From: Cephalothrix simula
Taxonomy: Eukaryota; Nemertea; Palaeonemertea; Archinemertea; Cephalotrichidae
Direction: 5' to 3'
Length of the DNA: 64,000 bases
Assembly: GCA_035591015.1 (NCBI GenBank)
Contig: JAXIUW010000007.1
Coordinates: 62,001 to 126,000 of the forward strand
In this document: piece after piece, positions 1 to 64,000 of the stretch
Numbering within the stretch: position 1 is the first letter of the stretch
How the letters are laid out: every line of letters starts with the position of its first letter
Position numbers and translations under genes: made by a program
The notes under the pieces: generated by a model
The model's database searches: none
What the model saw: only the letters and a program-made list of their open reading frames with translations
What the model was told of the DNA's origin: nothing

Positions 1-1
1 C

Positions 2-421
2 GTGGTTTATCCTCGCAAAAAGGCCACGCCGATAGAATGCGCAATCGCCGCTGGTATAGTCGCTTTGGGCTTAGCAGCCGCAGAAAATATTTTGTATTCA
101 GAGCAATTTGGTCGTGGTGTTCTTTTAAGTCGATCATTTTTGACCATACCGGCTCATGCGTTTTTTAGTATTCCCATGGGGTGGTGTGCCGGCAAGGGAG
201 CGAATGCCAGCAGTTTGCTGCGAACTGTTTTGTGGTTACTAGTCGGGTTAGCATTTTCTGCAGCCGTGCATGGTTTATACAACATAACCATCTCTAGCCC
301 TCAGCCCGGCTATCATATAATCAGCTATTCAGGGTTGCTGATACTAGGCATGCTCAGCGCATGGTTGCTCTACACAGGCCGTTCAGAGAGTAAACAAGAT
401 GATCACCGCCCAAGAGATTGA
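2..421 (+). CDS. PrsW-like intramembrane metalloprotease, C-terminal part
   Basis: This is the 3' end of a gene that begins upstream of the window. The visible 139 residues form three or four hydrophobic segments carrying three motifs known from PrsW-family proteases: AAENILY, HAFFSIPMG and HGLYN, in that order. The family's first motif (EExxK) would lie upstream and is not visible. PrsW-type proteins are polytopic membrane proteases that in some bacteria cleave anti-sigma factors. No target is evident here, although an ECF-type sigma/anti-sigma pair lies 13 kb away. The end overlaps the start of murF by 23 bases, which suggests co-transcription. The GTG at position 2 is probably just an internal Val codon. 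The family call rests on motif order and spacing. Confidence 0.7.
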   Translation: MVYPRKKATPIECAIAAGIVALGLAAAENILYSEQFGRGVLLSRSFLTIPAHAFFSIPMGWCAGKGANASSLLRTVLWLLVGLAFSAAVHGLYNITISSPQPGYHIISYSGLLILGMLSAWLLYTGRSESKQDDHRPRD

Positions 422-1889
422 GCAAGCCACAGCAGGACGGTGGTTAGTCAATCATCTCAAGCCCGAAGCTAAGTTAATTGGTGCAACCCATGATAGTCGC
501 CGTTCAACTACTGCGCAAATATTCTTTTCGTTACAGGGTAAGCGTGGCTACGGACATGAATTTATAGATTTTAACAGTTACCAACCCCAACTGATTGTGC
601 TTGACAAGCCAGCAGAACTTAGCTGGTATGGGGGAAGCATTTTGCTGGTAGAAGACGTAGTGGTTGCGCTTGCCCAGCTGGGGCGTTTTTGCGTAGAGAA
701 GTATCAGCCAAAAGTGGTGGCGATTACGGGCAGTTTTGGAAAGTCATCAACTAAAGAGTTTATGGCGCAAGCACTAGGGCGTTCTTTGAGCGTACTTAGC
801 TCTGAAGGCTCGTATAATAATGAGATTGGAATACCGCTAACTTTGTTAAACCTTGAGGCGCAGCATAGGGTGGTTGTACTTGAGTATGCGGCACGTAAAA
901 AGGGTGATATTGCCTATTTATGCCGTATAGCCCAACCTCACATTGCCGTGGTGACCGGCATTGGTCATGCACATATTGGTGAGTTTAAGAGCCTAGACAA
1001 CATTTATGAAACCAAGGGCGAGATTTTGACTCATCTTCACGACCAAGGTTTGGCTATTGTTAATGCCGATGATCAACGCTTATTTGAGCAAACTCAGAAC
1101 TTGCGGCGAGTCGGCTTTGGCTTTAAGAATGGCAATTTGCGTGCAACGCATAAGGTCTTTGATGCTAGCAATAAGATGCACCTTGAAGTGCCTCCTGAAG
1201 CACCTTTTGGAATGCCCCTTGAGATACCTCTTGAGATGTCCTTCACGGCTAGCTTTGACGGCCAGCAAATAGAATTAAGCAGCCATGCGCTAGGCGTGCA
1301 CGTTCCGCTTAACCTTCTGCCGGCATGGGCAGTTTTTCGTGAATTAGGCTTGACTGATGACGCATTTAAGACGGCGGTGAGTAGTTATCAGCCGAAACTT
1401 ACGGGCAGAATGCAGCCCCATCAGCTACCGGCGGGTGCTGTTATTTTAGATGATACTTATAATTCTAGCCCAGAAACAATTGTTAATCTGCTGCAAACAA
1501 TGGCTAAAATGCCTGCAAAACGGCGCATTGCTGTGCTTGGCGGATTAGCAGAATTAGAAGAAGATCTAACCGATGCTACTCAAATTATTCAGAGAGCCAT
1601 CACTCCAGCCATAACCGAATGCTTGATTTATGCTCCTCATCAGCCTCAGTTTAGAGGGCAGCTACCCCAAGTAGATAGTATTAAAGATTTTTCTAGCCTA
1701 GAACAGCTTTACAGTTATTTAAGATGGTTCTTGATACCCGGAACGATAATTGGCATTAAGGCAGCTCGGTCGGCTCATTTAGAGCGATTGGTGTACATGT
1801 TGCGCTCTGAGCGTGTTGATTGCAAGTTATTGTCTTGTAGCTTAATAATACAATGCGTTGCTTGCCCCAAGCTGCGCACCCAAGCATAA
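399..1889 (+). CDS. murF: UDP-N-acetylmuramoyl-tripeptide--D-alanyl-D-alanine ligase MurF
   Basis: MurF adds D-Ala-D-Ala to UDP-MurNAc-tripeptide in the cytoplasm, the last step of peptidoglycan stem-peptide synthesis. The ATP-binding loop reads ITGSFGKSSTKE (about residues 109-120), followed by the YNNEIGIP segment typical of Mur ligases. A C-terminal DDTYNSSPET and VLGGLAELEED region matches the third domain of MurF. At 496 residues it is longer than the usual roughly 450. Part of the excess is a five-unit four-residue repeat at residues 262-281 (LEVP, PEAP, FGMP, LEIP, LEMS), and part is a Cys-rich tail after the conserved ARSAHLERL helix that does not look like MurF. The ATG overlaps the PrsW-like gene, and ftsW follows. 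mraY and murD, often located between murF and ftsW, are absent here. Confidence 0.93.
   Translation: MITAQEIEQATAGRWLVNHLKPEAKLIGATHDSRRSTTAQIFFSLQGKRGYGHEFIDFNSYQPQLIVLDKPAELSWYGGSILLVEDVVVALAQLGRFCVEKYQPKVVAITGSFGKSSTKEFMAQALGRSLSVLSSEGSYNNEIGIPLTLLNLEAQHRVVVLEYAARKKGDIAYLCRIAQPHIAVVTGIGHAHIGEFKSLDNIYETKGEILTHLHDQGLAIVNADDQRLFEQTQNLRRVGFGFKNGNLRATHKVFDASNKMHLEVPPEAPFGMPLEIPLEMSFTASFDGQQIELSSHALGVHVPLNLLPAWAVFRELGLTDDAFKTAVSSYQPKLTGRMQPHQLPAGAVILDDTYNSSPETIVNLLQTMAKMPAKRRIAVLGGLAELEEDLTDATQIIQRAITPAITECLIYAPHQPQFRGQLPQVDSIKDFSSLEQLYSYLRWFLIPGTIIGIKAARSAHLERLVYMLRSERVDCKLLSCSLIIQCVACPKLRTQA
1182..1241 (+). repeat. 12-bp degenerate tandem repeat inside murF (5 units)
   Basis: Five in-frame 12-base units follow one another, for example CTTGAGATACCT and CTTGAGATGTCC. 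They encode the tetrapeptides LEVP, PEAP, FGMP, LEIP and LEMS. The units differ at several bases but keep the period exactly, as expected for an old expansion that had to stay in frame. It lies between the central and C-terminal parts of MurF. Confidence 0.8.
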
Positions 1890-1959
1890 TACTAATCGGA
1901 ACGGTTTAGGGCATTATGGCGGCATTCTTAGGATTGCTCTTCAAGGATTGATAGCACTT

Positions 1960-3057
1960 ATGAAGACACACCTACAACGCTATGACTTGATTTTGCTAGG
2001 AGTTACGCTACTACTGTGTGCTGCAGGCGTGATTATGGTAGGCAGTGCTAGCTTTTCTTTGTCTGAGCGTATTTATGGCGATAGCTTCTATTTTTTGAAA
2101 CGCCACTTAATGCATTTGGCGCTGGGCTTATTAATGTTGCTGATTATCGCCCATAGTAATCCTGATACATGGACAATGCTTATTCCGTGGGGAATGATTA
2201 TTGGCTTGGGCTTATTGATTATGGTCTTGATGCCCGGCATTGGTCATGAGGTTGGTGGTGCACGACGCTGGTTTCAGGTTGGTGTGTTCAGCTTTCAACC
2301 CACCGAGGCCTTAAAGCTGGTTTTAGTGGCGCATACGGCATATTATATGGCTCGTAAGCAATCTAATTTATATAGCTTTATCAATGGTATTTTGCCGGGT
2401 ATTCTGGTGATAGCGTTGTATTTATTCTTGATAGTTAATCAGCCCGACTTTGGTTCGGTGGTGTTGATTAGCTTGGTGCTGTTGATGATGGTTTTTGTAG
2501 GCGGCGGCAAGATTATTCATGTGCTATTAAGTTTGATGGGGATGGTGGGCATTGGGGCTTTTGCGATTATGACGCATAGCTATCGTCTTAATCGGATTAT
2601 GGCATTTCTTGATCCGTGGTCACAGCGCATGGATGCTGGGTTTCAGATTGTGCAATCATACTTGGCCATTGGCAGCGGAGGTTGGTTTGGTATGGGGCAA
2701 GGACGAAGCCATCAAAAACTATTCTTTTTGCCAGAGGCGCATACGGATTTCATCTTTTCAATTATTGGTGAAGAGTACGGATTACTGGGCTCGGTAGTCA
2801 TTATTTTGTTATGGGGAGTATTTCTGTGGCGAGGCTATCGGATAGTGCTGCGAACCGGTGGTATATTTTTGCGCTTGCTGGGTTTTGGTATGGTAACCAT
2901 GTTGGGATTGCAGGCCATTATCAATTTGGCGGTTACCATGGGCTTGTTGCCCACCAAGGGACTGCCGCTGCCTTTTATTAGCTACGGCGGTAGCTCGTTA
3001 TTGGTTAGTCTGTGTATGATTGGTGCTATTTTGCGCATTGGAAGAACCGGCGACTAA
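1960..3057 (+). CDS. ftsW: FtsW/RodA/SpoVE-family glycosyltransferase, probably FtsW
   Basis: This is a polytopic inner-membrane SEDS-family protein. FtsW polymerises lipid II at the septum together with a class B PBP. The sequence has about ten hydrophobic segments, the GARRWF motif after the fourth, FQPTEALKL, a long extracytoplasmic loop with RIMAFLDPW and GQGRSHQKLFFLPEAHTDFIFSIIGEE, and a C-terminal LPLPFISYGGSS. All are SEDS hallmarks. I start at the ATG at 1960, giving 365 residues beginning MKTHLQRYDLILLG, because an upstream in-frame ATG at 1858 lies inside murF and encodes unrelated residues. An AAGGA lies about a dozen bases upstream. FtsW rather than RodA is inferred from its position directly before murG. 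Confidence 0.92.
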   Translation: MKTHLQRYDLILLGVTLLLCAAGVIMVGSASFSLSERIYGDSFYFLKRHLMHLALGLLMLLIIAHSNPDTWTMLIPWGMIIGLGLLIMVLMPGIGHEVGGARRWFQVGVFSFQPTEALKLVLVAHTAYYMARKQSNLYSFINGILPGILVIALYLFLIVNQPDFGSVVLISLVLLMMVFVGGGKIIHVLLSLMGMVGIGAFAIMTHSYRLNRIMAFLDPWSQRMDAGFQIVQSYLAIGSGGWFGMGQGRSHQKLFFLPEAHTDFIFSIIGEEYGLLGSVVIILLWGVFLWRGYRIVLRTGGIFLRLLGFGMVTMLGLQAIINLAVTMGLLPTKGLPLPFISYGGSSLLVSLCMIGAILRIGRTGD

Positions 3058-3061
3058 TGCC

Positions 3062-4162
3062 ATGAGCAACAAAAAAACCATAATCATTTGTGGCGGAGGT
3101 ACGGGGGGGCATATTTTTCCAGCATTGGCGATTGCCACTGCACTACAGCAATTACGGCCAAACTTAAAATTGCACTTTGTGGGCAGCCGGCATGGCTTAG
3201 AGAAAGATTTAATTCCTAAGCATGGTTACTCAATTGATTTACTGAATAGCGGCGGTCTTTACAATAAAAAACTAACCACTCAAGTACTCAATTTGTTGCG
3301 CCTAGTTGGGGCGGTGTGGCGCAGCATACTAATTATTCGGCAGAAGCGGCCACAGTTAGTAATTGGGGTTGGCGGCTATGCCTCAGCACCCATGCTGCTG
3401 GCGGCTTTATTATTGCGAGTGCCTACCGTTATTCAAGAGCAAAACTCAGCACCGGGCCTTACCAATCGTTATCTAGGGCGTTGGGTTAATTTGGTTATTA
3501 CGCCCTTTGGGGATGAAGGTAAACTTTTTCCGAGAACGCAAACCTGTAGCAATCCGGTGCGTCAAGAAATAGAAGCTCTGCGCCAACACAGCCCACCAAA
3601 GTCGCAAAAGTTATTTGTGCTTATTTTTGGAGGAAGTCAGGGTGCGAAGAACATCAATCAGGCCATCATCGGCTTATTGCCCCAACTTAATGACTATGCA
3701 CAGCAGGTTGAGCTAGTCCACCAAACGGGCATTAATGATTTAGAAGAAGTCAGGCAGAGTTACGCTAAATATCCTCAACTAAAAGCGAGTATTCTGCCAT
3801 TTATAGATAATATGGATTATATCTTGGGTCAGGCAAATTTAACGATTTGCCGAGCCGGAGCGACTACGGTCAGTGAGTTAATCGCTGCACGCAAAGCATC
3901 AATAATTATTCCTATTAAGCATTCTAGCGGAGATCATCAACGCAGAAATGCTCTAAAATTACAAGAAATTGGTGCGGCCATCATGGTAGAAGAAGGCCAA
4001 GAATTATCGCAACGCCTGTGGCACGCTATACACAAGCTAATTGAAGACAAACCAATGCTAGAAGGCATGTCAGCCAAAACAGACGGGCTTTATCAGCCCC
4101 AAGCAGCACTACGCATAGCCAAGATTTGTTTAGAGGTAGCCAACTTAAAAAATGATCACTAG
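3062..4162 (+). CDS. murG: UDP-GlcNAc--lipid I N-acetylglucosaminyltransferase MurG
   Basis: MurG is a GT28-family enzyme at the inner face of the cytoplasmic membrane that transfers GlcNAc to lipid I to make lipid II. The N-terminal GGGTGGHIFPALAIA loop, HFVGSRHGLEKDLIP, the segment GVGGYASAPML with QEQNSAPGLTNRYL, and the C-terminal FGGSQGAKNIN and CRAGATTVSEL nucleotide-sugar motifs are all present. The ATG at 3062 lies four bases after the ftsW stop and gives 366 residues, normal for the family. An upstream TTG/GTG extension would lie inside ftsW. The three genes murF, ftsW and murG form a tight operon. The gene is followed by a convergent small reading frame on the other strand. Confidence 0.96.
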   Translation: MSNKKTIIICGGGTGGHIFPALAIATALQQLRPNLKLHFVGSRHGLEKDLIPKHGYSIDLLNSGGLYNKKLTTQVLNLLRLVGAVWRSILIIRQKRPQLVIGVGGYASAPMLLAALLLRVPTVIQEQNSAPGLTNRYLGRWVNLVITPFGDEGKLFPRTQTCSNPVRQEIEALRQHSPPKSQKLFVLIFGGSQGAKNINQAIIGLLPQLNDYAQQVELVHQTGINDLEEVRQSYAKYPQLKASILPFIDNMDYILGQANLTICRAGATTVSELIAARKASIIIPIKHSSGDHQRRNALKLQEIGAAIMVEEGQELSQRLWHAIHKLIEDKPMLEGMSAKTDGLYQPQAALRIAKICLEVANLKNDH

Positions 4163-4198
4163 TGCTTTAAGTTGATATGATGCTACACCCACAGCTAA

Positions 4199-4393
4199 TT
4201 AGAGATTAGCAGAGAGTTCTTGAGCTAAATCCCAGCGATGAGCAATTGAAGGCCGTTCCGGAATGGGCTCTGGTGGCAGAACTTCAGCAGTTTTTCCGCT
4301 AAGATTAAATTTCTCAACGGCTTTTGATATTTCAGAGCGCTTAATTTGATTACCTAAGGCATACTTTGTTGAAGATTTTTTAGCTAAAGGCAT
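4199..4393 (-). CDS. Small hypothetical protein, 64 residues
   Basis: I do not recognise this protein. It is supported by an ATG with a good Shine-Dalgarno sequence (AGGA about six bases upstream) and by a plausible soluble composition. The N terminus is basic (MPLAKKSSTKY) and the centre is Pro/Glu-rich (VLPPEPIPERP). There is no membrane segment or signal peptide. It stands alone, convergent with murG and followed by no gene in the same direction. It could be a spurious frame, but the ribosome site and its isolation in otherwise empty DNA favour a real gene. Confidence 0.45.
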   Translation of the reverse strand: MPLAKKSSTKYALGNQIKRSEISKAVEKFNLSGKTAEVLPPEPIPERPSIAHRWDLAQELSANL

Positions 4394-4671
4394 ATGCTTC
4401 CTATTTGTGTAATTAATTGTTGAAAATTAAAAGCAAAGTTAAGGTATTAAACGATTAATTAGCCAATAGGTTCCCTCAAACAGCGTAGTTTTGCCAATAA
4501 ACTTCTTTTTTACCGTGTTTTACTATATTAAATATTTTTAATGCAGTGCCTTAACGCCATAAACTATCTCACAACCAGATATTGCGTATGCGGTATATAT
4601 CAACGTATGCTGTGCATTTGAGCATTAAAGCCGGCGTTATAGCCTGCCAAGATATACCAAAACTGGCTCAA

Positions 4672-5412
4672 TCAGGCAGAAACGCCCAAGGCCATAGATT
4701 TGATTTTATTATTGATAGCTAGATTAGACTGCATATAATCAACAAAGGCTTGGCCAATATTGGCAGCATTTTTGTGGAGCAGGCTAGCAGAGGCTTGCCT
4801 TTCGCTAGTTTGAATGGCTTTGTATGCGCTTGAGTTTAGTTTTTTCACTGATTTACTAATGGCGAGGCATTGAGTGGTATGATTTTGGATTTTATCGAGT
4901 AAATCACGAGTATACAACGCTTGATGACTATCATTAGATGATGACAAGCTGACATTAAATGATTGAACTTTAATAAGATTCAGAAAGCGTTCTAGCGCAG
5001 CGAGTAGTTTGTAGCTATCTTCAACATGAGTATGGCTCTTACGTAGGGCAGCACGCATACTCACTACCGTATTACTTGATTCATGTAGATTTTTAATTTT
5101 TTCTTCTAACGAGTCTTTAAGGGTATTCAAGCGTTGTTCTTGTTCTTCAATGGCACTTACGATATTGGTGCTGTGATTGTGGAGCTTATTGAACTGTTGC
5201 GTATGAGCCATTAAGCGTGACAATTGATAACGATAGCTAAGATACTTTGCATAGGTAAACCACCATGCTAAGGCCATTGCGCTAAATAAAAACGTTTGCA
5301 GGGCATTAGCTGGATGCATCATATTATTTTGCACTAGGGTTAGCAGTGTGAAGGCTATTGAAAACACTATTAAAAATACTATGGTGGAGAGGAGAATTAT
5401 TTTTTTCATCAT
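4672..5412 (-). CDS. Membrane-anchored coiled-coil protein of unknown function
   Basis: I do not recognise a family. The 246 residues start with two hydrophobic segments (about residues 5-27 and 40-55). A long heptad-rich, predominantly helical region follows, with EEQEQRLNTLKDSLEEKIKNL near residues 88-108. The remainder is helical and Ser/Asn-rich and ends at MALGVSA. The topology suggests two short transmembrane helices with a cytoplasmic helical body, reminiscent of the signalling stalks of chemoreceptors but without their conserved hairpin tip. Two consecutive ATG codons open the frame. It is monocistronic: an empty 313-base stretch separates it from the upstream regulator gene. Confidence 0.6.
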   Translation of the reverse strand: MMKKIILLSTIVFLIVFSIAFTLLTLVQNNMMHPANALQTFLFSAMALAWWFTYAKYLSYRYQLSRLMAHTQQFNKLHNHSTNIVSAIEEQEQRLNTLKDSLEEKIKNLHESSNTVVSMRAALRKSHTHVEDSYKLLAALERFLNLIKVQSFNVSLSSSNDSHQALYTRDLLDKIQNHTTQCLAISKSVKKLNSSAYKAIQTSERQASASLLHKNAANIGQAFVDYMQSNLAINNKIKSMALGVSA

Positions 5413-5725
5413 TATCAGGGGGCTTGGTTAAACATATTCAAATTAACGATAAAGACATTCTTATGGTTCGCTTAACCCCTGCAAGGCGGCTATCTACTGC
5501 AGAGGCTTAAGGGTGTTGTAGATGTCTGATGGCCTAAGCCCATGGGTTTTGCTTGGCAGTATGGCTTTTATATAAAGAGGCTTAGGCTAGCCTATACAGG
5601 TGGGGCATACAGAAATGCAGATAGAAGTGTCGCATGGAAGTACCGCAAAAAATGGCATAAGAACACTGTGTGAAAATCGCTCAGAATGTCACCCAAAAAT
5701 AGATGCTCTTCTGCGGCAATGCGAG
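5413..5725. other. Intergenic region without a recognisable gene
   Basis: This stretch lies between the response regulator gene (ending at 5726) and the coiled-coil membrane protein gene (starting at 5412), both on the minus strand. I see no open frame with a ribosome site and no clear terminator hairpin. It probably holds the promoter of the membrane protein gene. Confidence 0.5.
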
Positions 5726-7105
5726 TTAAAAATCTAACGATTTTATTTTTTTGTGAAGAGTAGAGCGCTCAATTTGAATCGCATTAGCCGTTTTACTGAT
5801 ATTACCGTCATTTTTATCTAATTGATGTTTTAGGTAATATTCGTCAAATAGTTGTTTAGCTTCACGATAGGTGCTGGCATTGAGCAATGACGAAACATTA
5901 TTATTTTCTGCTGGTGATTGAGCAGAAGTATTAATTGAGGGCAGGTTTACGTCAGCGACATCAATTTTATCGCCCATAGTCATTATGACCATGCGTTCAA
6001 TAATATTCTTGAGTTCACGAATATTACCCGGCCAATGGTAATTCTGTAGAATCTGCATGGCCTCAGCGCTGATCTGTTTGGGCTTGCGAGCATGGGTTTT
6101 TGAGAGTTCTTTGATAAAGTAATTAGCCAACTCGGGAATATCGCTGAAGCGTTCACGTAGCGGCGGCACAATTATTAGTAATACATTGAGGCGATAATAG
6201 AGATCTTCACGGAAGTTTCCGGCCTTTATTTCTTCTTCAAGCATTTTATTTGAGGCAGCAATTACTCGCACATCAACATTAATAACCTTATTGCCGCCAA
6301 CGCGTTCAAAGCGTTTTTCTTGCAGTACACGTAGAATTTTGGCTTGGGTTTTAAGGCTCATATCGCCTATTTCATCTAAGAACAAAACTCCGCCATCAGC
6401 CTGATCAAACTTACCTATTTTGCGCTTAGTCGCTCCGGTAAAAGATCCTTTTTCGTGTCCAAACAACTCACTTTCAATCAACTCTTCAGGTATGGCTGCG
6501 CAATTAACCTCAACAAAGGGCTTATCGTGGCGGTCGCTACGCTGGTGAATAAGATGAGCCACAGACTCTTTGCCAGTACCATTTTCACCCTGAATAAGAA
6601 CCCAAGCATTATTATTGGCGATAAGGTCAATCTGTTGCATCATGCGCTGAAACTGCGGCGAGCTACCGACTATCTCGTAGCTGAGGGCAGGGCTTTGTTC
6701 ACGCAGAAACTGATTTTCACGCTCAAGTTTATAGGCTTTAATGCCATTTTCAATATTCAGCAATAAGTTATCAACTGAGAAAGGTTTTTCAATGTAGTGG
6801 TAGGCACCATATTTAGTGGCTTTCACCGCTGAATCTATGTTGGCATGACCAGAAATCATCAGTACAGGAATCAGCGGATGGTCTTTTTTCAGTAGCTTCA
6901 AGGCCTCAAGGCCGTCCATACCACCCATCCAAATATCCATCAAGATTGCATCAAACTGCTGATGCTGACCATTCATGATTTGCAGACATTCCTCGCCCGA
7001 AGATGCCTCACTGACAACATACCCCTCATCTTCAAGCAGTCCACGCAGTGAACTACGTATAGACTGGTCATCATCAACTACAAGTATTTCGGCATGGCCA
7101 CTCAT
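5726..7105 (-). CDS. NtrC/NtrX-type sigma-54 response regulator
   Basis: This is a full three-domain sigma-54 activator of 459 residues. The receiver (1-120) keeps the acidic pocket DDD at 11-13, the phosphoacceptor D57 in ILMDIW, and K107 in EKPF. The AAA+ domain (about 145-380) has Walker A GENGTGKE (173-180), the sigma-54 contact loop GSFTGA (220-225), and Walker B LFLDEIGD (241-248). The C terminus is a Fis-type helix-turn-helix (NISKTANAIQIERSTLHKKI). The receiver and linker most resemble NtrX-like proteins, which normally pair with an NtrY membrane kinase, but no kinase gene adjoins it. It is therefore an orphan regulator in this window. The genome should encode RpoN. The target genes are unknown. 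Confidence 0.9.
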   Translation of the reverse strand: MSGHAEILVVDDDQSIRSSLRGLLEDEGYVVSEASSGEECLQIMNGQHQQFDAILMDIWMGGMDGLEALKLLKKDHPLIPVLMISGHANIDSAVKATKYGAYHYIEKPFSVDNLLLNIENGIKAYKLERENQFLREQSPALSYEIVGSSPQFQRMMQQIDLIANNNAWVLIQGENGTGKESVAHLIHQRSDRHDKPFVEVNCAAIPEELIESELFGHEKGSFTGATKRKIGKFDQADGGVLFLDEIGDMSLKTQAKILRVLQEKRFERVGGNKVINVDVRVIAASNKMLEEEIKAGNFREDLYYRLNVLLIIVPPLRERFSDIPELANYFIKELSKTHARKPKQISAEAMQILQNYHWPGNIRELKNIIERMVIMTMGDKIDVADVNLPSINTSAQSPAENNNVSSLLNASTYREAKQLFDEYYLKHQLDKNDGNISKTANAIQIERSTLHKKIKSLDF

Positions 7106-7253
7106 ATTAACTTCAGCAAAATTAACTTGGAATAATAAACTTGGAACAATTAAACTTAGCTAAGATATAAATCTGTCCCGAGCTCGCTTGCAAGCTATAA
7201 TTATGCCCTAAATAGCTTGCTTCAACAATATTTGCAGCAAAAGTCTTCAGTAG

Positions 7254-8630
7254 CTAATAGTCTTTAGGTAAATCAAGTTTAGAGGAATCATTTTTAGATA
7301 GATCATGCTTAGATAGATCATGCTTAGATAGATCAGACTTAGATAGATCAGACTTAGATAAATTATGTTTAGATAGTGTTGCCTCAGAAAGGTCGGGTTT
7401 TTCACACTTAATCAATACACTTAACGCTGCAGAACAGATAAGTGGTTCATGATCATCAACTAATTGGCGAATGCGCTTAATGAGGCGTGGGTAATGGTGT
7501 TTATTATGCGCATTAAGATGATTACTCAATATGATTAATGCATTACGAATAATGCCACTGCGCTTGGCACGTTTAAGGGGGCTGTTTTTGAAGCGTTGAC
7601 TAAAGCCGTGTTGGTCTAGGTTAATAAGCTCTTCTAGATCAAGGTACAAGCTATGCTTAGGTGGGTTTTCTGTGTGGGATTGGTCTGCAGCGGATGATTT
7701 TTGTAACGATGGCATGATAGCTGGCTCCATTGCTGATGCCATTGATTGCTCTACGGATTTCTCTAGTGATTGCTCCATTGCGGGTTGTATTGACTGCTGA
7801 GTAGCTTGTTGGGTATCTTTTTGAGCCAATCTTGCGGTTAGTTTTTGATTCCAAGGGCAAACCTCTTGGCAAATATCACAGCCAAACAGCCAGTTGCCAA
7901 CTGCTTTTTGAAGCTGCTGCGGAATGGGTTGGCGTGACTCAATGGTTAGGTACGATAAGCATAGGTTTGAATCTACGGTTTTAGCACTAACTATTGCTCC
8001 CGTTGGGCAGGCGTCAATACAGCGGCGACAGCTACCGCAATGCTCAGGCAGATTAAGCCCATAACGAGGGCGGCTACGACCAGTAGACGGTTGATCATAT
8101 TCATCTAATTCAAGGCTAATCAAAAGTTCGCCCAAAAAGTTCCATGAACCATGGTGGCGATTAATCACAATGCCATGCTTGCCCACCCAGCCTAAGCCTG
8201 CTCGAGCCGCAAATTCACGCTCCATAATCGGCATGCTATCAGTGGCGATTAGCTGCTCAAAGCTAGATGAGCTCTGCTCGGCAATAAATGTCGCCAACTC
8301 GGTGAGGTGTTGCTTAATGGTTATATGGTAGTCAGTGCCTAAGGCATAGCGACTGATGCGACCATAAAGACCATTATCAGGTGCGGGGTTGCTGTGGTGG
8401 TTGTAAGGCAAGCTCACGCAAAGCATAGATTTTGCTGTGGGCAGTAACTTACGTGGGTCTTGCTTAAGAGGTTCATGCCGATGCAAATAATGCATGTCGG
8501 CAGCATAACCATCATTAAGCCATTGTTGATAAAAGGGATGCGTTAGTGCTGCGCTAATCGGAATTATCTTAATGCCATTAAAGCCTAGCTGGTGAGCGTG
8601 TTGTTTGATTTTTGATGACAGGCTACTCAT
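7254..8630 (-). CDS. queG: Epoxyqueuosine reductase QueG with repeat expansions
   Basis: QueG is the cobalamin-dependent reductase that converts epoxyqueuosine to queuosine in tRNA. Conserved features are the ATDSMPIMEREFAARAGLGWVGK segment (catalytic Asp at 131), a first 4Fe-4S ligand set CGSCRRCIDACP (C198, C201, C204, C208) and a second CDICQEVCPW (C251, C254, C258), followed by a HEAT-like C-terminal domain. The protein has 458 residues, against roughly 350-380 usual. The excess lies in two repeats: nine tetrapeptides at residues 276-311 between the second cluster and the HEAT-like domain, and a tail of about nine xDLSK pentapeptides after residue 411. Neither repeat touches the catalytic core, so the enzyme is probably active. 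It stands alone on the minus strand. Confidence 0.93.
   Translation of the reverse strand: MSSLSSKIKQHAHQLGFNGIKIIPISAALTHPFYQQWLNDGYAADMHYLHRHEPLKQDPRKLLPTAKSMLCVSLPYNHHSNPAPDNGLYGRISRYALGTDYHITIKQHLTELATFIAEQSSSSFEQLIATDSMPIMEREFAARAGLGWVGKHGIVINRHHGSWNFLGELLISLELDEYDQPSTGRSRPRYGLNLPEHCGSCRRCIDACPTGAIVSAKTVDSNLCLSYLTIESRQPIPQQLQKAVGNWLFGCDICQEVCPWNQKLTARLAQKDTQQATQQSIQPAMEQSLEKSVEQSMASAMEPAIMPSLQKSSAADQSHTENPPKHSLYLDLEELINLDQHGFSQRFKNSPLKRAKRSGIIRNALIILSNHLNAHNKHHYPRLIKRIRQLVDDHEPLICSAALSVLIKCEKPDLSEATLSKHNLSKSDLSKSDLSKHDLSKHDLSKNDSSKLDLPKDY
7266..7400 (-). repeat. 15-bp tandem repeat at the 3' end of queG (9 units)
   Basis: Exactly nine 15-base units fill this interval. On the plus strand the best units read AGATAGATCATGCTT and AGATAGATCAGACTT. 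The central four are nearly identical and the outer ones are more diverged, the usual pattern for replication-slippage expansion. They encode a C-terminal run of pentapeptides of the form xDLSK, which superficially resembles pentapeptide-repeat proteins but lacks the usual small residue two positions before Leu. Confidence 0.92.
7698..7805 (-). repeat. 12-bp degenerate tandem repeat inside queG (9 units)
   Basis: Nine four-codon units encode ATQQ, SIQP, AMEQ, SLEK, SVEQ, SMAS, AMEP, AIMP and SLQK (residues 276-311). The units are diverged, but the period and the alternation of a small first residue with an aliphatic second residue are kept. The expansion sits in the linker between the iron-sulfur domain and the C-terminal HEAT-like domain. 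Confidence 0.8.
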
Positions 8631-8716
8631 GCGTGTTAGGGCATCTTTATCTGGTGCGTGATTTACTCTGGGGCATATTCTTAATCAGCTACTTCAGTCC
8701 CTAAGGTTTTTTCTAC

Positions 8717-9874
8717 TTACAGCTTAGAGTCTTCTGTGGCCTTGAATAGCTGTATCATAGCTTGGGTAAAGCCATCATTTAAGCCCCAGGCAAGGCTTTC
8801 AGCATAAGCTAGGTTGTGGCGAGCCAGCGCAGGCTCATCTTTTAAGAGGGCAATCATTGCCATATAGAGTCTTACCCGAGCAAGACCGTCATGCGCACCC
8901 ACATCAGCATAGATTGTAGCGGCTTGGTCAAGTAAGCTCTGGGCTTTGTCTGTGTGTCCATCATAGATCATAATTTCAGCAAAAAGTTCTGACAGCATTG
9001 CTCGTGAAAGGCTTTCTTCAGGGCTATAATTGCGACTAAACAGCTGTTGCAAGGTGGTGGCGGCTAAATCATTTTGTTGATTAAGAATAAGTACATGGGC
9101 TAGCATTAGCTCAAAAATCAAGGGCAGTTCTGGTTGCTTATCGGCTGTGGCCTGAAGATTAAGAAATGGTTCTAGAGTTTTTAATGCCTCCGAATACTGA
9201 TGGTTACCAATGTAAAACAAAGCCAGCATCAATGCCGTATCTGTGGTGGGTTCTAGGGCGTTGATAGTTTTCAGAAAGGCTGCCTGTTCGGCTTGATCAA
9301 TAATAAGCTGGTCATCCGGAAAGAGGCTATAGCCATCATGCGTATTGCGTAGCCCGTACATAAGCAGCAGGTGCAGCTGAGCACGCTCTGAGGGGCTTAA
9401 TGATTGTTCATTTTGCGCTAGTTCAAGCAATTTTTGGCGTTCGGGGCTATCTTGATCAATATTCCAGCGCAGATTATGTTTTTTGAGCAGTGGTAGCTCA
9501 TTTAAGACCAGCTTATGCATATTGAAGGCTGTCGTGTTCAAGACGGGTGCGGGCGAGGCTATTACGAAAATGCACACACTAAATAATGCCCAGCACAATA
9601 GCCAAATCGCTAAGAATTTAAGGCTCCAACGACGGGTATTTGCATCAACTCCCTTAAAAAAGTGCTTGAGATAGCCTTCACGAAGACTCTTGCGTGTGCC
9701 TACATAGTAATTGGTGCCGGTGGTGTAGATATCCTTAGATTTAAGAATGCCCAGAACCCAATAATCAGGAAAAATAAAGTGTGCTAAAACTACACAAAGC
9801 AGCGTAGCGAGGACAATACCGCCCCCTGCAGCTATAAGATATAAAATAATAGAGCCATCTGCTAAACTCAGCAT
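8717..9874 (-). CDS. Membrane-anchored TPR-like protein
   Basis: I cannot assign a specific function. The 385-residue protein has an N-terminal transmembrane helix (about residues 8-33), a basic cytoplasmic loop containing YYVGTRKSLREGYLKHFFKG, and a second helix (about 86-108). A roughly 270-residue periplasmic part follows, built of helical hairpins with TPR character, such as TALMLALFYIGNHQYSEALKTLEPFL and SRAMLSELFAEIMIYDGHTDKAQSLLDQAA. Proteins of this design usually scaffold envelope complexes. It is divergent from ruvB, whose start lies 69 bases beyond its own start. The downstream queG gene is separated by 86 bases. Confidence 0.65.
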   Translation of the reverse strand: MLSLADGSIILYLIAAGGGIVLATLLCVVLAHFIFPDYWVLGILKSKDIYTTGTNYYVGTRKSLREGYLKHFFKGVDANTRRWSLKFLAIWLLCWALFSVCIFVIASPAPVLNTTAFNMHKLVLNELPLLKKHNLRWNIDQDSPERQKLLELAQNEQSLSPSERAQLHLLLMYGLRNTHDGYSLFPDDQLIIDQAEQAAFLKTINALEPTTDTALMLALFYIGNHQYSEALKTLEPFLNLQATADKQPELPLIFELMLAHVLILNQQNDLAATTLQQLFSRNYSPEESLSRAMLSELFAEIMIYDGHTDKAQSLLDQAATIYADVGAHDGLARVRLYMAMIALLKDEPALARHNLAYAESLAWGLNDGFTQAMIQLFKATEDSKL

Positions 9875-9942
9875 AGCCCAAGCATTGTGCAGTTCATAAG
9901 AGCTTATGGTATCACATCATACAATTACAGCAGAACCATAGA

Positions 9943-10920
9943 ATGCAACCCTATCCTACAGCCGTTCATCGTCCGCAGAAACTTAGTGAATACGTTGGCC
10001 AAAAAACGGTAGTCAGCAATCTAAGCACCTTTATAGGTGCGGCTTTGAAGCGCAAGCAATGCCTAGACCATGTTTTGCTAAGTGGACCTCCCGGTATGGG
10101 GAAGACAACCCTAGCCTACATTTTAGCCACCGAGATGGGCGCAGCAATCAAGCCTACAACCGGTCCGCTGCTTGATCGCCAAGGTGATTTAGCTGCTATT
10201 TTGACCGGCTTACAGCCCGGTGATATTTTATTTATTGATGAGATACACCGGATGCCATCGGCGGTAGAAGAAGTTTTATATTCAGCTATGGAAGACTATC
10301 GGCTAGATGTGATTATTGGTCAAGGTCCAATGGCGAAGACGGTTAGGATTAATCTAGCCCCCTTTACCTTAGTTGGCGCAACCACACGCAGCGGATTATT
10401 AACTGCACCCCTCCGTGATCGCTTTGGAATATTAGCCAGACTAGATGGTTATGATAAAGCAGAATTAGAGATTTTGCTCAGTCAAGCCAGCAAACGGCTA
10501 GATATACGGTTAAATGATGCGGCTATTTCTGAATTAGCGTTACGCTCACAGGGAACACCACGCATTGCTATCCGCCTATTGCGACGTGTGCGTGATTTTG
10601 CCGAAAAAGAAAACTGCCGTATTATTACTCAAAATTTGGTTGATCAGTCTTTGCATAGTTTGGGCATTGATCGTCATGGACTAAATAATATTCACCGTGA
10701 GCTACTTAGTGCCATCATCAATAAATTTAATGGTGGGCCTGTGGGGTTATCAACATTAACGGCGGCTATTAATGAGTCGCATGATGCTATTGAAACAGTC
10801 TATGAGCCATTTTTAATTAAAGAGGGATTTGTTCAAAAAACGCCACGAGGACGAATAGCCACTCCAAAGGCCAGAGAATGTGTAGAGTCCGCAGAAAAAA
10901 TGCAGCAATCTCTATTGTAG
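9943..10920 (+). CDS. ruvB: Holliday junction branch-migration ATPase RuvB
   Basis: RuvB is the hexameric AAA+ motor that drives RuvAB-dependent branch migration of Holliday junctions. Visible are Walker A GPPGMGKTT, Walker B FIDEIHRM, the sensor segment LVGATTRSGLLTAPLRDRFG, the RSQGTPRIAIRLLRRVRDF segment, and the C-terminal winged helix ending with FVQKTPRGRIATPKA. At 325 residues it is close to the usual length. The ATG at 9943 gives an N terminus (RPQKLSEYVGQ) matching the family. ruvA and ruvC are not in this window. A field of degenerate repeats follows immediately downstream. Confidence 0.97.
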   Translation: MQPYPTAVHRPQKLSEYVGQKTVVSNLSTFIGAALKRKQCLDHVLLSGPPGMGKTTLAYILATEMGAAIKPTTGPLLDRQGDLAAILTGLQPGDILFIDEIHRMPSAVEEVLYSAMEDYRLDVIIGQGPMAKTVRINLAPFTLVGATTRSGLLTAPLRDRFGILARLDGYDKAELEILLSQASKRLDIRLNDAAISELALRSQGTPRIAIRLLRRVRDFAEKENCRIITQNLVDQSLHSLGIDRHGLNNIHRELLSAIINKFNGGPVGLSTLTAAINESHDAIETVYEPFLIKEGFVQKTPRGRIATPKARECVESAEKMQQSLL

Positions 10921-10976
10921 GCATGCCCTCTAGGGCAGTTGATGCTTGAGCCAGCACTGGTCATTCTATAGCCCTT

Positions 10977-11160
10977 TGCGAAAGTCATCCACGAAAGCTA
11001 TTGAAAAAAGCCCTTTGCAAGAGCTATTTGAAAAACCATCTATAGAAGCTACTCGGCAAAACTACCTGCGAAAGCCACTCAAAAAGTTATTTACGGAAGT
11101 TATTCACAAAAGCTACTCAGCAAAAGCTATTCGGTAAAAACTATTGAGAAAAAGCCGGCT
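10977..11160. repeat. Degenerate 12-14-bp tandem repeat field downstream of ruvB
   Basis: About thirteen to fifteen imperfect units of 12-14 bases run head to tail. Typical units are TTCACAAAAGCTA, CTCAGCAAAAGCTA and TTCGGTAAAAACTA, giving a loose consensus TTCnnnAAAAGCTA. Because many units are 12 bases long, a 63-codon frame (10946-11137) stays open through them. I regard that frame as a by-product. The field is of the same kind as the expansions inside murF and queG. Confidence 0.75.
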
Positions 11161-11348
11161 TGATTATAAGTCAGTCTGAGGGTTATGTTCTTGACCTGCG
11201 CTGATTTTTTTATATGATTTACTTTGAACACCTACGCTTCACTAGGCATGTCAGCCATAATCATTAATGAATATAGACGTTAATGTGCTTGGTTAGACTA
11301 GAATGATGAGTGCATTAAGTTTTGCAAATGGTTTGTGGCTGAATAGGC

Positions 11349-11354
11349 TATAAT
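11349..11354 (+). promoter_or_regulatory. Probable -10 element for the tRNA-Gly-like gene
   Basis: A perfect TATAAT lies 12 bases before the 5' end of the tRNA-like sequence, a normal distance for a tRNA promoter. A matching -35 at the standard 17-base spacing is not clear. A TTGCAA occurs 21 bases upstream, which is too far. Confidence 0.4.
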
Positions 11355-11366
11355 TCTGGTTAACTT

Positions 11367-11440
11367 GCGGGCGTAACTCAGTTGGTAGAGTATCAGCCTC
11401 CCCAGCTGAGGGTTGCGGGTTCAACTCTACCTCGCTCGCT
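11367..11440 (+). tRNA. tRNA-Gly(CCC)-like gene, imperfect
   Basis: The acceptor halves GCGGGCG (11367-11373) and CGCTCGC (11433-11439) pair with one G-T wobble. The D arm (ACTC/GAGT, loop AGTTGGTA) and the anticodon stem (TCAGC/GCTGA) are perfect. The seven-base loop CTCCCCA places CCC at 11400-11402. The T loop TTCAACT keeps T54, T55, C56 and A58. However, the T stem GCGGG/CTACC has two mismatches plus a wobble, there is one extra base before the acceptor, and position 37 is C instead of a purine. No CCA is encoded. It may be a divergent functional tRNA, a decaying copy, or the victim of an assembly error. Confidence 0.55.
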
Positions 11441-11527
11441 CAGAGAATGCCTTGAATATTCTCACCATAGTTGTTGGTATACTAATTTCTCATAATGACA
11501 TTTAGTTGATTAGGAGTTGGCAAAAAA

Positions 11528-12310
11528 ATGATTAATATCGCTGTGCTATCGGCTAAGGGAGGAACCGGCAAAACCACGCTGGCTGTAGCCTTGGCTCATG
11601 AATACGCGCGTTGTAATCCGGGTTATGAGGTAGTACTGATTGATGGCGATAATCAGGGCAATGTGGCTATTTCTCTAAATATAAAAACCCAAAATACTCT
11701 GGGCGCATTTCTTTATGAAGCAACGCCTACGCTTGATGTAGTGCGCTACAAAGATGACATTCCATTTTTTGTAGTCGAATCAGGTCGGATGCACCTTTAT
11801 GAAGCTGAAAAAAAGATCTATACCAAACCCCAAGGCATTCATTATTTAGGAGAAAAATTGCTTGGAGAGTTTCCTCAATCTTCAATGCTAATTTGGGATA
11901 TGTCGCCGAGCTTATCCATTCTTAATGACAGCATACTGGCCTTTGCTGATTACATTGTTATTCCTACCCACACCGATTATCTTTCATTAACGGGTATCAG
12001 CAATCTTTTATCATATCTTGAGCACTTCAAAGGTCGTGTTAAGGTTCGCTATCAAGTGCTGGGCATAGCGGTTACTCTGCATCGTGAGCACGTTAATCAA
12101 AACAAGCAGAATCTGCTCACTCTACAAAAAACATTTCCGAAAACCCTTTTCAGATCAATTATTCCGCTATCAACAGCCATTGCCACCACCGCTCAAAACC
12201 ACCAAACCCCCTTAGAAACTCCAGATGCCAAAGCCCGCGGTCACTACGAACTGATGGTTCAAGAAATACATCAACGGATGCTGATTAGTCGTTCACCAAA
12301 TAAATCCTAA
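11528..12310 (+). CDS. ParA/MinD-like P-loop ATPase (orphan)
   Basis: This 260-residue ATPase carries the deviant Walker A motif SAKGGTGKTT (residues 8-17) with the signature Lys10, a second motif LIDGDNQGN near residue 37, and WDMSPSLSILNDS as the Walker A'-like aspartate region. This places it in the ParA/MinD superfamily of DNA- or membrane-positioning ATPases. It is distinct from the second ParA at 24382-25158, which is closer to canonical Soj. No parB, cargo gene or integrase adjoins it. A GGAG lies rather far (about 12 bases) before the ATG. Possible roles include positioning a protein cluster or partition of an integrated element. Confidence 0.8.
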   Translation: MINIAVLSAKGGTGKTTLAVALAHEYARCNPGYEVVLIDGDNQGNVAISLNIKTQNTLGAFLYEATPTLDVVRYKDDIPFFVVESGRMHLYEAEKKIYTKPQGIHYLGEKLLGEFPQSSMLIWDMSPSLSILNDSILAFADYIVIPTHTDYLSLTGISNLLSYLEHFKGRVKVRYQVLGIAVTLHREHVNQNKQNLLTLQKTFPKTLFRSIIPLSTAIATTAQNHQTPLETPDAKARGHYELMVQEIHQRMLISRSPNKS

Positions 12311-13183
12311 AACCTGTTGAGTGCTGCTTAGCTTTTGCCTGATATGCACTGATTTTCTGGCCAGTAGCTGGCTCTGAATATATAGGGCATGCAAAGATTC
12401 TTCATCTATTTTTTATCGAGCCGTTTTGGGAGTAATGGAGGTTTGAGTCCATAGCATAAGAATTGCGGTAGATGTGATTGTCTTCGCTTGTCTTCGTCTG
12501 TATTTACAAGCACATGTCTTTACTATGCAGATTAAGCCAGAGCCTCAAATTTCTGCAATGATGGCCTTAGTAGCTGAGTTTGTGGTTGTAGTTTACGGTT
12601 GCAGTTTATGGACATGGTCTCCAGTTATCTTGGAGCAATAATATCTGTATATACATCTATATAACTATATAGCCAGAGGCAGCCCAAGTTGTGATTTGCA
12701 TTTTAATGCACACTAATAATGGTTACTAAGCGGTTATTGATTAGTTGCAGTAAAAATATACTTATTTAAGTTTTTTTGTTGCTATTTTATGTTGTTTATG
12801 CGAGGTTTGCAGTGGATGAGGCGGCTATAATAAGTTTATTTGAAAATATTAAAGAACTTGTTAGTCGTTAGCACAGGGATTTGTGCGCAGTTTACCTCAT
12901 AACAACACTCCGAGGAACGGCGTGCTAGCGCCTTTAGCTAGAGTAGCTTATCCAAATCAAATTAAATTTTTTAAGTTTACCCATGAGTACTGGGTACGGG
13001 CGCAATGATTATTATTTTGCGGTTTAGGCACTTATATCATTAGATGTTGAATTTATTACGATTATTAAGAGTGGTGCTATAAAATATAAAAATAGTAAAA
13101 CTTTCTCTAAACCATTGCGTTTATATTTTCAGAAGTGCGTATAGGTTAGTAAACCTAACATATAAAAAACTGCGAGGTACTCA
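12311..13183. other. Long AT-rich intergenic region
   Basis: This 873-base stretch separates the ParA-like gene from the sigma-factor gene. It contains runs rich in TA steps near 12640-12670. Short frames are present, including one of about 39 codons near 12523, but none has convincing ribosome signals. The 300 bases before the sigma-factor gene are A/T-rich and probably hold its promoter or promoters. I see no known riboswitch or tRNA. Confidence 0.5.
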
Positions 13184-13846
13184 TTGAGTGGTGAAATAGT
13201 TGAACAGAAAACTCATGCCGATGTAGGTGACTTAAAGGCTGGCCTTTCAATGACTACACAAGAAGTTAGTGACTACGAACTCATACAAGCGCATAAAAGC
13301 GGAGATTCGCAAGCATTTTCAGAACTAATTGATAGATACGAGAATCGTGTTTATCGTCACTGCTTGCGAATGGTTAATAATAAGCAAGATGCTGAAGATC
13401 TGAAGCAGGATGTTCTATTGAAGATCTATCGCAATATAGACTCATATGAACATGCTTATTCATTTTACACTTGGTTGTATCGCATCACCGTTAATACCTG
13501 CATAGATGGAATACGGAAGCGTAAGCGCAAGTGTATAACTGTATCGCTTTCTAGCGATGCAAGCTCTGAGTATAAGGGGGCAGAGCAAGATATTCCCGAC
13601 CGCAAGGTGTCTCCAGATAAGCATCAGGAGCGAATGGAGCTGACCAAAAGTATTTATCAGGCCATTGAAAAGTTATCACCAAAGCTAAGGGTTATCATTA
13701 TCCTCAAAGAGATAAATGGTTTGTCTTATGAGGAAATAGCTGACGAACTAAATTGCTCACGTGGTACGGTAAAATCACGGTTATTTAGAGCTCGTGTGAA
13801 GCTAAAAGAGATTTTAATGCTCTATACGGATATAGAAATTGCATAG
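13184..13846 (+). CDS. ECF (RpoE-like) sigma-70 family sigma factor
   Basis: This is a 220-residue group 4 sigma factor. Region 2 spans QAHKSGDSQAFSELIDRYENRVYRHCLRMVNNKQDAEDLKQDVLLKIYRNI, and region 4 contains LSYEEIADELNCSRGTVKSRLFRARVKLKE. The proposed start is a TTG at 13184 with a GAGG seven bases upstream. An in-frame ATG 22 codons later has weaker signals and would remove a non-conserved leader. The gene is followed after 133 bases by a zinc-finger anti-sigma gene, the standard arrangement for envelope-stress or oxidative-stress ECF pairs. The promoters it serves cannot be read from the window. Confidence 0.92.
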   Translation: MSGEIVEQKTHADVGDLKAGLSMTTQEVSDYELIQAHKSGDSQAFSELIDRYENRVYRHCLRMVNNKQDAEDLKQDVLLKIYRNIDSYEHAYSFYTWLYRITVNTCIDGIRKRKRKCITVSLSSDASSEYKGAEQDIPDRKVSPDKHQERMELTKSIYQAIEKLSPKLRVIIILKEINGLSYEEIADELNCSRGTVKSRLFRARVKLKEILMLYTDIEIA

Positions 13847-13925
13847 TTAGCCTTAGGCTCTATGCGCTAGCATTAATATAAATGGCAATCCTGCCAATGC
13901 AATCCCAACCTAATAAAGGTTTGAC

Positions 13926-13947
13926 TGTAGCTATTTTTTTTGCTACA
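13926..13947 (+). promoter_or_regulatory. Short hairpin between the sigma and anti-sigma genes
   Basis: Six-base arms TGTAGC and GCTACA enclose a ten-base loop made almost entirely of T. It lies 33 bases before the anti-sigma start. It could tune relative expression of the pair, but the T run is in the loop rather than after the stem, so it is not a standard terminator. Confidence 0.3.
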
Positions 13948-13979
13948 AATTCGGATGGCTTTATGCCAAGGATGGAAAA

Positions 13980-14270
13980 ATGATAGGTTTAAACTTAGGT
14001 CATATGTCTCGGCGGAAACCTGATAGCAGAATCACGCCGGTTTCGTCTTGCGCCGATCAACTGGTTGATATCTCAGCGTTACTTGACGGAGAGCTAAGCT
14101 CAATAAAGGCTGCTTCACTAGAAGATCATATGCGTGAATGTCCTAACTGCACAGCACTGTACGAGCAGTTTAAGAGTCTTCACGAACTGTTTGAAAAGAT
14201 GTTTGAGGCAGAGCCGGTTGAGGCGTCAAAGCGTGTCAAAGAGCTGCTCTTCAATTCAGACAAAGAATAA
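13980..14270 (+). CDS. Zinc-finger (zf-HC2/ZAS) anti-sigma factor
   Basis: This 96-residue soluble protein carries the HxxxCxxC signature as HMRECPNC, preceded by the helix ALLDGELSSIKAASLEDH. This is the zinc-binding anti-sigma fold that clamps ECF sigma factors. There is no transmembrane segment, so it is a cytoplasmic anti-sigma factor, as in redox-responsive pairs. An AAGGA/GGA-rich segment precedes the ATG. Its position after the sigma gene supports the pairing. A membrane-cleavage mechanism (PrsW or RseP type) seems unlikely for a soluble protein. Confidence 0.85.
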   Translation: MIGLNLGHMSRRKPDSRITPVSSCADQLVDISALLDGELSSIKAASLEDHMRECPNCTALYEQFKSLHELFEKMFEAEPVEASKRVKELLFNSDKE

Positions 14271-14307
14271 CTTACTGTAATAAATAGTAGCTGTTCTTTA
14301 CGCAACA

Positions 14308-14928
14308 CTAGCTGGTAATCTTAAGCCAAGGAAACTTGGTGAAGTGTTCTTCCTCAAAGCGTTTGATGGTAGGTTCGTGTTGCAGAGTTAGTGCGATACT
14401 GTCTAGCCCCTCGGTTAATTGGTGCTTGTAGTGCTCTTCAATACTAAAGTTAAAACTTTGTGTGCCTAAGGTGATGACCTGTTGGGCAAGGTCTATCGTG
14501 GCCTGAATGCCGCTGTGGCCCTTAACCAATCTAAACAACTCATCACAATCAGCATTGCTTACTAAGGCCGGTATAAGCCCGTTATTAACCGCATTGCCAT
14601 AGAAGATGTCGCCAAATCGGGGCGCGATTATGCACCTAAAGCCGTGCTCTTTTAACGCCCAAACTGCATGCTCACGGCTTGAACCGCAGCCAAAGGTTTC
14701 TCTACCAAGCAGTATCTGCGCCTTATCATAGGGTGGTTGATTAAGAATAAAATCAGGATTAGGCCGCTCGCCGCTAAGGTATCGCCATTGATAAAAAGCA
14801 AACTTGCCAAAGCCTGTACGCTCTATGCTAGTTAAAAACTGCTTGGGGATAATTGCATCGGTATCTACATCAACCCGATCTAGCGGAGCGACTATAGATT
14901 GAAAAGATGCAGCATTGTTCTTGATCAT
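14308..14928 (-). CDS. leuD: 3-isopropylmalate dehydratase small subunit LeuD
   Basis: LeuD partners LeuC to isomerise 2-isopropylmalate to 3-isopropylmalate in leucine synthesis. The 206 residues contain [11 protein letters not shown] near the start, the active-site swivel segment [23 protein letters not shown], and [21 protein letters not shown]. Length and motifs are canonical for the bacterial small subunit. The start overlaps the leuC stop by four bases (ATGA), implying translational coupling. leuA and leuB are not in the window. Confidence 0.96.
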
Positions 14929-16334
14929 AGCTGGGCAGGTTCTAACTGACGAATATCCACAAAATGGCCACTAATCGCCGCTGCGGCAGCCATAGCCGGG
15001 CTAACTAGATGAGTGCGCCCTCCACGACCTTGACGACCTTCAAAATTACGATTACTGGTTGAGGCACAGCGTTCACCCGGTTGCAGAATATCAGGGTTCA
15101 TGCCCAAGCACATTGAACAACCCGGTTCACGCCACTCAAAGCCAGCTTCAATAAATATCTTATCTAATTCTTCGCTTTCAGCAAGACTCTTGACTATGCC
15201 GCTACCGGGCACAACCATAGCACGCACGCCGGGTGCAGCACGTTGCCCTTTAACGTAGCGAGCAGCCTCACGTAGGTCTTCAAGGCGTGAATTTGTGCAT
15301 GAACCAATAAAAACCCTATCAATCTTGATGTCTTCAATAGGTGTTCCCGGTTTTAAGTCCATATACTCTAGGGCTCTAAAAGTAGCCTTACTTTTACCCT
15401 GATCGCTTTCAGCAGCAGGATCAGGCACGCAGCCATCAACGCCAACTACCATAGATGGATTGGTTCCCCAAGTTACCTGAGGCGCAATATTGCTGATATC
15501 AAACTTTAATTCTTGATCATATTGGCTATCTGCATCGCTAGGCAGAGTTTTCCAATAGGTCAAGGCGGCTTCCCATAAGTTCGGCGCAGGTGCATAGGGT
15601 TTGCCTTGCAAATAAGCAAAAGTCTTAGCATCAGGAGCGACCAAACCCGCTACAGCTCCGGCTTCAATAGACATATTACAAAGAGTCATTCGTGCTTCCA
15701 TGCTTGAATTAGTCACGGCTTCACCAGAATATTCAAGAGCGCAGCCAGCACCCCCACCAATGCCTATCTTGCCGATGATAGCCATGATTAAATCTTTGTT
15801 GGAAAGCGGCCAAGAGCTTTGCCCCTCAACCATAATCAACATATTCTTAGGCTTAGTACGCAAAATAGTTTGCGTGGCCAAAACATGCTCAACATCACTT
15901 GAGCCAATTCCAAAAGCCAAAGCTCCAAAAGCACCATGGGTAGAGGTGTGCGAATCGCCACAAACTATAGTCGTGCCCGGCAAAGTGAAACCCTGCTCAG
16001 GGCCTACTACATGGACTATTCCATTATTACTATTGCCTAAATCAAACAGATTGATGCCATATTCTCGACAATTCTTGCGCAAAGCATCAAGCTGCTTTTG
16101 GGCAAAGCGATCCTCAAGCGGTGCTAACTGATCAACAGTGGCCACAATATGGTCAAGAACGCCAAGCACCAGCCCGGGTTGCCGTAATCGGCGATTCGCC
16201 TGACGCAAACCTGAAAAAGCCTGCGGAGTTGTTACCTCATGAATAAGATGGCGGTCAATATATAAAATATCCTTGCCACCAACTTTATCAACAAGATGCG
16301 CTTCCCATATCTTGTCTAATAATGTCTTGCTCAT
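14925..16334 (-). CDS. leuC: 3-isopropylmalate dehydratase large subunit LeuC
   Basis: This aconitase-family subunit binds the catalytic 4Fe-4S cluster. Motifs include [35 protein letters not shown], the cluster cysteine in [13 protein letters not shown], and the pair in [10 protein letters not shown] followed by [14 protein letters not shown]. The length of 469 is typical. It starts the leuCD operon. The upstream DNA (16335-17099) is a field of palindromic repeats, so the promoter must lie in its first 60-70 bases or within the repeats. Confidence 0.97.
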
Positions 16335-16669
16335 CAGATATTGGCTTAATCCCTACAAAATAACTAAAAAAGCATTGTACCATAAAACCAATGAATGTTT
16401 TTTGATTTGGGGGCTCTGCCCCAGCAAGATGATAGAGAATCATCTTGCTCGGTCATGAAAGCAAGATTATTTCACAAAGTGGCTAGTGTTGGGGGCTCTG
16501 CCCCCAAACCCCCGGCAGAGGGAAGTGCCCTTAACGCTAGTTACTCTGTCACATCACCTTGCTTGCTTGCATGGGTGCAGGGCTATTCTCTATAGCCCTG
16601 CCGCGGGGCTTTAGCCCCTGCACCCCAGACTTGAGCGCAGGCTACACCTGCGCTCAAAGCAGAAACAAA

Positions 16670-16697
16670 NNNNNNNNNNNNNNNNNNNNNNNNNNNN
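16670..16697. other. Assembly gap (28 N)
   Basis: A run of N interrupts the palindromic-repeat field. The true length of the gap is unknown, and repeats are the probable cause of the break. Any frame read across it is meaningless. Confidence 0.99.
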
Positions 16698-16823
16698 TTG
16701 CTCAGTTTAGATTTTATGGTTGAAATCCTTTGGCCGAAGGCAAAGCCTTCGGCCAAGTCAGAGGGTGCAGGGAGCAATGCTCCCTGCCGGGGTTGTTAGG
16801 GGTGGAACCCCTAACACTAAATA

Positions 16824-17075
16824 TTTTGGCATATAACCTTGCTTACTTACATGGGTGCAAGGCAATTCTCTAGTGCCTTGCTGGGGCAGAGCCCCTAACA
16901 CTAGCCAGTTTGGCGCATAACCTTGCTTGCTTGCATGGGTGCAAGGCAATTCTCTATTGCCTTGCTGGGGCAGAGCCCCTAACACTAGCCATTTTGGCGC
17001 ATAACCTTACTTACTTACATGGGTGCAAGGCAATTCTCTATTGCCTTGCTGGGGCTCTGCCCCTAGCATTAAACA
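16824..17075. repeat. Three tandem 84-bp units
   Basis: Three units begin at 16824, 16908 and 16992, exactly 84 bases apart. Each has TTTGGC(A/G), ATAACCTT(G/A)CTT, CATGGGTGCAAGGC, the hairpin with loop TCTCT, a GGGGCnnnGCCCC-like palindrome and a CTA(A/G)CA(C/T)TA tail. The first copy has one mismatch in its stem. A single related unit occurs at about 55524-55610. Confidence 0.88.
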
Positions 17076-17099
17076 CTTTGGGGTATATTTTGTTTTGGA

Positions 17100-18266
17100 T
17101 TAATTGCCGAGGGGTTGGTCAACTATTTGTGAGAAGGCTAGGTGGTATCCGCGAGAGAATTCTATTTTGGCATTGAGGTTATCTATTTTTAGTTGGTTGC
17201 GGATAAGGCGTCTGAAGCGGCTGGGTTCGCTGTTAGAGAATAGTTCAACTTCTAGGTAGAGGTTGGTATTGCGTCTTTCAACTAGTTTATTTACTCCGGG
17301 CAGGTTTTCAAGGGCGTTGATTATGCGGTCTTCTTGGTCTTCATTGAAGCCGCTGAATGAGATTAGAAAGGGAAAGCCTTGGTTATCAACTTGGGCGTAG
17401 TACTGCGATATTTGGGCTACAGATTCTTTAACGGCCTTGTCAGCGGCTTTTTCAGCAGCGGTGGCGAGGCCTTTTTCTCGGTCGTAGGGGCCTGAGCGTG
17501 ACGGGATGAGTTGTTTACTTTCGTTACGGTTAGATGATATTAAACGTCCGGCCAGAGTGTCAATAACGGCTAGGTTTAGGGTTGCGAATACGGCTGAAAA
17601 CATACCTTGGGTAGACAATTTTTGACCGGCTACAATCTCAAAATCAACTAATAATTCAGCCTGATTTTCTAGAGCTAGTAAGGTCATTTCATCTTCAATG
17701 CGACCGGGGTTATTTGATGGATTTATGTTTTGGTAGATAGAGAATGTTGTTTTTTCATCAAATACTCTAAAGCCATGGGTGCTGAATTGACTTTGTAATT
17801 CTTGAATAGCGGCTCTAACTGCTCCATGGTCGGCGGGCAGAGCATGGCTATTTTGAGGGCGATACACAATGAGCATGCGCCGATTGCCCATTTTTGAGTG
17901 TAGTATGTGGAGAGCTTCTAGTCTGGCAGCCAGTAGATCATTACTAACGGTGGCTTCTATACTAACGCTATAGGCACTGCCACGGCGACCTTCGGCCAGA
18001 ATAGTATAACTTTCAATTAATCCTCTTGATGATGTATAGATAGAATCTTTAATTATTTGAAAGTTTTCGGCGATGGTTTCGCTATCAATCATAACTCCAA
18101 CGCCCTGTTCAATGGCTAGGCGTTGGGCGTTAGATAGGGCTTGCTCTCGGGCAGAAGCTACATTGCCAGATATTATGGCTGCGGTTCCGGTAACGGTAAC
18201 GGTTTGAGCCAGTGCGGCAGTAATCCAAAAGATGCTGACACTAAGCCAGATGATGGTAGTACGCAT
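17100..18266 (-). CDS. Periplasmic protein with FlgT_N/LPP20-like N-terminal domain
   Basis: The 388-residue product begins with a clear signal peptide (RTTIIWLSVSIFWITAALA, cleavage after ALA-Q). The mature N terminus, TVTVTGTAAIISGNVASAREQALSNAQRLAIEQGVGVMI, matches the pattern of the flagellar assembly protein T N-terminal domain and related LPP20-like domains. The remainder has a middle alpha/beta part and a C-terminal region with NALENLPGVNKLVERRNTNLYLEVEL, similar to short secreted beta-alpha-beta repeats. I start at ATG 18266 rather than the TTG two codons upstream. It is the last gene of a three-gene envelope operon. Flagellar function is plausible but unproven. Confidence 0.65.
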   Translation of the reverse strand: MRTTIIWLSVSIFWITAALAQTVTVTGTAAIISGNVASAREQALSNAQRLAIEQGVGVMIDSETIAENFQIIKDSIYTSSRGLIESYTILAEGRRGSAYSVSIEATVSNDLLAARLEALHILHSKMGNRRMLIVYRPQNSHALPADHGAVRAAIQELQSQFSTHGFRVFDEKTTFSIYQNINPSNNPGRIEDEMTLLALENQAELLVDFEIVAGQKLSTQGMFSAVFATLNLAVIDTLAGRLISSNRNESKQLIPSRSGPYDREKGLATAAEKAADKAVKESVAQISQYYAQVDNQGFPFLISFSGFNEDQEDRIINALENLPGVNKLVERRNTNLYLEVELFSNSEPSRFRRLIRNQLKIDNLNAKIEFSRGYHLAFSQIVDQPLGN

Positions 18267-18298
18267 AATCAACGAGGCTTTGCCTCCTCTTGAGTGTT

Positions 18299-19483
18299 CT
18301 ATTCAATGGGTATGATGCTGCGATTATCCAGATAGACAACCGGTGTAAATAGACGCCTTTCTTTGTTGCCTGGCAATAATTGCACGCCCGGGGGATGCTC
18401 AATTCTAGCATATTGACTAATTGCAAGCAATTCAGAAACATTTTTAGAGATTATGCCACGTTTCAACTGAAGGTCATGCCATGTGGTTATAATTTCTGGC
18501 AAGTTGTAATTTAGCCAAGAACGTGCCAAGTGGTATTCTGCTAAATCAAATCTTTTCACGGTAGCAAAAAGTTGCCCAAGCATAAAATGCGCCATTGATA
18601 GATTATAATAGGTGCGGTCAGTGCGATAGTCAGCTAATTCTATCAGCTTGGCTTCGGCGTCAATGCGCTCGCCAAAGGCTTCTTCTAGTTTTGCTCTAAA
18701 GCTGTCTATATCAAGGGGGTCTTCAATATCTAGGGCTTTAAGTGTTGAGATAAGCGGCTCTAATTCTTCGCTATCAGCCATGCTGTCATACATGCGCTGG
18801 TTTGGAAAGAAAAGCTCTTCTAAATCTTGAGGCTCTGGGTTAAAAAGAACGGCATAATAGTATTGAAGGGTTTCTTCTAACTCGCCGGCTAGTTGAAACT
18901 GATAACCATGCCAAAGTCTGTGGTCGGCCTCATCTAATAGCTTTGCGATTTTTTCTGAAGAAGATTCTTGCTGATAGAAAATGCTTGATAGGGCAATTTT
19001 AGCCACCTCTTGAATGGCAATATCTATATCATTGCCTAAGCGTCCAATAGCCTGTTTTTGAAAATAAATGCGCTGCAATACATATTTATAATCAACGCTG
19101 TTTTGATTTTGAGGGTCGCTAGCTAGGGCTATACCGACTTTGAAATCAACAAATATCTCACGCAAATTAAATTCTTCAGCACGACGCTCAGTAACCTCAA
19201 AATGATTAATCGCAGTGCTCAGTATAACGGTATCTATAGTAATGCCAGTGTCAGGCAGAAATGCCGTTAAATCAACAACTTGAGCAACTTCTTTTTGCAG
19301 AGTTTCTAGGTAAAGATCATTTAATCTTTGCGGAATGTTTATTTGATCGGCTGAGGCTAGATCAAATAAAATTATGCCGTCAATATTCTGCGCATCACCG
19401 CCGATAAGAGGCGTGGTTTGCTTGATAGATAAGGGGCTACATGCGCCAAGCACTAATGCGGCACAAAGTATCCAGCGCGTCAT
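18299..19483 (-). CDS. Lipoprotein with TPR-like region
   Basis: The 394-residue product has a lipobox LGAC at residues 12-15 after the short leader MTRWILCAALV, so Cys15 is the predicted lipidation site. The mature part contains an alpha/beta domain of about 150 residues (IDTVILSTAINHFEVTERRAEEFNLREIFVDFKVGIAL). A helical part follows with TPR character (YYNLSMAHFMLGQLFATVKRFDLAEYHLARSWLNYN). I do not recognise a named family. It starts two bases after the cvpA-like stop and is followed after 32 bases by the FlgT_N-like gene, so the three are almost certainly co-transcribed. Confidence 0.7.
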   Translation of the reverse strand: MTRWILCAALVLGACSPLSIKQTTPLIGGDAQNIDGIILFDLASADQINIPQRLNDLYLETLQKEVAQVVDLTAFLPDTGITIDTVILSTAINHFEVTERRAEEFNLREIFVDFKVGIALASDPQNQNSVDYKYVLQRIYFQKQAIGRLGNDIDIAIQEVAKIALSSIFYQQESSSEKIAKLLDEADHRLWHGYQFQLAGELEETLQYYYAVLFNPEPQDLEELFFPNQRMYDSMADSEELEPLISTLKALDIEDPLDIDSFRAKLEEAFGERIDAEAKLIELADYRTDRTYYNLSMAHFMLGQLFATVKRFDLAEYHLARSWLNYNLPEIITTWHDLQLKRGIISKNVSELLAISQYARIEHPPGVQLLPGNKERRLFTPVVYLDNRSIIPIE

Positions 19484-19485
19484 TT

Positions 19486-19986
19486 TTACTGCGGTGCCAA
19501 TGGTGTAGAGCTAAGCAGGCCGATCAGGCTTTGGTACATAGTGCCAATTTGTTGACTAAAGCGTGATGTTGTTAGCTCGTCACTTAACCAAGGGATATAA
19601 CCTTTATAGACTAGATGATAAATAATTGTGCAGACTACCACCCCTTGTAAGAAGCCAAACAAAATGCCAAGAATAGCATTAAGGCCGCCCGATGCAGTGG
19701 GTTTGGGGAATATATGGCTTATCCAGCCTCCTAAAACGTAGCCAATCATAGGAAAAATTATCATTGAGAAGTAGGCTACAAAGTTGGCCATGTTGCCCTG
19801 TGTAGTGCCCATGCTGTGGCGGAAGTCTATGTTGACCATGGATTGAGATAAAAATATGCCGCCGACCAAACCAACAGAAGTAAGCACAATTCTAGCGGCT
19901 CCAGATCTTAACCCCCCAAAGACACATAATATTATTATGAATAGATAGACGAAGTCTATGAAGTTAAAGCCTTCAAACCAATTCAT
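19486..19986 (-). CDS. CvpA-family inner-membrane protein
   Basis: This 166-residue protein has four hydrophobic segments. The family-typical start NFIDFVYLFIIILCVFGGLRSGAARIV is followed by helices near residues 70-90 and 98-125, the latter carrying GGLNAILGILFGFLQGVVVCTII, which matches the G-rich CvpA pattern. CvpA proteins are known from colicin V secretion and envelope homeostasis. The exact molecular role is unsettled. It heads an operon with a lipoprotein and a FlgT_N-like secreted protein, which suggests an envelope or motility function. Confidence 0.85.
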   Translation of the reverse strand: MNWFEGFNFIDFVYLFIIILCVFGGLRSGAARIVLTSVGLVGGIFLSQSMVNIDFRHSMGTTQGNMANFVAYFSMIIFPMIGYVLGGWISHIFPKPTASGGLNAILGILFGFLQGVVVCTIIYHLVYKGYIPWLSDELTTSRFSQQIGTMYQSLIGLLSSTPLAPQ

Positions 19987-20097
19987 CGTGCTAGCATGTT
20001 TGTGCGTGTTAAATTAGATGTTGTGCCAGAGCAAGAATGATAACTAGCTAGATGCTAACAAACAAAGCCTAATTAGGCAAGTCTATATAGTAGTTAA

Positions 20098-20355
20098 TTA
20101 TCTGATAACGCGGACAACATTTATCATGAGCTGCTCATTGTGCTTGACTAGTGATCTTATTTCATAAAGCTCAAGGTGCAGCATTAGCTCTTGGCCAACT
20201 TCCATATGGTCAATATCTAGTTCGCCTAGCTTGCAATTTACTACACGACGTGCGGTTACTCCAAAAATTGCAACATTGCTTGATGCAGACATAGTGAACG
20301 CATTTAGCCCAGTTCCTACAGACATAGTTTCTTGTGATTTTTTTTCAGTCAACAT
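20098..20355 (-). CDS. Small hypothetical protein, 85 residues
   Basis: I do not recognise this protein. It has a Ser/Thr-rich leader (about 30 residues) and then a compact beta-rich part (VAIFGVTARRVVNCKLGELDIDHMEVGQELMLHLELYEIRSLV) suggestive of a small barrel. The gene starts 15 bases after the trkA stop on the same strand, which supports co-transcription. The ribosome site is weak. There is no signal peptide or membrane segment. Confidence 0.5.
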   Translation of the reverse strand: MLTEKKSQETMSVGTGLNAFTMSASSNVAIFGVTARRVVNCKLGELDIDHMEVGQELMLHLELYEIRSLVKHNEQLMINVVRVIR

Positions 20356-20370
20356 TACCTACACTGATTA

Positions 20371-21732
20371 TTAAAACGTTCTTTTAGGGTCAAAGTGCTC
20401 TTCTATAAGCTGCATAAATTCTGGTGGCGTAAAGATTATGGCCTTATCTCCGGGTTCAAGTTGGCAATCTTCTTGTCCGTAGGTGATAACTAGCTCATTA
20501 TTTTCGCGCACCACGCCGCCAACTATAATTTGAGGTGGCAGCCTTAGTTTGGCCAACGGTTTGCCCACCGATAGACTATTGGGATAGGCCTCAATCTCAA
20601 CTATCTCTATGCCAGAGTGTTCTGTTACGTGGTAGTCTGACAATCGGTGTTCATGCACCAGACTTTGGATAGACTTAGCTACTGACAACCGCGGAGAAAT
20701 GCCAGCATCAACTCTTAAAGATGCACACAGCGGAATTAGATCACTGCGCCGCACAACAGCAATGGTTTTTTCTACATCCAAACTTTTGGCAATAAGACAG
20801 GCATGCATATTAAAAGCATCATTGGCGGTAGCTGCTATGAATACCGAGGTATCTTCTAATACATGCTCTTCCATAACTTTTAGCTCTGTGCCGCTGCCCT
20901 GAACAATATTTAGGCGGGTGTGGTCTTTAAGACTGGCCTCAAGAATGTCACGATTGAATTTGCGCTCAGTGAGCATGATCAACCTAAAGTGCATGCCCAG
21001 TAGCCTGCTGGCAATTGATTGCGCCAAAAAATTATCGCCATAGATAACCGCAGAGCGAGAAGAAATTTTAAGGATGCCAATTTTGCTGCAAACGGCATCT
21101 ACATCTTCTTCTTTCGTAATGAAGTATAGCAGATCTCCAGCACGGAGGCTAGTTAAATTAGCAAAGGATAATAGGCTATTGTTTCTGACTACACAGGCCA
21201 AGGACAGGCTTTTCAAAAAGTCTTTTGAAGCACTGATTAATGATGAGTTTGCCTCAATCCGATAACAGAGCAGTGCGGTAGGGCTATTTTCTAAATTAAT
21301 AATTGTTCCACTATCACGGGTTAGTGAAAGATTAGCGATTTCTCGGGCAGCAATTTCACTGATATTGATGAGCATATCAACGCCCATGTTAGTTATTTTT
21401 TTAGATAAAGGATGATACTTTGACCCAAGAAATCTAGTAATAGCAATGGTGTAAGGTATTTTTAGCTGATGAGCAATTAGACACGACATTATATTAGTCT
21501 CATCTCTGCGTGCCGTTGATATAAAAACATCGGCATTTTCTGCACCGGCTTTAAGTAGCGCATCAACCGACAAACTATCGGCGCAGACTATGTCAACGTC
21601 AATGCGGTCTTGTAGCTCTTCAAGCAAGGCGGGGTCTTGTTCAACAAGAGTTATGTTGAAGCCCTCACGGGTTAGCTGGCCGGCAATGAAGCTGCCAATT
21701 TCGCCACCACCAACAATGATGATATTCTTCAT
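20371..21732 (-). CDS. trkA: Trk potassium uptake NAD-binding protein TrkA
   Basis: TrkA is the cytoplasmic regulatory subunit of Trk/Ktr potassium channels. The 453 residues form two RCK_N-RCK_C repeats. The first dinucleotide loop is IIVGGGEIGSFIAGQL (residues 5-20), with acidic D at LVEQDP. The second Rossmann unit begins at SAVIYGDNFLAQSIASRLL but lacks the full GxGxxG pattern, so only the first half probably binds NAD tightly. Each Rossmann half is followed by a TrkA-C type beta domain. trkH/trkG is not in the window. The gene follows ligA by 12 bases. Confidence 0.93.
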   Translation of the reverse strand: MKNIIIVGGGEIGSFIAGQLTREGFNITLVEQDPALLEELQDRIDVDIVCADSLSVDALLKAGAENADVFISTARRDETNIMSCLIAHQLKIPYTIAITRFLGSKYHPLSKKITNMGVDMLINISEIAAREIANLSLTRDSGTIINLENSPTALLCYRIEANSSLISASKDFLKSLSLACVVRNNSLLSFANLTSLRAGDLLYFITKEEDVDAVCSKIGILKISSRSAVIYGDNFLAQSIASRLLGMHFRLIMLTERKFNRDILEASLKDHTRLNIVQGSGTELKVMEEHVLEDTSVFIAATANDAFNMHACLIAKSLDVEKTIAVVRRSDLIPLCASLRVDAGISPRLSVAKSIQSLVHEHRLSDYHVTEHSGIEIVEIEAYPNSLSVGKPLAKLRLPPQIIVGGVVRENNELVITYGQEDCQLEPGDKAIIFTPPEFMQLIEEHFDPKRTF

Positions 21733-21744
21733 AATTATAAACTT

Positions 21745-24364
<2,620 letters not shown>

Positions 24365-24381
24365 TTGAATTTCAGCGCTGC

Positions 24382-25158
24382 TTAGGAGGATGAACGCAAA
24401 TCAAAACGTTCTAAAATCTCTTTGACTAGCCTGATATAAGCCGTAGAACCGATTGAATCGATTTTGTAACTGATAATTGGTAAGCCCAATGAGCTAGCTT
24501 CGCTGAAATCTTTGCTGTAGGGGATGATGGTTGATAGTACCGAATCGTGTAAAGACTGGTACAGTTGACGAGCTACGTGGCGATGAACATCCATATTGCG
24601 ATTGTACATAGTCAGCAGCACGCCGGCAATACGCAGCGTTGGATTGTGTTGACGCTGAACATCACGAAAAAAGCGTAGAAAACGCTTCAAAGACTTAATC
24701 GCTAACGGCTCGCTTTGCAAGGGCATTATTAAAAGATCAGCGGCGCAAATAGAGTTTAAGGCAACATTGCCGGTTGATGGGGGTGAGTCGATAACTATAA
24801 AATCGTATTGATCTTCAATTTCACTAAGTCTATTACGCAGAAATTTTATGTCAGTAAGACTTTCAGCAATCTGAATTTGAGTGCTGCGGTCTTCAATATT
24901 GGCTAGAATAAGGTCAAAGCCCTCGGTGCGCTGAACAAGATTGCTTAGGCTAATCTCTGGATTTAGATACATTTGCCGACTGCCTAGTTCTGGCGGGGCT
25001 ATGCGACATGAGTGAGCAACTGAGCCTTGAGGGTCAGTGTCAACTAGCAGAACACGGTATCCGCCTAATGCTAAAGCATAGGCAGTGTTCATGGCCGAAG
25101 TCGTCTTTCCTACTCCACCTTTCTGACTAGCAAAGGCAATTCTTACTGGTAATCGCAC
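24382..25158 (-). CDS. parA: ParA/Soj-family chromosome partition ATPase
   Basis: The deviant Walker A motif SQKGGVGKTTSAMN (signature Lys13, catalytic Lys18), VLLVDTDPQGS and DFIVIDSPPSTGNVALNS identify a Soj/ParA ATPase that binds DNA non-specifically and moves ParB-parS complexes. The start is a GTG at 25158 with a strong GGAGG seven bases upstream. parB (37282-38085) lies 12 kb away in another operon, unlike the usual adjacent parAB. A second, more divergent ParA-like ATPase lies at 11528. The gene heads the nusB-ligA-trkA operon. Confidence 0.88.
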   Translation of the reverse strand: MRLPVRIAFASQKGGVGKTTSAMNTAYALALGGYRVLLVDTDPQGSVAHSCRIAPPELGSRQMYLNPEISLSNLVQRTEGFDLILANIEDRSTQIQIAESLTDIKFLRNRLSEIEDQYDFIVIDSPPSTGNVALNSICAADLLIMPLQSEPLAIKSLKRFLRFFRDVQRQHNPTLRIAGVLLTMYNRNMDVHRHVARQLYQSLHDSVLSTIIPYSKDFSEASSLGLPIISYKIDSIGSTAYIRLVKEILERFDLRSSS

Positions 25159-25598
25159 TTCTAAACCTCCATATGGCTAAGGCAAGAAAACTATAAACAA
25201 ATAAACTGCAACGTTAATAACGGCTATACTACTACACCACTGCTCTAAAAGTATACATGAGATTATAGACTTGAAAAGCTAAAACAGCTAAAGCAACACA
25301 TTAATATAGACTTAATTTGCAGATTTCGCACATATATAAACAATCTAAAACAAGATGCAAGCTCAAAAACGCAATAGTTTAAGGTGAGGCTTACTCTGCC
25401 GGTCGGCATTGCCGAAGTCTGTGATTAAGCCCGGCAGTCGCCAGAATGCCTACAGCGCAAGTTATAGTTATGATTTCTTTTAGATATAATCCAGTCAGTA
25501 TTCAGCCCTTGATAGGGCAGCGTTAATATTAAAAACGATGCCAATAGCCGGTAGTTCTGTGCTAGGATTGACGGCCTAGATAATCTAGATAATTTTAG
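25159..25598. other. Divergent intergenic region between parA and hemJ
   Basis: The 440 bases separate divergent genes and should hold both promoters. The first half is A-rich with loosely repeated motifs such as AAAAGCTAAAACAGCTAAAGC near 25280. Near 25400-25440 there are GC-richer inverted segments around GCCGGTCGGCATTGCCG. I see no gene or known riboswitch. Confidence 0.5.
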
Positions 25599-26063
25599 AT
25601 GGTGATAATTATGGCTACAGCCTACTTATGGATAAAGAGCCTGCATATCATTGCGGTAATATGCTGGATGGCAGGACTGCTGTATGTGTACCGATTATTT
25701 ATTTACCATCGTATTGAAAGCCATAGCGTATGTATTGAGCGTTTTCAACTGATGGAACGCCGATTATGGAGCGTGATTACCGTGCCTTCGGCTTGGGTTG
25801 CGCTGTTGAGCGGTGTAGGCATGTTAGCTATGAATCACTGTTTGCTGGCTCAAGGCTGGATGCAGCTGAAGTTGATTTTGTTATTGCTGCTATTTCATGT
25901 GCATATAAAGGCCGGTCTGTATCGCAAACGACTGCTGGCTGACCCCAATTATAGTACAGAGAAAACCCTGCGGATTATGAATGAGATTCCCAGCATTATC
26001 ATTCTGCTAGTAGTGCCGTTGGTGGTGATTAAGCCTTTTTGGTGGTCATTTGGTGCGTGCTGA
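25599..26063 (+). CDS. hemJ: HemJ-type protoporphyrinogen IX oxidase
   Basis: HemJ is a small membrane protein that oxidises protoporphyrinogen IX to protoporphyrin IX, the penultimate haem step in bacteria lacking HemG and HemY. The 154 residues contain four hydrophobic segments and the family start LWIKSLHIIAVICWMAGLLYVYRLFIYH, with the conserved His in SLH. They also have MQLKLILLLLLFHVHIK and the C-terminal RIMNEIPSIIILLVVPLVVIKPF. The start may be the ATG at 25599 or the one four codons later. Neither has a strong ribosome site. No other haem genes adjoin it. Confidence 0.88.
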   Translation: MVIIMATAYLWIKSLHIIAVICWMAGLLYVYRLFIYHRIESHSVCIERFQLMERRLWSVITVPSAWVALLSGVGMLAMNHCLLAQGWMQLKLILLLLLFHVHIKAGLYRKRLLADPNYSTEKTLRIMNEIPSIIILLVVPLVVIKPFWWSFGAC

Positions 26064-26084
26064 AGGTTTAGATGCTGGCGTTTG

Positions 26085-26160
26085 GTCTATTCTAGCAAGA
26101 ACTAGTAATAGACTATTAAAGAGCTAGCAGAAGACTAGTAAGAACTAGTAAGAGCGGGTT
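26085..26160. repeat. Degenerate 12-bp repeat between hemJ and trpA
   Basis: Six or so imperfect 12-base units, such as AGAACTAGTAAT, AGACTATTAAAG and AGCTAGCAGAAG, run from the hemJ stop to just before trpA. They are the same kind of low-complexity array as the one after ruvB. They lie in the 118-base spacer and would be transcribed if the two genes form an operon. Confidence 0.65.
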
Positions 26161-26181
26161 TAGTTTTGAACTAAGAAGAAC

Positions 26182-26988
26182 ATGGATGCAATTAGCAAGG
26201 CTTTCTCTAAGCGTCTTGAACAGGGGCAGAAAGCCCTCATTATTTATTTAATGATTGGCGACAAAAGCCCAGAGTGGACACTAGAATTAGTGCCGAGCAT
26301 TGCTGAGGCTGGAGCAGATATTATTGAGCTAGGCTTTCCTTTTTCAGACCCCATTGCTGACGGACCGATTATTCAGTCGGCAGCACTGCGGGCAATTAAA
26401 CGGTTTGGCAGTATTGATGAATGCCTCAAGCTAACTGCACAGCTACGTGATAAAAGCACAGTGCCGTTGGTGGTGATGACCTATTACAATTTAATTAGGA
26501 ATTATGGTCAGCAAAACTTTGTTGAGAAGGCTCTTGAAGCGGGGCTTAACGGCTCAATAATTCCTGATTTACCGCTCTGTGAGTCTGATGAATGGCTCAG
26601 CGTAACTAAGTCAACACGCTTTAGCCATGTTTTGCTTGAAGCACCAACCACCAGCGCAGAGAATGCGCATTTGATCGCCCAGCAGGCCAGCGGATTTATA
26701 TATTTGGTGGCCTTAAAGGGAGTTACGGGCGCAAAATTACAGGTTACCGATGAGCTATTTGCGAGAGTTAAGCGTTTGCGCCAACATACGCAAATTCCGT
26801 TAGCAACGGGCTTTGGCATTAGTAGCCCAGAGCAGGCACAACAAGCGGCTCAAGTTGGAGACGGCATAGTGATTGGCTCAGCAATGGTCAACATTATTGC
26901 CCAGGCTCAAACTCTGGCTGAAGCTCGCCAGAATTCGGTGGCCTTTGTACGTAGCATTCGCCAAGCCATTGACGCACCAAGTACCTAA
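26182..26988 (+). CDS. trpA: Tryptophan synthase alpha subunit TrpA
   Basis: TrpA cleaves indole-3-glycerol phosphate to indole, which passes to TrpB. Catalytic Glu49 (ADIIELGFPFSDPIADGP) and Asp60 are at the standard positions. The phosphate-binding segments LVALKGVTGAK and LATGFGISSPEQA and the terminal GDGIVIGSAMV are present. The 268 residues are normal. trpB is not adjacent, and trpF lies 16 kb away, so the trp pathway is dispersed. A GAAGAAC precedes the ATG but a strong Shine-Dalgarno is lacking. Confidence 0.96.
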   Translation: MDAISKAFSKRLEQGQKALIIYLMIGDKSPEWTLELVPSIAEAGADIIELGFPFSDPIADGPIIQSAALRAIKRFGSIDECLKLTAQLRDKSTVPLVVMTYYNLIRNYGQQNFVEKALEAGLNGSIIPDLPLCESDEWLSVTKSTRFSHVLLEAPTTSAENAHLIAQQASGFIYLVALKGVTGAKLQVTDELFARVKRLRQHTQIPLATGFGISSPEQAQQAAQVGDGIVIGSAMVNIIAQAQTLAEARQNSVAFVRSIRQAIDAPST

Positions 26989-27151
26989 GCCTTTATAACA
27001 AGGCCATAGATGGCAAGGCTTGTCATGCACAGCAGGCAGTCATAACAGCAGTCAGACAGCACGCCATATAGCGCATGGCAGCAGAATGGCCTGTGGGAGG
27101 CAGAATTTTGTGTTGGATGCAGCAGCAGGCTACTAGAATAATGACTAATGA

Positions 27152-28354
27152 CTAGTGCATCATCAGGTGTTCGGGCTCAATTTCTGGCCCATCGCTGAGT
27201 AGCAAGGCTCTTTCAATTACGTTTTCTAGCTCACGAACATTACCACGCCAGTTGTACTGACAAAGAATTTCTAAGGCAGCCTTAGATAGTCTGGGTTCTT
27301 CACGCTCGTTTTGGGCGGCAAATTGCTCAATAAAGTGGTTGGCAAGCAAGGGAATATCACCCTTACGTTCACGAAGCGGTGGCAATCTGAGGGGTATTAC
27401 ATTAAGCCTAAAGTATAAGTCTTCTCTAAAGTTGCCTTTCTCAACATGTTCTAAGAGATCACGATTAGTGGTGGCGATAACTCTAATATCAACCGGAATA
27501 GGCTCTTTGCCTCCAATGCGATCAATCTCGTGTTCTTGCAATACTCTCAGCAGTTTGGCCTGCAATGATAGAGCCATTTCAGAGACTTCATCTAATAGAA
27601 TAGTGCCTTGATGAGCCTGCTCAAAACGACCTTTATATTCTTTAAGAGCACCGGTGAATGAGCCCTTTTCGTGGCCAAACAGCTCACTTTCTAGCAAGGT
27701 TTCAGGCAGAGCAGCGCAGTTCACGGCCACAAACGGACCATTAATATTCGCTGAACGCTCATGAATGTAGCGGGCGAGCAGTTCTTTTCCGGTTCCGCTT
27801 TCGCTTTGAATAAGGATAGTTGCCTTGCTTTTGGCGACATTCTCAGCTATTCCCAGCAATTTTTGCATATTGCTATCAGCGGTGATAAGGCCACGTGGAG
27901 CCTGACTGGCTGTTGGTGCAGAGCGTGCAGGCTTGGCAGAGGGCAAACTAGCCTTGATGGGAGCTTCTGCGCCATTCTCTGAGTTAGCTAAGGCTCGCTC
28001 TACCAAAAAAACAAAGGTGTCAAACTTAAAGGGCTTCAGAATATAGTCAAAAGCACCTAATTGTATGGCTTTAACGGCGGTCTCTATGGTTCCGTAGGCG
28101 GTAACCATCAATACGGGAATTTTTTGGTCTACAGCACGAATATCTTTAAGCAATTCAATGCCGCTACGCTTGGGCATAGTCATGTCGGTAATCACCATAC
28201 GGTATTGGCTTTTGCTGCGAATTTTCTTAATAGCATCAAGGGCATTATGCGAAAGTTCAACCTTGTAGCCGGCATGTTTAAGCGTTTCAGACATTGCCAA
28301 ACGCATTTCTACCTGATCATCAACAATTAATATGGGCAAGGTTTCTTTTTTCAT
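27152..28354 (-). CDS. Sigma-54 response regulator lacking a DNA-binding domain (FlgR-like)
   Basis: The 400-residue regulator has a receiver with phosphoacceptor D57 (VITDMTM), T85 and K107 (LKPF). A Pro/Ala linker leads to a complete AAA+ domain: Walker A SESGTGKE (184-191), sigma-54 loop GSFTGA (231-236) and Walker B ILLDEVSEM. The protein stops just after the AAA+ lid (NVRELENVIERALLLSDGPEIEPEHLMMH), so the C-terminal Fis-type HTH is absent. No HTH is encoded immediately beyond the stop. Helicobacter FlgR is a known natural example that activates from solution. The kinase gene is 56 bases upstream, so this is a cognate pair at the end of the bactofilin operon. Flagellar control is inferred only from that analogy. 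Confidence 0.9.
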   Translation of the reverse strand: MKKETLPILIVDDQVEMRLAMSETLKHAGYKVELSHNALDAIKKIRSKSQYRMVITDMTMPKRSGIELLKDIRAVDQKIPVLMVTAYGTIETAVKAIQLGAFDYILKPFKFDTFVFLVERALANSENGAEAPIKASLPSAKPARSAPTASQAPRGLITADSNMQKLLGIAENVAKSKATILIQSESGTGKELLARYIHERSANINGPFVAVNCAALPETLLESELFGHEKGSFTGALKEYKGRFEQAHQGTILLDEVSEMALSLQAKLLRVLQEHEIDRIGGKEPIPVDIRVIATTNRDLLEHVEKGNFREDLYFRLNVIPLRLPPLRERKGDIPLLANHFIEQFAAQNEREEPRLSKAALEILCQYNWRGNVRELENVIERALLLSDGPEIEPEHLMMH

Positions 28355-28410
28355 CAGTTGGTTAAGATGCGCAAGATTATGATGTTAAACAACAATATTA
28401 AATGGCAATA

Positions 28411-29685
28411 TTAAGCGACAATATGGGGAAATGAAAGTCTAAATGTGCTGCCTTTATTGGGCTGTGAGGTAACGCTAATCGTACCATGATGCGCTTCAAC
28501 TATACTATGAACAATGGCCAAGCCCAACCCCGTCCCCCGAGCTTTGGTGGTATAGAAGGGGTCAAAAATATTTTTTTTAGCTTGCTCGGGCATGCCCACG
28601 CCACTATCAGCAAAGTGGATTTCAACGTTTTTTTTCTGAGTATTGTTTTTAGTTTGAATGCTAAGTTTGCCGCCATTTTCTTCCATGGCCTGAATGGCAT
28701 TAAGAATTAAATTATGAAACACCTGCCGTAGATGGTCAGCATCAGCCTGAACCAATGGATTGCCAGCATCTAGGTTAATCGACACTTTAACATTATTGTG
28801 TTCAGCTTGTAGCGCAGTAAAGGCAACTACCTGTTCTAACAAAGTATTAACACTAACTTTGTCTAGCTTTACCGCCCGTGGTTTGGTGTATTCAAGCAGA
28901 TTAGAGATAATATTATTCATGCTGCTGACCCCGCTTGAAATATGATCAAGCAGCTCGTAATTACTGCTACTTTTATCGGTATTTTTTTTGATTAGCGAGG
29001 TAAATAATTCAATTCCGCCCAGCGGGTTTCTGATTTCATGAGCGATATTAGCGGCCATTTCACCCATGGCGGTAAAGCGATCACGGCGGATGGCCTGTTC
29101 TTCAAAATGCTTCAGCTGAGTTATATCTTCAACATTAACTAGGTAGCCAGCGGCTTGCCCCTGCTCATCACGCATGAGGGCGGTATAGATGCGCAAGGTT
29201 TTAGGTGGCTCGCCCAACAGGCTTTCAAAGTGTTCAGGGGTCTGACTTTTACTGGCTGAAAAATTAAAATTTAGCACAGCACCCACCGCCTGACCAGATA
29301 AATCATCAATGCTCTGTTGTGCCAATTCTAAACCAGCACGGTTCACAGAAAGTATTTGGCCGGCCATATTGGTTACAAAAACACCGTTGGCTTGGCTTTC
29401 AAAAATGTTGGTAAGATATGTTTTAACGCGTTCTTTTTCAAGCAGATTAAGCTCTAATTCATTATTTTTTTTGTCTAATTCGCCATGCAGAATATCAACT
29501 TTTTGCTTAAGGCTTTTGTATTCGCTTTGCAGTTTTTCAGCCGATTCAATGAAGCGTGAAAAACCCTGATCCATTAAATGGCGGCTTTGTTCTAGCTCTA
29601 GCTCTTTTTTGCTTAACTCAAGTCGCAGGGCTTCATTTTGTTCTTGAAGCGATTCTGCAGTGCTTAGTGACGCTGAAGACTTCAT
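28411..29685 (-). CDS. Soluble PAS-histidine kinase (FlgS/AtoS-like)
   Basis: This is a 424-residue kinase without any transmembrane segment. A coiled coil fills residues 10-90. A PAS domain follows (about 90-190; IFESQANGVFVTNMAGQILSVNRAGLE). The HisKA box is MAANIAHEIRNPLGGIELF with the phospho-accepting His216. The HATPase domain has the N box HNLILNAIQAM, G1 FADSGVGMP, and G2 GTGLGLAIVHSI. The family resembles FlgS/AtoS kinases that phosphorylate sigma-54 activators. The start overlaps the stop of the upstream AMIN/TPR gene by four bases, so translation is coupled. With no membrane domain the signal must be intracellular, possibly from the coupled cytoskeletal proteins. Confidence 0.92.
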   Translation of the reverse strand: MKSSASLSTAESLQEQNEALRLELSKKELELEQSRHLMDQGFSRFIESAEKLQSEYKSLKQKVDILHGELDKKNNELELNLLEKERVKTYLTNIFESQANGVFVTNMAGQILSVNRAGLELAQQSIDDLSGQAVGAVLNFNFSASKSQTPEHFESLLGEPPKTLRIYTALMRDEQGQAAGYLVNVEDITQLKHFEEQAIRRDRFTAMGEMAANIAHEIRNPLGGIELFTSLIKKNTDKSSSNYELLDHISSGVSSMNNIISNLLEYTKPRAVKLDKVSVNTLLEQVVAFTALQAEHNNVKVSINLDAGNPLVQADADHLRQVFHNLILNAIQAMEENGGKLSIQTKNNTQKKNVEIHFADSGVGMPEQAKKNIFDPFYTTKARGTGLGLAIVHSIVEAHHGTISVTSQPNKGSTFRLSFPHIVA

Positions 29686-32483
29686 TCTTTCAAGTATTGG
29701 TCGTAGTTAAGTAAGTTTCTGAGATCACGCTGATTTTCTCGTGCCATGGCTTCCCATAATTCGCCGGGCGTGTCTTTAGCCATTTCTACTAGTCTATCAA
29801 ATACGGCCAGTGCTTCGTTCAATCGGCCATTACGGCGATGAATAACAGCAGTATTGAAAATAGCCCAAGGTGTGCGACCATTTTGCGGATAGAGTTCTAT
29901 GGCTTGGCTGTACGCATCTAAGGCTTCTTCGTCCTGCCCTAACTCTAGTAGCATATCACCAATCAAGAATTGTTCACTAATAACAAATTCAGGCACATAT
30001 TCGCCCTGCAACGGATGAGTAAAGCGCCGAATACTCTGCTGATAGGCAGCGTAGGCATTTTTGAACTCGCCCAGCAAACGATAAATCTCGCCCATCTCAA
30101 AATATGCCTCGGGCAATGCCTCAACTAAGCTAGGACTTTGTTTTTGATTGTATTCATTAATGATTAGCTGATAGGCAGTGATGGCTTTATCATAACGGCG
30201 GGTGTCTTGATAGATTTTTCCGAACAGCATTTGTGCATCAACACGATAGGTTTGGTAGCTGTCATTAGTAAGAAAGTCGTATAGAGTTTTTTCAGCACTG
30301 CCCAAATCGTCTAAAAAGTCGTATAGGCTAGCGATTTCAAAGTCTACCAACTCTAGCAGATCATGTGCTACGCTTGTTGGGTCTTCAATCTCTTTGCGCA
30401 ACTTTAGTAGCTGGTCTAAGGCTTCTTCAGGCAGGCTGATATTCTTATAAGCCATAGCCACCTGAAACTTTGAAATAGGCGCAATATTACGCAAATAGTG
30501 GGTTTTGTACTCCATGTAGAGCTTGATTACTTCAAGACTGTCATTTTTTAAGAATAGCTCGTTGATTAGCCCATAAATGGCGTCACCAAAGGCTCTGCCC
30601 CAAGTCTCGGCCTTAATGTAGCCGCTATCGGGATAGGTTTTCGCAAATAATTCGGCACTATTTAGAGCATCTTCATAGCGTTTGTGCAGGATTAACGTAA
30701 ATATTTTACGCATCCAAGCATCTTGATTGACCGCATCAGAATAATTGCGGGCGATGATGTCATCATAGAGCTTAACCGCCTGTAAATATTCATCACCATG
30801 TGGCGATAGTGAATAAATATCGGCTTCGTGCATATTAGCCATGGTGGCAATGGGTAGCGGAGCAGTTTCAGCTACTTCTTTATAAATTTTCAGAGCTTTA
30901 GCGGTGCGTCCCTCAGCATGGAGTAGGCTTGCCTGCCGAATACTGGCCAGCTTGCTATAGTTCTTGTCAGGATAGCTTTGGATAAGTTTTTGAAACAAGA
31001 AGTTAGCTACGTCATGGTCAGCATTTTCGTAATAGGTCTCGCCCATGCGAAATAGCAGCAAGGGTTTGTCATAAGGATATTCTGGATTAAGCCTGCGCCC
31101 TTGAGTAAATTCGGCATCAGCATCCTTAAAATTGCCCTCACTATAGTAGATCTCACCCAAATTATAATGCGATAGAGCCAGTAGGTTTTCAGACTTATCG
31201 GGGCTGGCCAAAAAGATATCAAGGCTTTTTATGGCTTCGTCAATCTGCTTGAGGCGCACCTGAGAAATACTTTTGTAAAAGTAAGAATCGCTTGCATAGG
31301 GCTCATCATGAGGAAACTGCTTTTCAAGCAAGTTAAGATAATCAATGGCTTCAACATGAAAGTCCATATTTTGATAGCTGAGTGCCGTCTTGAGCAAGGC
31401 CTCGCCCATCCAGTACGGACGGATGCCGAGGCGACTAATATTGCGAATTACCGTTTGATAAAGCTCAATTACCCCGTGCCAGTTTTGGGCTTGGTTGCGC
31501 TGAGCTTCATCAAAGGCGATGTTGGCCATTTGTAGATTGGCATAGACGCCAACCAATGTATTAGGCCGAGCCCGCATAACTCTGGCATAGGTCTTACTAG
31601 CGGCTTGAGGGCGGTTTAAGATCATCTCTCGCTTAGCAAGCTCAAGCAGCCCTAATACGCCACGGTCTGTTTCACTAGCTAAAACTTCTTGCTCGGTAAT
31701 CGGCTCTATGTAGTGCGGATCAACGGGCGGTGGCGGCGGTGGCTTGGGTTTGGCTAGACTAATTACATAGCGGGTCGGATTATTATATAGCTGAACTTCT
31801 GCGAGGTATTCATTGCGCCTAATGCGAATATTAATAAGTGTGTCGCCATCTTTGGTTTCTACAGACTCTATGCCCATCCATTCATTACCGGGGGGCAGTT
31901 TGAGGCGAAGCAATGGCCTAGAATTAGACACTTTCAGCGTGTACAGATTGCCTGATTGCTCTTCTGAATAAGAATGCGAGCTAGTAAAGCTAAGGGTAGC
32001 CTGTGCCGGCTGAATGCGATTATTAAACTCAATTTTGGTTAATAAAGACTTTGGCGTCCGAGGGACTATTTTAACCGCAAAGCCAGCCTGATTTGGCTTG
32101 GGATTACTGATTTCGGCAACTTCAAGATCAGAGCGTCTAAAGCGAATTTTAGCAAAAAGTTTGTCAGCATCACGCTCAAAGGCAATGCCGTAAATTATGG
32201 GGTCGTTATAGGTGAATTGAGTTTTGGCTTGGTTTACGTTTTGAACGGCATCAAAAAAAGTAACCGTGGCTACACGCTTATCAAGCTGAGCGTTGACCTC
32301 ATAGCGGGTGGGTTGGTCAAGATCAAAAATAAGATTAAGCCAGTTGCCACTTTTGCTAAGCAAAATATCATCAATCACGGCTAGCCCAGTTTGGGCGTAG
32401 GCGGGCTTAGCTGCAACAAATAAAATGATTACAGCGCAATAAAAATTAATCTTGGCGACTATTCGTAGCACTCGCACCGCCAT
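29682..32483 (-). CDS. Large periplasmic protein: AMIN-like domain plus TPR array
   Basis: The 933-residue product starts with a signal peptide (AVIILFVAAKPAYA-Q). Residues about 35-235 form two beta-rich units resembling AMIN domains (LLSKSGNWLNLIFDLDQPTRYEV, then TLINIRIRRNEYLAEVQLYNNPTRYVISL). AMIN domains direct proteins to peptidoglycan or the cell middle. A proline run (KPKPPPPPPVDPHY) follows, then about 650 residues of TPR-type repeats such as SYFYKSISQVRLKQIDEAIKSLD and AYFEMGEIYRLLGEFKNAYAAYQQSIRRF. It overlaps bactofilin upstream and the kinase gene downstream. It is probably an envelope scaffold or sensor for the kinase, but this is inference from operon structure. Confidence 0.78.
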   Translation of the reverse strand: MAVRVLRIVAKINFYCAVIILFVAAKPAYAQTGLAVIDDILLSKSGNWLNLIFDLDQPTRYEVNAQLDKRVATVTFFDAVQNVNQAKTQFTYNDPIIYGIAFERDADKLFAKIRFRRSDLEVAEISNPKPNQAGFAVKIVPRTPKSLLTKIEFNNRIQPAQATLSFTSSHSYSEEQSGNLYTLKVSNSRPLLRLKLPPGNEWMGIESVETKDGDTLINIRIRRNEYLAEVQLYNNPTRYVISLAKPKPPPPPPVDPHYIEPITEQEVLASETDRGVLGLLELAKREMILNRPQAASKTYARVMRARPNTLVGVYANLQMANIAFDEAQRNQAQNWHGVIELYQTVIRNISRLGIRPYWMGEALLKTALSYQNMDFHVEAIDYLNLLEKQFPHDEPYASDSYFYKSISQVRLKQIDEAIKSLDIFLASPDKSENLLALSHYNLGEIYYSEGNFKDADAEFTQGRRLNPEYPYDKPLLLFRMGETYYENADHDVANFLFQKLIQSYPDKNYSKLASIRQASLLHAEGRTAKALKIYKEVAETAPLPIATMANMHEADIYSLSPHGDEYLQAVKLYDDIIARNYSDAVNQDAWMRKIFTLILHKRYEDALNSAELFAKTYPDSGYIKAETWGRAFGDAIYGLINELFLKNDSLEVIKLYMEYKTHYLRNIAPISKFQVAMAYKNISLPEEALDQLLKLRKEIEDPTSVAHDLLELVDFEIASLYDFLDDLGSAEKTLYDFLTNDSYQTYRVDAQMLFGKIYQDTRRYDKAITAYQLIINEYNQKQSPSLVEALPEAYFEMGEIYRLLGEFKNAYAAYQQSIRRFTHPLQGEYVPEFVISEQFLIGDMLLELGQDEEALDAYSQAIELYPQNGRTPWAIFNTAVIHRRNGRLNEALAVFDRLVEMAKDTPGELWEAMARENQRDLRNLLNYDQYLKE

Positions 32484-32862
32484 CTACCTCGGCAGTATTA
32501 GACAACATTCTACAACTTCCCTGATATTCAGCACCTGATTCTATTGATAACTTCCCCGTCTCAATATCTCCATGTACAGTGCCATGCAATAAAATATCCA
32601 CTTTGTTAAGGGCAGTGATATTTCCATGAACAATTCCGCTAATCACTATTGAGCTGCAGTTAATATCACCTTTAATTTCAGCAGATTTGCCAATAACTAG
32701 GGTTGATGAACTATTTTCTTTTTCATTTATATTGCCGTCTATAGAGCCGTCTATGCGCAATAATCCTGCAAACTCAATTTGCCCATCAAGTTTGGTGTGA
32801 CTACTTAAAACGCCCATTTCTGAACTTGAGGCCGGCGGTTTTTTTGCATTTGATTTGGGCAT
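32446..32862 (-). CDS. Bactofilin (first copy)
   Basis: Bactofilins are beta-helix proteins that polymerise without nucleotides into cytoskeletal filaments at the membrane. The DUF583 pattern of short repeats with hydrophobic residues every sixth position is clear from residue 20: LDGQIEFAGLLRIDGSIDGNI, IKGDINCSSIVISGIVHGNI, VDILLHGTVHGDIETGKLSIESGAEYQGSC. The low-complexity N terminus (PKSNAKKPPASSSE) is typical. I use the ATG at 32862 rather than the TTG two codons upstream. The 3' end overlaps the TPR gene by 38 bases. A second bactofilin is encoded at 36919-37254. Confidence 0.93.
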   Translation of the reverse strand: MPKSNAKKPPASSSEMGVLSSHTKLDGQIEFAGLLRIDGSIDGNINEKENSSSTLVIGKSAEIKGDINCSSIVISGIVHGNITALNKVDILLHGTVHGDIETGKLSIESGAEYQGSCRMLSNTAEVDGGASATNSRQD

Positions 32863-32864
32863 TG

Positions 32865-33575
32865 TCAACTATTTGTAGAAAAAATATCACGGTGCAGAGC
32901 ATGGCGTTCACGCTGCAACATTCCGCCCCGTAAAGAAAATAAATACACCACCACATGAGTAAACACATCATCGGGCGCATCAAGGCGAATGCTGCGGCGG
33001 TAGCGAGCCCAATTTTTGATTGTCGGAATAAGCAATCCTCGCTTATAGAGCTTAGGGAAACCCTCGTTATTTAGTGCTGTTTTGGGGCTGGATATAAACT
33101 TGTTCTCGGAAAGATTCTCAAAGATAACAAACATAAATGCGCCTTGCACCGAGGCCGAGCTGTCTTTGTTGCGAGTGACCATTATACGTGCTGTAAGAAT
33201 GTTGCCAGATTTAGACACTCCCTCTAAAGATACCTCTAGCGGCGATAAATATTCACTGACCAAATATTGCTCTTCGTCAACAATGTCGGACGGTTCTGCG
33301 CTAAAAGAGCTGATTAGGTTTTGTAAGGCTTCATCGTCATCAAGAACAGCAAGCTGTTGGCGAAGCAAGGTGTTTTCTTTGATATAGGCTTCAAGATGCA
33401 GGGCTTGCTGAGTAGCTTGAAGATAATAAATAGTAGCACCAAACAAGGCTAAGCCAAGCATGATGGGCATTACAAACAGGCCAATCATGAACGAGCGAAC
33501 TAGCCAAATCGGCAGCATAATTACTCGGGGATGCCCCTTAGAGGTGCTTATATGTATGGTACAGGTATTCTTCAT
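32865..33575 (-). CDS. Membrane protein of the bactofilin operon
   Basis: The 236-residue protein has a short N-terminal cytoplasmic beta-like segment (NTCTIHISTSKGHPRVIML), one transmembrane helix (about residues 25-50), then a coiled-coil stretch (QATQQALHLEAYIKENTLLRQQLAVL) and a periplasmic alpha/beta domain of about 150 residues. The N-terminal layout of helix plus coiled coil resembles M23 peptidases often encoded beside bactofilins, but no peptidase motifs (HxxxD, HxH) are present. It may be a non-enzymatic relative that links bactofilin to the cell wall. ATG 33575 is preferred over a GTG two codons upstream. It is the first gene of the operon. Confidence 0.65.
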   Translation of the reverse strand: MKNTCTIHISTSKGHPRVIMLPIWLVRSFMIGLFVMPIMLGLALFGATIYYLQATQQALHLEAYIKENTLLRQQLAVLDDDEALQNLISSFSAEPSDIVDEEQYLVSEYLSPLEVSLEGVSKSGNILTARIMVTRNKDSSASVQGAFMFVIFENLSENKFISSPKTALNNEGFPKLYKRGLLIPTIKNWARYRRSIRLDAPDDVFTHVVVYLFSLRGGMLQRERHALHRDIFSTNS

Positions 33576-33717
33576 AGCCACGCAGTCTTACTACTGGTTC
33601 AAGATATTAGCATGAACAAGCTAAAAACTATAATTAGAAGCACCGTGATGGCTAAGAATAGTGCGTAAGTTCAACAACTAAGGTAGGCTATCTTAAAAAG
33701 ATAGATTAAAGATTGGG

Positions 33718-34632
33718 CTAGATGGCTTCTTCAAGATGGCCTTCATCAATGCTTGGCAGGCCAGCATCATAACTATATTCTGGAATAGAGAGCTTCCAAC
33801 TCTGTGGACTTTCTAGCAATTCGGCCATTAGCTCTTTGTGCAAGCTATGCCCTGAACGCAGACCACGATACTCGCCGAGTATCGGATAGCGAAGCAAAGA
33901 CAAGTCGCCAATGGCATCAAGTATTTTATGTCGTATAAATTCATCGGCATAGCGCAATCCATCCTGATTGAGCAGACTGCCGTTTTTGCCTAAAGTAATT
34001 GAATTATCAAGGGTTGCTCCTAAAGCCAGCCCGTTAGAGGTAAGGTGTTTGTAGTCTTCAATAAAGCCGAAGGTTCGTGCTCGGGCAATTTCTGCAGTAT
34101 AGTTTTGCGGGGTGAGCTTTAGCTTCATTGACTGATAGCTGAGTAAGGGATGCTCAAAATCAATGGTGGCGGTAAACATGCTGCATTGAGCCGGCCACAA
34201 CTCGGCACGGCGTTGATGGTTGCCAACCTTAATCGGTTTAAGGATAGTGATATATTTGCGTGGTGCATCTTGGGTGCGCAGGCCAACTTTAAGAATATTG
34301 CTTACAAAGGGGTAGGCACTGCCATCCATAGCCGGTATTTCTCCGCCACGACAACGGATAAGAGCATTATCAATGCCCAGTCCACGCAGGGCAGATAGAA
34401 TATGCTCTACGGTATAAAGATGCGCTCCTTCAGCAGCCAAGGAGGTATTGTAGCGCACATCAGTTATTGATGTTGCTCGGGCATCTATATCAATGAGGTT
34501 ATTGCCATGAGAAACTCTAAAAACTATGCCATGATCAACGGGAGCAGGAAATATCTCTACACTAGCACCAGCACCACTGTGCAATCCAGTGCCGACCATT
34601 CTTAGAGAGCTACGGAGAGTTTTTTGTTTCAC
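33718..34632 (-). CDS. lpxC: UDP-3-O-acyl-N-acetylglucosamine deacetylase LpxC
   Basis: LpxC is the zinc enzyme catalysing the committed step of lipid A synthesis. The zinc ligands are visible: His77 in TVEHILSAL (catalytic Glu76) and His235/Asp239 in RHKILDAIGDL. His262 (SGHSLH) is the general acid. MDGSAYPFV and RTFGF are also family motifs. The 304 residues are normal. The start is a GTG at 34632 with no clear ribosome site. The gene implies that the organism makes lipid A, consistent with the GT9 array but unusual for many host-adapted spirochetes. It stands between selB and the bactofilin operon. Confidence 0.96.
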   Translation of the reverse strand: MKQKTLRSSLRMVGTGLHSGAGASVEIFPAPVDHGIVFRVSHGNNLIDIDARATSITDVRYNTSLAAEGAHLYTVEHILSALRGLGIDNALIRCRGGEIPAMDGSAYPFVSNILKVGLRTQDAPRKYITILKPIKVGNHQRRAELWPAQCSMFTATIDFEHPLLSYQSMKLKLTPQNYTAEIARARTFGFIEDYKHLTSNGLALGATLDNSITLGKNGSLLNQDGLRYADEFIRHKILDAIGDLSLLRYPILGEYRGLRSGHSLHKELMAELLESPQSWKLSIPEYSYDAGLPSIDEGHLEEAI

Positions 34633-34857
34633 AAGACTGTTTTGATTATTAAACTAAGGCAACGCACACTAGAGGCGTCTCATGCAAGTTATCGACCAAA
34701 CTCAAATTAAAACAATGGCAGGGCTTAAAAACTGTTGTTAGTATTTTAGATTACGCATTTATAATCAGCATCTATGGTGCCACATCTGCCAATTCAAAGT
34801 AATCGCATATTATTTTAATAGATGCAAACTTTAGATGCCAAAAGGTCGGCCTTATGG

Positions 34858-36720
34858 CTATTTAACGTTAGAATTAGCATTAAGTATCTGTCTTTGATTG
34901 CCTTGACGAAAGGTTACTTTTATAGAGTCCAGATATTCAAGTAAATCTACGGCATGGTTACGAGGTGCATCTAGTAGCCCTTTGGCTTCGGCCACGCTGA
35001 TTGAACCATTCTGTAGACAAAAATCAACAACCTTGTGTTTAATTTCATCAATTTTTGAATGAGCAATAAATAAGTCTGCGCTAACCTTAACCAATAATTT
35101 CTGATGCAGACCAATATTGAGGCATTCTTCAATTTGTGCCGGAGCAACGGATAGCATTTCTGTTAGCGTGCCACGGCGAGGCGCAGCCGAACCATGTTCA
35201 GTGATAATGGCTAGTAGTTGCGTAAGCAAGGTTTGTTGCTGTTCGGTAATGCTGACTTGATGCAATTTTAAGGCGCATAAATCGCCCTTGATGATAATCT
35301 TCTCGGCTAGGCTATCAAAAATAAAACGCTGCGTGGTGGTGTTAAGCCTCCTTAAACTTTTCAAGGCTTGACGAGAAGCACCGCTGCGCTCGGGATAAAG
35401 CTGATGATAGCGGGCAATTTCTGCAAGCAGGCGTTGCTCAATGCGACTTAGCACTGTTGAGTGCAAATAGTGCTGTTGGGCAGAGTCTACAAGTTTAATT
35501 AGGGGTGCCAATGCTTGAGCCAGCTCAATGAAGGCTGCACTAGATAAGCCAAGGCAACGATAGGCATCTTGGGCATAGAAGCCCTGTTCGGCTGTGCTTT
35601 CTACCAGCGCAGAAATTCTTGGCTGTGGTGAATCACTAAGCAATCCACGCAGTAAGTTAAGTTGTTTGCTGCCTCGCCGGGGTTGGGCGCAAAGCACTCG
35701 CCCTCCGCCAAGGGTTATTGAGGGGCTTGAAGAGCGCAGAATAAAGCGATCATCAAAGGCTGCCATAATGGGTTCTTTAAGGCTGTGCAGACGAAAAAGA
35801 TTGTTCTCTAAGTGGCTTAGTCTAACCATGACATCTTGAGTAGATAGGTGCAGGTGGTAATGTTGGTGCTCTTTAACGGGCTGGCTGGTTTGTAGTTCAA
35901 CATCAATACGGCGCGAGCTAAAGAAGGCTTGCGGCTCAGCCAGTTGTGAGCCACGCCTAATTTCAGAATGGGTAATATTACGCAGATTTAATGCGGCACG
36001 GTCACCTTTTTGGAGCAGCTTGGCGGGTTGGCCGTGGATTTGGGCATTGCGAACCGTAACCGCCGTTGCCTGAGGGTAAAGATGCAGATTAGTTGTGGGA
36101 TGCCATGTTCCTGATATAACGGTGCCGGTAACTATGGTGCCAAAGCCTCGCATGGTGAAGCTCCGGTCAATGGGCAGGCGAAAGGGTTTTTCAGGATAAG
36201 CATCATTAGCCACGACTAATTCAGCAATGTGCCGGTGCAGTTGTTCAAGACCCTGTTCAGTATGCGCTGACACAGCGACTAGGGGCGCATTTTCTAAGAA
36301 TGTACCCTTAACTACATCTTTAATTTCAGCGGTATTGAGCGCAATTAGCTCTTCATCAACCAAGTCAGCACGGCTAATAACAATTATGCCACGGGGTATA
36401 CCCAGTAAATCGCAAATACGCAGATGCTCTAGGGTTTGAGGCATAATGCCGTCATCGGCGGCAATAACCATCAAAACGGCATCTATGCCGGCCACTCCTG
36501 CTGCCATGTTGCGAATAAAGCGTTCATGCCCGGGCACGTCAATAAATGAGCATTGCACGCCGCCATAATTGTATTCGGCAAAGCCCAGCTCAATGCTGAT
36601 ATTGCGCTGCTTTTCTTCGGCAAGACGGTCTGTATCTACCCCGGTTAATGCCTTAACCAAAGTGGTCTTGCCGTGGTCTATGTGGCCGCTGGTTCCAATC
36701 ACTATTCGTTGTGAACGCAT
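34858..36720 (-). CDS. selB: Selenocysteine-specific elongation factor SelB
   Basis: SelB delivers selenocysteyl-tRNA to UGA codons marked by a SECIS element. The GTPase domain has G1 [10 protein letters not shown]3 DVPGHE and the EF-Tu-like segment [14 protein letters not shown]. Domains II and III follow, and the C-terminal 300 residues contain winged-helix units typical of SelB ([61 protein letters not shown]). I start at ATG 36720, three codons inside the longest frame, which opens with TTG. At 620 residues it is full length. selA, selC and a selenoprotein gene are not visible in the window. Confidence 0.95.
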
Positions 36721-36918
36721 GTTGCACAATTTAGCTACAAATTACCCCGCATAACTAAGCTAGAAGCCTGCAAATTGAATCTATTTGAAGCTATGTATCT
36801 AGCTGGCTCAATAGTTGGCGTAACTAGCTAGAGGCAAATCAATAGGCGGAATCAATAGTCAAAATTAATGGGCTGCTCGGGCGTGCTAAATAGCTGTGTC
36901 CGCAGTGTTTATGGGGAG

Positions 36919-37254
36919 CTACTTGCTTTTATCTAACAAATCGCATTGGCCATTAAAGATAGCACCGGTATTTATTGATAGCTGCCGAGCTTGAATATTG
37001 CCATTTATCTTAGCGGTATTGCCAAATACAGCCTCATTTTCAACGATAATATTGCCCTCAATTTGACCATCAACAACTAGCTCCGCTGCATGAACATCAC
37101 CCTTAATCCGAGCTTCTTTGCTCATAGTAACCGCACCGGTGCTTTTAAGATTGCCCTCTAGCTGGCCGTTAAAGCGTATATTAGCATTGCTTTGCAAGTT
37201 GCCCCGTAAGCGCATAGTGTTGTTGATAATGCTGATATCTTTGGTCTTGGTCAT
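36919..37254 (-). CDS. Bactofilin (second copy)
   Basis: This 111-residue bactofilin is shorter than the first copy and close to the minimal DUF583 domain. Repeats such as LRGNLQSNANIRFNGQLEGNL, AVTMSKEARIKGDVHAAELVVDGQIEGNI and QLSINTGAIFNGQCDLL show the regular Gly/hydrophobic spacing of the beta-helix. It follows parB by 27 bases in the bamD-like/parB operon. In Myxococcus and Caulobacter bactofilins position chromosome-partition or morphogenetic proteins, so the pairing with ParB is suggestive. Confidence 0.93.
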   Translation of the reverse strand: MTKTKDISIINNTMRLRGNLQSNANIRFNGQLEGNLKSTGAVTMSKEARIKGDVHAAELVVDGQIEGNIIVENEAVFGNTAKINGNIQARQLSINTGAIFNGQCDLLDKSK

Positions 37255-37281
37255 TAGCTCATCTTGCGTGGCAAGTTAATT

Positions 37282-38085
37282 TTAGTCTTGGTTTTCGGGC
37301 AATAGTTTTTCAAGTAGGCGCATTAAATCATTTTCGCTGTAGTATTTTAGACTGATACTACCGCCACGCCCAGAGTTTGTAATAACTACTTGAGTGCCTA
37401 GCCATTCTTCAACTCTATCACGATAGAGTTCGTATTGGCCACGCTTCGCCGAAGGTTGAGGCTTAACTACAGAGTGGCGTTTAGTTTTGCGGATTAGGCT
37501 CTCTACCTCACGCACAGAAAGCTGTTCGGTGATAATTTGATCAGCCAATTTGCGCTGGAGGGCATCATCTTCAACGGCTAGAAGCGCACGAGCCTGACCA
37601 CTGCTAAGCCGATTATAGTCAAGGTCAACCTGTACTGAGCGGGGCAGTTTAAGCAGGCGCAAAGCATTGGTGATTGTTGAACGATCCTTGCCTAGCCGCA
37701 GAGCAAGCTGCTCTTGGGTGTAGCCATTATTCTTGATTAGCGTTTGCAGAGCTTTGGCCTCATCAATGGGCGACAATTCAGCACGTTGGATATTTTCAAT
37801 CAGGCCAACTTCTAGGAGGTCGTAGGTGGGAATATCTTTGATGATTGCCGGAATATGTTTCCAGCCTAGTAACTTGGCTGCTCGCCAGCGTCGTTCTCCG
37901 GCGACTATTTCGTACAATCCTGCGCCCGATGGTCGTACCAAAATAGGTTGAATAACGCCCTGATGGCTAAGGGTTTCAGATAGTTTTTGCAGAGCAGCCT
38001 GATTGATGTGCTGTCGTGGTTGCAAAGGATTAGGGCGCAGGCACTCAATCTTTAGTTGGGCATACTTTAATTCGGTATGCTGCAT
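37282..38085 (-). CDS. parB: ParB/Spo0J-family partition protein
   Basis: ParB is a CTP-dependent clamp that loads at parS and partners ParA. The 267 residues contain the N-terminal ParB/Srx domain with CTP-binding box GERRWRAA (63-70) and the ENIQR motif (97-101). They also have the HTH domain (YTQEQLALRLGKDRSTITNALRLLKLP) and a C-terminal dimerisation segment. The usual N-terminal ParA-stimulating leader (LGRGLxALL type) is missing: the protein starts almost directly with the CTP domain. parA lies 12 kb away. I did not find a nearby parS (TGTTTCACGTGAAACA). Confidence 0.93.
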   Translation of the reverse strand: MQHTELKYAQLKIECLRPNPLQPRQHINQAALQKLSETLSHQGVIQPILVRPSGAGLYEIVAGERRWRAAKLLGWKHIPAIIKDIPTYDLLEVGLIENIQRAELSPIDEAKALQTLIKNNGYTQEQLALRLGKDRSTITNALRLLKLPRSVQVDLDYNRLSSGQARALLAVEDDALQRKLADQIITEQLSVREVESLIRKTKRHSVVKPQPSAKRGQYELYRDRVEEWLGTQVVITNSGRGGSISLKYYSENDLMRLLEKLLPENQD

Positions 38086-38097
38086 GCGTTCCTGTAG

Positions 38098-38898
38098 CTA
38101 GTAAACGCGCTGTTTCATGCGCTGTTCAAGATTCTTAGAGTGTCTTTGATATACTGTCTGCCAAAGTTCATTTTGAGTATTGGCGTTGTTAAGTAAGTCA
38201 TAGGCTTGCCTTAATTCGCCTTGCTCTTCATACATTCTAACCCGAAACAACAGGCTATGATATTCAGCTTCTGTGCCGGCAAACCGCTGGGCGATGCGCT
38301 TGAGTATTGCATGGGCTTCGTTGTAGCGTTGCTCAAGATAATAGCTCTGCGCCACATAATGCAGCACCTGGGAAACAAGCTCTGAATTAGGAAATTGCTC
38401 TAAAAACTCTAAAAATTCATTACGAGCACGATACAGGCGTTGTAGCTTAATATTTAATGTACCCAGCTTTAATTTGCTATGCTCCCAAAATGACTTAGCA
38501 TTAGGGTCTTTCAGCTGATAGTTATACATTTGAATGGCACGATAGGTAAGGCTGTTATCGTCTTCATAAAGTGTAGCCAAGTTATCACGACAAGCCGGAA
38601 CATAAGGGCTTGATGGATAACGGATTAGTAGTTGCTGATACAGCTGTTCTGCCTGCTGATTATTATCTAAAAAAAACTGCTGCAAACTCGCCCCTAAAAA
38701 AAGAGCTTTGTCTGCTTGCGGTGCGGTAGGATGAGTATGCGCCAGCGAGATTAAAATAGATGCAGCATTGGCATAGTCATTAGCACGCCAAAGCTGTTCT
38801 GCCTGCTGAAACATGCTTTTCGTAAGCGCTCTTTCAGATTGGCAGCCCGCCATCAGCAACGTTAAACACGCCATCAACGCTAGTAATGTTCTGTTCAT
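38098..38898 (-). CDS. BamD-like outer-membrane assembly lipoprotein
   Basis: The leader MNRTLLALMACLTLLMAGC has a lipobox ending at Cys19. The mature part is five or so TPR-like hairpins, including MFQQAEQLWRANDYANAASILISLAHTHPTAPQADKALFLGASLQQFF and AEQLYQQLLIRYPSSPYVPACRDNLATLY, which resemble BamD/YfiO. BamD anchors the BAM complex that inserts outer-membrane beta-barrels. The 266-residue length fits. The similarity is structural rather than strict, so a CpoB/YbgF-like lipoprotein remains possible. It is the first gene of an operon with parB and bactofilin. Confidence 0.72.
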   Translation of the reverse strand: MNRTLLALMACLTLLMAGCQSERALTKSMFQQAEQLWRANDYANAASILISLAHTHPTAPQADKALFLGASLQQFFLDNNQQAEQLYQQLLIRYPSSPYVPACRDNLATLYEDDNSLTYRAIQMYNYQLKDPNAKSFWEHSKLKLGTLNIKLQRLYRARNEFLEFLEQFPNSELVSQVLHYVAQSYYLEQRYNEAHAILKRIAQRFAGTEAEYHSLLFRVRMYEEQGELRQAYDLLNNANTQNELWQTVYQRHSKNLEQRMKQRVY

Positions 38899-39216
38899 AA
38901 CCTTAATAATCAGCTAGATAGCCACGAATGACATTCTGCGTGGTTCTGCTTAGCAGTTAGTAATCATAGCAGATATTAATTTTGCAGGCAGTACTCTGAC
39001 GCCGATTAGCGTATACTAAGCTGTCAAACCGTGTTGTTGAGCGGTTGCGCCGATGTATTAGTGTCGGTTAAAATCAAGGGCTGCCAAAGCGGGCATCTAA
39101 TGATATATTCATAGTACTTAAGGCTAAGGCTATTCGGTAGTGACTACTGCTGGTCATAAACTGCCTGTAAGCTGTTTGTTGGCGGTGTTCAGCAAGCCCT
39201 TTGTTTGTTTGTAGCC
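38899..39216. other. Divergent intergenic region
   Basis: This region of 318 bases lies between the divergent bamD-like and lipoprotein genes. It is mixed in composition, with short repeats around GTTGTTGAGCGGTTG, and contains no supported gene. It probably carries two divergent promoters. Confidence 0.5.
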
Positions 39217-39915
39217 ATGAGAAAATCAACAATTACAATGCAGTTAATATTGGCTATTTCGCTAGCAGCCTGCACCATAGCTCGTGATCGGCACTATCCG
39301 TCTAATATTTTTTCATCGGAAGCTATGGGAATAGAGGCTGCTCAGGATGCCGTAGCTGATGACCTAAAAACCGGAACATTGTACACCGATTTAGCACTGG
39401 TGCTAGAGGTGCATGCCCTCTATCAAAACTTAAGGCTGCGCAAGGCATTTGTGGCTAGTATTGCCGATGCCTATGGTTATTCTGAGCAGGCTGCCACAGA
39501 ATTGAGCGCAGAACAGTTTGCCGAATATAATCAACAGGTGGGCTTTATTGTGGTTGTTATTGGAGAAGGGAATAAGCAGCTTAAGCTACGCCAAGATCGT
39601 GGCGAGTGGACGGCTCTTTGGCGTGATGATGATGGTCAGTTGCAGTATCCGCTAAGCATTAGACGCCTCGGAAGCAATGATGACTATTACATGTTTTTAG
39701 AGCGTTATTTTCCCTATGATTTGCATTGGGGTGAGGTGTATGAAGTGGTTTTCCATAAGTTATCTAAAGAGGTTATCGGAGCAGAAATTGGTGATTTTCC
39801 GCCACAATTAATAGTTAGCGGCCTGTTGGGCAAAGTTGTTTTAGAGTGGGATGATGCTCAGCAGTTCTACGAAAAGTCAGAAGCTGGGGCGGAACAATCA
39901 ATTAATATCAATTAG
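39217..39915 (+). CDS. Lipoprotein of unknown function
   Basis: Using the ATG at 39217 (an upstream in-frame TTG would spoil the leader), the 232-residue product begins MRKSTITMQLILAISLAAC, with Cys19 as the lipidation site. The mature protein has a helical first half (LYTDLALVLEVHALYQNLRLRKAFVASIADAYGYSEQ) and a beta-rich second half (GFIVVVIGEGNKQLKLRQDRGEWTALWRDDDG). No known family is recognised. It lies alone before the CfpA-like gene and is separated from it by 373 non-coding bases. Confidence 0.65.
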   Translation: MRKSTITMQLILAISLAACTIARDRHYPSNIFSSEAMGIEAAQDAVADDLKTGTLYTDLALVLEVHALYQNLRLRKAFVASIADAYGYSEQAATELSAEQFAEYNQQVGFIVVVIGEGNKQLKLRQDRGEWTALWRDDDGQLQYPLSIRRLGSNDDYYMFLERYFPYDLHWGEVYEVVFHKLSKEVIGAEIGDFPPQLIVSGLLGKVVLEWDDAQQFYEKSEAGAEQSININ

Positions 39916-40288
39916 TGCTTTGGCAACATTTATATTAAATAAATGCGGTATTTTTTAGAAAAGTATTGCCAAAGGTCAGCATATGGGCTAGGCTTGGCTC
40001 TATAGGCGTTATTGTCTTGCCATATATATGGTTGATTGCATAGTTAAATTGTTCAATTGTATGATTAAATTGCATGATTGAGTTGTAATTAAATTGTGTA
40101 GTATTGTGTAGTTAAGTATGGTCAAGTGCCTCAGATTTTGTAAACCGAATACTTTTGTTTACCCTAAATATAAGGGGTAAAGTAATCTTTGTAGGGCAGA
40201 AGTTGGTTTAAGTTTATTGGGTTAGAGCTAAACGGGTCTAATAGATCTAAAAATAGTTCTGTATAAAAATAAAGGAGTAATAAAAAAA
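39916..40288. other. Leader region of the cfpA-like gene with a degenerate repeat
   Basis: This region contains no gene. Between about 40030 and 40130 there is a degenerate array of 11-13-base units built on ATTAAATTGnATGATT-like motifs. The last 30 bases include GTATAAAAAT and an AAAGGAG ribosome site ending about 11 bases before the ATG. The promoter of the filament-like gene should be here. Confidence 0.6.
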
Positions 40289-42133
40289 ATGGCAAGAGAT
40301 AGCATGAATAGAGGGCCAAACTTGTTTCACCCTGAAAAGCCAAGTGCAGTAGGCTCAAGAAACAGCCTTAATCGCGATGGCAGAAACGAGTATGAAGAGT
40401 CTAAGCTAATAGTTGATGAAGAGGTTGACAAGGTTGTTAATCATATTCATGCCAAGCTGCCACCAGAGGTGTTAGAGAAGATTGATGTGATGGGCAGCAT
40501 AAAATCTAAGTTGCACAATTACTACAATCAAAGCTATCAGAACATGTACAACCGCTACTTGGTTACCATGGAAGATGAGCTTAGTAAGAAGGTTCGTGAC
40601 TTAGTTGACAAAGAAGAATACAAAACGCTTCATCGCTATACCCCTCGTGAAGTGGCTGAATTGCTCGACAAGATTGGCGGTATGGATAAATTTAATACCG
40701 GTGAAATTGAAAAGTCGGTAGTAAATATCTATGGCCACTTGCAAGGTCATATTCAGCGTGGATTCTATGAGTTAGAGAACGAAACCAATGCTCTGTTGCG
40801 CCAAAAGCAAGACGTGGGTGCTTTTGTACGTGGTGAAAACTCTTATGCTATTGCTAAGTGTTCATTCAAGAATAACTTCTTTAAGCCTAAAACGGTGATG
40901 GACGTAAAACTGGCCATTAACGTTTTAGATAGTGAGCTGATTAGTAGGGTCTACCATTATGAGATACCTACTGAAACAATTATCAAAGATGTTATTAGCA
41001 AGCATATTCATGAACTAGTTGAACGTGAAGTGAAAGAGCTAAACTCAGCTTTGATTGATGAAGGTAAAGAAGAACTTACCGAGTCAGAGATAATGTTTGA
41101 AAAAATGAAGGCTCTTGAAGACTATGTTGATGACGAGCCAGAAAATGAGCAAGCTCGCCGCTATCAGTTTGTGGCCAAACGCTTTATGGATAAAATTGAA
41201 GGCTTGCAAGCCGAGATTGATCCTGGTGACTATGACCCGCTTAATATTCGTGAAAATATTCAGCGGATTATTGAAAGCGAAAACTTCCGTAATCGTGGTT
41301 TTAATACTATTGTTAATTCAATAACCTCTATCTTAGACACCTCTAAGATGGGTTACCAGCATGTTGAAAACTTTAAGAATGCTCGTGAAGCCGTGATTCG
41401 TGAGTATGAAGACACCGATATTAACGGCTTGCCTGATGAGCGTTATACCATTCGTGTTACCTACTATGATGACTTGCAGATTAACGCCATGCGTAATGCG
41501 TATGATATTCAGTTCAGCGAGCTACTTACTGAAATAATGAAGGTGGTTGATGTTGCCAATGTTCTTTATGAAGACATGAAGGCTTCCACTGGCACGCAAG
41601 ACTATGAAGACATTGCTGAAAGCTACTTGGCACCTAAAAAGCCTCGTGGTTGGTTTTTCTCACGTAATGAAGAAGAACCTGCTCCCAAAGAGCCTAAGTT
41701 GTGGAATGAATTAACCTTCATCCCGCCGGCAGAAGGAGATAATGAAAAGTCTAGCCGAACTAACATTCATCTAACTGAAGAGTTTCGCAATCGTATGGGT
41801 GATGTAAGAGAAAAACTAACAAAGATTTTCAAAAATGAGCACCCAGTTGAACGCTCTATTGTTGAAAACAGATTGCGTTTTCTTGAAGAGAAGTTTGAAG
41901 AGTTTGATGCAATGGTTAATCCGTATCACATATTGCCGGGCATCTTGCTAGATATCAATATTACTTCTATCAAGCGCAAGAAGACCACCATGGCTACTAT
42001 GGCTAACGTATTGAATGAGTTCTTGTATACTATATCTAAGGGCTTCCATGATACAGCCTTTGCCGATTTCTCAAGGCGTCGTTCAACGGTTAGAGAGGAT
42101 ATAACCCAAACCTTTGAAAGCATCACCGAGTAG
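40289..42133 (+). CDS. cfpA: Cytoplasmic filament protein A (CfpA)-like protein
   Basis: This 614-residue soluble, highly charged, mainly helical protein has no signal peptide or membrane segment. Segments such as EEVDKVVNHIHAKLPPEV, KFNTGEIEKSVVNIYGHLQG and QDVGAFVRGENSYAIAKCSFKNN match my recollection of the spirochete CfpA family. These proteins build the cytoplasmic ribbon filaments that run beneath the periplasmic flagella and affect cell division. This is memory-based and not a search result. The gene has a GGAG eleven bases before the ATG, stands alone, and has even codon use. CfpA is largely a spirochete marker, which drives the taxonomic inference for the window. Confidence 0.78.
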   Translation: MARDSMNRGPNLFHPEKPSAVGSRNSLNRDGRNEYEESKLIVDEEVDKVVNHIHAKLPPEVLEKIDVMGSIKSKLHNYYNQSYQNMYNRYLVTMEDELSKKVRDLVDKEEYKTLHRYTPREVAELLDKIGGMDKFNTGEIEKSVVNIYGHLQGHIQRGFYELENETNALLRQKQDVGAFVRGENSYAIAKCSFKNNFFKPKTVMDVKLAINVLDSELISRVYHYEIPTETIIKDVISKHIHELVEREVKELNSALIDEGKEELTESEIMFEKMKALEDYVDDEPENEQARRYQFVAKRFMDKIEGLQAEIDPGDYDPLNIRENIQRIIESENFRNRGFNTIVNSITSILDTSKMGYQHVENFKNAREAVIREYEDTDINGLPDERYTIRVTYYDDLQINAMRNAYDIQFSELLTEIMKVVDVANVLYEDMKASTGTQDYEDIAESYLAPKKPRGWFFSRNEEEPAPKEPKLWNELTFIPPAEGDNEKSSRTNIHLTEEFRNRMGDVREKLTKIFKNEHPVERSIVENRLRFLEEKFEEFDAMVNPYHILPGILLDINITSIKRKKTTMATMANVLNEFLYTISKGFHDTAFADFSRRRSTVREDITQTFESITE

Positions 42134-42316
42134 AAGGTTGAGACAGTGGTCGCTGATTAGCCGGTGGCCTTAGCGACCATTGGATAATAGGGTTGTATAA
42201 GCAGGCGGTGTTTGCCAAAGCTATGCTCTACGGCGTTAAGCCATGAAGTTCAGGCATTGCATAGTGCTGTAAAGATTGACTGACTACCTTTATGAATTTG
42301 CTAACTGCCGTTAGCG

Positions 42317-42814
42317 TTAGGGCTTAGGGTTGAGGTAGCGACTGATGGTGTTTTGAGTATAACCGGTTATCAGTGCTATCTCACTTTTGGTAATGCCACG
42401 CTTTGCCATGCCCATAACAACTTCTTCGGCACTGGGTTCAAGCGGTTCAGAAGTAGTTTTAGGGATTTCTAGTTTAGGCATTGGTGCTGAATGAGGCTGT
42501 AGATGTGGCTGCTCAGCTATATAATGTGATGGTTGCTTAGATTGGTTATGGACTATACCCAGAATGGCTAGTGCTGCTATGGTAAGCAATTTGCTGTTGC
42601 AAAGCTGAGCATATATATCAGAGTGGTTGGTGTTTTTTATAGAATGACTGCTTAGAGTGCCAACTTCTTCGCTGAGCAGTAGCGCAAAACTTTTAAGGCT
42701 TTTATCATCTATTGTTGCAGATATTTTTTGCGAGACTTGTTCTATTTCTTTGAAGAACTTATTAGACAGTTGATTGTCGTACCAGCATTCCTTCCAGTTC
42801 TGATTTTTATTCAT
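42317..42814 (-). CDS. Hypothetical protein with C-terminal helix-turn-helix
   Basis: The 165-residue protein has a helical N-terminal half, a Pro/His/Glu-rich linker (QPHLQPHSAPMPKLEIPKTTSEPLEPSAEE) and a C-terminal segment MAKRGITKSEIALITGYTQNTISRYL. That segment reads like a helix-turn-helix of the resolvase/Xre type. A short hydrophobic stretch (LLTIAALAILGIV, about residues 75-87) may be a buried helix or a membrane segment. I cannot name a family. It is divergent from trpF, with 35 bases between the starts. Confidence 0.55.
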   Translation of the reverse strand: MNKNQNWKECWYDNQLSNKFFKEIEQVSQKISATIDDKSLKSFALLLSEEVGTLSSHSIKNTNHSDIYAQLCNSKLLTIAALAILGIVHNQSKQPSHYIAEQPHLQPHSAPMPKLEIPKTTSEPLEPSAEEVVMGMAKRGITKSEIALITGYTQNTISRYLNPKP

Positions 42815-42849
42815 ATTGAGCCTTAGACTTATTTAGTTAATCAAACCCT

Positions 42850-43491
42850 ATGTGTTCTGGCAGTGATGCAAAGAGTGGGCAATTTTGGTATTCTGACTTA
42901 AAACGTCCTATTGTTAAAATCTGTGGCCTGCGCAAAGCAGAGCATGCGATGCTTGCTGAGAGTTGTGGAGCAGATTTATTAGGTTTTATTTTTGTAGAAC
43001 GCAGCCGAAGTTATATTACGCCCGATGCGGCCGGTCGGATTACTGCCAAAGTTAAAGCCCCCACGGTTGGTGTCTTTGAAAATCAATCTCTTGATTATAT
43101 TCAGTTGGTTATCAAAGAAGCTCAGATTGATATTGTGCAGCTTCATGGCGATGAGCCGTCAGAGTGGTCAGAAAAGCACATTGGGCGACCCGTAATTAAG
43201 CGTTTTCGCCCTGCAGAAATACATACGATAGATATTTCCCAAGGTTATTTACCGTTAATAGACCCCGGTGGTGGCGATGGGAAAATTTTTGATTGGAACA
43301 GCATTAAAGATTCAAATAAGCCATATCTCTTGGCCGGCGGCATTAATATAGAAAATATAGCTAATGCAGAAGAAACTCTAAAGCCTTTGGGCTATGACAT
43401 CAGTAGTGGCGTTGAAGGTGAGCAACGTGGTTTTAAGTCTGAAGCTAAAATAGAGGCACTTTTTGATAAGCTACGAGCAATATCAGTATAA
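42850..43491 (+). CDS. trpF: Phosphoribosylanthranilate isomerase TrpF
   Basis: TrpF converts PRA to CdRP in tryptophan synthesis. The beta/alpha barrel motifs are IVKICGLRKAEHA (catalytic Cys), GADLLGFIFVERSRSYITP, VQLHGDE, IDPGGGDGKIFDW (catalytic Asp) and YLLAGGINIENI with DISSGVEGEQRGFK. The 213 residues include a non-conserved 18-residue N-terminal leader (MCSGSDAKSGQFWYSDLK), and no alternative start is evident. It precedes folP by 44 bases, an unusual pairing. trpA is 16 kb away. Confidence 0.95.
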   Translation: MCSGSDAKSGQFWYSDLKRPIVKICGLRKAEHAMLAESCGADLLGFIFVERSRSYITPDAAGRITAKVKAPTVGVFENQSLDYIQLVIKEAQIDIVQLHGDEPSEWSEKHIGRPVIKRFRPAEIHTIDISQGYLPLIDPGGGDGKIFDWNSIKDSNKPYLLAGGINIENIANAEETLKPLGYDISSGVEGEQRGFKSEAKIEALFDKLRAISV

Positions 43492-43535
43492 ATTGCTGTA
43501 ATATAGCTGGTTATTAAAGACACGATGGTATAGCT

Positions 43536-44327
43536 ATGCAGTCCGAAGATTTTGACGTAAAGATTATGGGCGTGCTTAATCGGACGCCTGATTCTTTCTC
43601 GGATGGCGGTAGATACATGCCTCTCTATAAGGCTGTAGAGCATTCTTTGCGCCTTGAAAAGCAGGGTGCCGATTATCTTGATATTGGTGGAGCATCATCG
43701 CACCATAAGGCAGCCAAGATATCTCAAGAAGAAGAAATAAGCCGTGTTCTAGATCTAGTAACTGCCCTAGAGGGTAAAATAAGTATTCCGCTGTCAATTG
43801 ATACTAGTCATCACAAATTAATAGAGCATTGCGCTGACAAAATAGACGTTATCAACGATATAAGCGGAGCAACTAATCATAAAATGGCTGATTTAGCTGC
43901 TGAATATAACTTGGCACTAACTATAACCTACAATAACAATAACATAGACCAATCAGATTTTTCTCTGGATAACATGGAAAGCTTTTTTGAAAGCCAGCTT
44001 CAGTGGGCTAGTAATCGTGGAGTGAAGCGTCTTATGCTTGATCCGGGCTACGGCTTTGGCAAGAGTGTTCCAGAGAACATTTTAGTAATCAAAAACATAC
44101 CGCGAATCAAGGCTTTTGGTTACCCGGTGATGAGCTGCTTGTCGCGTAAACGCTCATTATCAAAAATCAGCGGTAATGATTCGCCTGCTAGCGATAGGTT
44201 GGCTGAAACCCTAGCCGCTACTATTTACAGTGTAGAGCAGGGTGCCAATATTTTGCGGGTTCATGATGTAGACAAGATTAACTATGCGCTTAGGGTGTGG
44301 GGAGTATTCAAGGGTTATAGCGGCTGA
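43536..44327 (+). CDS. folP: Dihydropteroate synthase-like protein (divergent FolP)
   Basis: DHPS joins pABA to the pterin diphosphate in folate synthesis. Conserved features are IMGVLNRTPDSFSDGG (Asn15), SIDTSH (Asp89), INDISG (Asn107/Asp108), LDPGYGFGK, SRKRSLS (Lys205) and RVHDV (Arg241, His243). Two signatures are altered. The loop usually reading DIGGESTRPG is DIGGASSHHKAA (50-60), and the LMHMRG-type strand is ALTITYNNNN (127-136). These loops contact pABA and close the active site. The protein may be a DHPS with changed loops or a paralogue with another substrate. The 3' end overlaps the convergent GT9 gene by 20 bases. Confidence 0.8.
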   Translation: MQSEDFDVKIMGVLNRTPDSFSDGGRYMPLYKAVEHSLRLEKQGADYLDIGGASSHHKAAKISQEEEISRVLDLVTALEGKISIPLSIDTSHHKLIEHCADKIDVINDISGATNHKMADLAAEYNLALTITYNNNNIDQSDFSLDNMESFFESQLQWASNRGVKRLMLDPGYGFGKSVPENILVIKNIPRIKAFGYPVMSCLSRKRSLSKISGNDSPASDRLAETLAATIYSVEQGANILRVHDVDKINYALRVWGVFKGYSG

Positions 44328-45501
44328 TACGCTGTAGTTGTTGTTTGATGGCCTGCATAACTTCTAGAGGCTCAATATAGCGCAGGCACGAATAGTGAGG
44401 ACAATGCCGTGGTGAGCATTTGCCGCACTGATAATCTAACTTAGGGAAGAGAATATAGTCATCAATGTTTGGCTGATCGGCTTGGGGCAAGGGCTTCCAT
44501 TTCTGAAATGGATAGCGGAAGTTAAGTTGATTGATGCCTACATGCGGTGTCTCAACTAATGAGGCCAGATGCAGTGGCCCGGAGCTATTACCCACAAACA
44601 GACTAGCTTTTTTAATGAGTACGCATAACTCAGCAATGCTCATTGAAAATTCGGTGCGGAGGTGCGAGTTGTGTAGCAATTCATGGTAGGCTTCACGTAT
44701 GGTAGATTCTTCATTTTTTACGCCAATTAGTATTACTCTGTGGCCTTCATTCAATAATTGTTTGGTTAGTTCTACAAAATTTTGGACTGGCCAGCTTAGA
44801 CCGGTATCGTTAGACTTGAGAGGTTGGACGGCTATATAAGCATAACCAGAGCTTAGCCAGTCTTGAATAATTACTGGTGGAGATATGCCGTCTAGATTAA
44901 TCCGTGGTTTAACATAGGTGCTATTTAATCCCAGCCATTGTAGTGTGCCCAACACACGATCGTACTCATTAATATCGGTATTTATTGAGCGCGCTTGCCC
45001 TGGCACTCGCCAGGACCAAATTAAACCTCTTAATTCTTTGTAATGGCCAATAACACGGGGTATTTTGGCCGCTTTGATTAACGAATTTACACGCTTTTGG
45101 GTAACAAAAGTTATTGCCGCATCAAAGTTATGCGACTTTATTTCAGCCAATAGTCGTCGGTAGGCGTGGTACCACTTAATCAATTTCCTTAATATTTGAG
45201 GCAGCCTAATAAGGTGGCGTGGTAGTATAATTGTCTGGCGCAACAAAATATCTGGATCAATAATTATAGTGTTTGCATAGTTAGTTAGATTAAAAATATC
45301 CCCAATGACATCCGAGGTTAAAACATAAACTTCTATATCAGGGCGTTGCTGTTTAAGCGATGCTAATGTTGGCAAACTAAGCACACCATCACCAAGCGCA
45401 TCACAGCGCACAATCAATAATTTTTTAATTGCTTCGCTTTCGGGTGCAGTAATTGGTGCAGGATAGATTATTTGTTGCTTCAAGCGCTCTAAGATACGCA
45501 T
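44308..45501 (-). CDS. GT9 (heptosyltransferase-like) glycosyltransferase 1
   Basis: This is the most distal of five paralogues. GT9 enzymes transfer heptose or related sugars from ADP-heptose to LPS core acceptors. The N-terminal Rossmann start is KKLLIVRCDALGDGVLSLPTLASL, and the C-terminal donor-binding loop is FVGNSSGPLHLASLVETPHVGINQ. All copies share a Cys-rich tail, here CGKCSPRHCPHYSCLRYIEPLEVMQAIKQQ. The length is 397 residues. The ADP-heptose specificity is a family inference. The stop overlaps the convergent folP. Confidence 0.85.
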   Translation of the reverse strand: MRILERLKQQIIYPAPITAPESEAIKKLLIVRCDALGDGVLSLPTLASLKQQRPDIEVYVLTSDVIGDIFNLTNYANTIIIDPDILLRQTIILPRHLIRLPQILRKLIKWYHAYRRLLAEIKSHNFDAAITFVTQKRVNSLIKAAKIPRVIGHYKELRGLIWSWRVPGQARSINTDINEYDRVLGTLQWLGLNSTYVKPRINLDGISPPVIIQDWLSSGYAYIAVQPLKSNDTGLSWPVQNFVELTKQLLNEGHRVILIGVKNEESTIREAYHELLHNSHLRTEFSMSIAELCVLIKKASLFVGNSSGPLHLASLVETPHVGINQLNFRYPFQKWKPLPQADQPNIDDYILFPKLDYQCGKCSPRHCPHYSCLRYIEPLEVMQAIKQQLQRISRYNP

Positions 45502-45822
45502 AAAATTAATCTAAGGTTTATATTGATGGTCTCCACGTAAATCAGAAAACCACAGACTAGCTTTGGTTGGTTATCGTAGAGACAGAGTAGGAAGATTATC
45601 AATAAGAGGCCACGCTCAATACATATCTTTATATGAGCTAGAACCACTCCGTGCCGATGCTACATCAATTTGCCCAACACATCAATATCAAGAGCTTCTG
45701 TTCTAATCAGGTATGACAATTAACGTTTATAGCAAGCCTAGATAGAATTTATTAGTGGTGGATAAAGAATTTTCTGTCAGTACTGAAACCATGTAGAGCA
45801 GATTATTTGAATGATATATAGG
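45502..45822. repeat. Repeated spacer 1 of the GT9 array
   Basis: This 321-base spacer is strongly similar to the spacer at 48521-48843 and less so to the one at 47014-47329. Shared blocks include GACTAGCTTTGGTTGGTTAT and GTGCCGATGCTACATCAATT. The latter block resembles, on the minus strand, the end of the fifth GT9 gene (codons for KIDVVSV). No gene is present, although the spacer should carry signals for the downstream paralogue. Confidence 0.75.
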
Positions 45823-47013
45823 CTAGCCCAAGCTTGTCTTGCGCTGTAGTTGTTGTTTGATAGTCTGCATTACTTCTAGAGGTTCAATATAGCGCAGGCA
45901 CGAATAGTGCGGGCAAGCCTCCTGTGAACACTCGCCGCACTGGTAATCTAACTTAGGAAAGAGAACATAGTCATCAACGTTCGGCTGATCGGCTTGGGGC
46001 AAGGGCTTCCATCTATGGAATGGGTAACGGAAGTTAAGTTGGTTAATGCCCACATGTGGTGTATCAACCAATGATGCCAGATGAAGTGGTCCAGAGCTAT
46101 TGCCCACAAACAGGCTAGCCTTGTTAATAAGCACGCAGAGCTCAGACATGCTCATTGAAAATTCGGCTCGCAGGTGCGAGTGGTGTAGCAATTTTTGGTA
46201 GGCTTCGCGCACGAATGCTTCTTCATTTTTTGTTCCAATCAGGACTATCCTCCAGCCCTCATTCAATAATTGCTTGGTTATTTCTATAAAATTTTGGATT
46301 GGCCAGCTCAAACCGCTAGGTTTAGACTTGAGGGGTTGCATGGCTATGTAAGCATAATCGGAGCTTAGCCAGTCCTGAATAATTGCTGGCGGAGATATGC
46401 CATCTAGGTTAATGTGCGGTTTAACATAGGTGTTTTTTAGTCCAAGCCATTGTAATGAGCCCAGAGTACGATCGTACTCATTCATATCATACATGGTTGG
46501 ATAGAGCGGATCAGGAATTTGCCAGTGCCAAATCAGGCCACCTAGCGCATAATAATTACCGAGTATATGTGGTATTTTTGCAGCTTTGAGCAACTTTACA
46601 ATGGGCTTTCGCGAAGCCATACCCAATGCTGCATCAAAGTTATATGGTTTTATTTCAGCTAAAAACGCATAATATACGCGGTACCAATTAGCCAGGTTTT
46701 TAAATCTATTTGGCTGCTTAATAAGGTAGCGCGGAAGCAGGCGGTACTCGCGCAGAAAATTTTTAGGCAGAATAATTATGTTATCTACGTAGTTGGTAAG
46801 TTCTAGAATACCTCTAGCCATATCCGAAGTTAGAATATGAACTTCTATATCGGGGCGTTGCTCTCTGAGTGATGCTAATCCCGGCAAGGTCAGTACAATA
46901 TCGCCAAGCCCATCGCCACGCACAACCAACAACTTCTTGATTGCTCTGCTTTCGGCTGCTGTAATCGGCTCAGGGTATATCAGTTCGTACCGTGAGCGCT
47001 TAAAGAGAGGCAT
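45823..47013 (-). CDS. GT9 (heptosyltransferase-like) glycosyltransferase 2
   Basis: This 396-residue paralogue starts MPLFKRSRYELIYPEPITAAESRAIKKLLVVRGDGLGDIVLTLP. The C-terminal half from TEFSMS/AEFSMS to the end is almost the same as in copies 1, 3 and 4. The N-terminal acceptor half differs, for instance LGMASRKPIVKLLKAAKIPHILGNYYALGGLIWHWQIP. This division suggests a common donor and different acceptors. The Cys cluster here is CGECSQEACPHYSC. It is flanked by repeated spacers on both sides. Confidence 0.85.
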   Translation of the reverse strand: MPLFKRSRYELIYPEPITAAESRAIKKLLVVRGDGLGDIVLTLPGLASLREQRPDIEVHILTSDMARGILELTNYVDNIIILPKNFLREYRLLPRYLIKQPNRFKNLANWYRVYYAFLAEIKPYNFDAALGMASRKPIVKLLKAAKIPHILGNYYALGGLIWHWQIPDPLYPTMYDMNEYDRTLGSLQWLGLKNTYVKPHINLDGISPPAIIQDWLSSDYAYIAMQPLKSKPSGLSWPIQNFIEITKQLLNEGWRIVLIGTKNEEAFVREAYQKLLHHSHLRAEFSMSMSELCVLINKASLFVGNSSGPLHLASLVDTPHVGINQLNFRYPFHRWKPLPQADQPNVDDYVLFPKLDYQCGECSQEACPHYSCLRYIEPLEVMQTIKQQLQRKTSLG

Positions 47014-47329
47014 AAAATTAATCTACGGTTTATATTGATGTTCTTCATTTAAATTAGAAGAACCAAAGGCTAGGTTTAGTTAACCGTAAAGACAGAGTAG
47101 GCAAAAACAAGAGCTCCAAATCCAGTATTTTTTTAAGAGCTATAATCAGTCAGTGCCGATGCTACATCAATTTGCCCAACACATCAATATCAAGCGAACT
47201 TTTACATTAAACAAATATAACAATTAATAATTACAGCAATCGTAGATAGAATTTATTTATTAATGGGCGGTAAAGGATTTTTGCCAGTATCACACTATGA
47301 GGGTGGCTCATCCGAATAATATATAGAGA
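47014..47329. repeat. Repeated spacer 2 of the GT9 array
   Basis: This 316-base copy is the most diverged of the three spacers but keeps the GTGCCGATGCTACATCAATT and AACACATCAATATCAAG blocks. Its last 30 bases next to copy 3 (GGTGGCTCATCCGAATAATA and onward) are identical to those at the corresponding end of spacer 3. Confidence 0.7.
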
Positions 47330-48520
47330 TTAACTCAGGCTTGCCCTGCGCTGTAGTTGTTGTTTGATGGCTTGCATAACTTCTAGAGGTTCAATATAGC
47401 GCAGGCACGAATAGTGAGGACAATGCTGTGGTGAGCATTTGCCGCACTGGTAATCTAACTTAGGAAAGAGAATATAGTCATCAACGTTTGGCTGGTCAGC
47501 TTGAGGCAAGGGCTTCCATTTATGAAATGGGTAGCGGAAGTTAAGCTGATTGATGCCTACATGCGGCGTCTCAACCAATGAGGCCAGATGCAGTGGTCCA
47601 GAGCTATTGCCCACAAATAGACTAGCCTTGTTAATGAGCACGCATAGCTCGGTAATGCTCATTGAAAATTCGGTACGCAGGTGCGAGTGTTGGAGCAATT
47701 CTTGGTAGGCTTCGCACACAGCTGCCTCTTCATTTTTTGTCCCAATCAGCACTACTCTGTAGCCTCCATTTAATAATTGCTTAGTTAATTCTACAAAATT
47801 TTGGATCGGCCAACTTAGACCGGTAGGGTTAGATTTGAGGGGTTGCACAGCTATATAAGCATCATCAGAGTTCAGCCAGTCTTGAATAATTGCTGGTGGA
47901 GATATGCCGTCTAGATTAATCCGTGGCTTAACATACGTACTCTTTAGGCCCAGCCATTGTAGTGTGCCCAAAACACGATCGTACTCATTCATATCAGTGG
48001 CTTTTAGATAGTGCGGATCGGGAATTTGCCAGTTCCAAGTCAGGCCGCCTAGCGCATAATAATTACCGATTATATGCGGTATTTTTGCAGCTTTAAGCAA
48101 CTTCACAATGGACCTTTGCGAGGCAAAACCTATTGTTGCATCAAAGTTATATGATTTTATTTCAGTTAAGAACGCATTGTACTTGCGGTGCCAATCAGCG
48201 AGTTTTCTAAATCTGTTTGGCTGCTTGATGATTTGTCGCGGTAACTGACCATAATACCGTAGCAAAATTTTAGGAACAATAATTATGTTATCTACGTAAT
48301 TGGTAAGATTTAGAATATCTATAGCGATATCCGAAGTTAGAATATGAACTTCTATATCGGGGCGTTGCTCTCTGAGTGAGCCCAATGCCGGCAAGGTCAG
48401 TACAATATCGCCAAGAGCATCAAAGCGTACTACTAATAATTTTTTAATGGCTGCGCTTTCAGCTTGGGTAAGTGGCTCAGGATAGAGCATTTTGTGCTTT
48501 AAGCGCTTAAGGAGACGCAT
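47330..48520 (-). CDS. GT9 (heptosyltransferase-like) glycosyltransferase 3
   Basis: This 396-residue paralogue is closest to copy 2 in its N-terminal half (KAAKIPHIIGNYYALGGLTWNWQIPDP) and to copy 4 in its 3' end. About 130 bases at the end of its coding region plus roughly 35 bases beyond the stop are nearly identical to copy 4. All GT9 motifs, including FVGNSSGPLHLASL and the Cys-rich tail CGKCSPQHCPHYSC, are intact, and no frameshift is seen. Confidence 0.85.
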   Translation of the reverse strand: MRLLKRLKHKMLYPEPLTQAESAAIKKLLVVRFDALGDIVLTLPALGSLREQRPDIEVHILTSDIAIDILNLTNYVDNIIIVPKILLRYYGQLPRQIIKQPNRFRKLADWHRKYNAFLTEIKSYNFDATIGFASQRSIVKLLKAAKIPHIIGNYYALGGLTWNWQIPDPHYLKATDMNEYDRVLGTLQWLGLKSTYVKPRINLDGISPPAIIQDWLNSDDAYIAVQPLKSNPTGLSWPIQNFVELTKQLLNGGYRVVLIGTKNEEAAVCEAYQELLQHSHLRTEFSMSITELCVLINKASLFVGNSSGPLHLASLVETPHVGINQLNFRYPFHKWKPLPQADQPNVDDYILFPKLDYQCGKCSPQHCPHYSCLRYIEPLEVMQAIKQQLQRRASLS

Positions 48521-48843
48521 AAAATTAATCTAAGGTATATTGATAGTCTCCACGTAAATCATAAAAACCACAGACTAGCTTTGGTTGGTTATCGTAGAGA
48601 CAGAGTAGGCAGATTATCAATAAGAGAGCCACGTCCAATACATATCCTTGTATGAGCTAGAACCACTCCGTGCCGATGCTACATCAATTTTAGCTGTACA
48701 TCAATATCAAGCGGATATCTGCACTAAATGTGTACAACAATGGATGATTGCAACAATTATAGATAGAGTTTTAATGATAGACAAAAGATTATTAGCCAGT
48801 ACTGCAACCCTGTAGGGTGGCTCATCCGAATAATATATAGAGA
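48521..48843. repeat. Repeated spacer 3 of the GT9 array
   Basis: This 323-base spacer is very similar to spacer 1 over most of its length: the blocks from TAATCTAAGGT to GAACCACTCCGTGCCGATGC align with few changes. It therefore records duplication of a unit made of gene plus spacer. No gene is present. Confidence 0.75.
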
Positions 48844-50046
48844 TTAACTCAGGCTTGCCCTGCGCTGTAGTTGTTGTTTGATGGCTTGCATAACTTCTAG
48901 AGGTTCAATATAGCGCAGGCACGAATAGTGAGGACAATGCCGTGGTGAGCATTTGCCGCACTGGTAATCTAACTTAGGAAAGAGAATATAGCCGTCCATA
49001 TTGGGCTGACCGGCTTGGGGCAAGGGTTTCCATTTATGGAATGGATGGCGGAAGTTAAGCTGATTAATGCCCACATGTGGCGTCTCAACCAATGAGGCCA
49101 GATGCAGTGGTCCAGAGCTATTGCCCACAAACAGATTAGCCTTATTAATGAGCACGCATAACTCAGTAATGCTCATTGAAAATTCGGTGCGTAGGTGCGA
49201 GTGGTACTGCAATTCTTGGAAGGCTTTGCGTACAACGGGTTCTTCACTTTTTGAACCAATCAGTATTACTCGCTGGCCTTCATTTAGTAGTTCTTTAGTT
49301 AAGGCTACAAAATTTTGGATTGGCCAGATTAAGCTACTAGTGCTCAATTTTAAGGGTTGAATGACTATGTAGCTATGATTGCCGCTAAGCCAATCGCCAA
49401 TTACTGACGGCGGTGCTATGCCACTCAAGTTAATGTGAGGTTTAACATAGGTGTTTTTTAGACCAAGCCACCGCAAGCTACCTAAAACACGATCATACTC
49501 ATTAAGCTGACTAAACTTTAAGTATTTGCGGTCATGAATTTGTCGGCGCCAAATTAGTCCACCTAATCCATGGTAGTGACCGAATACATGGGGTATTTGA
49601 GCATCTTTAAGTAATACGGCAATGCTGCGTTGGAGGGCAATAGCAATAGCCACATCAAAGTTATATGACTTTATTTCAGCTACAAGCTGCCGATAGTTGC
49701 GGTACCAATCAGCTAGTTTTTTTAATCTTTGCGGTTGTCTAATCAGGTGGCGTGGCAACTGCTTATGCTGACGAAGCAGCATGTTGGGTTCAAGAATTAT
49801 ATTGTCTACGTAATTGGTGAGCTCTAAAATATTGCCGATAATTGATGATGTTAACACATGCACCTCTATGTCGGGGCGCTGCTGTTTCAGCGAAGCTAGG
49901 GCTGGTAGGCTCAATATGCCATCGCCCAAAGAATCACAGCGCACGATTAATATTTTTTTAATTGCAGTGCTTTCGGCCTTGCTGAGCGGTGTTGGGTAGA
50001 CTATTGTTCCTTTGGCTAGATCACTTATAAGGCGTAGCAAGGTCAT
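48844..50046 (-). CDS. GT9 (heptosyltransferase-like) glycosyltransferase 4
   Basis: This 400-residue paralogue starts MTLLRLISDLAKGTIVYPTPLSKAESTAIKKILIVRCDSLGDGILSLPALASL. Its N-terminal half is the most diverged of copies 1-4 (AVLLKDAQIPHVFGHYHGLGGLIWRRQIHDRKYL). It has FVGNSSGPLHLASL and the common tail. It lies 41 bases downstream of copy 5 on the minus strand and heads the three-spacer part of the array. Confidence 0.85.
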   Translation of the reverse strand: MTLLRLISDLAKGTIVYPTPLSKAESTAIKKILIVRCDSLGDGILSLPALASLKQQRPDIEVHVLTSSIIGNILELTNYVDNIILEPNMLLRQHKQLPRHLIRQPQRLKKLADWYRNYRQLVAEIKSYNFDVAIAIALQRSIAVLLKDAQIPHVFGHYHGLGGLIWRRQIHDRKYLKFSQLNEYDRVLGSLRWLGLKNTYVKPHINLSGIAPPSVIGDWLSGNHSYIVIQPLKLSTSSLIWPIQNFVALTKELLNEGQRVILIGSKSEEPVVRKAFQELQYHSHLRTEFSMSITELCVLINKANLFVGNSSGPLHLASLVETPHVGINQLNFRHPFHKWKPLPQAGQPNMDGYILFPKLDYQCGKCSPRHCPHYSCLRYIEPLEVMQAIKQQLQRRASLS

Positions 50047-50087
50047 CTATTTTTTGAGGGTAGAAGGAACTATAAGTAGTTTGCTAA

Positions 50088-51155
50088 CTAAACACCCGTT
50101 TGAGGGGTAATCTGATTCCACACCGATACTACATCAATCTTGTTCATACACGAATAGTAAGAACACTTCTCTCTGTGGCAAGTTTGGCAATCAACGGGAA
50201 CATCGGGTGCCAGCAGACTGCCATTACTAAAGGGAGGCAGGGTTTGCCAGCGTTGTATTGATGCTGATCGACAGCGTGGAAATAATCCAATATGACGCTT
50301 TCCCAGCAGTGCCGCGAGATGCAAGGGACCAGAGCTATTGCCAATCATCAATATGCAGTTTTTAATCAGGGTGGCTAACAACGACCAATCACTATTGATG
50401 AATAGCTTAACTTTATCATTTTGTTCACTAAAACTATCTTTCAAAATAGAGTGGTCGCTATCACTACCAATTACAGCTACACGCCAGCCCTTGGCGAGGC
50501 ATTTTTGGCTTAACTCAACAAAGTTTTCTATAGGCCAGCTTAAACCAACATCATTGGCTTTATAGGGGTGGATAACAACATAGGGTTGACTAATCCAAGG
50601 CTGTAGAATGGCCGGCGTGTCAGAGAGTTTAACTTCGGGAGCAGTGTATTCATTCTGAAGACCTATTAAGGGTAGAAATGATAGTCCACGCTGATACTCG
50701 CTTAGTCCGCTACGCTTGCCCAAAGATAAATTATGCTGGTTAAAACGCCACGAATGCCAGCGCCGAATTGTTCCGATGCGCCAAGGAATTGACGCTAACT
50801 GAATTATTTTGGCAGTACCGCCTTCTGAATAGGGAAAAATAGCTACATCAAAGTTTTTACTTTTGATTTCCTCAAGTAGTGCTTGATACTTTTCATCACG
50901 ATTGGCAAATGCTAGCCGGCGATGACGCTTAAGAAGCACTCCCGTGTCTGCAATAGCACCGTCAATAAAGGGTAATAGAGCAGTAAGTCCACTCAAGTTT
51001 TGATTGATTAATACCCATATTTGGGCATCAGGCCGTTGCTTTTTGATTGCGGCTAAAAGTGGTGTGCTGAGTACAAAGTCGCCTAGTCCGTCATTTCTAA
51101 CAACCAGTATGCGAGCCTTGCTTTTAAGCTCGCGAGCGTTCAACAAGCCATGCAT
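50088..51155 (-). CDS. GT9 (heptosyltransferase-like) glycosyltransferase 5
   Basis: This is the most diverged paralogue. The Rossmann start ARILVVRNDGLGDFVLSTPLLAAI, the loop MIGNSSGPLHLAALLGKRHIG and a Cys cluster (CQTCHREKCSYYSC) ending in MNKIDVVSVW are present. I chose the ATG at 51155 (355 residues, 32-base overlap with the hydrolase gene) over a longer frame opening with TTG at 51236, which would overlap by 113 bases with no ribosome site. The end of this gene resembles short remnants in the spacers of the array, so it may be the ancestral member. Confidence 0.82.
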   Translation of the reverse strand: MHGLLNARELKSKARILVVRNDGLGDFVLSTPLLAAIKKQRPDAQIWVLINQNLSGLTALLPFIDGAIADTGVLLKRHRRLAFANRDEKYQALLEEIKSKNFDVAIFPYSEGGTAKIIQLASIPWRIGTIRRWHSWRFNQHNLSLGKRSGLSEYQRGLSFLPLIGLQNEYTAPEVKLSDTPAILQPWISQPYVVIHPYKANDVGLSWPIENFVELSQKCLAKGWRVAVIGSDSDHSILKDSFSEQNDKVKLFINSDWSLLATLIKNCILMIGNSSGPLHLAALLGKRHIGLFPRCRSASIQRWQTLPPFSNGSLLAPDVPVDCQTCHREKCSYYSCMNKIDVVSVWNQITPQTGV

Positions 51156-52005
51156 AACTTTGCTCAAGAATAGCCTCCCAGTTTTTAGATTGGAATAATT
51201 CGTGCGCAGCCTGAGGAAAAATGATTTTATCGCCAAGGCTTTTATTTAGTTCATTGTACCATGCCGAGGTGTGTTCATCATTTACGATATGGTCAGGCTG
51301 AGTGAGCAATAATAATACAGGCAATTTAGGCACAAATGATTGGCGTATATGGCGTGCGGTCTTAATTAATTCGCTAAAAAACTTAAAGCCAATGCGCCGA
51401 AATCGCAGTTTATCTTGGCGGTAGGTGGCATAAATTGAGGCATCATCGCTAAGGTCTTTAACACTCATGCGTAATGGTGCCGAAGCCTTGGGCAGTACCC
51501 AGCCAACTATGCAAGACAGCCAATAAATAGGATGCTCTAAAGCCCAGCTTAGTCCCAAAAACGGATTGCACAAAACAACCGCCTTAAGCTGCTTGTGGGT
51601 GGTGTAACGCCGAAGCCAATCTAAAGTTACCAAGCCGCCATTGCTGTGGCCAATTACAACTAAGTTACTGTCTTTGGTGAGCCGTGGCGAGATTACAGAG
51701 TTTACTAAGTCAGCCACACTTTGGCTAAGTACGCCGTAATCTTTGACCATTGCGGGCTGGCCGGCAGATTGCCCATGATGCGGTAAATCTAGCATATATA
51801 CTGATGCACCACGGGCATGTAGCCATTCTATAACGTGCGCATAGCATCCCCGATGCTCGCCGAAGCCATGTACTAGCATAACGTGCATGTTCGGGTCAGA
51901 ACCTTCATAAAGATTATAAGCTACTTTAAGAGCTCCACCGGTAGAATAACTGGTGGTTAGCCAACCGCTGGGCTTGGGTGGTGAATGAGAGCCGGGCTTG
52001 GTCAT
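51124..52005 (-). CDS. Alpha/beta hydrolase, monoacylglycerol lipase-like
   Basis: The 293-residue protein has the hydrolase_4 layout: oxyanion-hole segment LVHGFGEHRG (44-53), nucleophile elbow VIGHSNGG (Ser121), acid in LLTQPDHIVND and the catalytic His in AAHELFQSK near the C terminus. There is no signal peptide. Similar enzymes act on lysophospholipids or monoglycerides. It is encoded upstream of the GT9 array, overlapping copy 5, so it may act in envelope lipid or glycan metabolism. The substrate is unknown. Confidence 0.88.
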   Translation of the reverse strand: MTKPGSHSPPKPSGWLTTSYSTGGALKVAYNLYEGSDPNMHVMLVHGFGEHRGCYAHVIEWLHARGASVYMLDLPHHGQSAGQPAMVKDYGVLSQSVADLVNSVISPRLTKDSNLVVIGHSNGGLVTLDWLRRYTTHKQLKAVVLCNPFLGLSWALEHPIYWLSCIVGWVLPKASAPLRMSVKDLSDDASIYATYRQDKLRFRRIGFKFFSELIKTARHIRQSFVPKLPVLLLLTQPDHIVNDEHTSAWYNELNKSLGDKIIFPQAAHELFQSKNWEAILEQSYAWLVERSRA

Positions 52006-52025
52006 GCGCTTATAGATGCTTAGGG

Positions 52026-52340
52026 TTAAGAACCTTCAGCATGGTTGAGGATAATATCTTCGTACAAAATACTGGTTGGCATAGAGACACTTAGGGCGGG
52101 GTCTTGTTCAGAGCGCACCTCTAACTGTAAAGACAGGCTTTTATCGTGCAGAAAAATGCTTAGCTGCACTTGTTCATGGCCGCTGGCTAGCTGGACATTC
52201 TCAATATGAGTGCCGCAGGCGTCTATTAATTGAACATCAGTAACTCGGCTCCGCACGGTTAGTCTTGCGTTGCGGTGTGAAATAATAATATTCTTCCCCA
52301 CTGAAGACTTCATCCAGTTCAGTATTGTATTCTTGTCCAT
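52026..52340 (-). CDS. Small hypothetical protein, 104 residues
   Basis: I do not recognise this protein. It is predicted to be a beta-rich domain with many Val/Ser/Leu strands (NIIISHRNARLTVRSRVTDVQLID, HVEQ-like VQLSIFLHDKSLSLQLEVRSEQD). It has no signal peptide or membrane segment. It is the first gene of the hydrolase/GT9 gene row, ending 20 bases before the hydrolase start. The adjacent divergent lipoprotein gene starts 53 bases from its own start. Confidence 0.6.
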   Translation of the reverse strand: MDKNTILNWMKSSVGKNIIISHRNARLTVRSRVTDVQLIDACGTHIENVQLASGHEQVQLSIFLHDKSLSLQLEVRSEQDPALSVSMPTSILYEDIILNHAEGS

Positions 52341-52392
52341 AATCGCACTAGCCTGTATTAGTTACTACAACATTATAACCGAAGTAGCCTTA

Positions 52393-53568
52393 ATGTTAAG
52401 TTTTAGCCGTGTTAAAAATAACTTCTTAGAGCTAGTTTTCTTAGCTAGCGTTGCTCTAGCGGGTTGTGCCGAAGCGATAATAGAGCCGCAGTATTCAAAC
52501 TTACCCAAGGGTAACTATTTGTATTGCATAGCAAATGGCGGCAATAATGCCTCTACAATGGTGGTTTATGATGTTGACAATGAACAACTAACCACAGCCA
52601 GAGCCACGCTAGATTTAGATAGTGCGGGGCCATGGTTTGCTAACCAAACGGGCTACTATCTAGCTAGAGTGCACTACTCTGGCAAGGGAAAAAATCTTTT
52701 GGTGGCCTTTGATCCCGTAACTCTTAGAGAGAAAAAGCGACTACAATACCGGGCTAACTCTAATCCGACACAATTTATCTATGTTGCGGATAAAAATACG
52801 GCCACTAAGCATTATGCCTATGTAGGCTTGGCCGGTGCCTTTAATGATAGTTATAGAACTATTGGCATCAGCGAAGTCAACTTAATTACTCTAAAAGAAG
52901 AGCAATACCTTGACCTGCGAAAGGCACCTAATGCAAAGCATGATTTAACTGATTTAGTGCAACTAACCTACCATGCAGACTGCAATGGTAGTGGTACACC
53001 CTGCATTTATGCCCTATTTAGCAACTATAATGTATCAGGTAATCGTCCGGGCAAGCTGGTTGTGCTGACTTGGAATGCCTTAGATGCGCTAGAAGTTAAG
53101 GCTGTGCATCAACTGCCCACCGATAATGCGCAGCAAATGCTGATTGGTAGCGATAAAATCTATGTAATCAATAATGGTGGTTATAAGAGTTGGGGCGGGA
53201 GTGATGGCAGTTTAACGGAATATAACCGAATTGCTCTTTACTCAGCATCGCCACTTGCTGCTCAAGATCAAAAAGATTACACCATTAGTGGTGATCCTAA
53301 TGGCATCTATCTTTCGCCTACGGGTGATCAACTGTGGATAACTTCTTTCGCTCAAGCGGTCAGAACCTTTGCTTTAAGTTCAGCTACAATCACCCAAACT
53401 GATTTGAATGCTGAAAATTTTTTCAGTGCCAATAGCCTGGTATTTGCTGCGATTAGCGGCGTGCAGCCTAGCCTGGCGCAGATTAATGCCAATAGCTTAG
53501 GCGTAGATAAATCTATTCCGCTCAATGCTGGTTCAGGCCCGTTAACCTGTGAGGCGCATAGCCTGTAA
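52393..53568 (+). CDS. Lipoprotein with beta-propeller-like repeats
   Basis: From ATG 52393 the leader MLSFSRVKNNFLELVFLASVALAGC has a lipobox with Cys25. A longer frame from 52270 would run through the divergent neighbour. The 391-residue product is rich in beta strands with recurring segments such as GNYLYCIANGGNNASTMVVYDVDNEQL, KLVVLTWNALDALEVKAVHQLPTD and GDPNGIYLSPTGDQLWITSFAQAVRTFAL. These read like blades of a WD40/YVTN-type propeller. The function is unknown. Four cysteines in the mature protein may form disulfides. metG follows by 74 bases. Confidence 0.7.
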   Translation: MLSFSRVKNNFLELVFLASVALAGCAEAIIEPQYSNLPKGNYLYCIANGGNNASTMVVYDVDNEQLTTARATLDLDSAGPWFANQTGYYLARVHYSGKGKNLLVAFDPVTLREKKRLQYRANSNPTQFIYVADKNTATKHYAYVGLAGAFNDSYRTIGISEVNLITLKEEQYLDLRKAPNAKHDLTDLVQLTYHADCNGSGTPCIYALFSNYNVSGNRPGKLVVLTWNALDALEVKAVHQLPTDNAQQMLIGSDKIYVINNGGYKSWGGSDGSLTEYNRIALYSASPLAAQDQKDYTISGDPNGIYLSPTGDQLWITSFAQAVRTFALSSATITQTDLNAENFFSANSLVFAAISGVQPSLAQINANSLGVDKSIPLNAGSGPLTCEAHSL

Positions 53569-53642
53569 CACTGCTAGCAACTTAAAGTGATAAGCTGTAT
53601 AGTCCACTTTGAGGTAAGTAAACTATTTTTTGAAAGTTAGCA

Positions 53643-55418
53643 ATGGCTAAAATTTTAATAGCAGTGGCTTGGCCATATGCCAATGGTCCGCGCCATATTG
53701 GTCATGTGGCCGGTTTTGGTGTTCCCAGTGATATTTTTGCTCGCTATCAGCGCTTAATTGGTAATGAAGTGTTGATGGTCAGCGGCACCGATGAGCACGG
53801 AACTCCCATCACCGTACAGGCCGAGGCTGAGGGCATTGAACCCCAAGAGCTGGTTGACCGCTATAATCATATGATAGTTGAAGATTTGGTCAATCTTGGC
53901 CTAAGTTATGACCTATTTACACGCACGACCACCGTTAATCATCGGCAAATCACACAGGATATTTTCACAACACTGTGGAAGAAGAGCAAGATAACACAAA
54001 AAACCTCTTTAGGTGCCTTTTCAAGAGTTAATGACCGAACCCTGCCCGACCGCTATATAGAAGGAACATGTCCGCATTGTGGTGATAGCGGAGCTAGGGG
54101 CGATCAGTGTGATAGTTGCGGCAAGCAAATTGACCCGCATGAGCTGATTAACCCCGTTTCAAGGGTTGATGGTCAGCCGCCAGTCTTTAAGGATACCGAG
54201 CATTTTTTTCTTAGATTAGATAAGTTCAAAGACCAATTAGCTGGCTGGCTAGCAACCAAAGAAGATTTTTGGAGGCCTAGCGTAATAAGGTTTTCTATTA
54301 ATCTGCTCAAAGATTTGCACGAACGCGCCATAACCCGTGATATGGAATGGGGCGTTCCTGTCCCAGCTTCTGCAGAGTATTCAGAAACAGAAATGAAGCG
54401 CATTTATGTATGGTTTGATGCGGTAATTGGCTACCTATCAGCTACGGTAGAATGGGCAGAGGCTAGCGGAGGCGACTGGCGAGAATGGTGGCAAGATGAA
54501 GCCGTTGAGCATTACTATTTTATGGGCAAAGATAACATTCTGTTTCATTCCATTATTTGGCCAAGCATTCTGATGGGCTATGGTAATGGTCGTGATGGCA
54601 AGGGTTTAGCTCAGGGCAAGGGCGGCAATCTTTGTTTGCCATATAAGATAGTCGCCAGCGAATTTTTAACTATGGAAGGCAAAAAATTTAGCAGCAGCAG
54701 GGGCGTAGCTATTTATGTGCGTGATTTTTTGAAGCGTTATCATCCTGATGCACTGCGTTATTACCTAACCATTGCTGGGCCTGAAACTCAAGATACAGAT
54801 TTTACTTGGGCAGAATTTCTGCGGCGCAACAATGAAGAACTAGTGGCGACTTGGGGTAATCTTGTTAATCGGGCATTAAAGTTTGCTTATAAACAATTTC
54901 AGGCGGTGCCTGAACCGGGGCAGTTTGAACAAAGCGATCAAGACCTGCTGAACACGATTGAAGCTGGCTTTGCTACTGTGGGCAATTTATATGCTAAAAC
55001 TCAGTTTAAGGCGGCTTTGCAGACTATAATGGAGCTAGTTGCTGGCGTAAACCGCTATACCAATGATCAAGCACCATGGCAAACCATAAAATCAGATCGT
55101 GAGCGGACTAAAACGATTGTGTTTACAATTTTAAGAGCCATCGATTCACTAAAGGTGATGCTAGCACCGATATTGCCCTTTTCTTCGGAACAGCTGCATA
55201 AAATTTTGGGCTATAGCCAGCCACTAAGCAGTTATCCTCAAGCGGAACAAAGTCAGCATGGGCATTTGATTATCAGAAGCCATCATGAAGGCACACAGTC
55301 TTACTGGAAGCCCAGCCAGCTTAAACCCAATATTCCGTTGACTGAACCACAAGCATTGTTCCCTAAGTTAGAACAGCAGATGGTTGAAGAAGAACTACAG
55401 CGGATGGAGCAGTCATAA
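53643..55418 (+). CDS. metG: Methionyl-tRNA synthetase MetG
   Basis: MetRS is a class I synthetase that charges tRNA-Met. The HIGH motif is at residues 18-21 (GPRHIGH), the zinc knuckle is [18 protein letters not shown] near residues 143-160, and the KMSKS equivalent is KFSSSRG near 346. [19 protein letters not shown] and TDEHGTPI are further family motifs. The 591 residues end soon after the anticodon-binding helices, without the C-terminal tRNA-binding (EMAP-like) domain found in some bacteria. The N terminus [15 protein letters not shown] fits the family. Confidence 0.97.
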
Positions 55419-55481
55419 ACCCTTGCCCATTTAGACCAAGCAAGGCTTATTTAGAGGTTTAGGTAGTTAAGGGTTGCAACT

Positions 55482-55610
55482 AGCAAGATGATAGAGAATC
55501 ATCTTGCTGGGGTGGAACCCCTAACGCCGGTTACTTTAGTATATAACCTTGCTTACTTACATGGGTGCAAGGCAATTCTCTATTGCCTTGCCGGGGCAAG
55601 CCCCCGTATC
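55482..55610. repeat. Second site of the palindromic elements
   Basis: The hairpin with arms AGCAAGATGAT and loop AGAGA recurs at 55482-55508, identical to the one at 16423. It is followed by GGGGTGGAACCCC, a unit of the 84-bp type and the hairpin with arms GCAAGGCAAT and loop TCTCT at 55567-55591. It lies between the convergent metG and M14 peptidase genes, where a bidirectional terminator would be useful. Confidence 0.85.
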
Positions 55611-55632
55611 AGTAGGTTGTGAGTAATGATGA

Positions 55633-56358
55633 TCAGGCGGAGGCAGCTACTATATTAGCTAGTAGATTAGTTAGCGGTTGGCGCAGGTCTTCAATTTCTT
55701 GATGAGGCATACCACGGCGCAGCTCGTAGGTGAAGCTGCGGAGGTTATTTTCTTTGCTGAATGAACCCAAACTGCCCGGGGTTGGGTAGCCAATGTCATC
55801 AGTATATAAAATGCCAGTTTTGGCGCAAAAATCAGCACATAAAGCATCTAAATTGTTGGCAAAGGTCGCCCGCTTTGTTTCTAACAGGGCATGCTTGTAG
55901 CTATGAATAGAAAAGATGGTCTTAATTGAATACCGCTCAAGCACTGTTAGCAAGGCTTTATTTTCAGGCTCTGATGCAGGGCTGCTGCCCGGCGGATAGC
56001 GGGTTATGGTTGATTGAGGTGACCAATCAGCTGTGGGCAAATTGCGGTTAAGGTCTACGTTATTGGCATTCCAGCGTTGGCGCAACAAGGCACCATCTAG
56101 GTTAAGGCAAGGCACAACCCATAACTGGGGATGCGCACCAATCATGCGTGTAGCTAAAAAAACACCCTCGGATTCATCACCATGCACCCCACCCAGCACA
56201 AGGCAGCGTGGTTCGGTATTTGATTTATAAAGCAGTATATTATTGCCCAGCACGCTGTTGCCAATAATTTCTGTGGTGGTGGATACAGTCGGTTGTTCTT
56301 TATTCCATGATGGCGGATCAAGTAATAGGGGCATTGCCGGATAAGGACTAATATTCAT
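55633..56358 (-). CDS. M14-family zinc peptidase, MpaA-like
   Basis: The 241-residue protein shows the carboxypeptidase-A fold motifs. Zinc ligands are His59/Glu62 (GGVHGDES) and His152 (FSIHSY). Substrate-binding residues are in NLDGALLRQRWNANNVDLNRN, and the catalytic Glu212 is in FTYELRRG. With no signal peptide it is probably cytoplasmic, as for the murein tripeptide amidase MpaA, which recycles L-Ala-D-Glu-mDap. A relation to succinylglutamate desuccinylases is also possible. It is convergent with metG across the palindromic elements. Confidence 0.82.
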   Translation of the reverse strand: MNISPYPAMPLLLDPPSWNKEQPTVSTTTEIIGNSVLGNNILLYKSNTEPRCLVLGGVHGDESEGVFLATRMIGAHPQLWVVPCLNLDGALLRQRWNANNVDLNRNLPTADWSPQSTITRYPPGSSPASEPENKALLTVLERYSIKTIFSIHSYKHALLETKRATFANNLDALCADFCAKTGILYTDDIGYPTPGSLGSFSKENNLRSFTYELRRGMPHQEIEDLRQPLTNLLANIVAASA

Positions 56359-56475
56359 GCGGATAGTGTGATTATATTTATATATAAGCGTCTTTTTCGT
56401 GCTAGTCTGAATTGCTTGCAGTCATTTAACCAGTATAATCGGCATTGATGCTGCTTTCAATGAAGATAAGCACCC

Positions 56476-58311
56476 ATGCAAACCCTACGCAGTCAGCTTG
56501 ATAATTTTATTGTTGGCCAAAGCGCAGCCAAAGATGCCCTGTGCTTAGGATTATTGGCCGGCGAGAATGTTTTGCTTAAAGGAGAACCCGGCTGCGGAAA
56601 AACTCTACTAGCTGAGATTACGGCGCAGTTATCAGGGCTAAAATGGCATCTGGTAGCCATGCATCGTGATACCAGCGGCGGCGATTTACTAGGCTTGAGC
56701 AGTATTCGTCAAACTACAGAACGCAATAAGCGCATAATTAGCATTGAAAAATCTAATTGCATCTTTGATAACACTGAATTATTGATTTTAGATGACCTAA
56801 GCCGTGCTCCGGGCGAAACCGTTAATATATTGCTGAGCAATCTCAATCAACGGCCTAGCGAAACTCTGCGAACGGCCATTGCTACCCTACCCCCCGATGA
56901 TGAATGCTATCAGGCCGAAGCACTTGACCCTGCTACCTGTGATCGGTTTTTGTTACAAGTGTTTATGGGCAATATTTTGGGTAAAGATGACCGCCTAGCA
57001 GCCGAGGCAGTGCTTAATCATGAGCAAGTGATACCCCGCCCGGCGCAAACTCCAATCAGTAAATCTGATTTAAGTGCAATTGCATTTCCAAAACAGGTTC
57101 AGCAAGCCTATTTAAGAGTTTTGCGCAGTCTTATCAATGACTACGGGTGTAGTCATGAGAATTCTTTGCTTACTGATCGCACCATGCTGGTAAAAATGCC
57201 GCACCTGTTATTGGTTTCTGCTGTGTACAATCAGCGCACTGCGGTTAGTTATGCTGATCTTTGGGTGCTTAAGCTAGTATTAGCTTTTCGTATTCCCCAA
57301 GAAGTCTATGATTTACTTGATCTAATTATTACTCAGGCCATCAATCCGGTTCAGTTATCACAAATGCCCAGCCAAGATGGTGTAGGTAATGAAGAAGGCT
57401 ACGATGAAAGCGGTATCGGTATGGGTGAGGCGGTTCAGGGCGAAGCCTCAACTTCACAAATGGTCGCCACCGATGATTCCTTAACACCTCGTGGAGCATC
57501 GCAGAAGCTCTCTGGTGAACAGGCTGCCGAGCATGCTCCTGATAAGCCCACACAGCTCGCCGATAGTGAACAGGATGTTCAGGATGTAGAGATTTTGCTA
57601 CAGGCAATTAGCGGTCGTTTAGCTCAACAGCGCATTCATGAAGAAGACCATCCCGGCGGCTTGCCACGGGGTTACAAACCCATGCAACACTTTGAACAGA
57701 TTGAAGATGCCGATGCCACAGAGGTTTGTATTTGGCTAGATAATATCAATCCGCAACTACCACGGACTTTGTGGCGACGTAAAAAGAATCGTGCTGGCAG
57801 AATAGTCATCATCAGAGACATTAGCCAGTCAATGGAAGGGCGTTATGCTAATTGGACGGCATCAATCATTATTAGCTTAATGAAGGTTTTTCAAGCCAAG
57901 CGACTGCGGGTGGGCTATATAGAGTTTAATCATTTTTCAACCAAAATGACGCATAAGGGACGTTTTTTTACTCGCCGCTACGAAAGCATTATCAAGGACG
58001 CACAGAATGTATTTTGTTCTGGGGTTACCAATTATCAAAACCCGTTGCAAGATGCCCTTGATGAACTAGAAGAGCATCGCGGAAAAAATGACCACATTTT
58101 GGTGCTTACCGATGGTGAACCCACTCAGGGCGACTGGACGGTTAAAAAAGAGCGTCAACGTGCTAAAGATTTAGGCGTATGTATGCACACGCTATTTATA
58201 GGTGTGTGTCAATGCCCTGAAATATTAGATATAATCTCCGATGAAAGCTCTGGAGAAAAATTTATTGCCGTGCCTCTTTATGGCAATGTGCTAACTATCA
58301 AAAGACGTTAA
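56476..58311 (+). CDS. AAA+ ATPase fused to a VWA domain (BchD/MoxR-like)
   Basis: The 611 residues contain an N-terminal MoxR/BchI-type AAA+ domain (about 1-290). It has Walker A GEPGCGKT (36-43), Walker B LLILDD (102-107) and DPATCDRF as the sensor/Arg segment. A low-complexity acidic linker (about 295-370) follows, then a VWA domain with complete MIDAS residues: D448xS450xS452, T518 and D546 (LTDGEP). The two-part layout parallels magnesium-chelatase subunit D, but no BchH-like gene is present. The downstream AAA gene encodes a paralogous ATPase domain. Such pairs act as chaperones that remodel targets recognised by the VWA domain. The target is unknown. Confidence 0.88.
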   Translation: MQTLRSQLDNFIVGQSAAKDALCLGLLAGENVLLKGEPGCGKTLLAEITAQLSGLKWHLVAMHRDTSGGDLLGLSSIRQTTERNKRIISIEKSNCIFDNTELLILDDLSRAPGETVNILLSNLNQRPSETLRTAIATLPPDDECYQAEALDPATCDRFLLQVFMGNILGKDDRLAAEAVLNHEQVIPRPAQTPISKSDLSAIAFPKQVQQAYLRVLRSLINDYGCSHENSLLTDRTMLVKMPHLLLVSAVYNQRTAVSYADLWVLKLVLAFRIPQEVYDLLDLIITQAINPVQLSQMPSQDGVGNEEGYDESGIGMGEAVQGEASTSQMVATDDSLTPRGASQKLSGEQAAEHAPDKPTQLADSEQDVQDVEILLQAISGRLAQQRIHEEDHPGGLPRGYKPMQHFEQIEDADATEVCIWLDNINPQLPRTLWRRKKNRAGRIVIIRDISQSMEGRYANWTASIIISLMKVFQAKRLRVGYIEFNHFSTKMTHKGRFFTRRYESIIKDAQNVFCSGVTNYQNPLQDALDELEEHRGKNDHILVLTDGEPTQGDWTVKKERQRAKDLGVCMHTLFIGVCQCPEILDIISDESSGEKFIAVPLYGNVLTIKRR

Positions 58312-58325
58312 TCAAATTTGTTTTA

Positions 58326-59267
58326 ATGAACTCAATTGCAACAATAGCGCAGTCTTTTCAAGAATTGCGCCGTCAGATGGATCAGCGGGTTATCGGTCAT
58401 GCTGATGTTAAAGAGGCTCTTTTGCTAGCCTTATTGGCTCAAGAGCATATTTATATTGAGGGGCCGCCGGGTATGGCTAAAACCATGCTTGCCGAGATTA
58501 TAGCTGGCATGTCGGGGCTTAACTTATATGTGTATCAGTTTCACCGTGATACACGCCTGAACGAGCTGGTTGGAGACACTATTATTGAGCGTATTCCTCA
58601 GCAATCGGGCGAATTGATTGCTCAACGCATTGAAAAAGGTCGTATTTTGCTAGCAGAGCTTTGTGTTCTTGACGATATAACTCGTGCTCCCGGAGAAGCC
58701 TTGAATGTGTTATTGCGCATCTTAAATGAGCGCAAGTACGAAAATGATGCTATACCCTTGCTCACGGCGGTGGCCACAGGCAATCCAACTCAAGATGACT
58801 ATTACAACGAACCTCTTGACCCGGCTAATCTTGATCGCTTTACCTTGCAGCTTAAAGCCGATGGCCTGTTGCAGTCTGGCGAGTGGGATAATGCGGCGCA
58901 GCTATTAGAGCAATACTCGCAGCCAACCGCCTTTGACGAACTATCCATACAGCAGGTTATGGATAAGCAGGTGCTGATTGATGGCTACGAGTATGTAAGG
59001 CGTGCTGAGATACCTCAACCAGTGCGTCAGGCGTTGCTAGACATACTTAGGGCGGTGATTAAAGACCCGCAATTTGACCGTGATGACGCCCTACTTACGG
59101 ATAGAAGTTTTTTAGTTAAGTCGCTTAAGTTGCTCAAGGCTAGAGCTGTTCTTGAGGGGCGTGAATGCGTTATGCTTGACGATTTGGTCTGCTTGAAATA
59201 TATGATTGCGTTTCGTATTCCGCAATCTGTTTCATTTTCTGATATACTGGGTAAGCATTGTAATTAA
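58326..59267 (+). CDS. MoxR/BchI-type AAA+ ATPase
   Basis: The 313-residue ATPase has Walker A GPPGMAKT (46-53), Walker B LCVLDD (112-117), the sensor segment TAVATGNPTQDDYYNEPLDPANLDRF and a C-terminal helical lid (LTDRSFLVKSLKLLKARAVLEGR). The domain is clearly homologous to the AAA part of the preceding gene: compare RAPGEALNVLLRILNER with RAPGETVNILLSNLNQR. It starts 14 bases after that gene, so the two probably assemble into a mixed hexameric complex. It is missing a VWA domain of its own, as in RavA/MoxR with ViaA-type partners. Confidence 0.9.
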   Translation: MNSIATIAQSFQELRRQMDQRVIGHADVKEALLLALLAQEHIYIEGPPGMAKTMLAEIIAGMSGLNLYVYQFHRDTRLNELVGDTIIERIPQQSGELIAQRIEKGRILLAELCVLDDITRAPGEALNVLLRILNERKYENDAIPLLTAVATGNPTQDDYYNEPLDPANLDRFTLQLKADGLLQSGEWDNAAQLLEQYSQPTAFDELSIQQVMDKQVLIDGYEYVRRAEIPQPVRQALLDILRAVIKDPQFDRDDALLTDRSFLVKSLKLLKARAVLEGRECVMLDDLVCLKYMIAFRIPQSVSFSDILGKHCN

Positions 59268-59342
59268 GCGGTATTAGCTTAGGAGCTTTTACAGCATAGG
59301 TGCCTGAAGATTGGTTTATGGCGTGTATTGGATGAGGACGGG

Positions 59343-59681
59343 GTGAAATCTTTTTCGACAAGAATTTTTAATCGTGGTCGAGATATTGGGCGTCTCTTAG
59401 GATTGCACAGTAGTGATTCTGCAGATACTATCAAGATACGCATGACGGCGGTTGAGATTGAGAGCCATCTGAAGCGGCTATATCCTCAAATAGGATTTTT
59501 GGTGTGCGATTTAGTGCGTGACGATGAACGGAGTTTATTGTCTAACGAAGATTTGAAAGAGAGGGTTGAATTGGCTCTGCGTTATGAGCGGTCATTAAAA
59601 AAAATTAAGACCGAGCTAGCAGGGAATGTATTTAATAGGCGGCAGGAGGTGCATAGTGACAGAGAAAAAGATAGAGCGTAA
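59343..59681 (+). CDS. Small helical protein, paralogue of the next gene
   Basis: The 112-residue product, from a GTG with GAGG close upstream, has a basic leader (KSFSTRIFNRGRDIGRLLG). A helical segment follows: VEIESHLKRLYPQIGFLVCDLVRDDERSLLSNEDLKERVELALRYERSLKKIK. The segment aligns throughout with EIERSLNRLYAQIGKRTCGMVGEGKKMLLKNDQLKEQIELAIEYEGQLKELR in the following gene, including the single Cys. The two genes are therefore tandem paralogues. No known family is recognised. The position after the AAA genes suggests a partner or substrate role. Confidence 0.75.
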   Translation: MKSFSTRIFNRGRDIGRLLGLHSSDSADTIKIRMTAVEIESHLKRLYPQIGFLVCDLVRDDERSLLSNEDLKERVELALRYERSLKKIKTELAGNVFNRRQEVHSDREKDRA

Positions 59682-60099
59682 ACGCACTCAAAGTAAGGCC
59701 AAAAAGGCTGATAGTGCTAAGGTTAAGCAAGAAAAACAGGCAACCCCGAATACTGATGAATCAGCTCAAGATAATATTCTTGGCAGCATGAGTAAGTTTT
59801 CAGAGCGGTTGTCGGGTGCTTTTTCTGAGTACGTGGGCAAATCCAAGAAATACGTTGATCAATCAGTAACTTCGTTACAAAGCGCAACCAAAGAAAAAAC
59901 GGGTACGGTTAAGCGTCATTTGGCGATTATAGAGATAGAGCGGAGCCTTAATCGACTATATGCTCAAATTGGCAAGCGCACCTGCGGCATGGTTGGAGAA
60001 GGCAAAAAAATGTTGCTTAAAAACGACCAGCTTAAAGAGCAAATAGAGTTGGCCATTGAGTACGAAGGGCAGCTTAAAGAACTAAGAAAAAAAGACTAG
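59656..60099 (+). CDS. Small helical protein, paralogue of the previous gene
   Basis: The start is a GTG at 59656 with AGGAGG seven bases upstream, inside the end of the preceding gene (26-base overlap). The 147-residue product has a Lys-rich leader, a Ser/Lys-rich amphipathic segment (SKFSERLSGAFSEYVGKSKKYVDQSVTSLQSATKEKTGTVKR), then the shared helical module. The Cys in RLYAQIGKRTCG is conserved between the two paralogues. The last base of its TAG stop is the first base of the tRNA-Leu acceptor. The function is unknown. Confidence 0.78.
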   Translation: MTEKKIERKRTQSKAKKADSAKVKQEKQATPNTDESAQDNILGSMSKFSERLSGAFSEYVGKSKKYVDQSVTSLQSATKEKTGTVKRHLAIIEIERSLNRLYAQIGKRTCGMVGEGKKMLLKNDQLKEQIELAIEYEGQLKELRKKD

Positions 60100-60181
60100 C
60101 CGATGTGGTGGAACTGGTAGACACGCTGTCTTGAGGGGGCAGTGGGCTTAGCCTGTGAGGGTTCGAGTCCCTCCGTCGGCA
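60099..60181 (+). tRNA. tRNA-Leu(GAG)
   Basis: The acceptor arms GCCGATG (60099-60105) and CGTCGGC (60174-60180) pair with one wobble. The anticodon stem CTGTC/GGCAG has loop TTGAGGG with anticodon GAG at 60133-60135. A long variable arm (class II) and a perfect T arm GAGGG/CCCTC with loop TTCGAGT follow. The discriminator is A, and CCA is not encoded. It begins at the last base of the upstream stop codon, so it is probably cut out of a longer transcript by RNase P. Confidence 0.96.
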
Positions 60182-60295
60182 TTCTGTTTTATTTTTTAAG
60201 TTAATAAGTTATTAAGCAAGCCAGTAGCGTAGAATTGCAAGTGATAGAAGATTATACCCCGGGTTAAAACCGAATTGATAAGCGTATTTGAGTTG

Positions 60296-61153
60296 ATGGC
60301 CAATATTCAGAAAAATGACTTGTGCGCTGGTGTGAGCCATCTTTTGTTATGTGCTGACGCAACGCAGAGGCAAACCATAGCCGCTAGTAGCGTAGACCTT
60401 ATTATTACCTCACCACCTTATAATGTTGGGAAAGAATATTCAGGCAATGCGGCCGATGATACGCTGCCTTATGAGCACTATAAGAAGTTTAGTCTAAGCT
60501 GGCTAAAAAACTGCTATCAATGGTCTCGTAGTACAGGCCGCCTTTGTGTCAACGTTAGCATAGATAAAAATAAGTATGGGAAACAACCGCTTGCCGCCGA
60601 TATTACCACGTGGGCAATGTCTGTGGGCTGGAAATATCATGCGACTATTATTTGGAATGAGGGCAATATATCGCGTCGTACTGCGTGGGGGAGTTGGATG
60701 TCGGCAAGCGCACCGCATGTTATCGCTCCAATAGAGGTTATTATTGTATTCTATAAAGATAAGTGGAAGCGTGAACGACAGGGAGATAATGATATAACTG
60801 CGGAGGAGTTTAAGGAGTGGGTTTTGGGTATATGGACTTTTAATGGTGAAAGCGCAAAGCGCATCGGACATGAAGCTCCATTTCCACGGGAATTGCCCAA
60901 GCGTTGCATTAAATTGTTTTCCTTTGTTGGAGATACGGTACTTGATCCATTTGTCGGTTCTGGAACAACTATGATTGAGGCCATCAATAATGGTCGAGTT
61001 GCGTTCGGTATCGAGAATGAAGCCACATACTGCAAGCTCACGCTTGATAGAATAGATAAAGAATGCAAAGTAAGATTGAAACAATTACAAACGGAAAGCT
61101 CGGAAAGACAGGAAAGGCAGGCAAAATATATAAGGACTTGTTGGCAAACATAG
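60296..61153 (+). CDS. Type II DNA methyltransferase (beta-class amino-methyltransferase)
   Basis: The catalytic motif TSPPYN (residues 38-43) comes before the AdoMet motif DPFVGSGTT (about 217-225), the beta-class order. The SPPY form fits N4-cytosine or N6-adenine methylation. The target specificity cannot be read. I use ATG 60296 (285 residues) rather than a TTG seven codons upstream. The gene overlaps the following nuclease gene by 91 bases. It lies directly downstream of tRNA-Leu, a frequent insertion site for accessory DNA. Confidence 0.92.
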   Translation: MANIQKNDLCAGVSHLLLCADATQRQTIAASSVDLIITSPPYNVGKEYSGNAADDTLPYEHYKKFSLSWLKNCYQWSRSTGRLCVNVSIDKNKYGKQPLAADITTWAMSVGWKYHATIIWNEGNISRRTAWGSWMSASAPHVIAPIEVIIVFYKDKWKRERQGDNDITAEEFKEWVLGIWTFNGESAKRIGHEAPFPRELPKRCIKLFSFVGDTVLDPFVGSGTTMIEAINNGRVAFGIENEATYCKLTLDRIDKECKVRLKQLQTESSERQERQAKYIRTCWQT

Positions 61154-61662
61154 ATAGCTGCGAATTGCCACACGTTTTTATAGAGCGTACATATAATGCG
61201 TACAAAGAGAAGCACCCTGACAATCCATCTATTAATGGTCGTATTTTTGAATACCTACTATGTGAAGTGCTTGCGGCGAAGGATATTACGCCGTTTTATT
61301 ATCAAGCCAGCTTCCTTAATGTCCCCAATGTTGAGTTTGATATTTTGCTATATCATCCACGTCAACCAGTGGTGCTCAGCGCAAAAACCTCGCTACGGGA
61401 ACGCTATAAGCAGGCCGATTTAGAAGGATGGGCGTTACGGCAGGTTTATCGTGGTGCGCAGATTTACCTGATTACTCTGAATCAAGCCGAGGGGAAGAAC
61501 ATCAGCTTCAAGATTAAAAACGGTGAGGTCTTAGGGCTGGATGGGTGTTTGCTGGCGAATAATCAAGAGTTCACTCATCTTATTCAAGAATTGCAAAAAA
61601 ATAGATACGAAGCCGCCCAGGCTATCAATCCAATTCAAAAAATGTCAGCCCTAGTAAAGTAG
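61063..61662 (+). CDS. Type II restriction endonuclease of the PD-(D/E)xK type
   Basis: The 199-residue protein follows the methyltransferase. A helical Glu (GRIFEYLLCEVL), Asp93 in NVEFDILLYHP and SAK (106-108, VVLSAKTSLRER) form a typical nuclease core with an E...D...SxK pattern. KTSLRERYKQADLEGWALRQ following the catalytic Lys is a pattern I associate with a group of type II enzymes. The start at 61063 lies inside the methyltransferase gene with a poor ribosome site, so expression may depend on translation of the upstream frame. The recognition site is unknown. Confidence 0.8.
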   Translation: MQSKIETITNGKLGKTGKAGKIYKDLLANIDSCELPHVFIERTYNAYKEKHPDNPSINGRIFEYLLCEVLAAKDITPFYYQASFLNVPNVEFDILLYHPRQPVVLSAKTSLRERYKQADLEGWALRQVYRGAQIYLITLNQAEGKNISFKIKNGEVLGLDGCLLANNQEFTHLIQELQKNRYEAAQAINPIQKMSALVK

Positions 61663-61699
61663 GTTTTATAAATTATTTCATAAATCATTCATAAATTAT

Positions 61700-62470
61700 A
61701 TGGAAAGATTGTTAGGTGCTGATGAGCTGCCCCCTTGTATTATTATAAACAAGAATGGCCGCTCTAATTATGTGCTTACCTGTGAACATGCCGGCCGTTT
61801 GATACCCCGCAAACTTGGTGATTTAGGTATTAGCCCGGCTAATCTTAAACGACACATTGCCAGCGATATTGGTGCCTTAGAGCTGGCTCTGTGCCTTAGC
61901 AAATTACTTGATTGTGCGCTGGTTTACCAGCCCTATAGTCGCTTAGTTATTGACTGCAACCGTCCGCAGTCTTCTGAAGAGTTGGTTGTTGAAGTTAGCG
62001 ATGGAGTGCCTATTTTTGGCAATATGAAGCTCTCTCAAGAGCAGATTGAGCAACGGTGGACTGAGATTCATCAACCCTATGGCCACGGCATAGCTTCAAT
62101 AATTGATGCTAAAGCGGATGCTAATTTAGTCTCTATCCACTCATATTCTCCGCAGCGCAGCGCAGATCAAGGGCTTAGACCATGGCTGATTGGGGTGTTG
62201 TTTGGCACTCCAGATAGATTAAATGAGGCTATTATCAAGGGTTTGTGGCAGAAATTTCCACAGCATCAAATAGGCATCAATCAGCCCTACTCAATATCAG
62301 ACACCGACTACACGCTGCCAATTCATGGTCTTGCTCGCCGTATTCCCTGTGCTTTGCTTGAATTTCGCCAAGATACGCTGAGCAATAATACGACTACACA
62401 AGCTATGGCGATGATGATGGCCAAAATTCTGCTAGAGCAGTCTAGCCATACTTCATATTGCTCACGGTAG
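61700..62470 (+). CDS. N-formylglutamate amidohydrolase-family protein
   Basis: The 256-residue product carries the family segments LTCEHAGRLIPRKLG, HIASDIGALELALCLSKLLDCALVYQPYSRLVIDCNRP and SIHSYSP, with the C-terminal ALLEFRQDTL. Members hydrolyse N-formyl-glutamate in histidine degradation or similar amides. No hut genes are visible. The absence of a signal peptide indicates a cytoplasmic enzyme. It is convergent with the GGDEF gene, with an overlap of 29 bases. Confidence 0.9.
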   Translation: MERLLGADELPPCIIINKNGRSNYVLTCEHAGRLIPRKLGDLGISPANLKRHIASDIGALELALCLSKLLDCALVYQPYSRLVIDCNRPQSSEELVVEVSDGVPIFGNMKLSQEQIEQRWTEIHQPYGHGIASIIDAKADANLVSIHSYSPQRSADQGLRPWLIGVLFGTPDRLNEAIIKGLWQKFPQHQIGINQPYSISDTDYTLPIHGLARRIPCALLEFRQDTLSNNTTTQAMAMMMAKILLEQSSHTSYCSR

Positions 62471-63428
62471 CGGGGGCTTCACTAACCATATTGCGGCCAT
62501 TGGTTTTTGAGGTATAAAGAGCTTTATCAGCCTCGGACATCAGAGAGTTTAGCGATACCTCAGCGAGTTCTATATCAGGATAAGAGGCGATTCCGATACT
62601 AACGGTTACTGCAATGCGTTTGCCATTAAACACAAAGCGATACCCCTCTACCATTTGCCGTATTCGGTCGGCAGCCAGCCTTACGTTGCTAGATGAAAGA
62701 TCTAAGATGGCCACGGCAAATTCTTCTCCGCCAATGCGGGCGATAATATCGTTCTTCCGTACCGCAGCCGCAAGTATTTGTGAAAACTTGATCAAAACAT
62801 GATCACCGGCCTGATGGCCATGGAGATCATTAATGTTCTTAAAACGGTCTAGGTCTAGGTACAAAAGACTAATTCGCACCGGATTACGGTCTAACGAGCT
62901 GAAGGTTTCTGACAATCTTTCAACAAAATAGCGCCGGTTATGCAGACCGGTTAAAGAATCGGTGATGGCCATTTTACCCAATTCTTCTTGAGCCAATAGC
63001 AGCTCTCGGTTAGTTTCTTTTAGCTTCTCGTTCTGAAGGTTTAGTTTTCTGAATTGATTGTGTAATCTAACCAGTACACTTACCCGTGCTTGAAGGTCCA
63101 TATTTGAAAATGGCTTAACAATATAGTCATCGCCACCAATTTCTAAGCCCTTAGCTATGGTTAGTGTGTCTTTACGATCTCCACTCAGAAACAATACAGG
63201 AATGCCACTAGTGTGGGGGTTTTGTTTAAGAGCCTTGCAAATCTCTAGGCTACGACCATCAGGCAGATCAATATTAAGCAAGATCACATCAGGAGTATTT
63301 CTCTGTGCCATCTCTAAAAGCTCATCGCTAGTGGTTGCAGACGCTATTTTGTGGCCGTCATAACCCAAAATAGTGCTTACAAGCAGAGCGTTACTTTTTG
63401 TATCTTCAGCAATTAATACGTTAGCCAC
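62442..63428 (-). CDS. Receiver-GGDEF protein (PleD-like) with non-canonical receiver
   Basis: The 328-residue protein has an N-terminal receiver (1-120) with E8-D9 (IAEDTKSN), S82 and K105 (VKPF). The phosphoacceptor position is Asn52 (VILLNIDLP). A coiled-coil linker leads to a GGDEF domain with active-site GGEEF at 233-237 and an inhibitory I-site RKND at 224-227 (RKNDIIARIGGEEF). The cyclase half therefore appears active and product-inhibited, while normal Asp phosphorylation is not possible. Activity may be controlled by dimerisation or by the I-site alone. The start is a GTG with no evident ribosome site. Confidence 0.92.
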   Translation of the reverse strand: MANVLIAEDTKSNALLVSTILGYDGHKIASATTSDELLEMAQRNTPDVILLNIDLPDGRSLEICKALKQNPHTSGIPVLFLSGDRKDTLTIAKGLEIGGDDYIVKPFSNMDLQARVSVLVRLHNQFRKLNLQNEKLKETNRELLLAQEELGKMAITDSLTGLHNRRYFVERLSETFSSLDRNPVRISLLYLDLDRFKNINDLHGHQAGDHVLIKFSQILAAAVRKNDIIARIGGEEFAVAILDLSSSNVRLAADRIRQMVEGYRFVFNGKRIAVTVSIGIASYPDIELAEVSLNSLMSEADKALYTSKTNGRNMVSEAPATVSNMKYG

Positions 63429-63789
63429 TTTAGTTTTTGTATATTCAGTGTATTCAATTCAACACAATGCAAAAACAATGAAACATCGCAAACTGTATGC
63501 CATTCAATCACATATGATTATAACGCATTTTTGAAGTAAATTTAACTATTAATTTTATTACAGGCATGGTCACTATAGAGTATTTTACCAGAGCTAGCTT
63601 AGAGTTCATCATAGTCAAACATGAATTATATTAATCTTATCAATTGTATAGCCTATGTTTTGATTGAAAGTTATTTATGGGGCAGTTTTTTACTTTTCTA
63701 GCAGAATGCACCCATCTACATAGATAGAACGTAAAAATAAAAGGGTATTGCATAGAAGTAGCGTCCAAGGGCATAAACTGTGGATATAT
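63429..63789. other. Divergent AT-rich intergenic region
   Basis: This 361-base region lies between the GGDEF gene and the winged-helix regulator. It is AT-rich, with no supported gene, and it should hold the promoters of both. No clear operator or terminator is evident. Confidence 0.5.
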
Positions 63790-64000
63790 ATGAGTATGGA
63801 CGTAAGTCAAATCGGATCAACCAAGCTAGAAATTTTAAGAATTATCCTCAACAAAGATTGTAGTATACTTGAGCTTTCTAAAGATTTGAATATGAGTGCA
63901 GCAGCGGTGAGGCAGCATATTCAGTATTTATTAGCAACAGATATGCTCGTTCGGCGTAAGTTTTCGTATAGACCGAGCAGGCCAACCTATATTTATTCTT
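63790..64000 (+). CDS. Winged-helix transcription regulator (SufR/ArsR-like), partial
   Basis: The frame beginning ATGAGTATGGACGTAAGT runs open to the window end and encodes about 70 residues. They start with KLEILRIILNKDCSILELSKDLNMSAAAVRQHIQYLLATDML. This is a winged-helix DNA-binding unit, and it is followed by a wing with RPSRPTYIYS. The RP...Y wing is typical of SufR-type and related DeoR/ArsR regulators. The C-terminal part, which would decide whether Fe-S-binding cysteines are present, lies beyond the window. Confidence 0.75.
   Translation, partial: MSMDVSQIGSTKLEILRIILNKDCSILELSKDLNMSAAAVRQHIQYLLATDMLVRRKFSYRPSRPTYIYS

What the first reader, a model, noticed from the sequence alone, without database searches (positions are those of the whole stretch)
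27152..33575. Bactofilin-AMIN/TPR-kinase-HTH-less activator operon
Five overlapping or nearly touching genes couple a cytoskeletal filament protein and periplasmic scaffold to a soluble two-component pair acting on sigma-54 promoters. I know of no described system in which bactofilin or an AMIN/TPR scaffold feeds a FlgS/FlgR-like pair. It may report cell-envelope or flagellar assembly state to transcription.
Basis: partly seen in the sequence, partly recalled or inferred. Interest (0 to 1): 0.75.

Follow-up and report, generated by a model that had tools for sequence, protein, structure and literature searches.

The report
Scaffold operon wired to flagellar kinase
In one lineage of SAR324-type bacteria, genes for a cytoskeletal filament, a membrane anchor and a cell-wall-side scaffold that resembles a flagellar motor part sit in one operon with a kinase and gene activator of the type that times flagellum building, which suggests that the cell may read assembly state directly from the scaffold.

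Summary
The five genes are real and tightly packed (33581-27152, minus strand). Seven of 32 SAR324 genomes carry the same order, and an eighth contig its last three genes; in all 8 the kinase start overlaps the scaffold stop (ATGA). In the other 24 the scaffold gene stands apart from the pair, so the linkage marks one clade. "HTH-less" is not a property of the system: 28 of 28 complete relatives in the tree have a Fis-type helix-turn-helix; only the window copy lost it. The kinase N-terminus matches FleS (17.8 bits; best of 2000 shuffles 7.2), though its core scores higher with AtoS. Unlinked pairs lie by chemotaxis genes or flagellin in 3 of 6 neighbourhoods read, all one clade. The AMIN/TPR protein's best solved structural match is the Campylobacter jejuni motor scaffold (Foldseek E 4e-17, low TM-score). 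The first gene has LmdC's bactofilin-binding anchor layout, with an Ig-like domain instead of the peptidase. Best reading: a flagellar-assembly checkpoint module; contacts, signal and target promoters are inferred. The FliF and RpoN searches did not complete, so flagella in the window genome are untested. New variant of a known kind.

The parts
32865..33581 (-). 238-aa bitopic membrane protein: N-terminal beta-hairpin (residues 6-24), long helix holding membrane span and coiled coil (25-93), Ig-like beta-sandwich (115-228); LmdC-like anchor without M23 peptidase
   Evidence: AF2 model pLDDT 83.5; hydropathy peak 2.28 at residue 31; 8-row alignment; no Pfam or NCBIfam family at E 0.001
32446..32868 (-). 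bactofilin (140 aa, TTG start)
   Evidence: PF04519 91.8 bits, cut-off 27.9; 33-39% identity to the bactofilins of 7 relatives' blocks
29682..32483 (-). 933-aa protein with hydrophobic N-terminus, two AMIN-type beta-sandwiches (35-245), proline linker (247-258), TPR solenoid (264-932); PflA-like layout
   Evidence: TPR families; AMIN in relatives; AF2 model pLDDT 83.6; top Foldseek PDB hit 9hmf_K; hydropathy peak 2.15 at residue 5
28411..29685 (-). soluble histidine kinase: N-terminal coiled coil, PAS, HisKA (HEIRNPL), HATPase_c; its ATG overlaps the scaffold stop (ATGA)
   Evidence: no membrane helix (max 19-mer Kyte-Doolittle 1.11); N-terminal module matches FleS
27152..28354 (-). sigma-54 response regulator: receiver, AAA+ with GSFTGA loop, lid; C-terminal HTH lost in this lineage
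   Evidence: alignment with HTH-bearing relatives and downstream frames; 68-71% identity to relatives
33718..34632 (-). lpxC, same-strand neighbour 136 bp upstream of the block; an lpxC also lies about 5.5 kb upstream of the block in L004 and L007
34767..34782 (-). sigma-54-like -24/-12 match (10 of 11 positions) upstream of lpxC; weak
   Evidence: one of 4 sites with at least 10 of 11 on both strands of 64 kb; none with at least 9 in the 600 bp upstream of 7 relatives' blocks

Best explanation
The operon encodes a flagellar-assembly checkpoint module of the FlrBC/FleSR kind in which scaffold and sensor are made together. The AMIN/TPR protein is exported and acts as a PflA-like periplasmic scaffold at the flagellar site. 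The bitopic anchor crosses the inner membrane: its cytoplasmic hairpin docks on the bactofilin polymer, its periplasmic coiled coil and Ig-like domain meet the scaffold or the wall. The soluble kinase, through its N-terminal coiled coil and PAS domain, reads completion of that assembly (or of the MS ring nearby) and phosphorylates the activator, which drives sigma-54 promoters for rod, hook and later genes. In the window lineage the activator works without DNA tethering. Shown: gene order, start/stop overlap, domains, a FleS-like sensor module, conservation in one clade, HTH loss. Inferred: PflA-like role (structure and layout only), hairpin-bactofilin docking (by analogy with LmdC), kinase contact with the scaffold side, flagellar target promoters.
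For: Five-gene order in 7 of 32 SAR324 genomes plus a partial eighth; ATGA overlap of scaffold and kinase in 8 of 8 and in the window. N-terminal module of the kinase family hits FleS at 17.8 bits against 7.2 for the best of 2000 shuffles; AtoS is not among the hits shown. Regulator profile: FlrC is the best chain of central-domain length, 338.7 bits, ZraR 330.9. Unlinked pairs lie beside CheW-CheB-CheR (L067, L069) or near flagellin (L070). Scaffold model's top PDB hit is the C. jejuni motor scaffold, E 4.3e-17, next 2.0e-13; the published PflA layout is the same (passages). The anchor has the hairpin-helix layout by which LmdC binds bactofilin. B. subtilis bactofilins are needed for hook and filament assembly (PMC4627819, start of abstract and passages).
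Against: In 24 of 32 genomes the scaffold is apart from the pair. The kinase profile scores higher with AtoS (216) than FleS (155), the regulator with AtoC (457) than FleR (428). The shuffle control does not exclude a generic coiled-coil match, and only one FleS and one AtoS were compared; in tblastn other kinases than FleS also cover 93-97% of the query. The three chemotaxis/flagellin neighbourhoods are one clade; three others read (L068, L077, L080) show none by eye. TM-score to 9hmf_K is low (0.27, rmsd 30), TPR solenoids match each other promiscuously, 9hmf is not in the printed rows of the second alignment, and no PflA turned up by sequence. Three relatives' blocks lie next to PBP2. No clear flagellar core gene among the 39 of 61 window ORFs scanned. 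FliF and RpoN untested.
Confidence: 0.45

Rival explanations
1. Two separate modules share a transcript: a morphogenesis set (anchor, bactofilin, AMIN/TPR) and a FleSR-type pair whose signal is the ordinary MS ring-rotor-export complex. Co-transcription sets dosage or place, without direct signalling.
For: In 8 of 32 genomes the pair stands apart from the scaffold and in 15 the regulator has no kinase orthologue, while the scaffold is present in all 32 (they were chosen by it). FlgSR, FlrBC and FleSR respond to MS ring, rotor and export parts (PMC7064773, passages).
Against: The ATGA overlap of scaffold and kinase is kept in 8 of 8 block genomes and the window although the proteins have drifted to 30-39% (scaffold) and 46-50% (kinase) identity with the window; the block state falls on one branch of the scaffold and kinase trees.
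Confidence: 0.3
2. Envelope or growth-site reporter: bactofilin, anchor and AMIN/TPR mark sites of wall synthesis and the pair tunes envelope genes through sigma-54, unrelated to flagella.
For: The block lies beside PBP2 in L004, L008 and L010, with MreC and a sub-threshold MreD in L004; lpxC is upstream in the window, L004 and L007; AMIN domains are usually wall- or envelope-binding (recalled); bactofilin papers listed are mostly on cell shape (starts of abstracts); kinase and regulator score highest with AtoS/AtoC.
Against: FleS-like N-terminal module; chemotaxis or flagellin neighbours of some unlinked pairs; motor scaffold as top structural match. The PBP2/MreC neighbours converge on the block, so are not co-transcribed, and are not beside it in the window.
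Confidence: 0.2
3. In the window lineage the regulator is decaying or has become a modulator: HTH loss is the start of loss of function, as the kinase orthologue is missing in other SAR324 clades.
For: HTH absent only here; long window branch in all three trees.
Against: Receiver, Walker motifs, GSFTGA loop and lid are intact at 68-71% identity; H. pylori FlgR is a working HTH-less activator (recalled).
Confidence: 0.05

Closest known systems
FlrBC (Vibrio) / FleSR (Pseudomonas) flagellar two-component systems
   Same: soluble PAS kinase, adjacent sigma-54 regulator; N-terminal module aligns to FleS; Fis-type HTH in relatives
   Different: encoded with bactofilin, anchor and AMIN/TPR instead of between fleQ and fliE/fliF; window regulator lacks HTH; kinase and regulator score higher with AtoS/AtoC
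FlgSR of Campylobacter/Helicobacter
   Same: cytoplasmic kinase with coiled coil (passages); an HTH-less activator as in H. pylori FlgR (recalled)
   Different: kinase has a PAS domain; NCBIfam FlgS and FlgR cut-offs not met
PflA periplasmic motor scaffold (Campylobacter, Helicobacter)
   Same: exported N-terminus, beta-sandwich, flexible linker, TPR solenoid (passages); C. jejuni motor scaffold is the top structural match
   Different: two AMIN-type sandwiches, 933 against about 800 aa, no PflA found by sequence
LmdC-BacA (M23 peptidase with bactofilin)
   Same: cytoplasmic beta-hairpin, single membrane helix, periplasmic coiled coil, gene overlapping the bactofilin gene (passages; model)
   Different: Ig-like domain in place of the M23 peptidase

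Membership tests
FlrB/FleS-type flagellar kinase | cytoplasmic, no membrane helix | tested here: met
   max 19-mer hydropathy 1.11
FlrB/FleS-type flagellar kinase | PAS plus HisKA/HATPase_c | tested here: met
   PF00989 24.0 bits over cut-off 22.6; HisKA 54.0; HATPase_c 98.7
FlrB/FleS-type flagellar kinase | N-terminal coiled-coil module like that of FleS | tested here: met
   17.8 bits to FleS residues 21-81; best of 2000 shuffles 7.2; generic coiled-coil similarity not excluded by this control
FlrB/FleS-type flagellar kinase | closest to FleS over the whole profile | tested here: not met
   AtoS 216 bits against FleS 155; so it is called FleS-like, not a FleS orthologue
FlrB/FleS-type flagellar kinase | encoded among flagellar genes | tested here: inconclusive
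   not so in the window block; chemotaxis genes or flagellin near 3 of 6 unlinked pairs whose surroundings were fetched, one clade; FliF search unanswered (and earlier)
FlgS/FlgR (Campylobacter type) | NCBIfam cut-offs | tested here: not met
   kinase 105.2 of 600, regulator 325.6 of 750 bits
FlrC/FleR/FlbD-type sigma-54 regulator | receiver, AAA+ with GAFTGA-type loop, HTH | tested here: not met
   receiver and AAA+ present but no HTH in the window; HTH in 28 of 28 complete relatives in the tree
PflA motor scaffold | exported beta-sandwich + linker + TPR solenoid | tested here: met
   AF2 model against the published layout (passages)
PflA motor scaffold | sequence homology to PflA | tested here: inconclusive
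   no PflA among PDB sequence matches at E up to 10, but the one entry seen is a C-alpha trace whose sequence may not be held
PflA motor scaffold | sits in the motor and binds PflB | not testable with these tools
   needs cryo-electron tomography or pull-down
LmdC-type M23 peptidase | N-terminal hairpin, membrane helix, coiled coil | tested here: met
LmdC-type M23 peptidase | C-terminal M23 domain | tested here: not met
   no Pfam family; Ig-like sandwich in the model
Bactofilin | PF04519 above cut-off | tested here: met
   91.8 bits, cut-off 27.9
AMIN domain | PF11741 above cut-off | tested here: inconclusive
   L005 22.3 over cut-off 20.5; L009, L024, L026 below; window no hit

The most novel reading that the evidence does not exclude
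A transmembrane assembly checkpoint in which a periplasmic AMIN/TPR motor scaffold, through a peptidase-less LmdC-type anchor and a bactofilin polymer, switches a FleS-type kinase: the cytoskeleton itself would be the unidentified factor by which such kinases could sense flagellar assembly indirectly, and one lineage fires it through an untethered, HTH-less activator.
Probability: 0.2. Interest if true: 0.85.

Novelty: new variant of a known kind. Interest (0 to 1): 0.55.

Why it matters
How FlrB and FleS sense the export-ring checkpoint is open: the authors had not detected direct contact with FliF or FliG and name an indirect route through an unidentified factor as one possibility (PMC7064773, passages). 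An operon that makes a FleS-like kinase together with a PflA-like scaffold, a bactofilin anchor and bactofilin names concrete candidates that two-hybrid and kinase assays can test. If true, it would also give bactofilins a role in gene regulation and give the peptidase-less LmdC layout a function.

Tried and rejected
Considered and set aside: a plain AtoSC system (AtoS aligns only from profile position 90, FleS from 35), though cores score highest with AtoSC; an HTH in another frame (none); a sigma-54 promoter of the operon (one 10-of-11 site before lpxC, 4 such in 64 kb, none with 9 or more upstream of 7 relatives' blocks, none with 8 or more before the L070 flagellin); sigma-70 promoters and terminators (18 and 7 found, 15.6 and 7.5 expected by chance).

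Led nowhere: single-sequence search with the anchor; the profile gave 6 proteins, those with a name called hypothetical. Fold search of the anchor gives generic Ig-like/FnIII matches. VIA-align on the scaffold prints TPR-type solenoids, without 9hmf. CfpA against plasmids: no match. The taxonomy of the window stays open: scaffold, kinase and regulator place it with SAR324 on long branches, but a nearby protein is CfpA, known to me and from the listing from treponemes.

Dropped rows and limits: L011 (identical to L010) and L024's weak kinase paralogue were left out of alignments. In L007 the AMIN/TPR gene is split over two frames. 'Apart' means not within the fetched stretch (up to 8 kb each side; some contigs end near the gene), with the regulator orthologue found at another place in 23 of the 24 genomes. 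The regulator tree uses 29 SAR324 rows; the L066 fragment and the G008 copy (match ends at profile position 407, ambiguous bases follow) were left out, as was the G008 kinase from the kinase tree. The kinase-identity script stopped with an error before its last domain. only waited.
Full report
OBSERVATION. The five genes stand as described on the minus strand: a 238-aa membrane protein, a bactofilin, a 933-aa AMIN/TPR protein, a soluble PAS histidine kinase and a receiver-AAA+ sigma-54 regulator. Neighbours overlap by 4, 38 and 4 bp; the regulator follows after 56 bp. lpxC lies 136 bp upstream on the same strand and what looks like trpA (26182-26988, by eye) converges downstream. In the window's own assembly (8.6 Mb in 580 contigs, no relatives held) the kinase search gave itself and two weak matches at 27 and 35% identity.

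RELATIVES. A profile search of species genomes with the AMIN/TPR protein returned 33 loci in 32 genomes (L010 and L011 are identical), titled SAR324, Lambdaproteobacteria or Delta-/Proteobacteria. The order anchor-bactofilin-AMIN/TPR-kinase-regulator is present in 7 of 32 genomes (L004, L005, L006, L007, L009, L010, L013; the regulator is cut by the contig end in L006 and L013, and the AMIN/TPR gene is split over two frames in L007). An eighth contig (L008) begins inside the AMIN/TPR gene and continues with kinase and regulator. In all 8 the kinase ATG overlaps the AMIN/TPR stop as ATGA, as in the window. In the other 24 genomes none of the four partners lies within the fetched stretch around the AMIN/TPR gene (weak paralogue hits in L024 and L034 only). 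In 4 of 5 such loci that I listed, the gene follows what look by eye like dnaG and rpoD. A regulator orthologue is found in 31 of 32 genomes (616-969 bits; G031 has only paralogues) and a kinase orthologue in 16 of 32 at E <= 1e-100: the 8 block genomes and 8 with the pair elsewhere. Fifteen keep the regulator without a kinase orthologue; one neighbour scanned there is an RsgA-type GTPase (L071). The block state falls on one fully supported branch in the AMIN/TPR tree (33 rows) and the kinase tree (16 rows). The window is on the block side but on a long branch. The SAR324 paper splits the group into non-marine Group 1 and marine Group 2 and reports flagellar genes in all its genomes (PMC9031357, passages); that the block clade is Group 1 is my inference from record titles.

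THE REGULATOR. Relatives carry a Fis-type helix-turn-helix (GNRTQAAKMLSISIRTLRNKLNEY and variants): 28 of 28 complete SAR324 rows in the tree; the 29th is cut by its contig. The window copy ends after the AAA+ lid, and no frame behind it holds one. Receiver, Walker motifs and a GSFTGA loop are intact.

WHICH KIND OF PAIR. By whole-profile scores the pair is nearest AtoSC. The sensor part says otherwise: the family's N-terminal module (model 36-96) aligns to FleS 21-81 with 17.8 bits against at most 7.2 in 2000 shuffles; AtoS aligns only from profile position 90. Shuffles do not rule out a generic coiled-coil match, and in tblastn several other kinases besides FleS also cover 93-97% of a relative's kinase. 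[quoted passage not shown] The regulator profile's best solved chain of central-domain length is FlrC, 338.7 bits, with ZraR close at 330.9. Of 6 unlinked pairs whose surroundings I fetched (G008, G014, G018, G020, G024, G030), two precede CheW-CheB-CheR genes (L067, L069; only L067's were scanned, where a CheA-like kinase follows too) and one lies about 5 kb from a flagellin gene (L070); these three form one clade, and the other three show nothing flagellar by eye. I take the pair as FleSR-like at moderate confidence.

THE SCAFFOLD. AMIN hits appear in four relatives, one above cut-off. The model (pLDDT 83.6) has a hydrophobic N-terminus, two beta-sandwiches (35-245), a proline linker and a TPR solenoid (264-932). 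I had raised PflA as a candidate (signal peptide, beta-sandwich, linker, TPR solenoid) before the model was finished and the PDB was searched. That search put the C. jejuni motor scaffold chain 9hmf_K first, E 4.3e-17 over 826 columns; the next hit is 2.0e-13 and 9hmf_L is rank 44. The row names the scaffold, not the protein; that chain K is PflA and L PflB is my inference from their lengths. TM-scores are low (0.27 and 0.31) and TPR repeats are promiscuous, so this is support, not proof.

THE ANCHOR. The first protein has no family. Its model shows a hairpin (6-11, 19-24), one long helix holding membrane span and coiled coil, and an Ig-like sandwich. [quoted passage not shown] The hairpin region aligns in all 8 rows. 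Possible bactofilin starts in 4 of 7 relatives (L005, L007, L009, L010) read (M/V/L)FG(K/N), like the membrane-targeting consensus MFSKKKK (PMC12448750, passages); the window's does not.

MECHANISM. The kinase is cytoplasmic and the scaffold has an export signal, so coupling needs a bridge; anchor and bactofilin are the obvious one. I propose that completion of the scaffold at the flagellar site is passed through anchor and bactofilin to the kinase's coiled coil and PAS domain, and on to sigma-54 promoters. Each contact is inferred.

AGAINST. Twenty-four of 32 genomes do without the linkage. Three block loci lie beside PBP2 (L004 by similarity to L008, L008, L010; L004 also MreC and a sub-threshold MreD), which fits a cell-elongation role as well. 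Among the 39 of 61 window ORFs of 100 aa or more that I scanned, the only flagellar-named hit of note is a borderline FlgT_N. The FliF and RpoN searches did not complete (last).

PRIOR ART. Searches found no paper with all their terms. Listings (20 of 27 shown; 25 of 65; 15 of 333; 2 of 3) showed bactofilin work on shape and motility (for example PMC4627819), and I saw no system joining bactofilin to a sigma-54 pair. Only the open-licence library was searched and only passages of seven papers besides the SAR324 one were read; the rest I saw as listings.

Noticed in passing
window 40289-42133 (+): Cytoplasmic filament protein CfpA (NF040882, 876 bits, cut-off 500), a treponeme-type protein by its name, although the operon's relatives are SAR324; taxonomy of the window unresolved.
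   Followed up: partly
window 17100-18272 (-): Protein with a borderline FlgT_N domain (29.7 bits, cut-off 28.8) and weak LipL46 similarity, beside an unnamed 394-aa protein and a CvpA-like gene.
   Followed up: partly
window 5726-7105 (-): Second sigma-54 response regulator, best NCBIfam match NtrX (505 of 600 bits), with HTH_8.
   Followed up: no
window 36919-37254 (-): Second bactofilin beside parB and a TPR/BamD-like protein; a bactofilin-ParABS link is known in Myxococcus (listing).
   Followed up: no
window 44308-51236 (-): Run of heptosyltransferase-like genes of about 400 aa; three scanned with Pfam, one with NCBIfam.
   Followed up: no
L025, L026, L030, L033: In these marine SAR324 loci the AMIN/TPR gene lies behind what look by eye like dnaG and rpoD; meaning unknown.
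   Followed up: no
L007 13540-15297, L008 5141-6859, L010 13485-15227: FG-GAP-repeat protein (Pfam in L008 and L010, BLAST-similar in L007) convergent with the block, followed by an unnamed protein of about 340 aa, also in L004.
   Followed up: partly
L010 and L011: Two contigs of one MAG hold identical 18.7-kb stretches, an assembly duplicate.
   Followed up: yes
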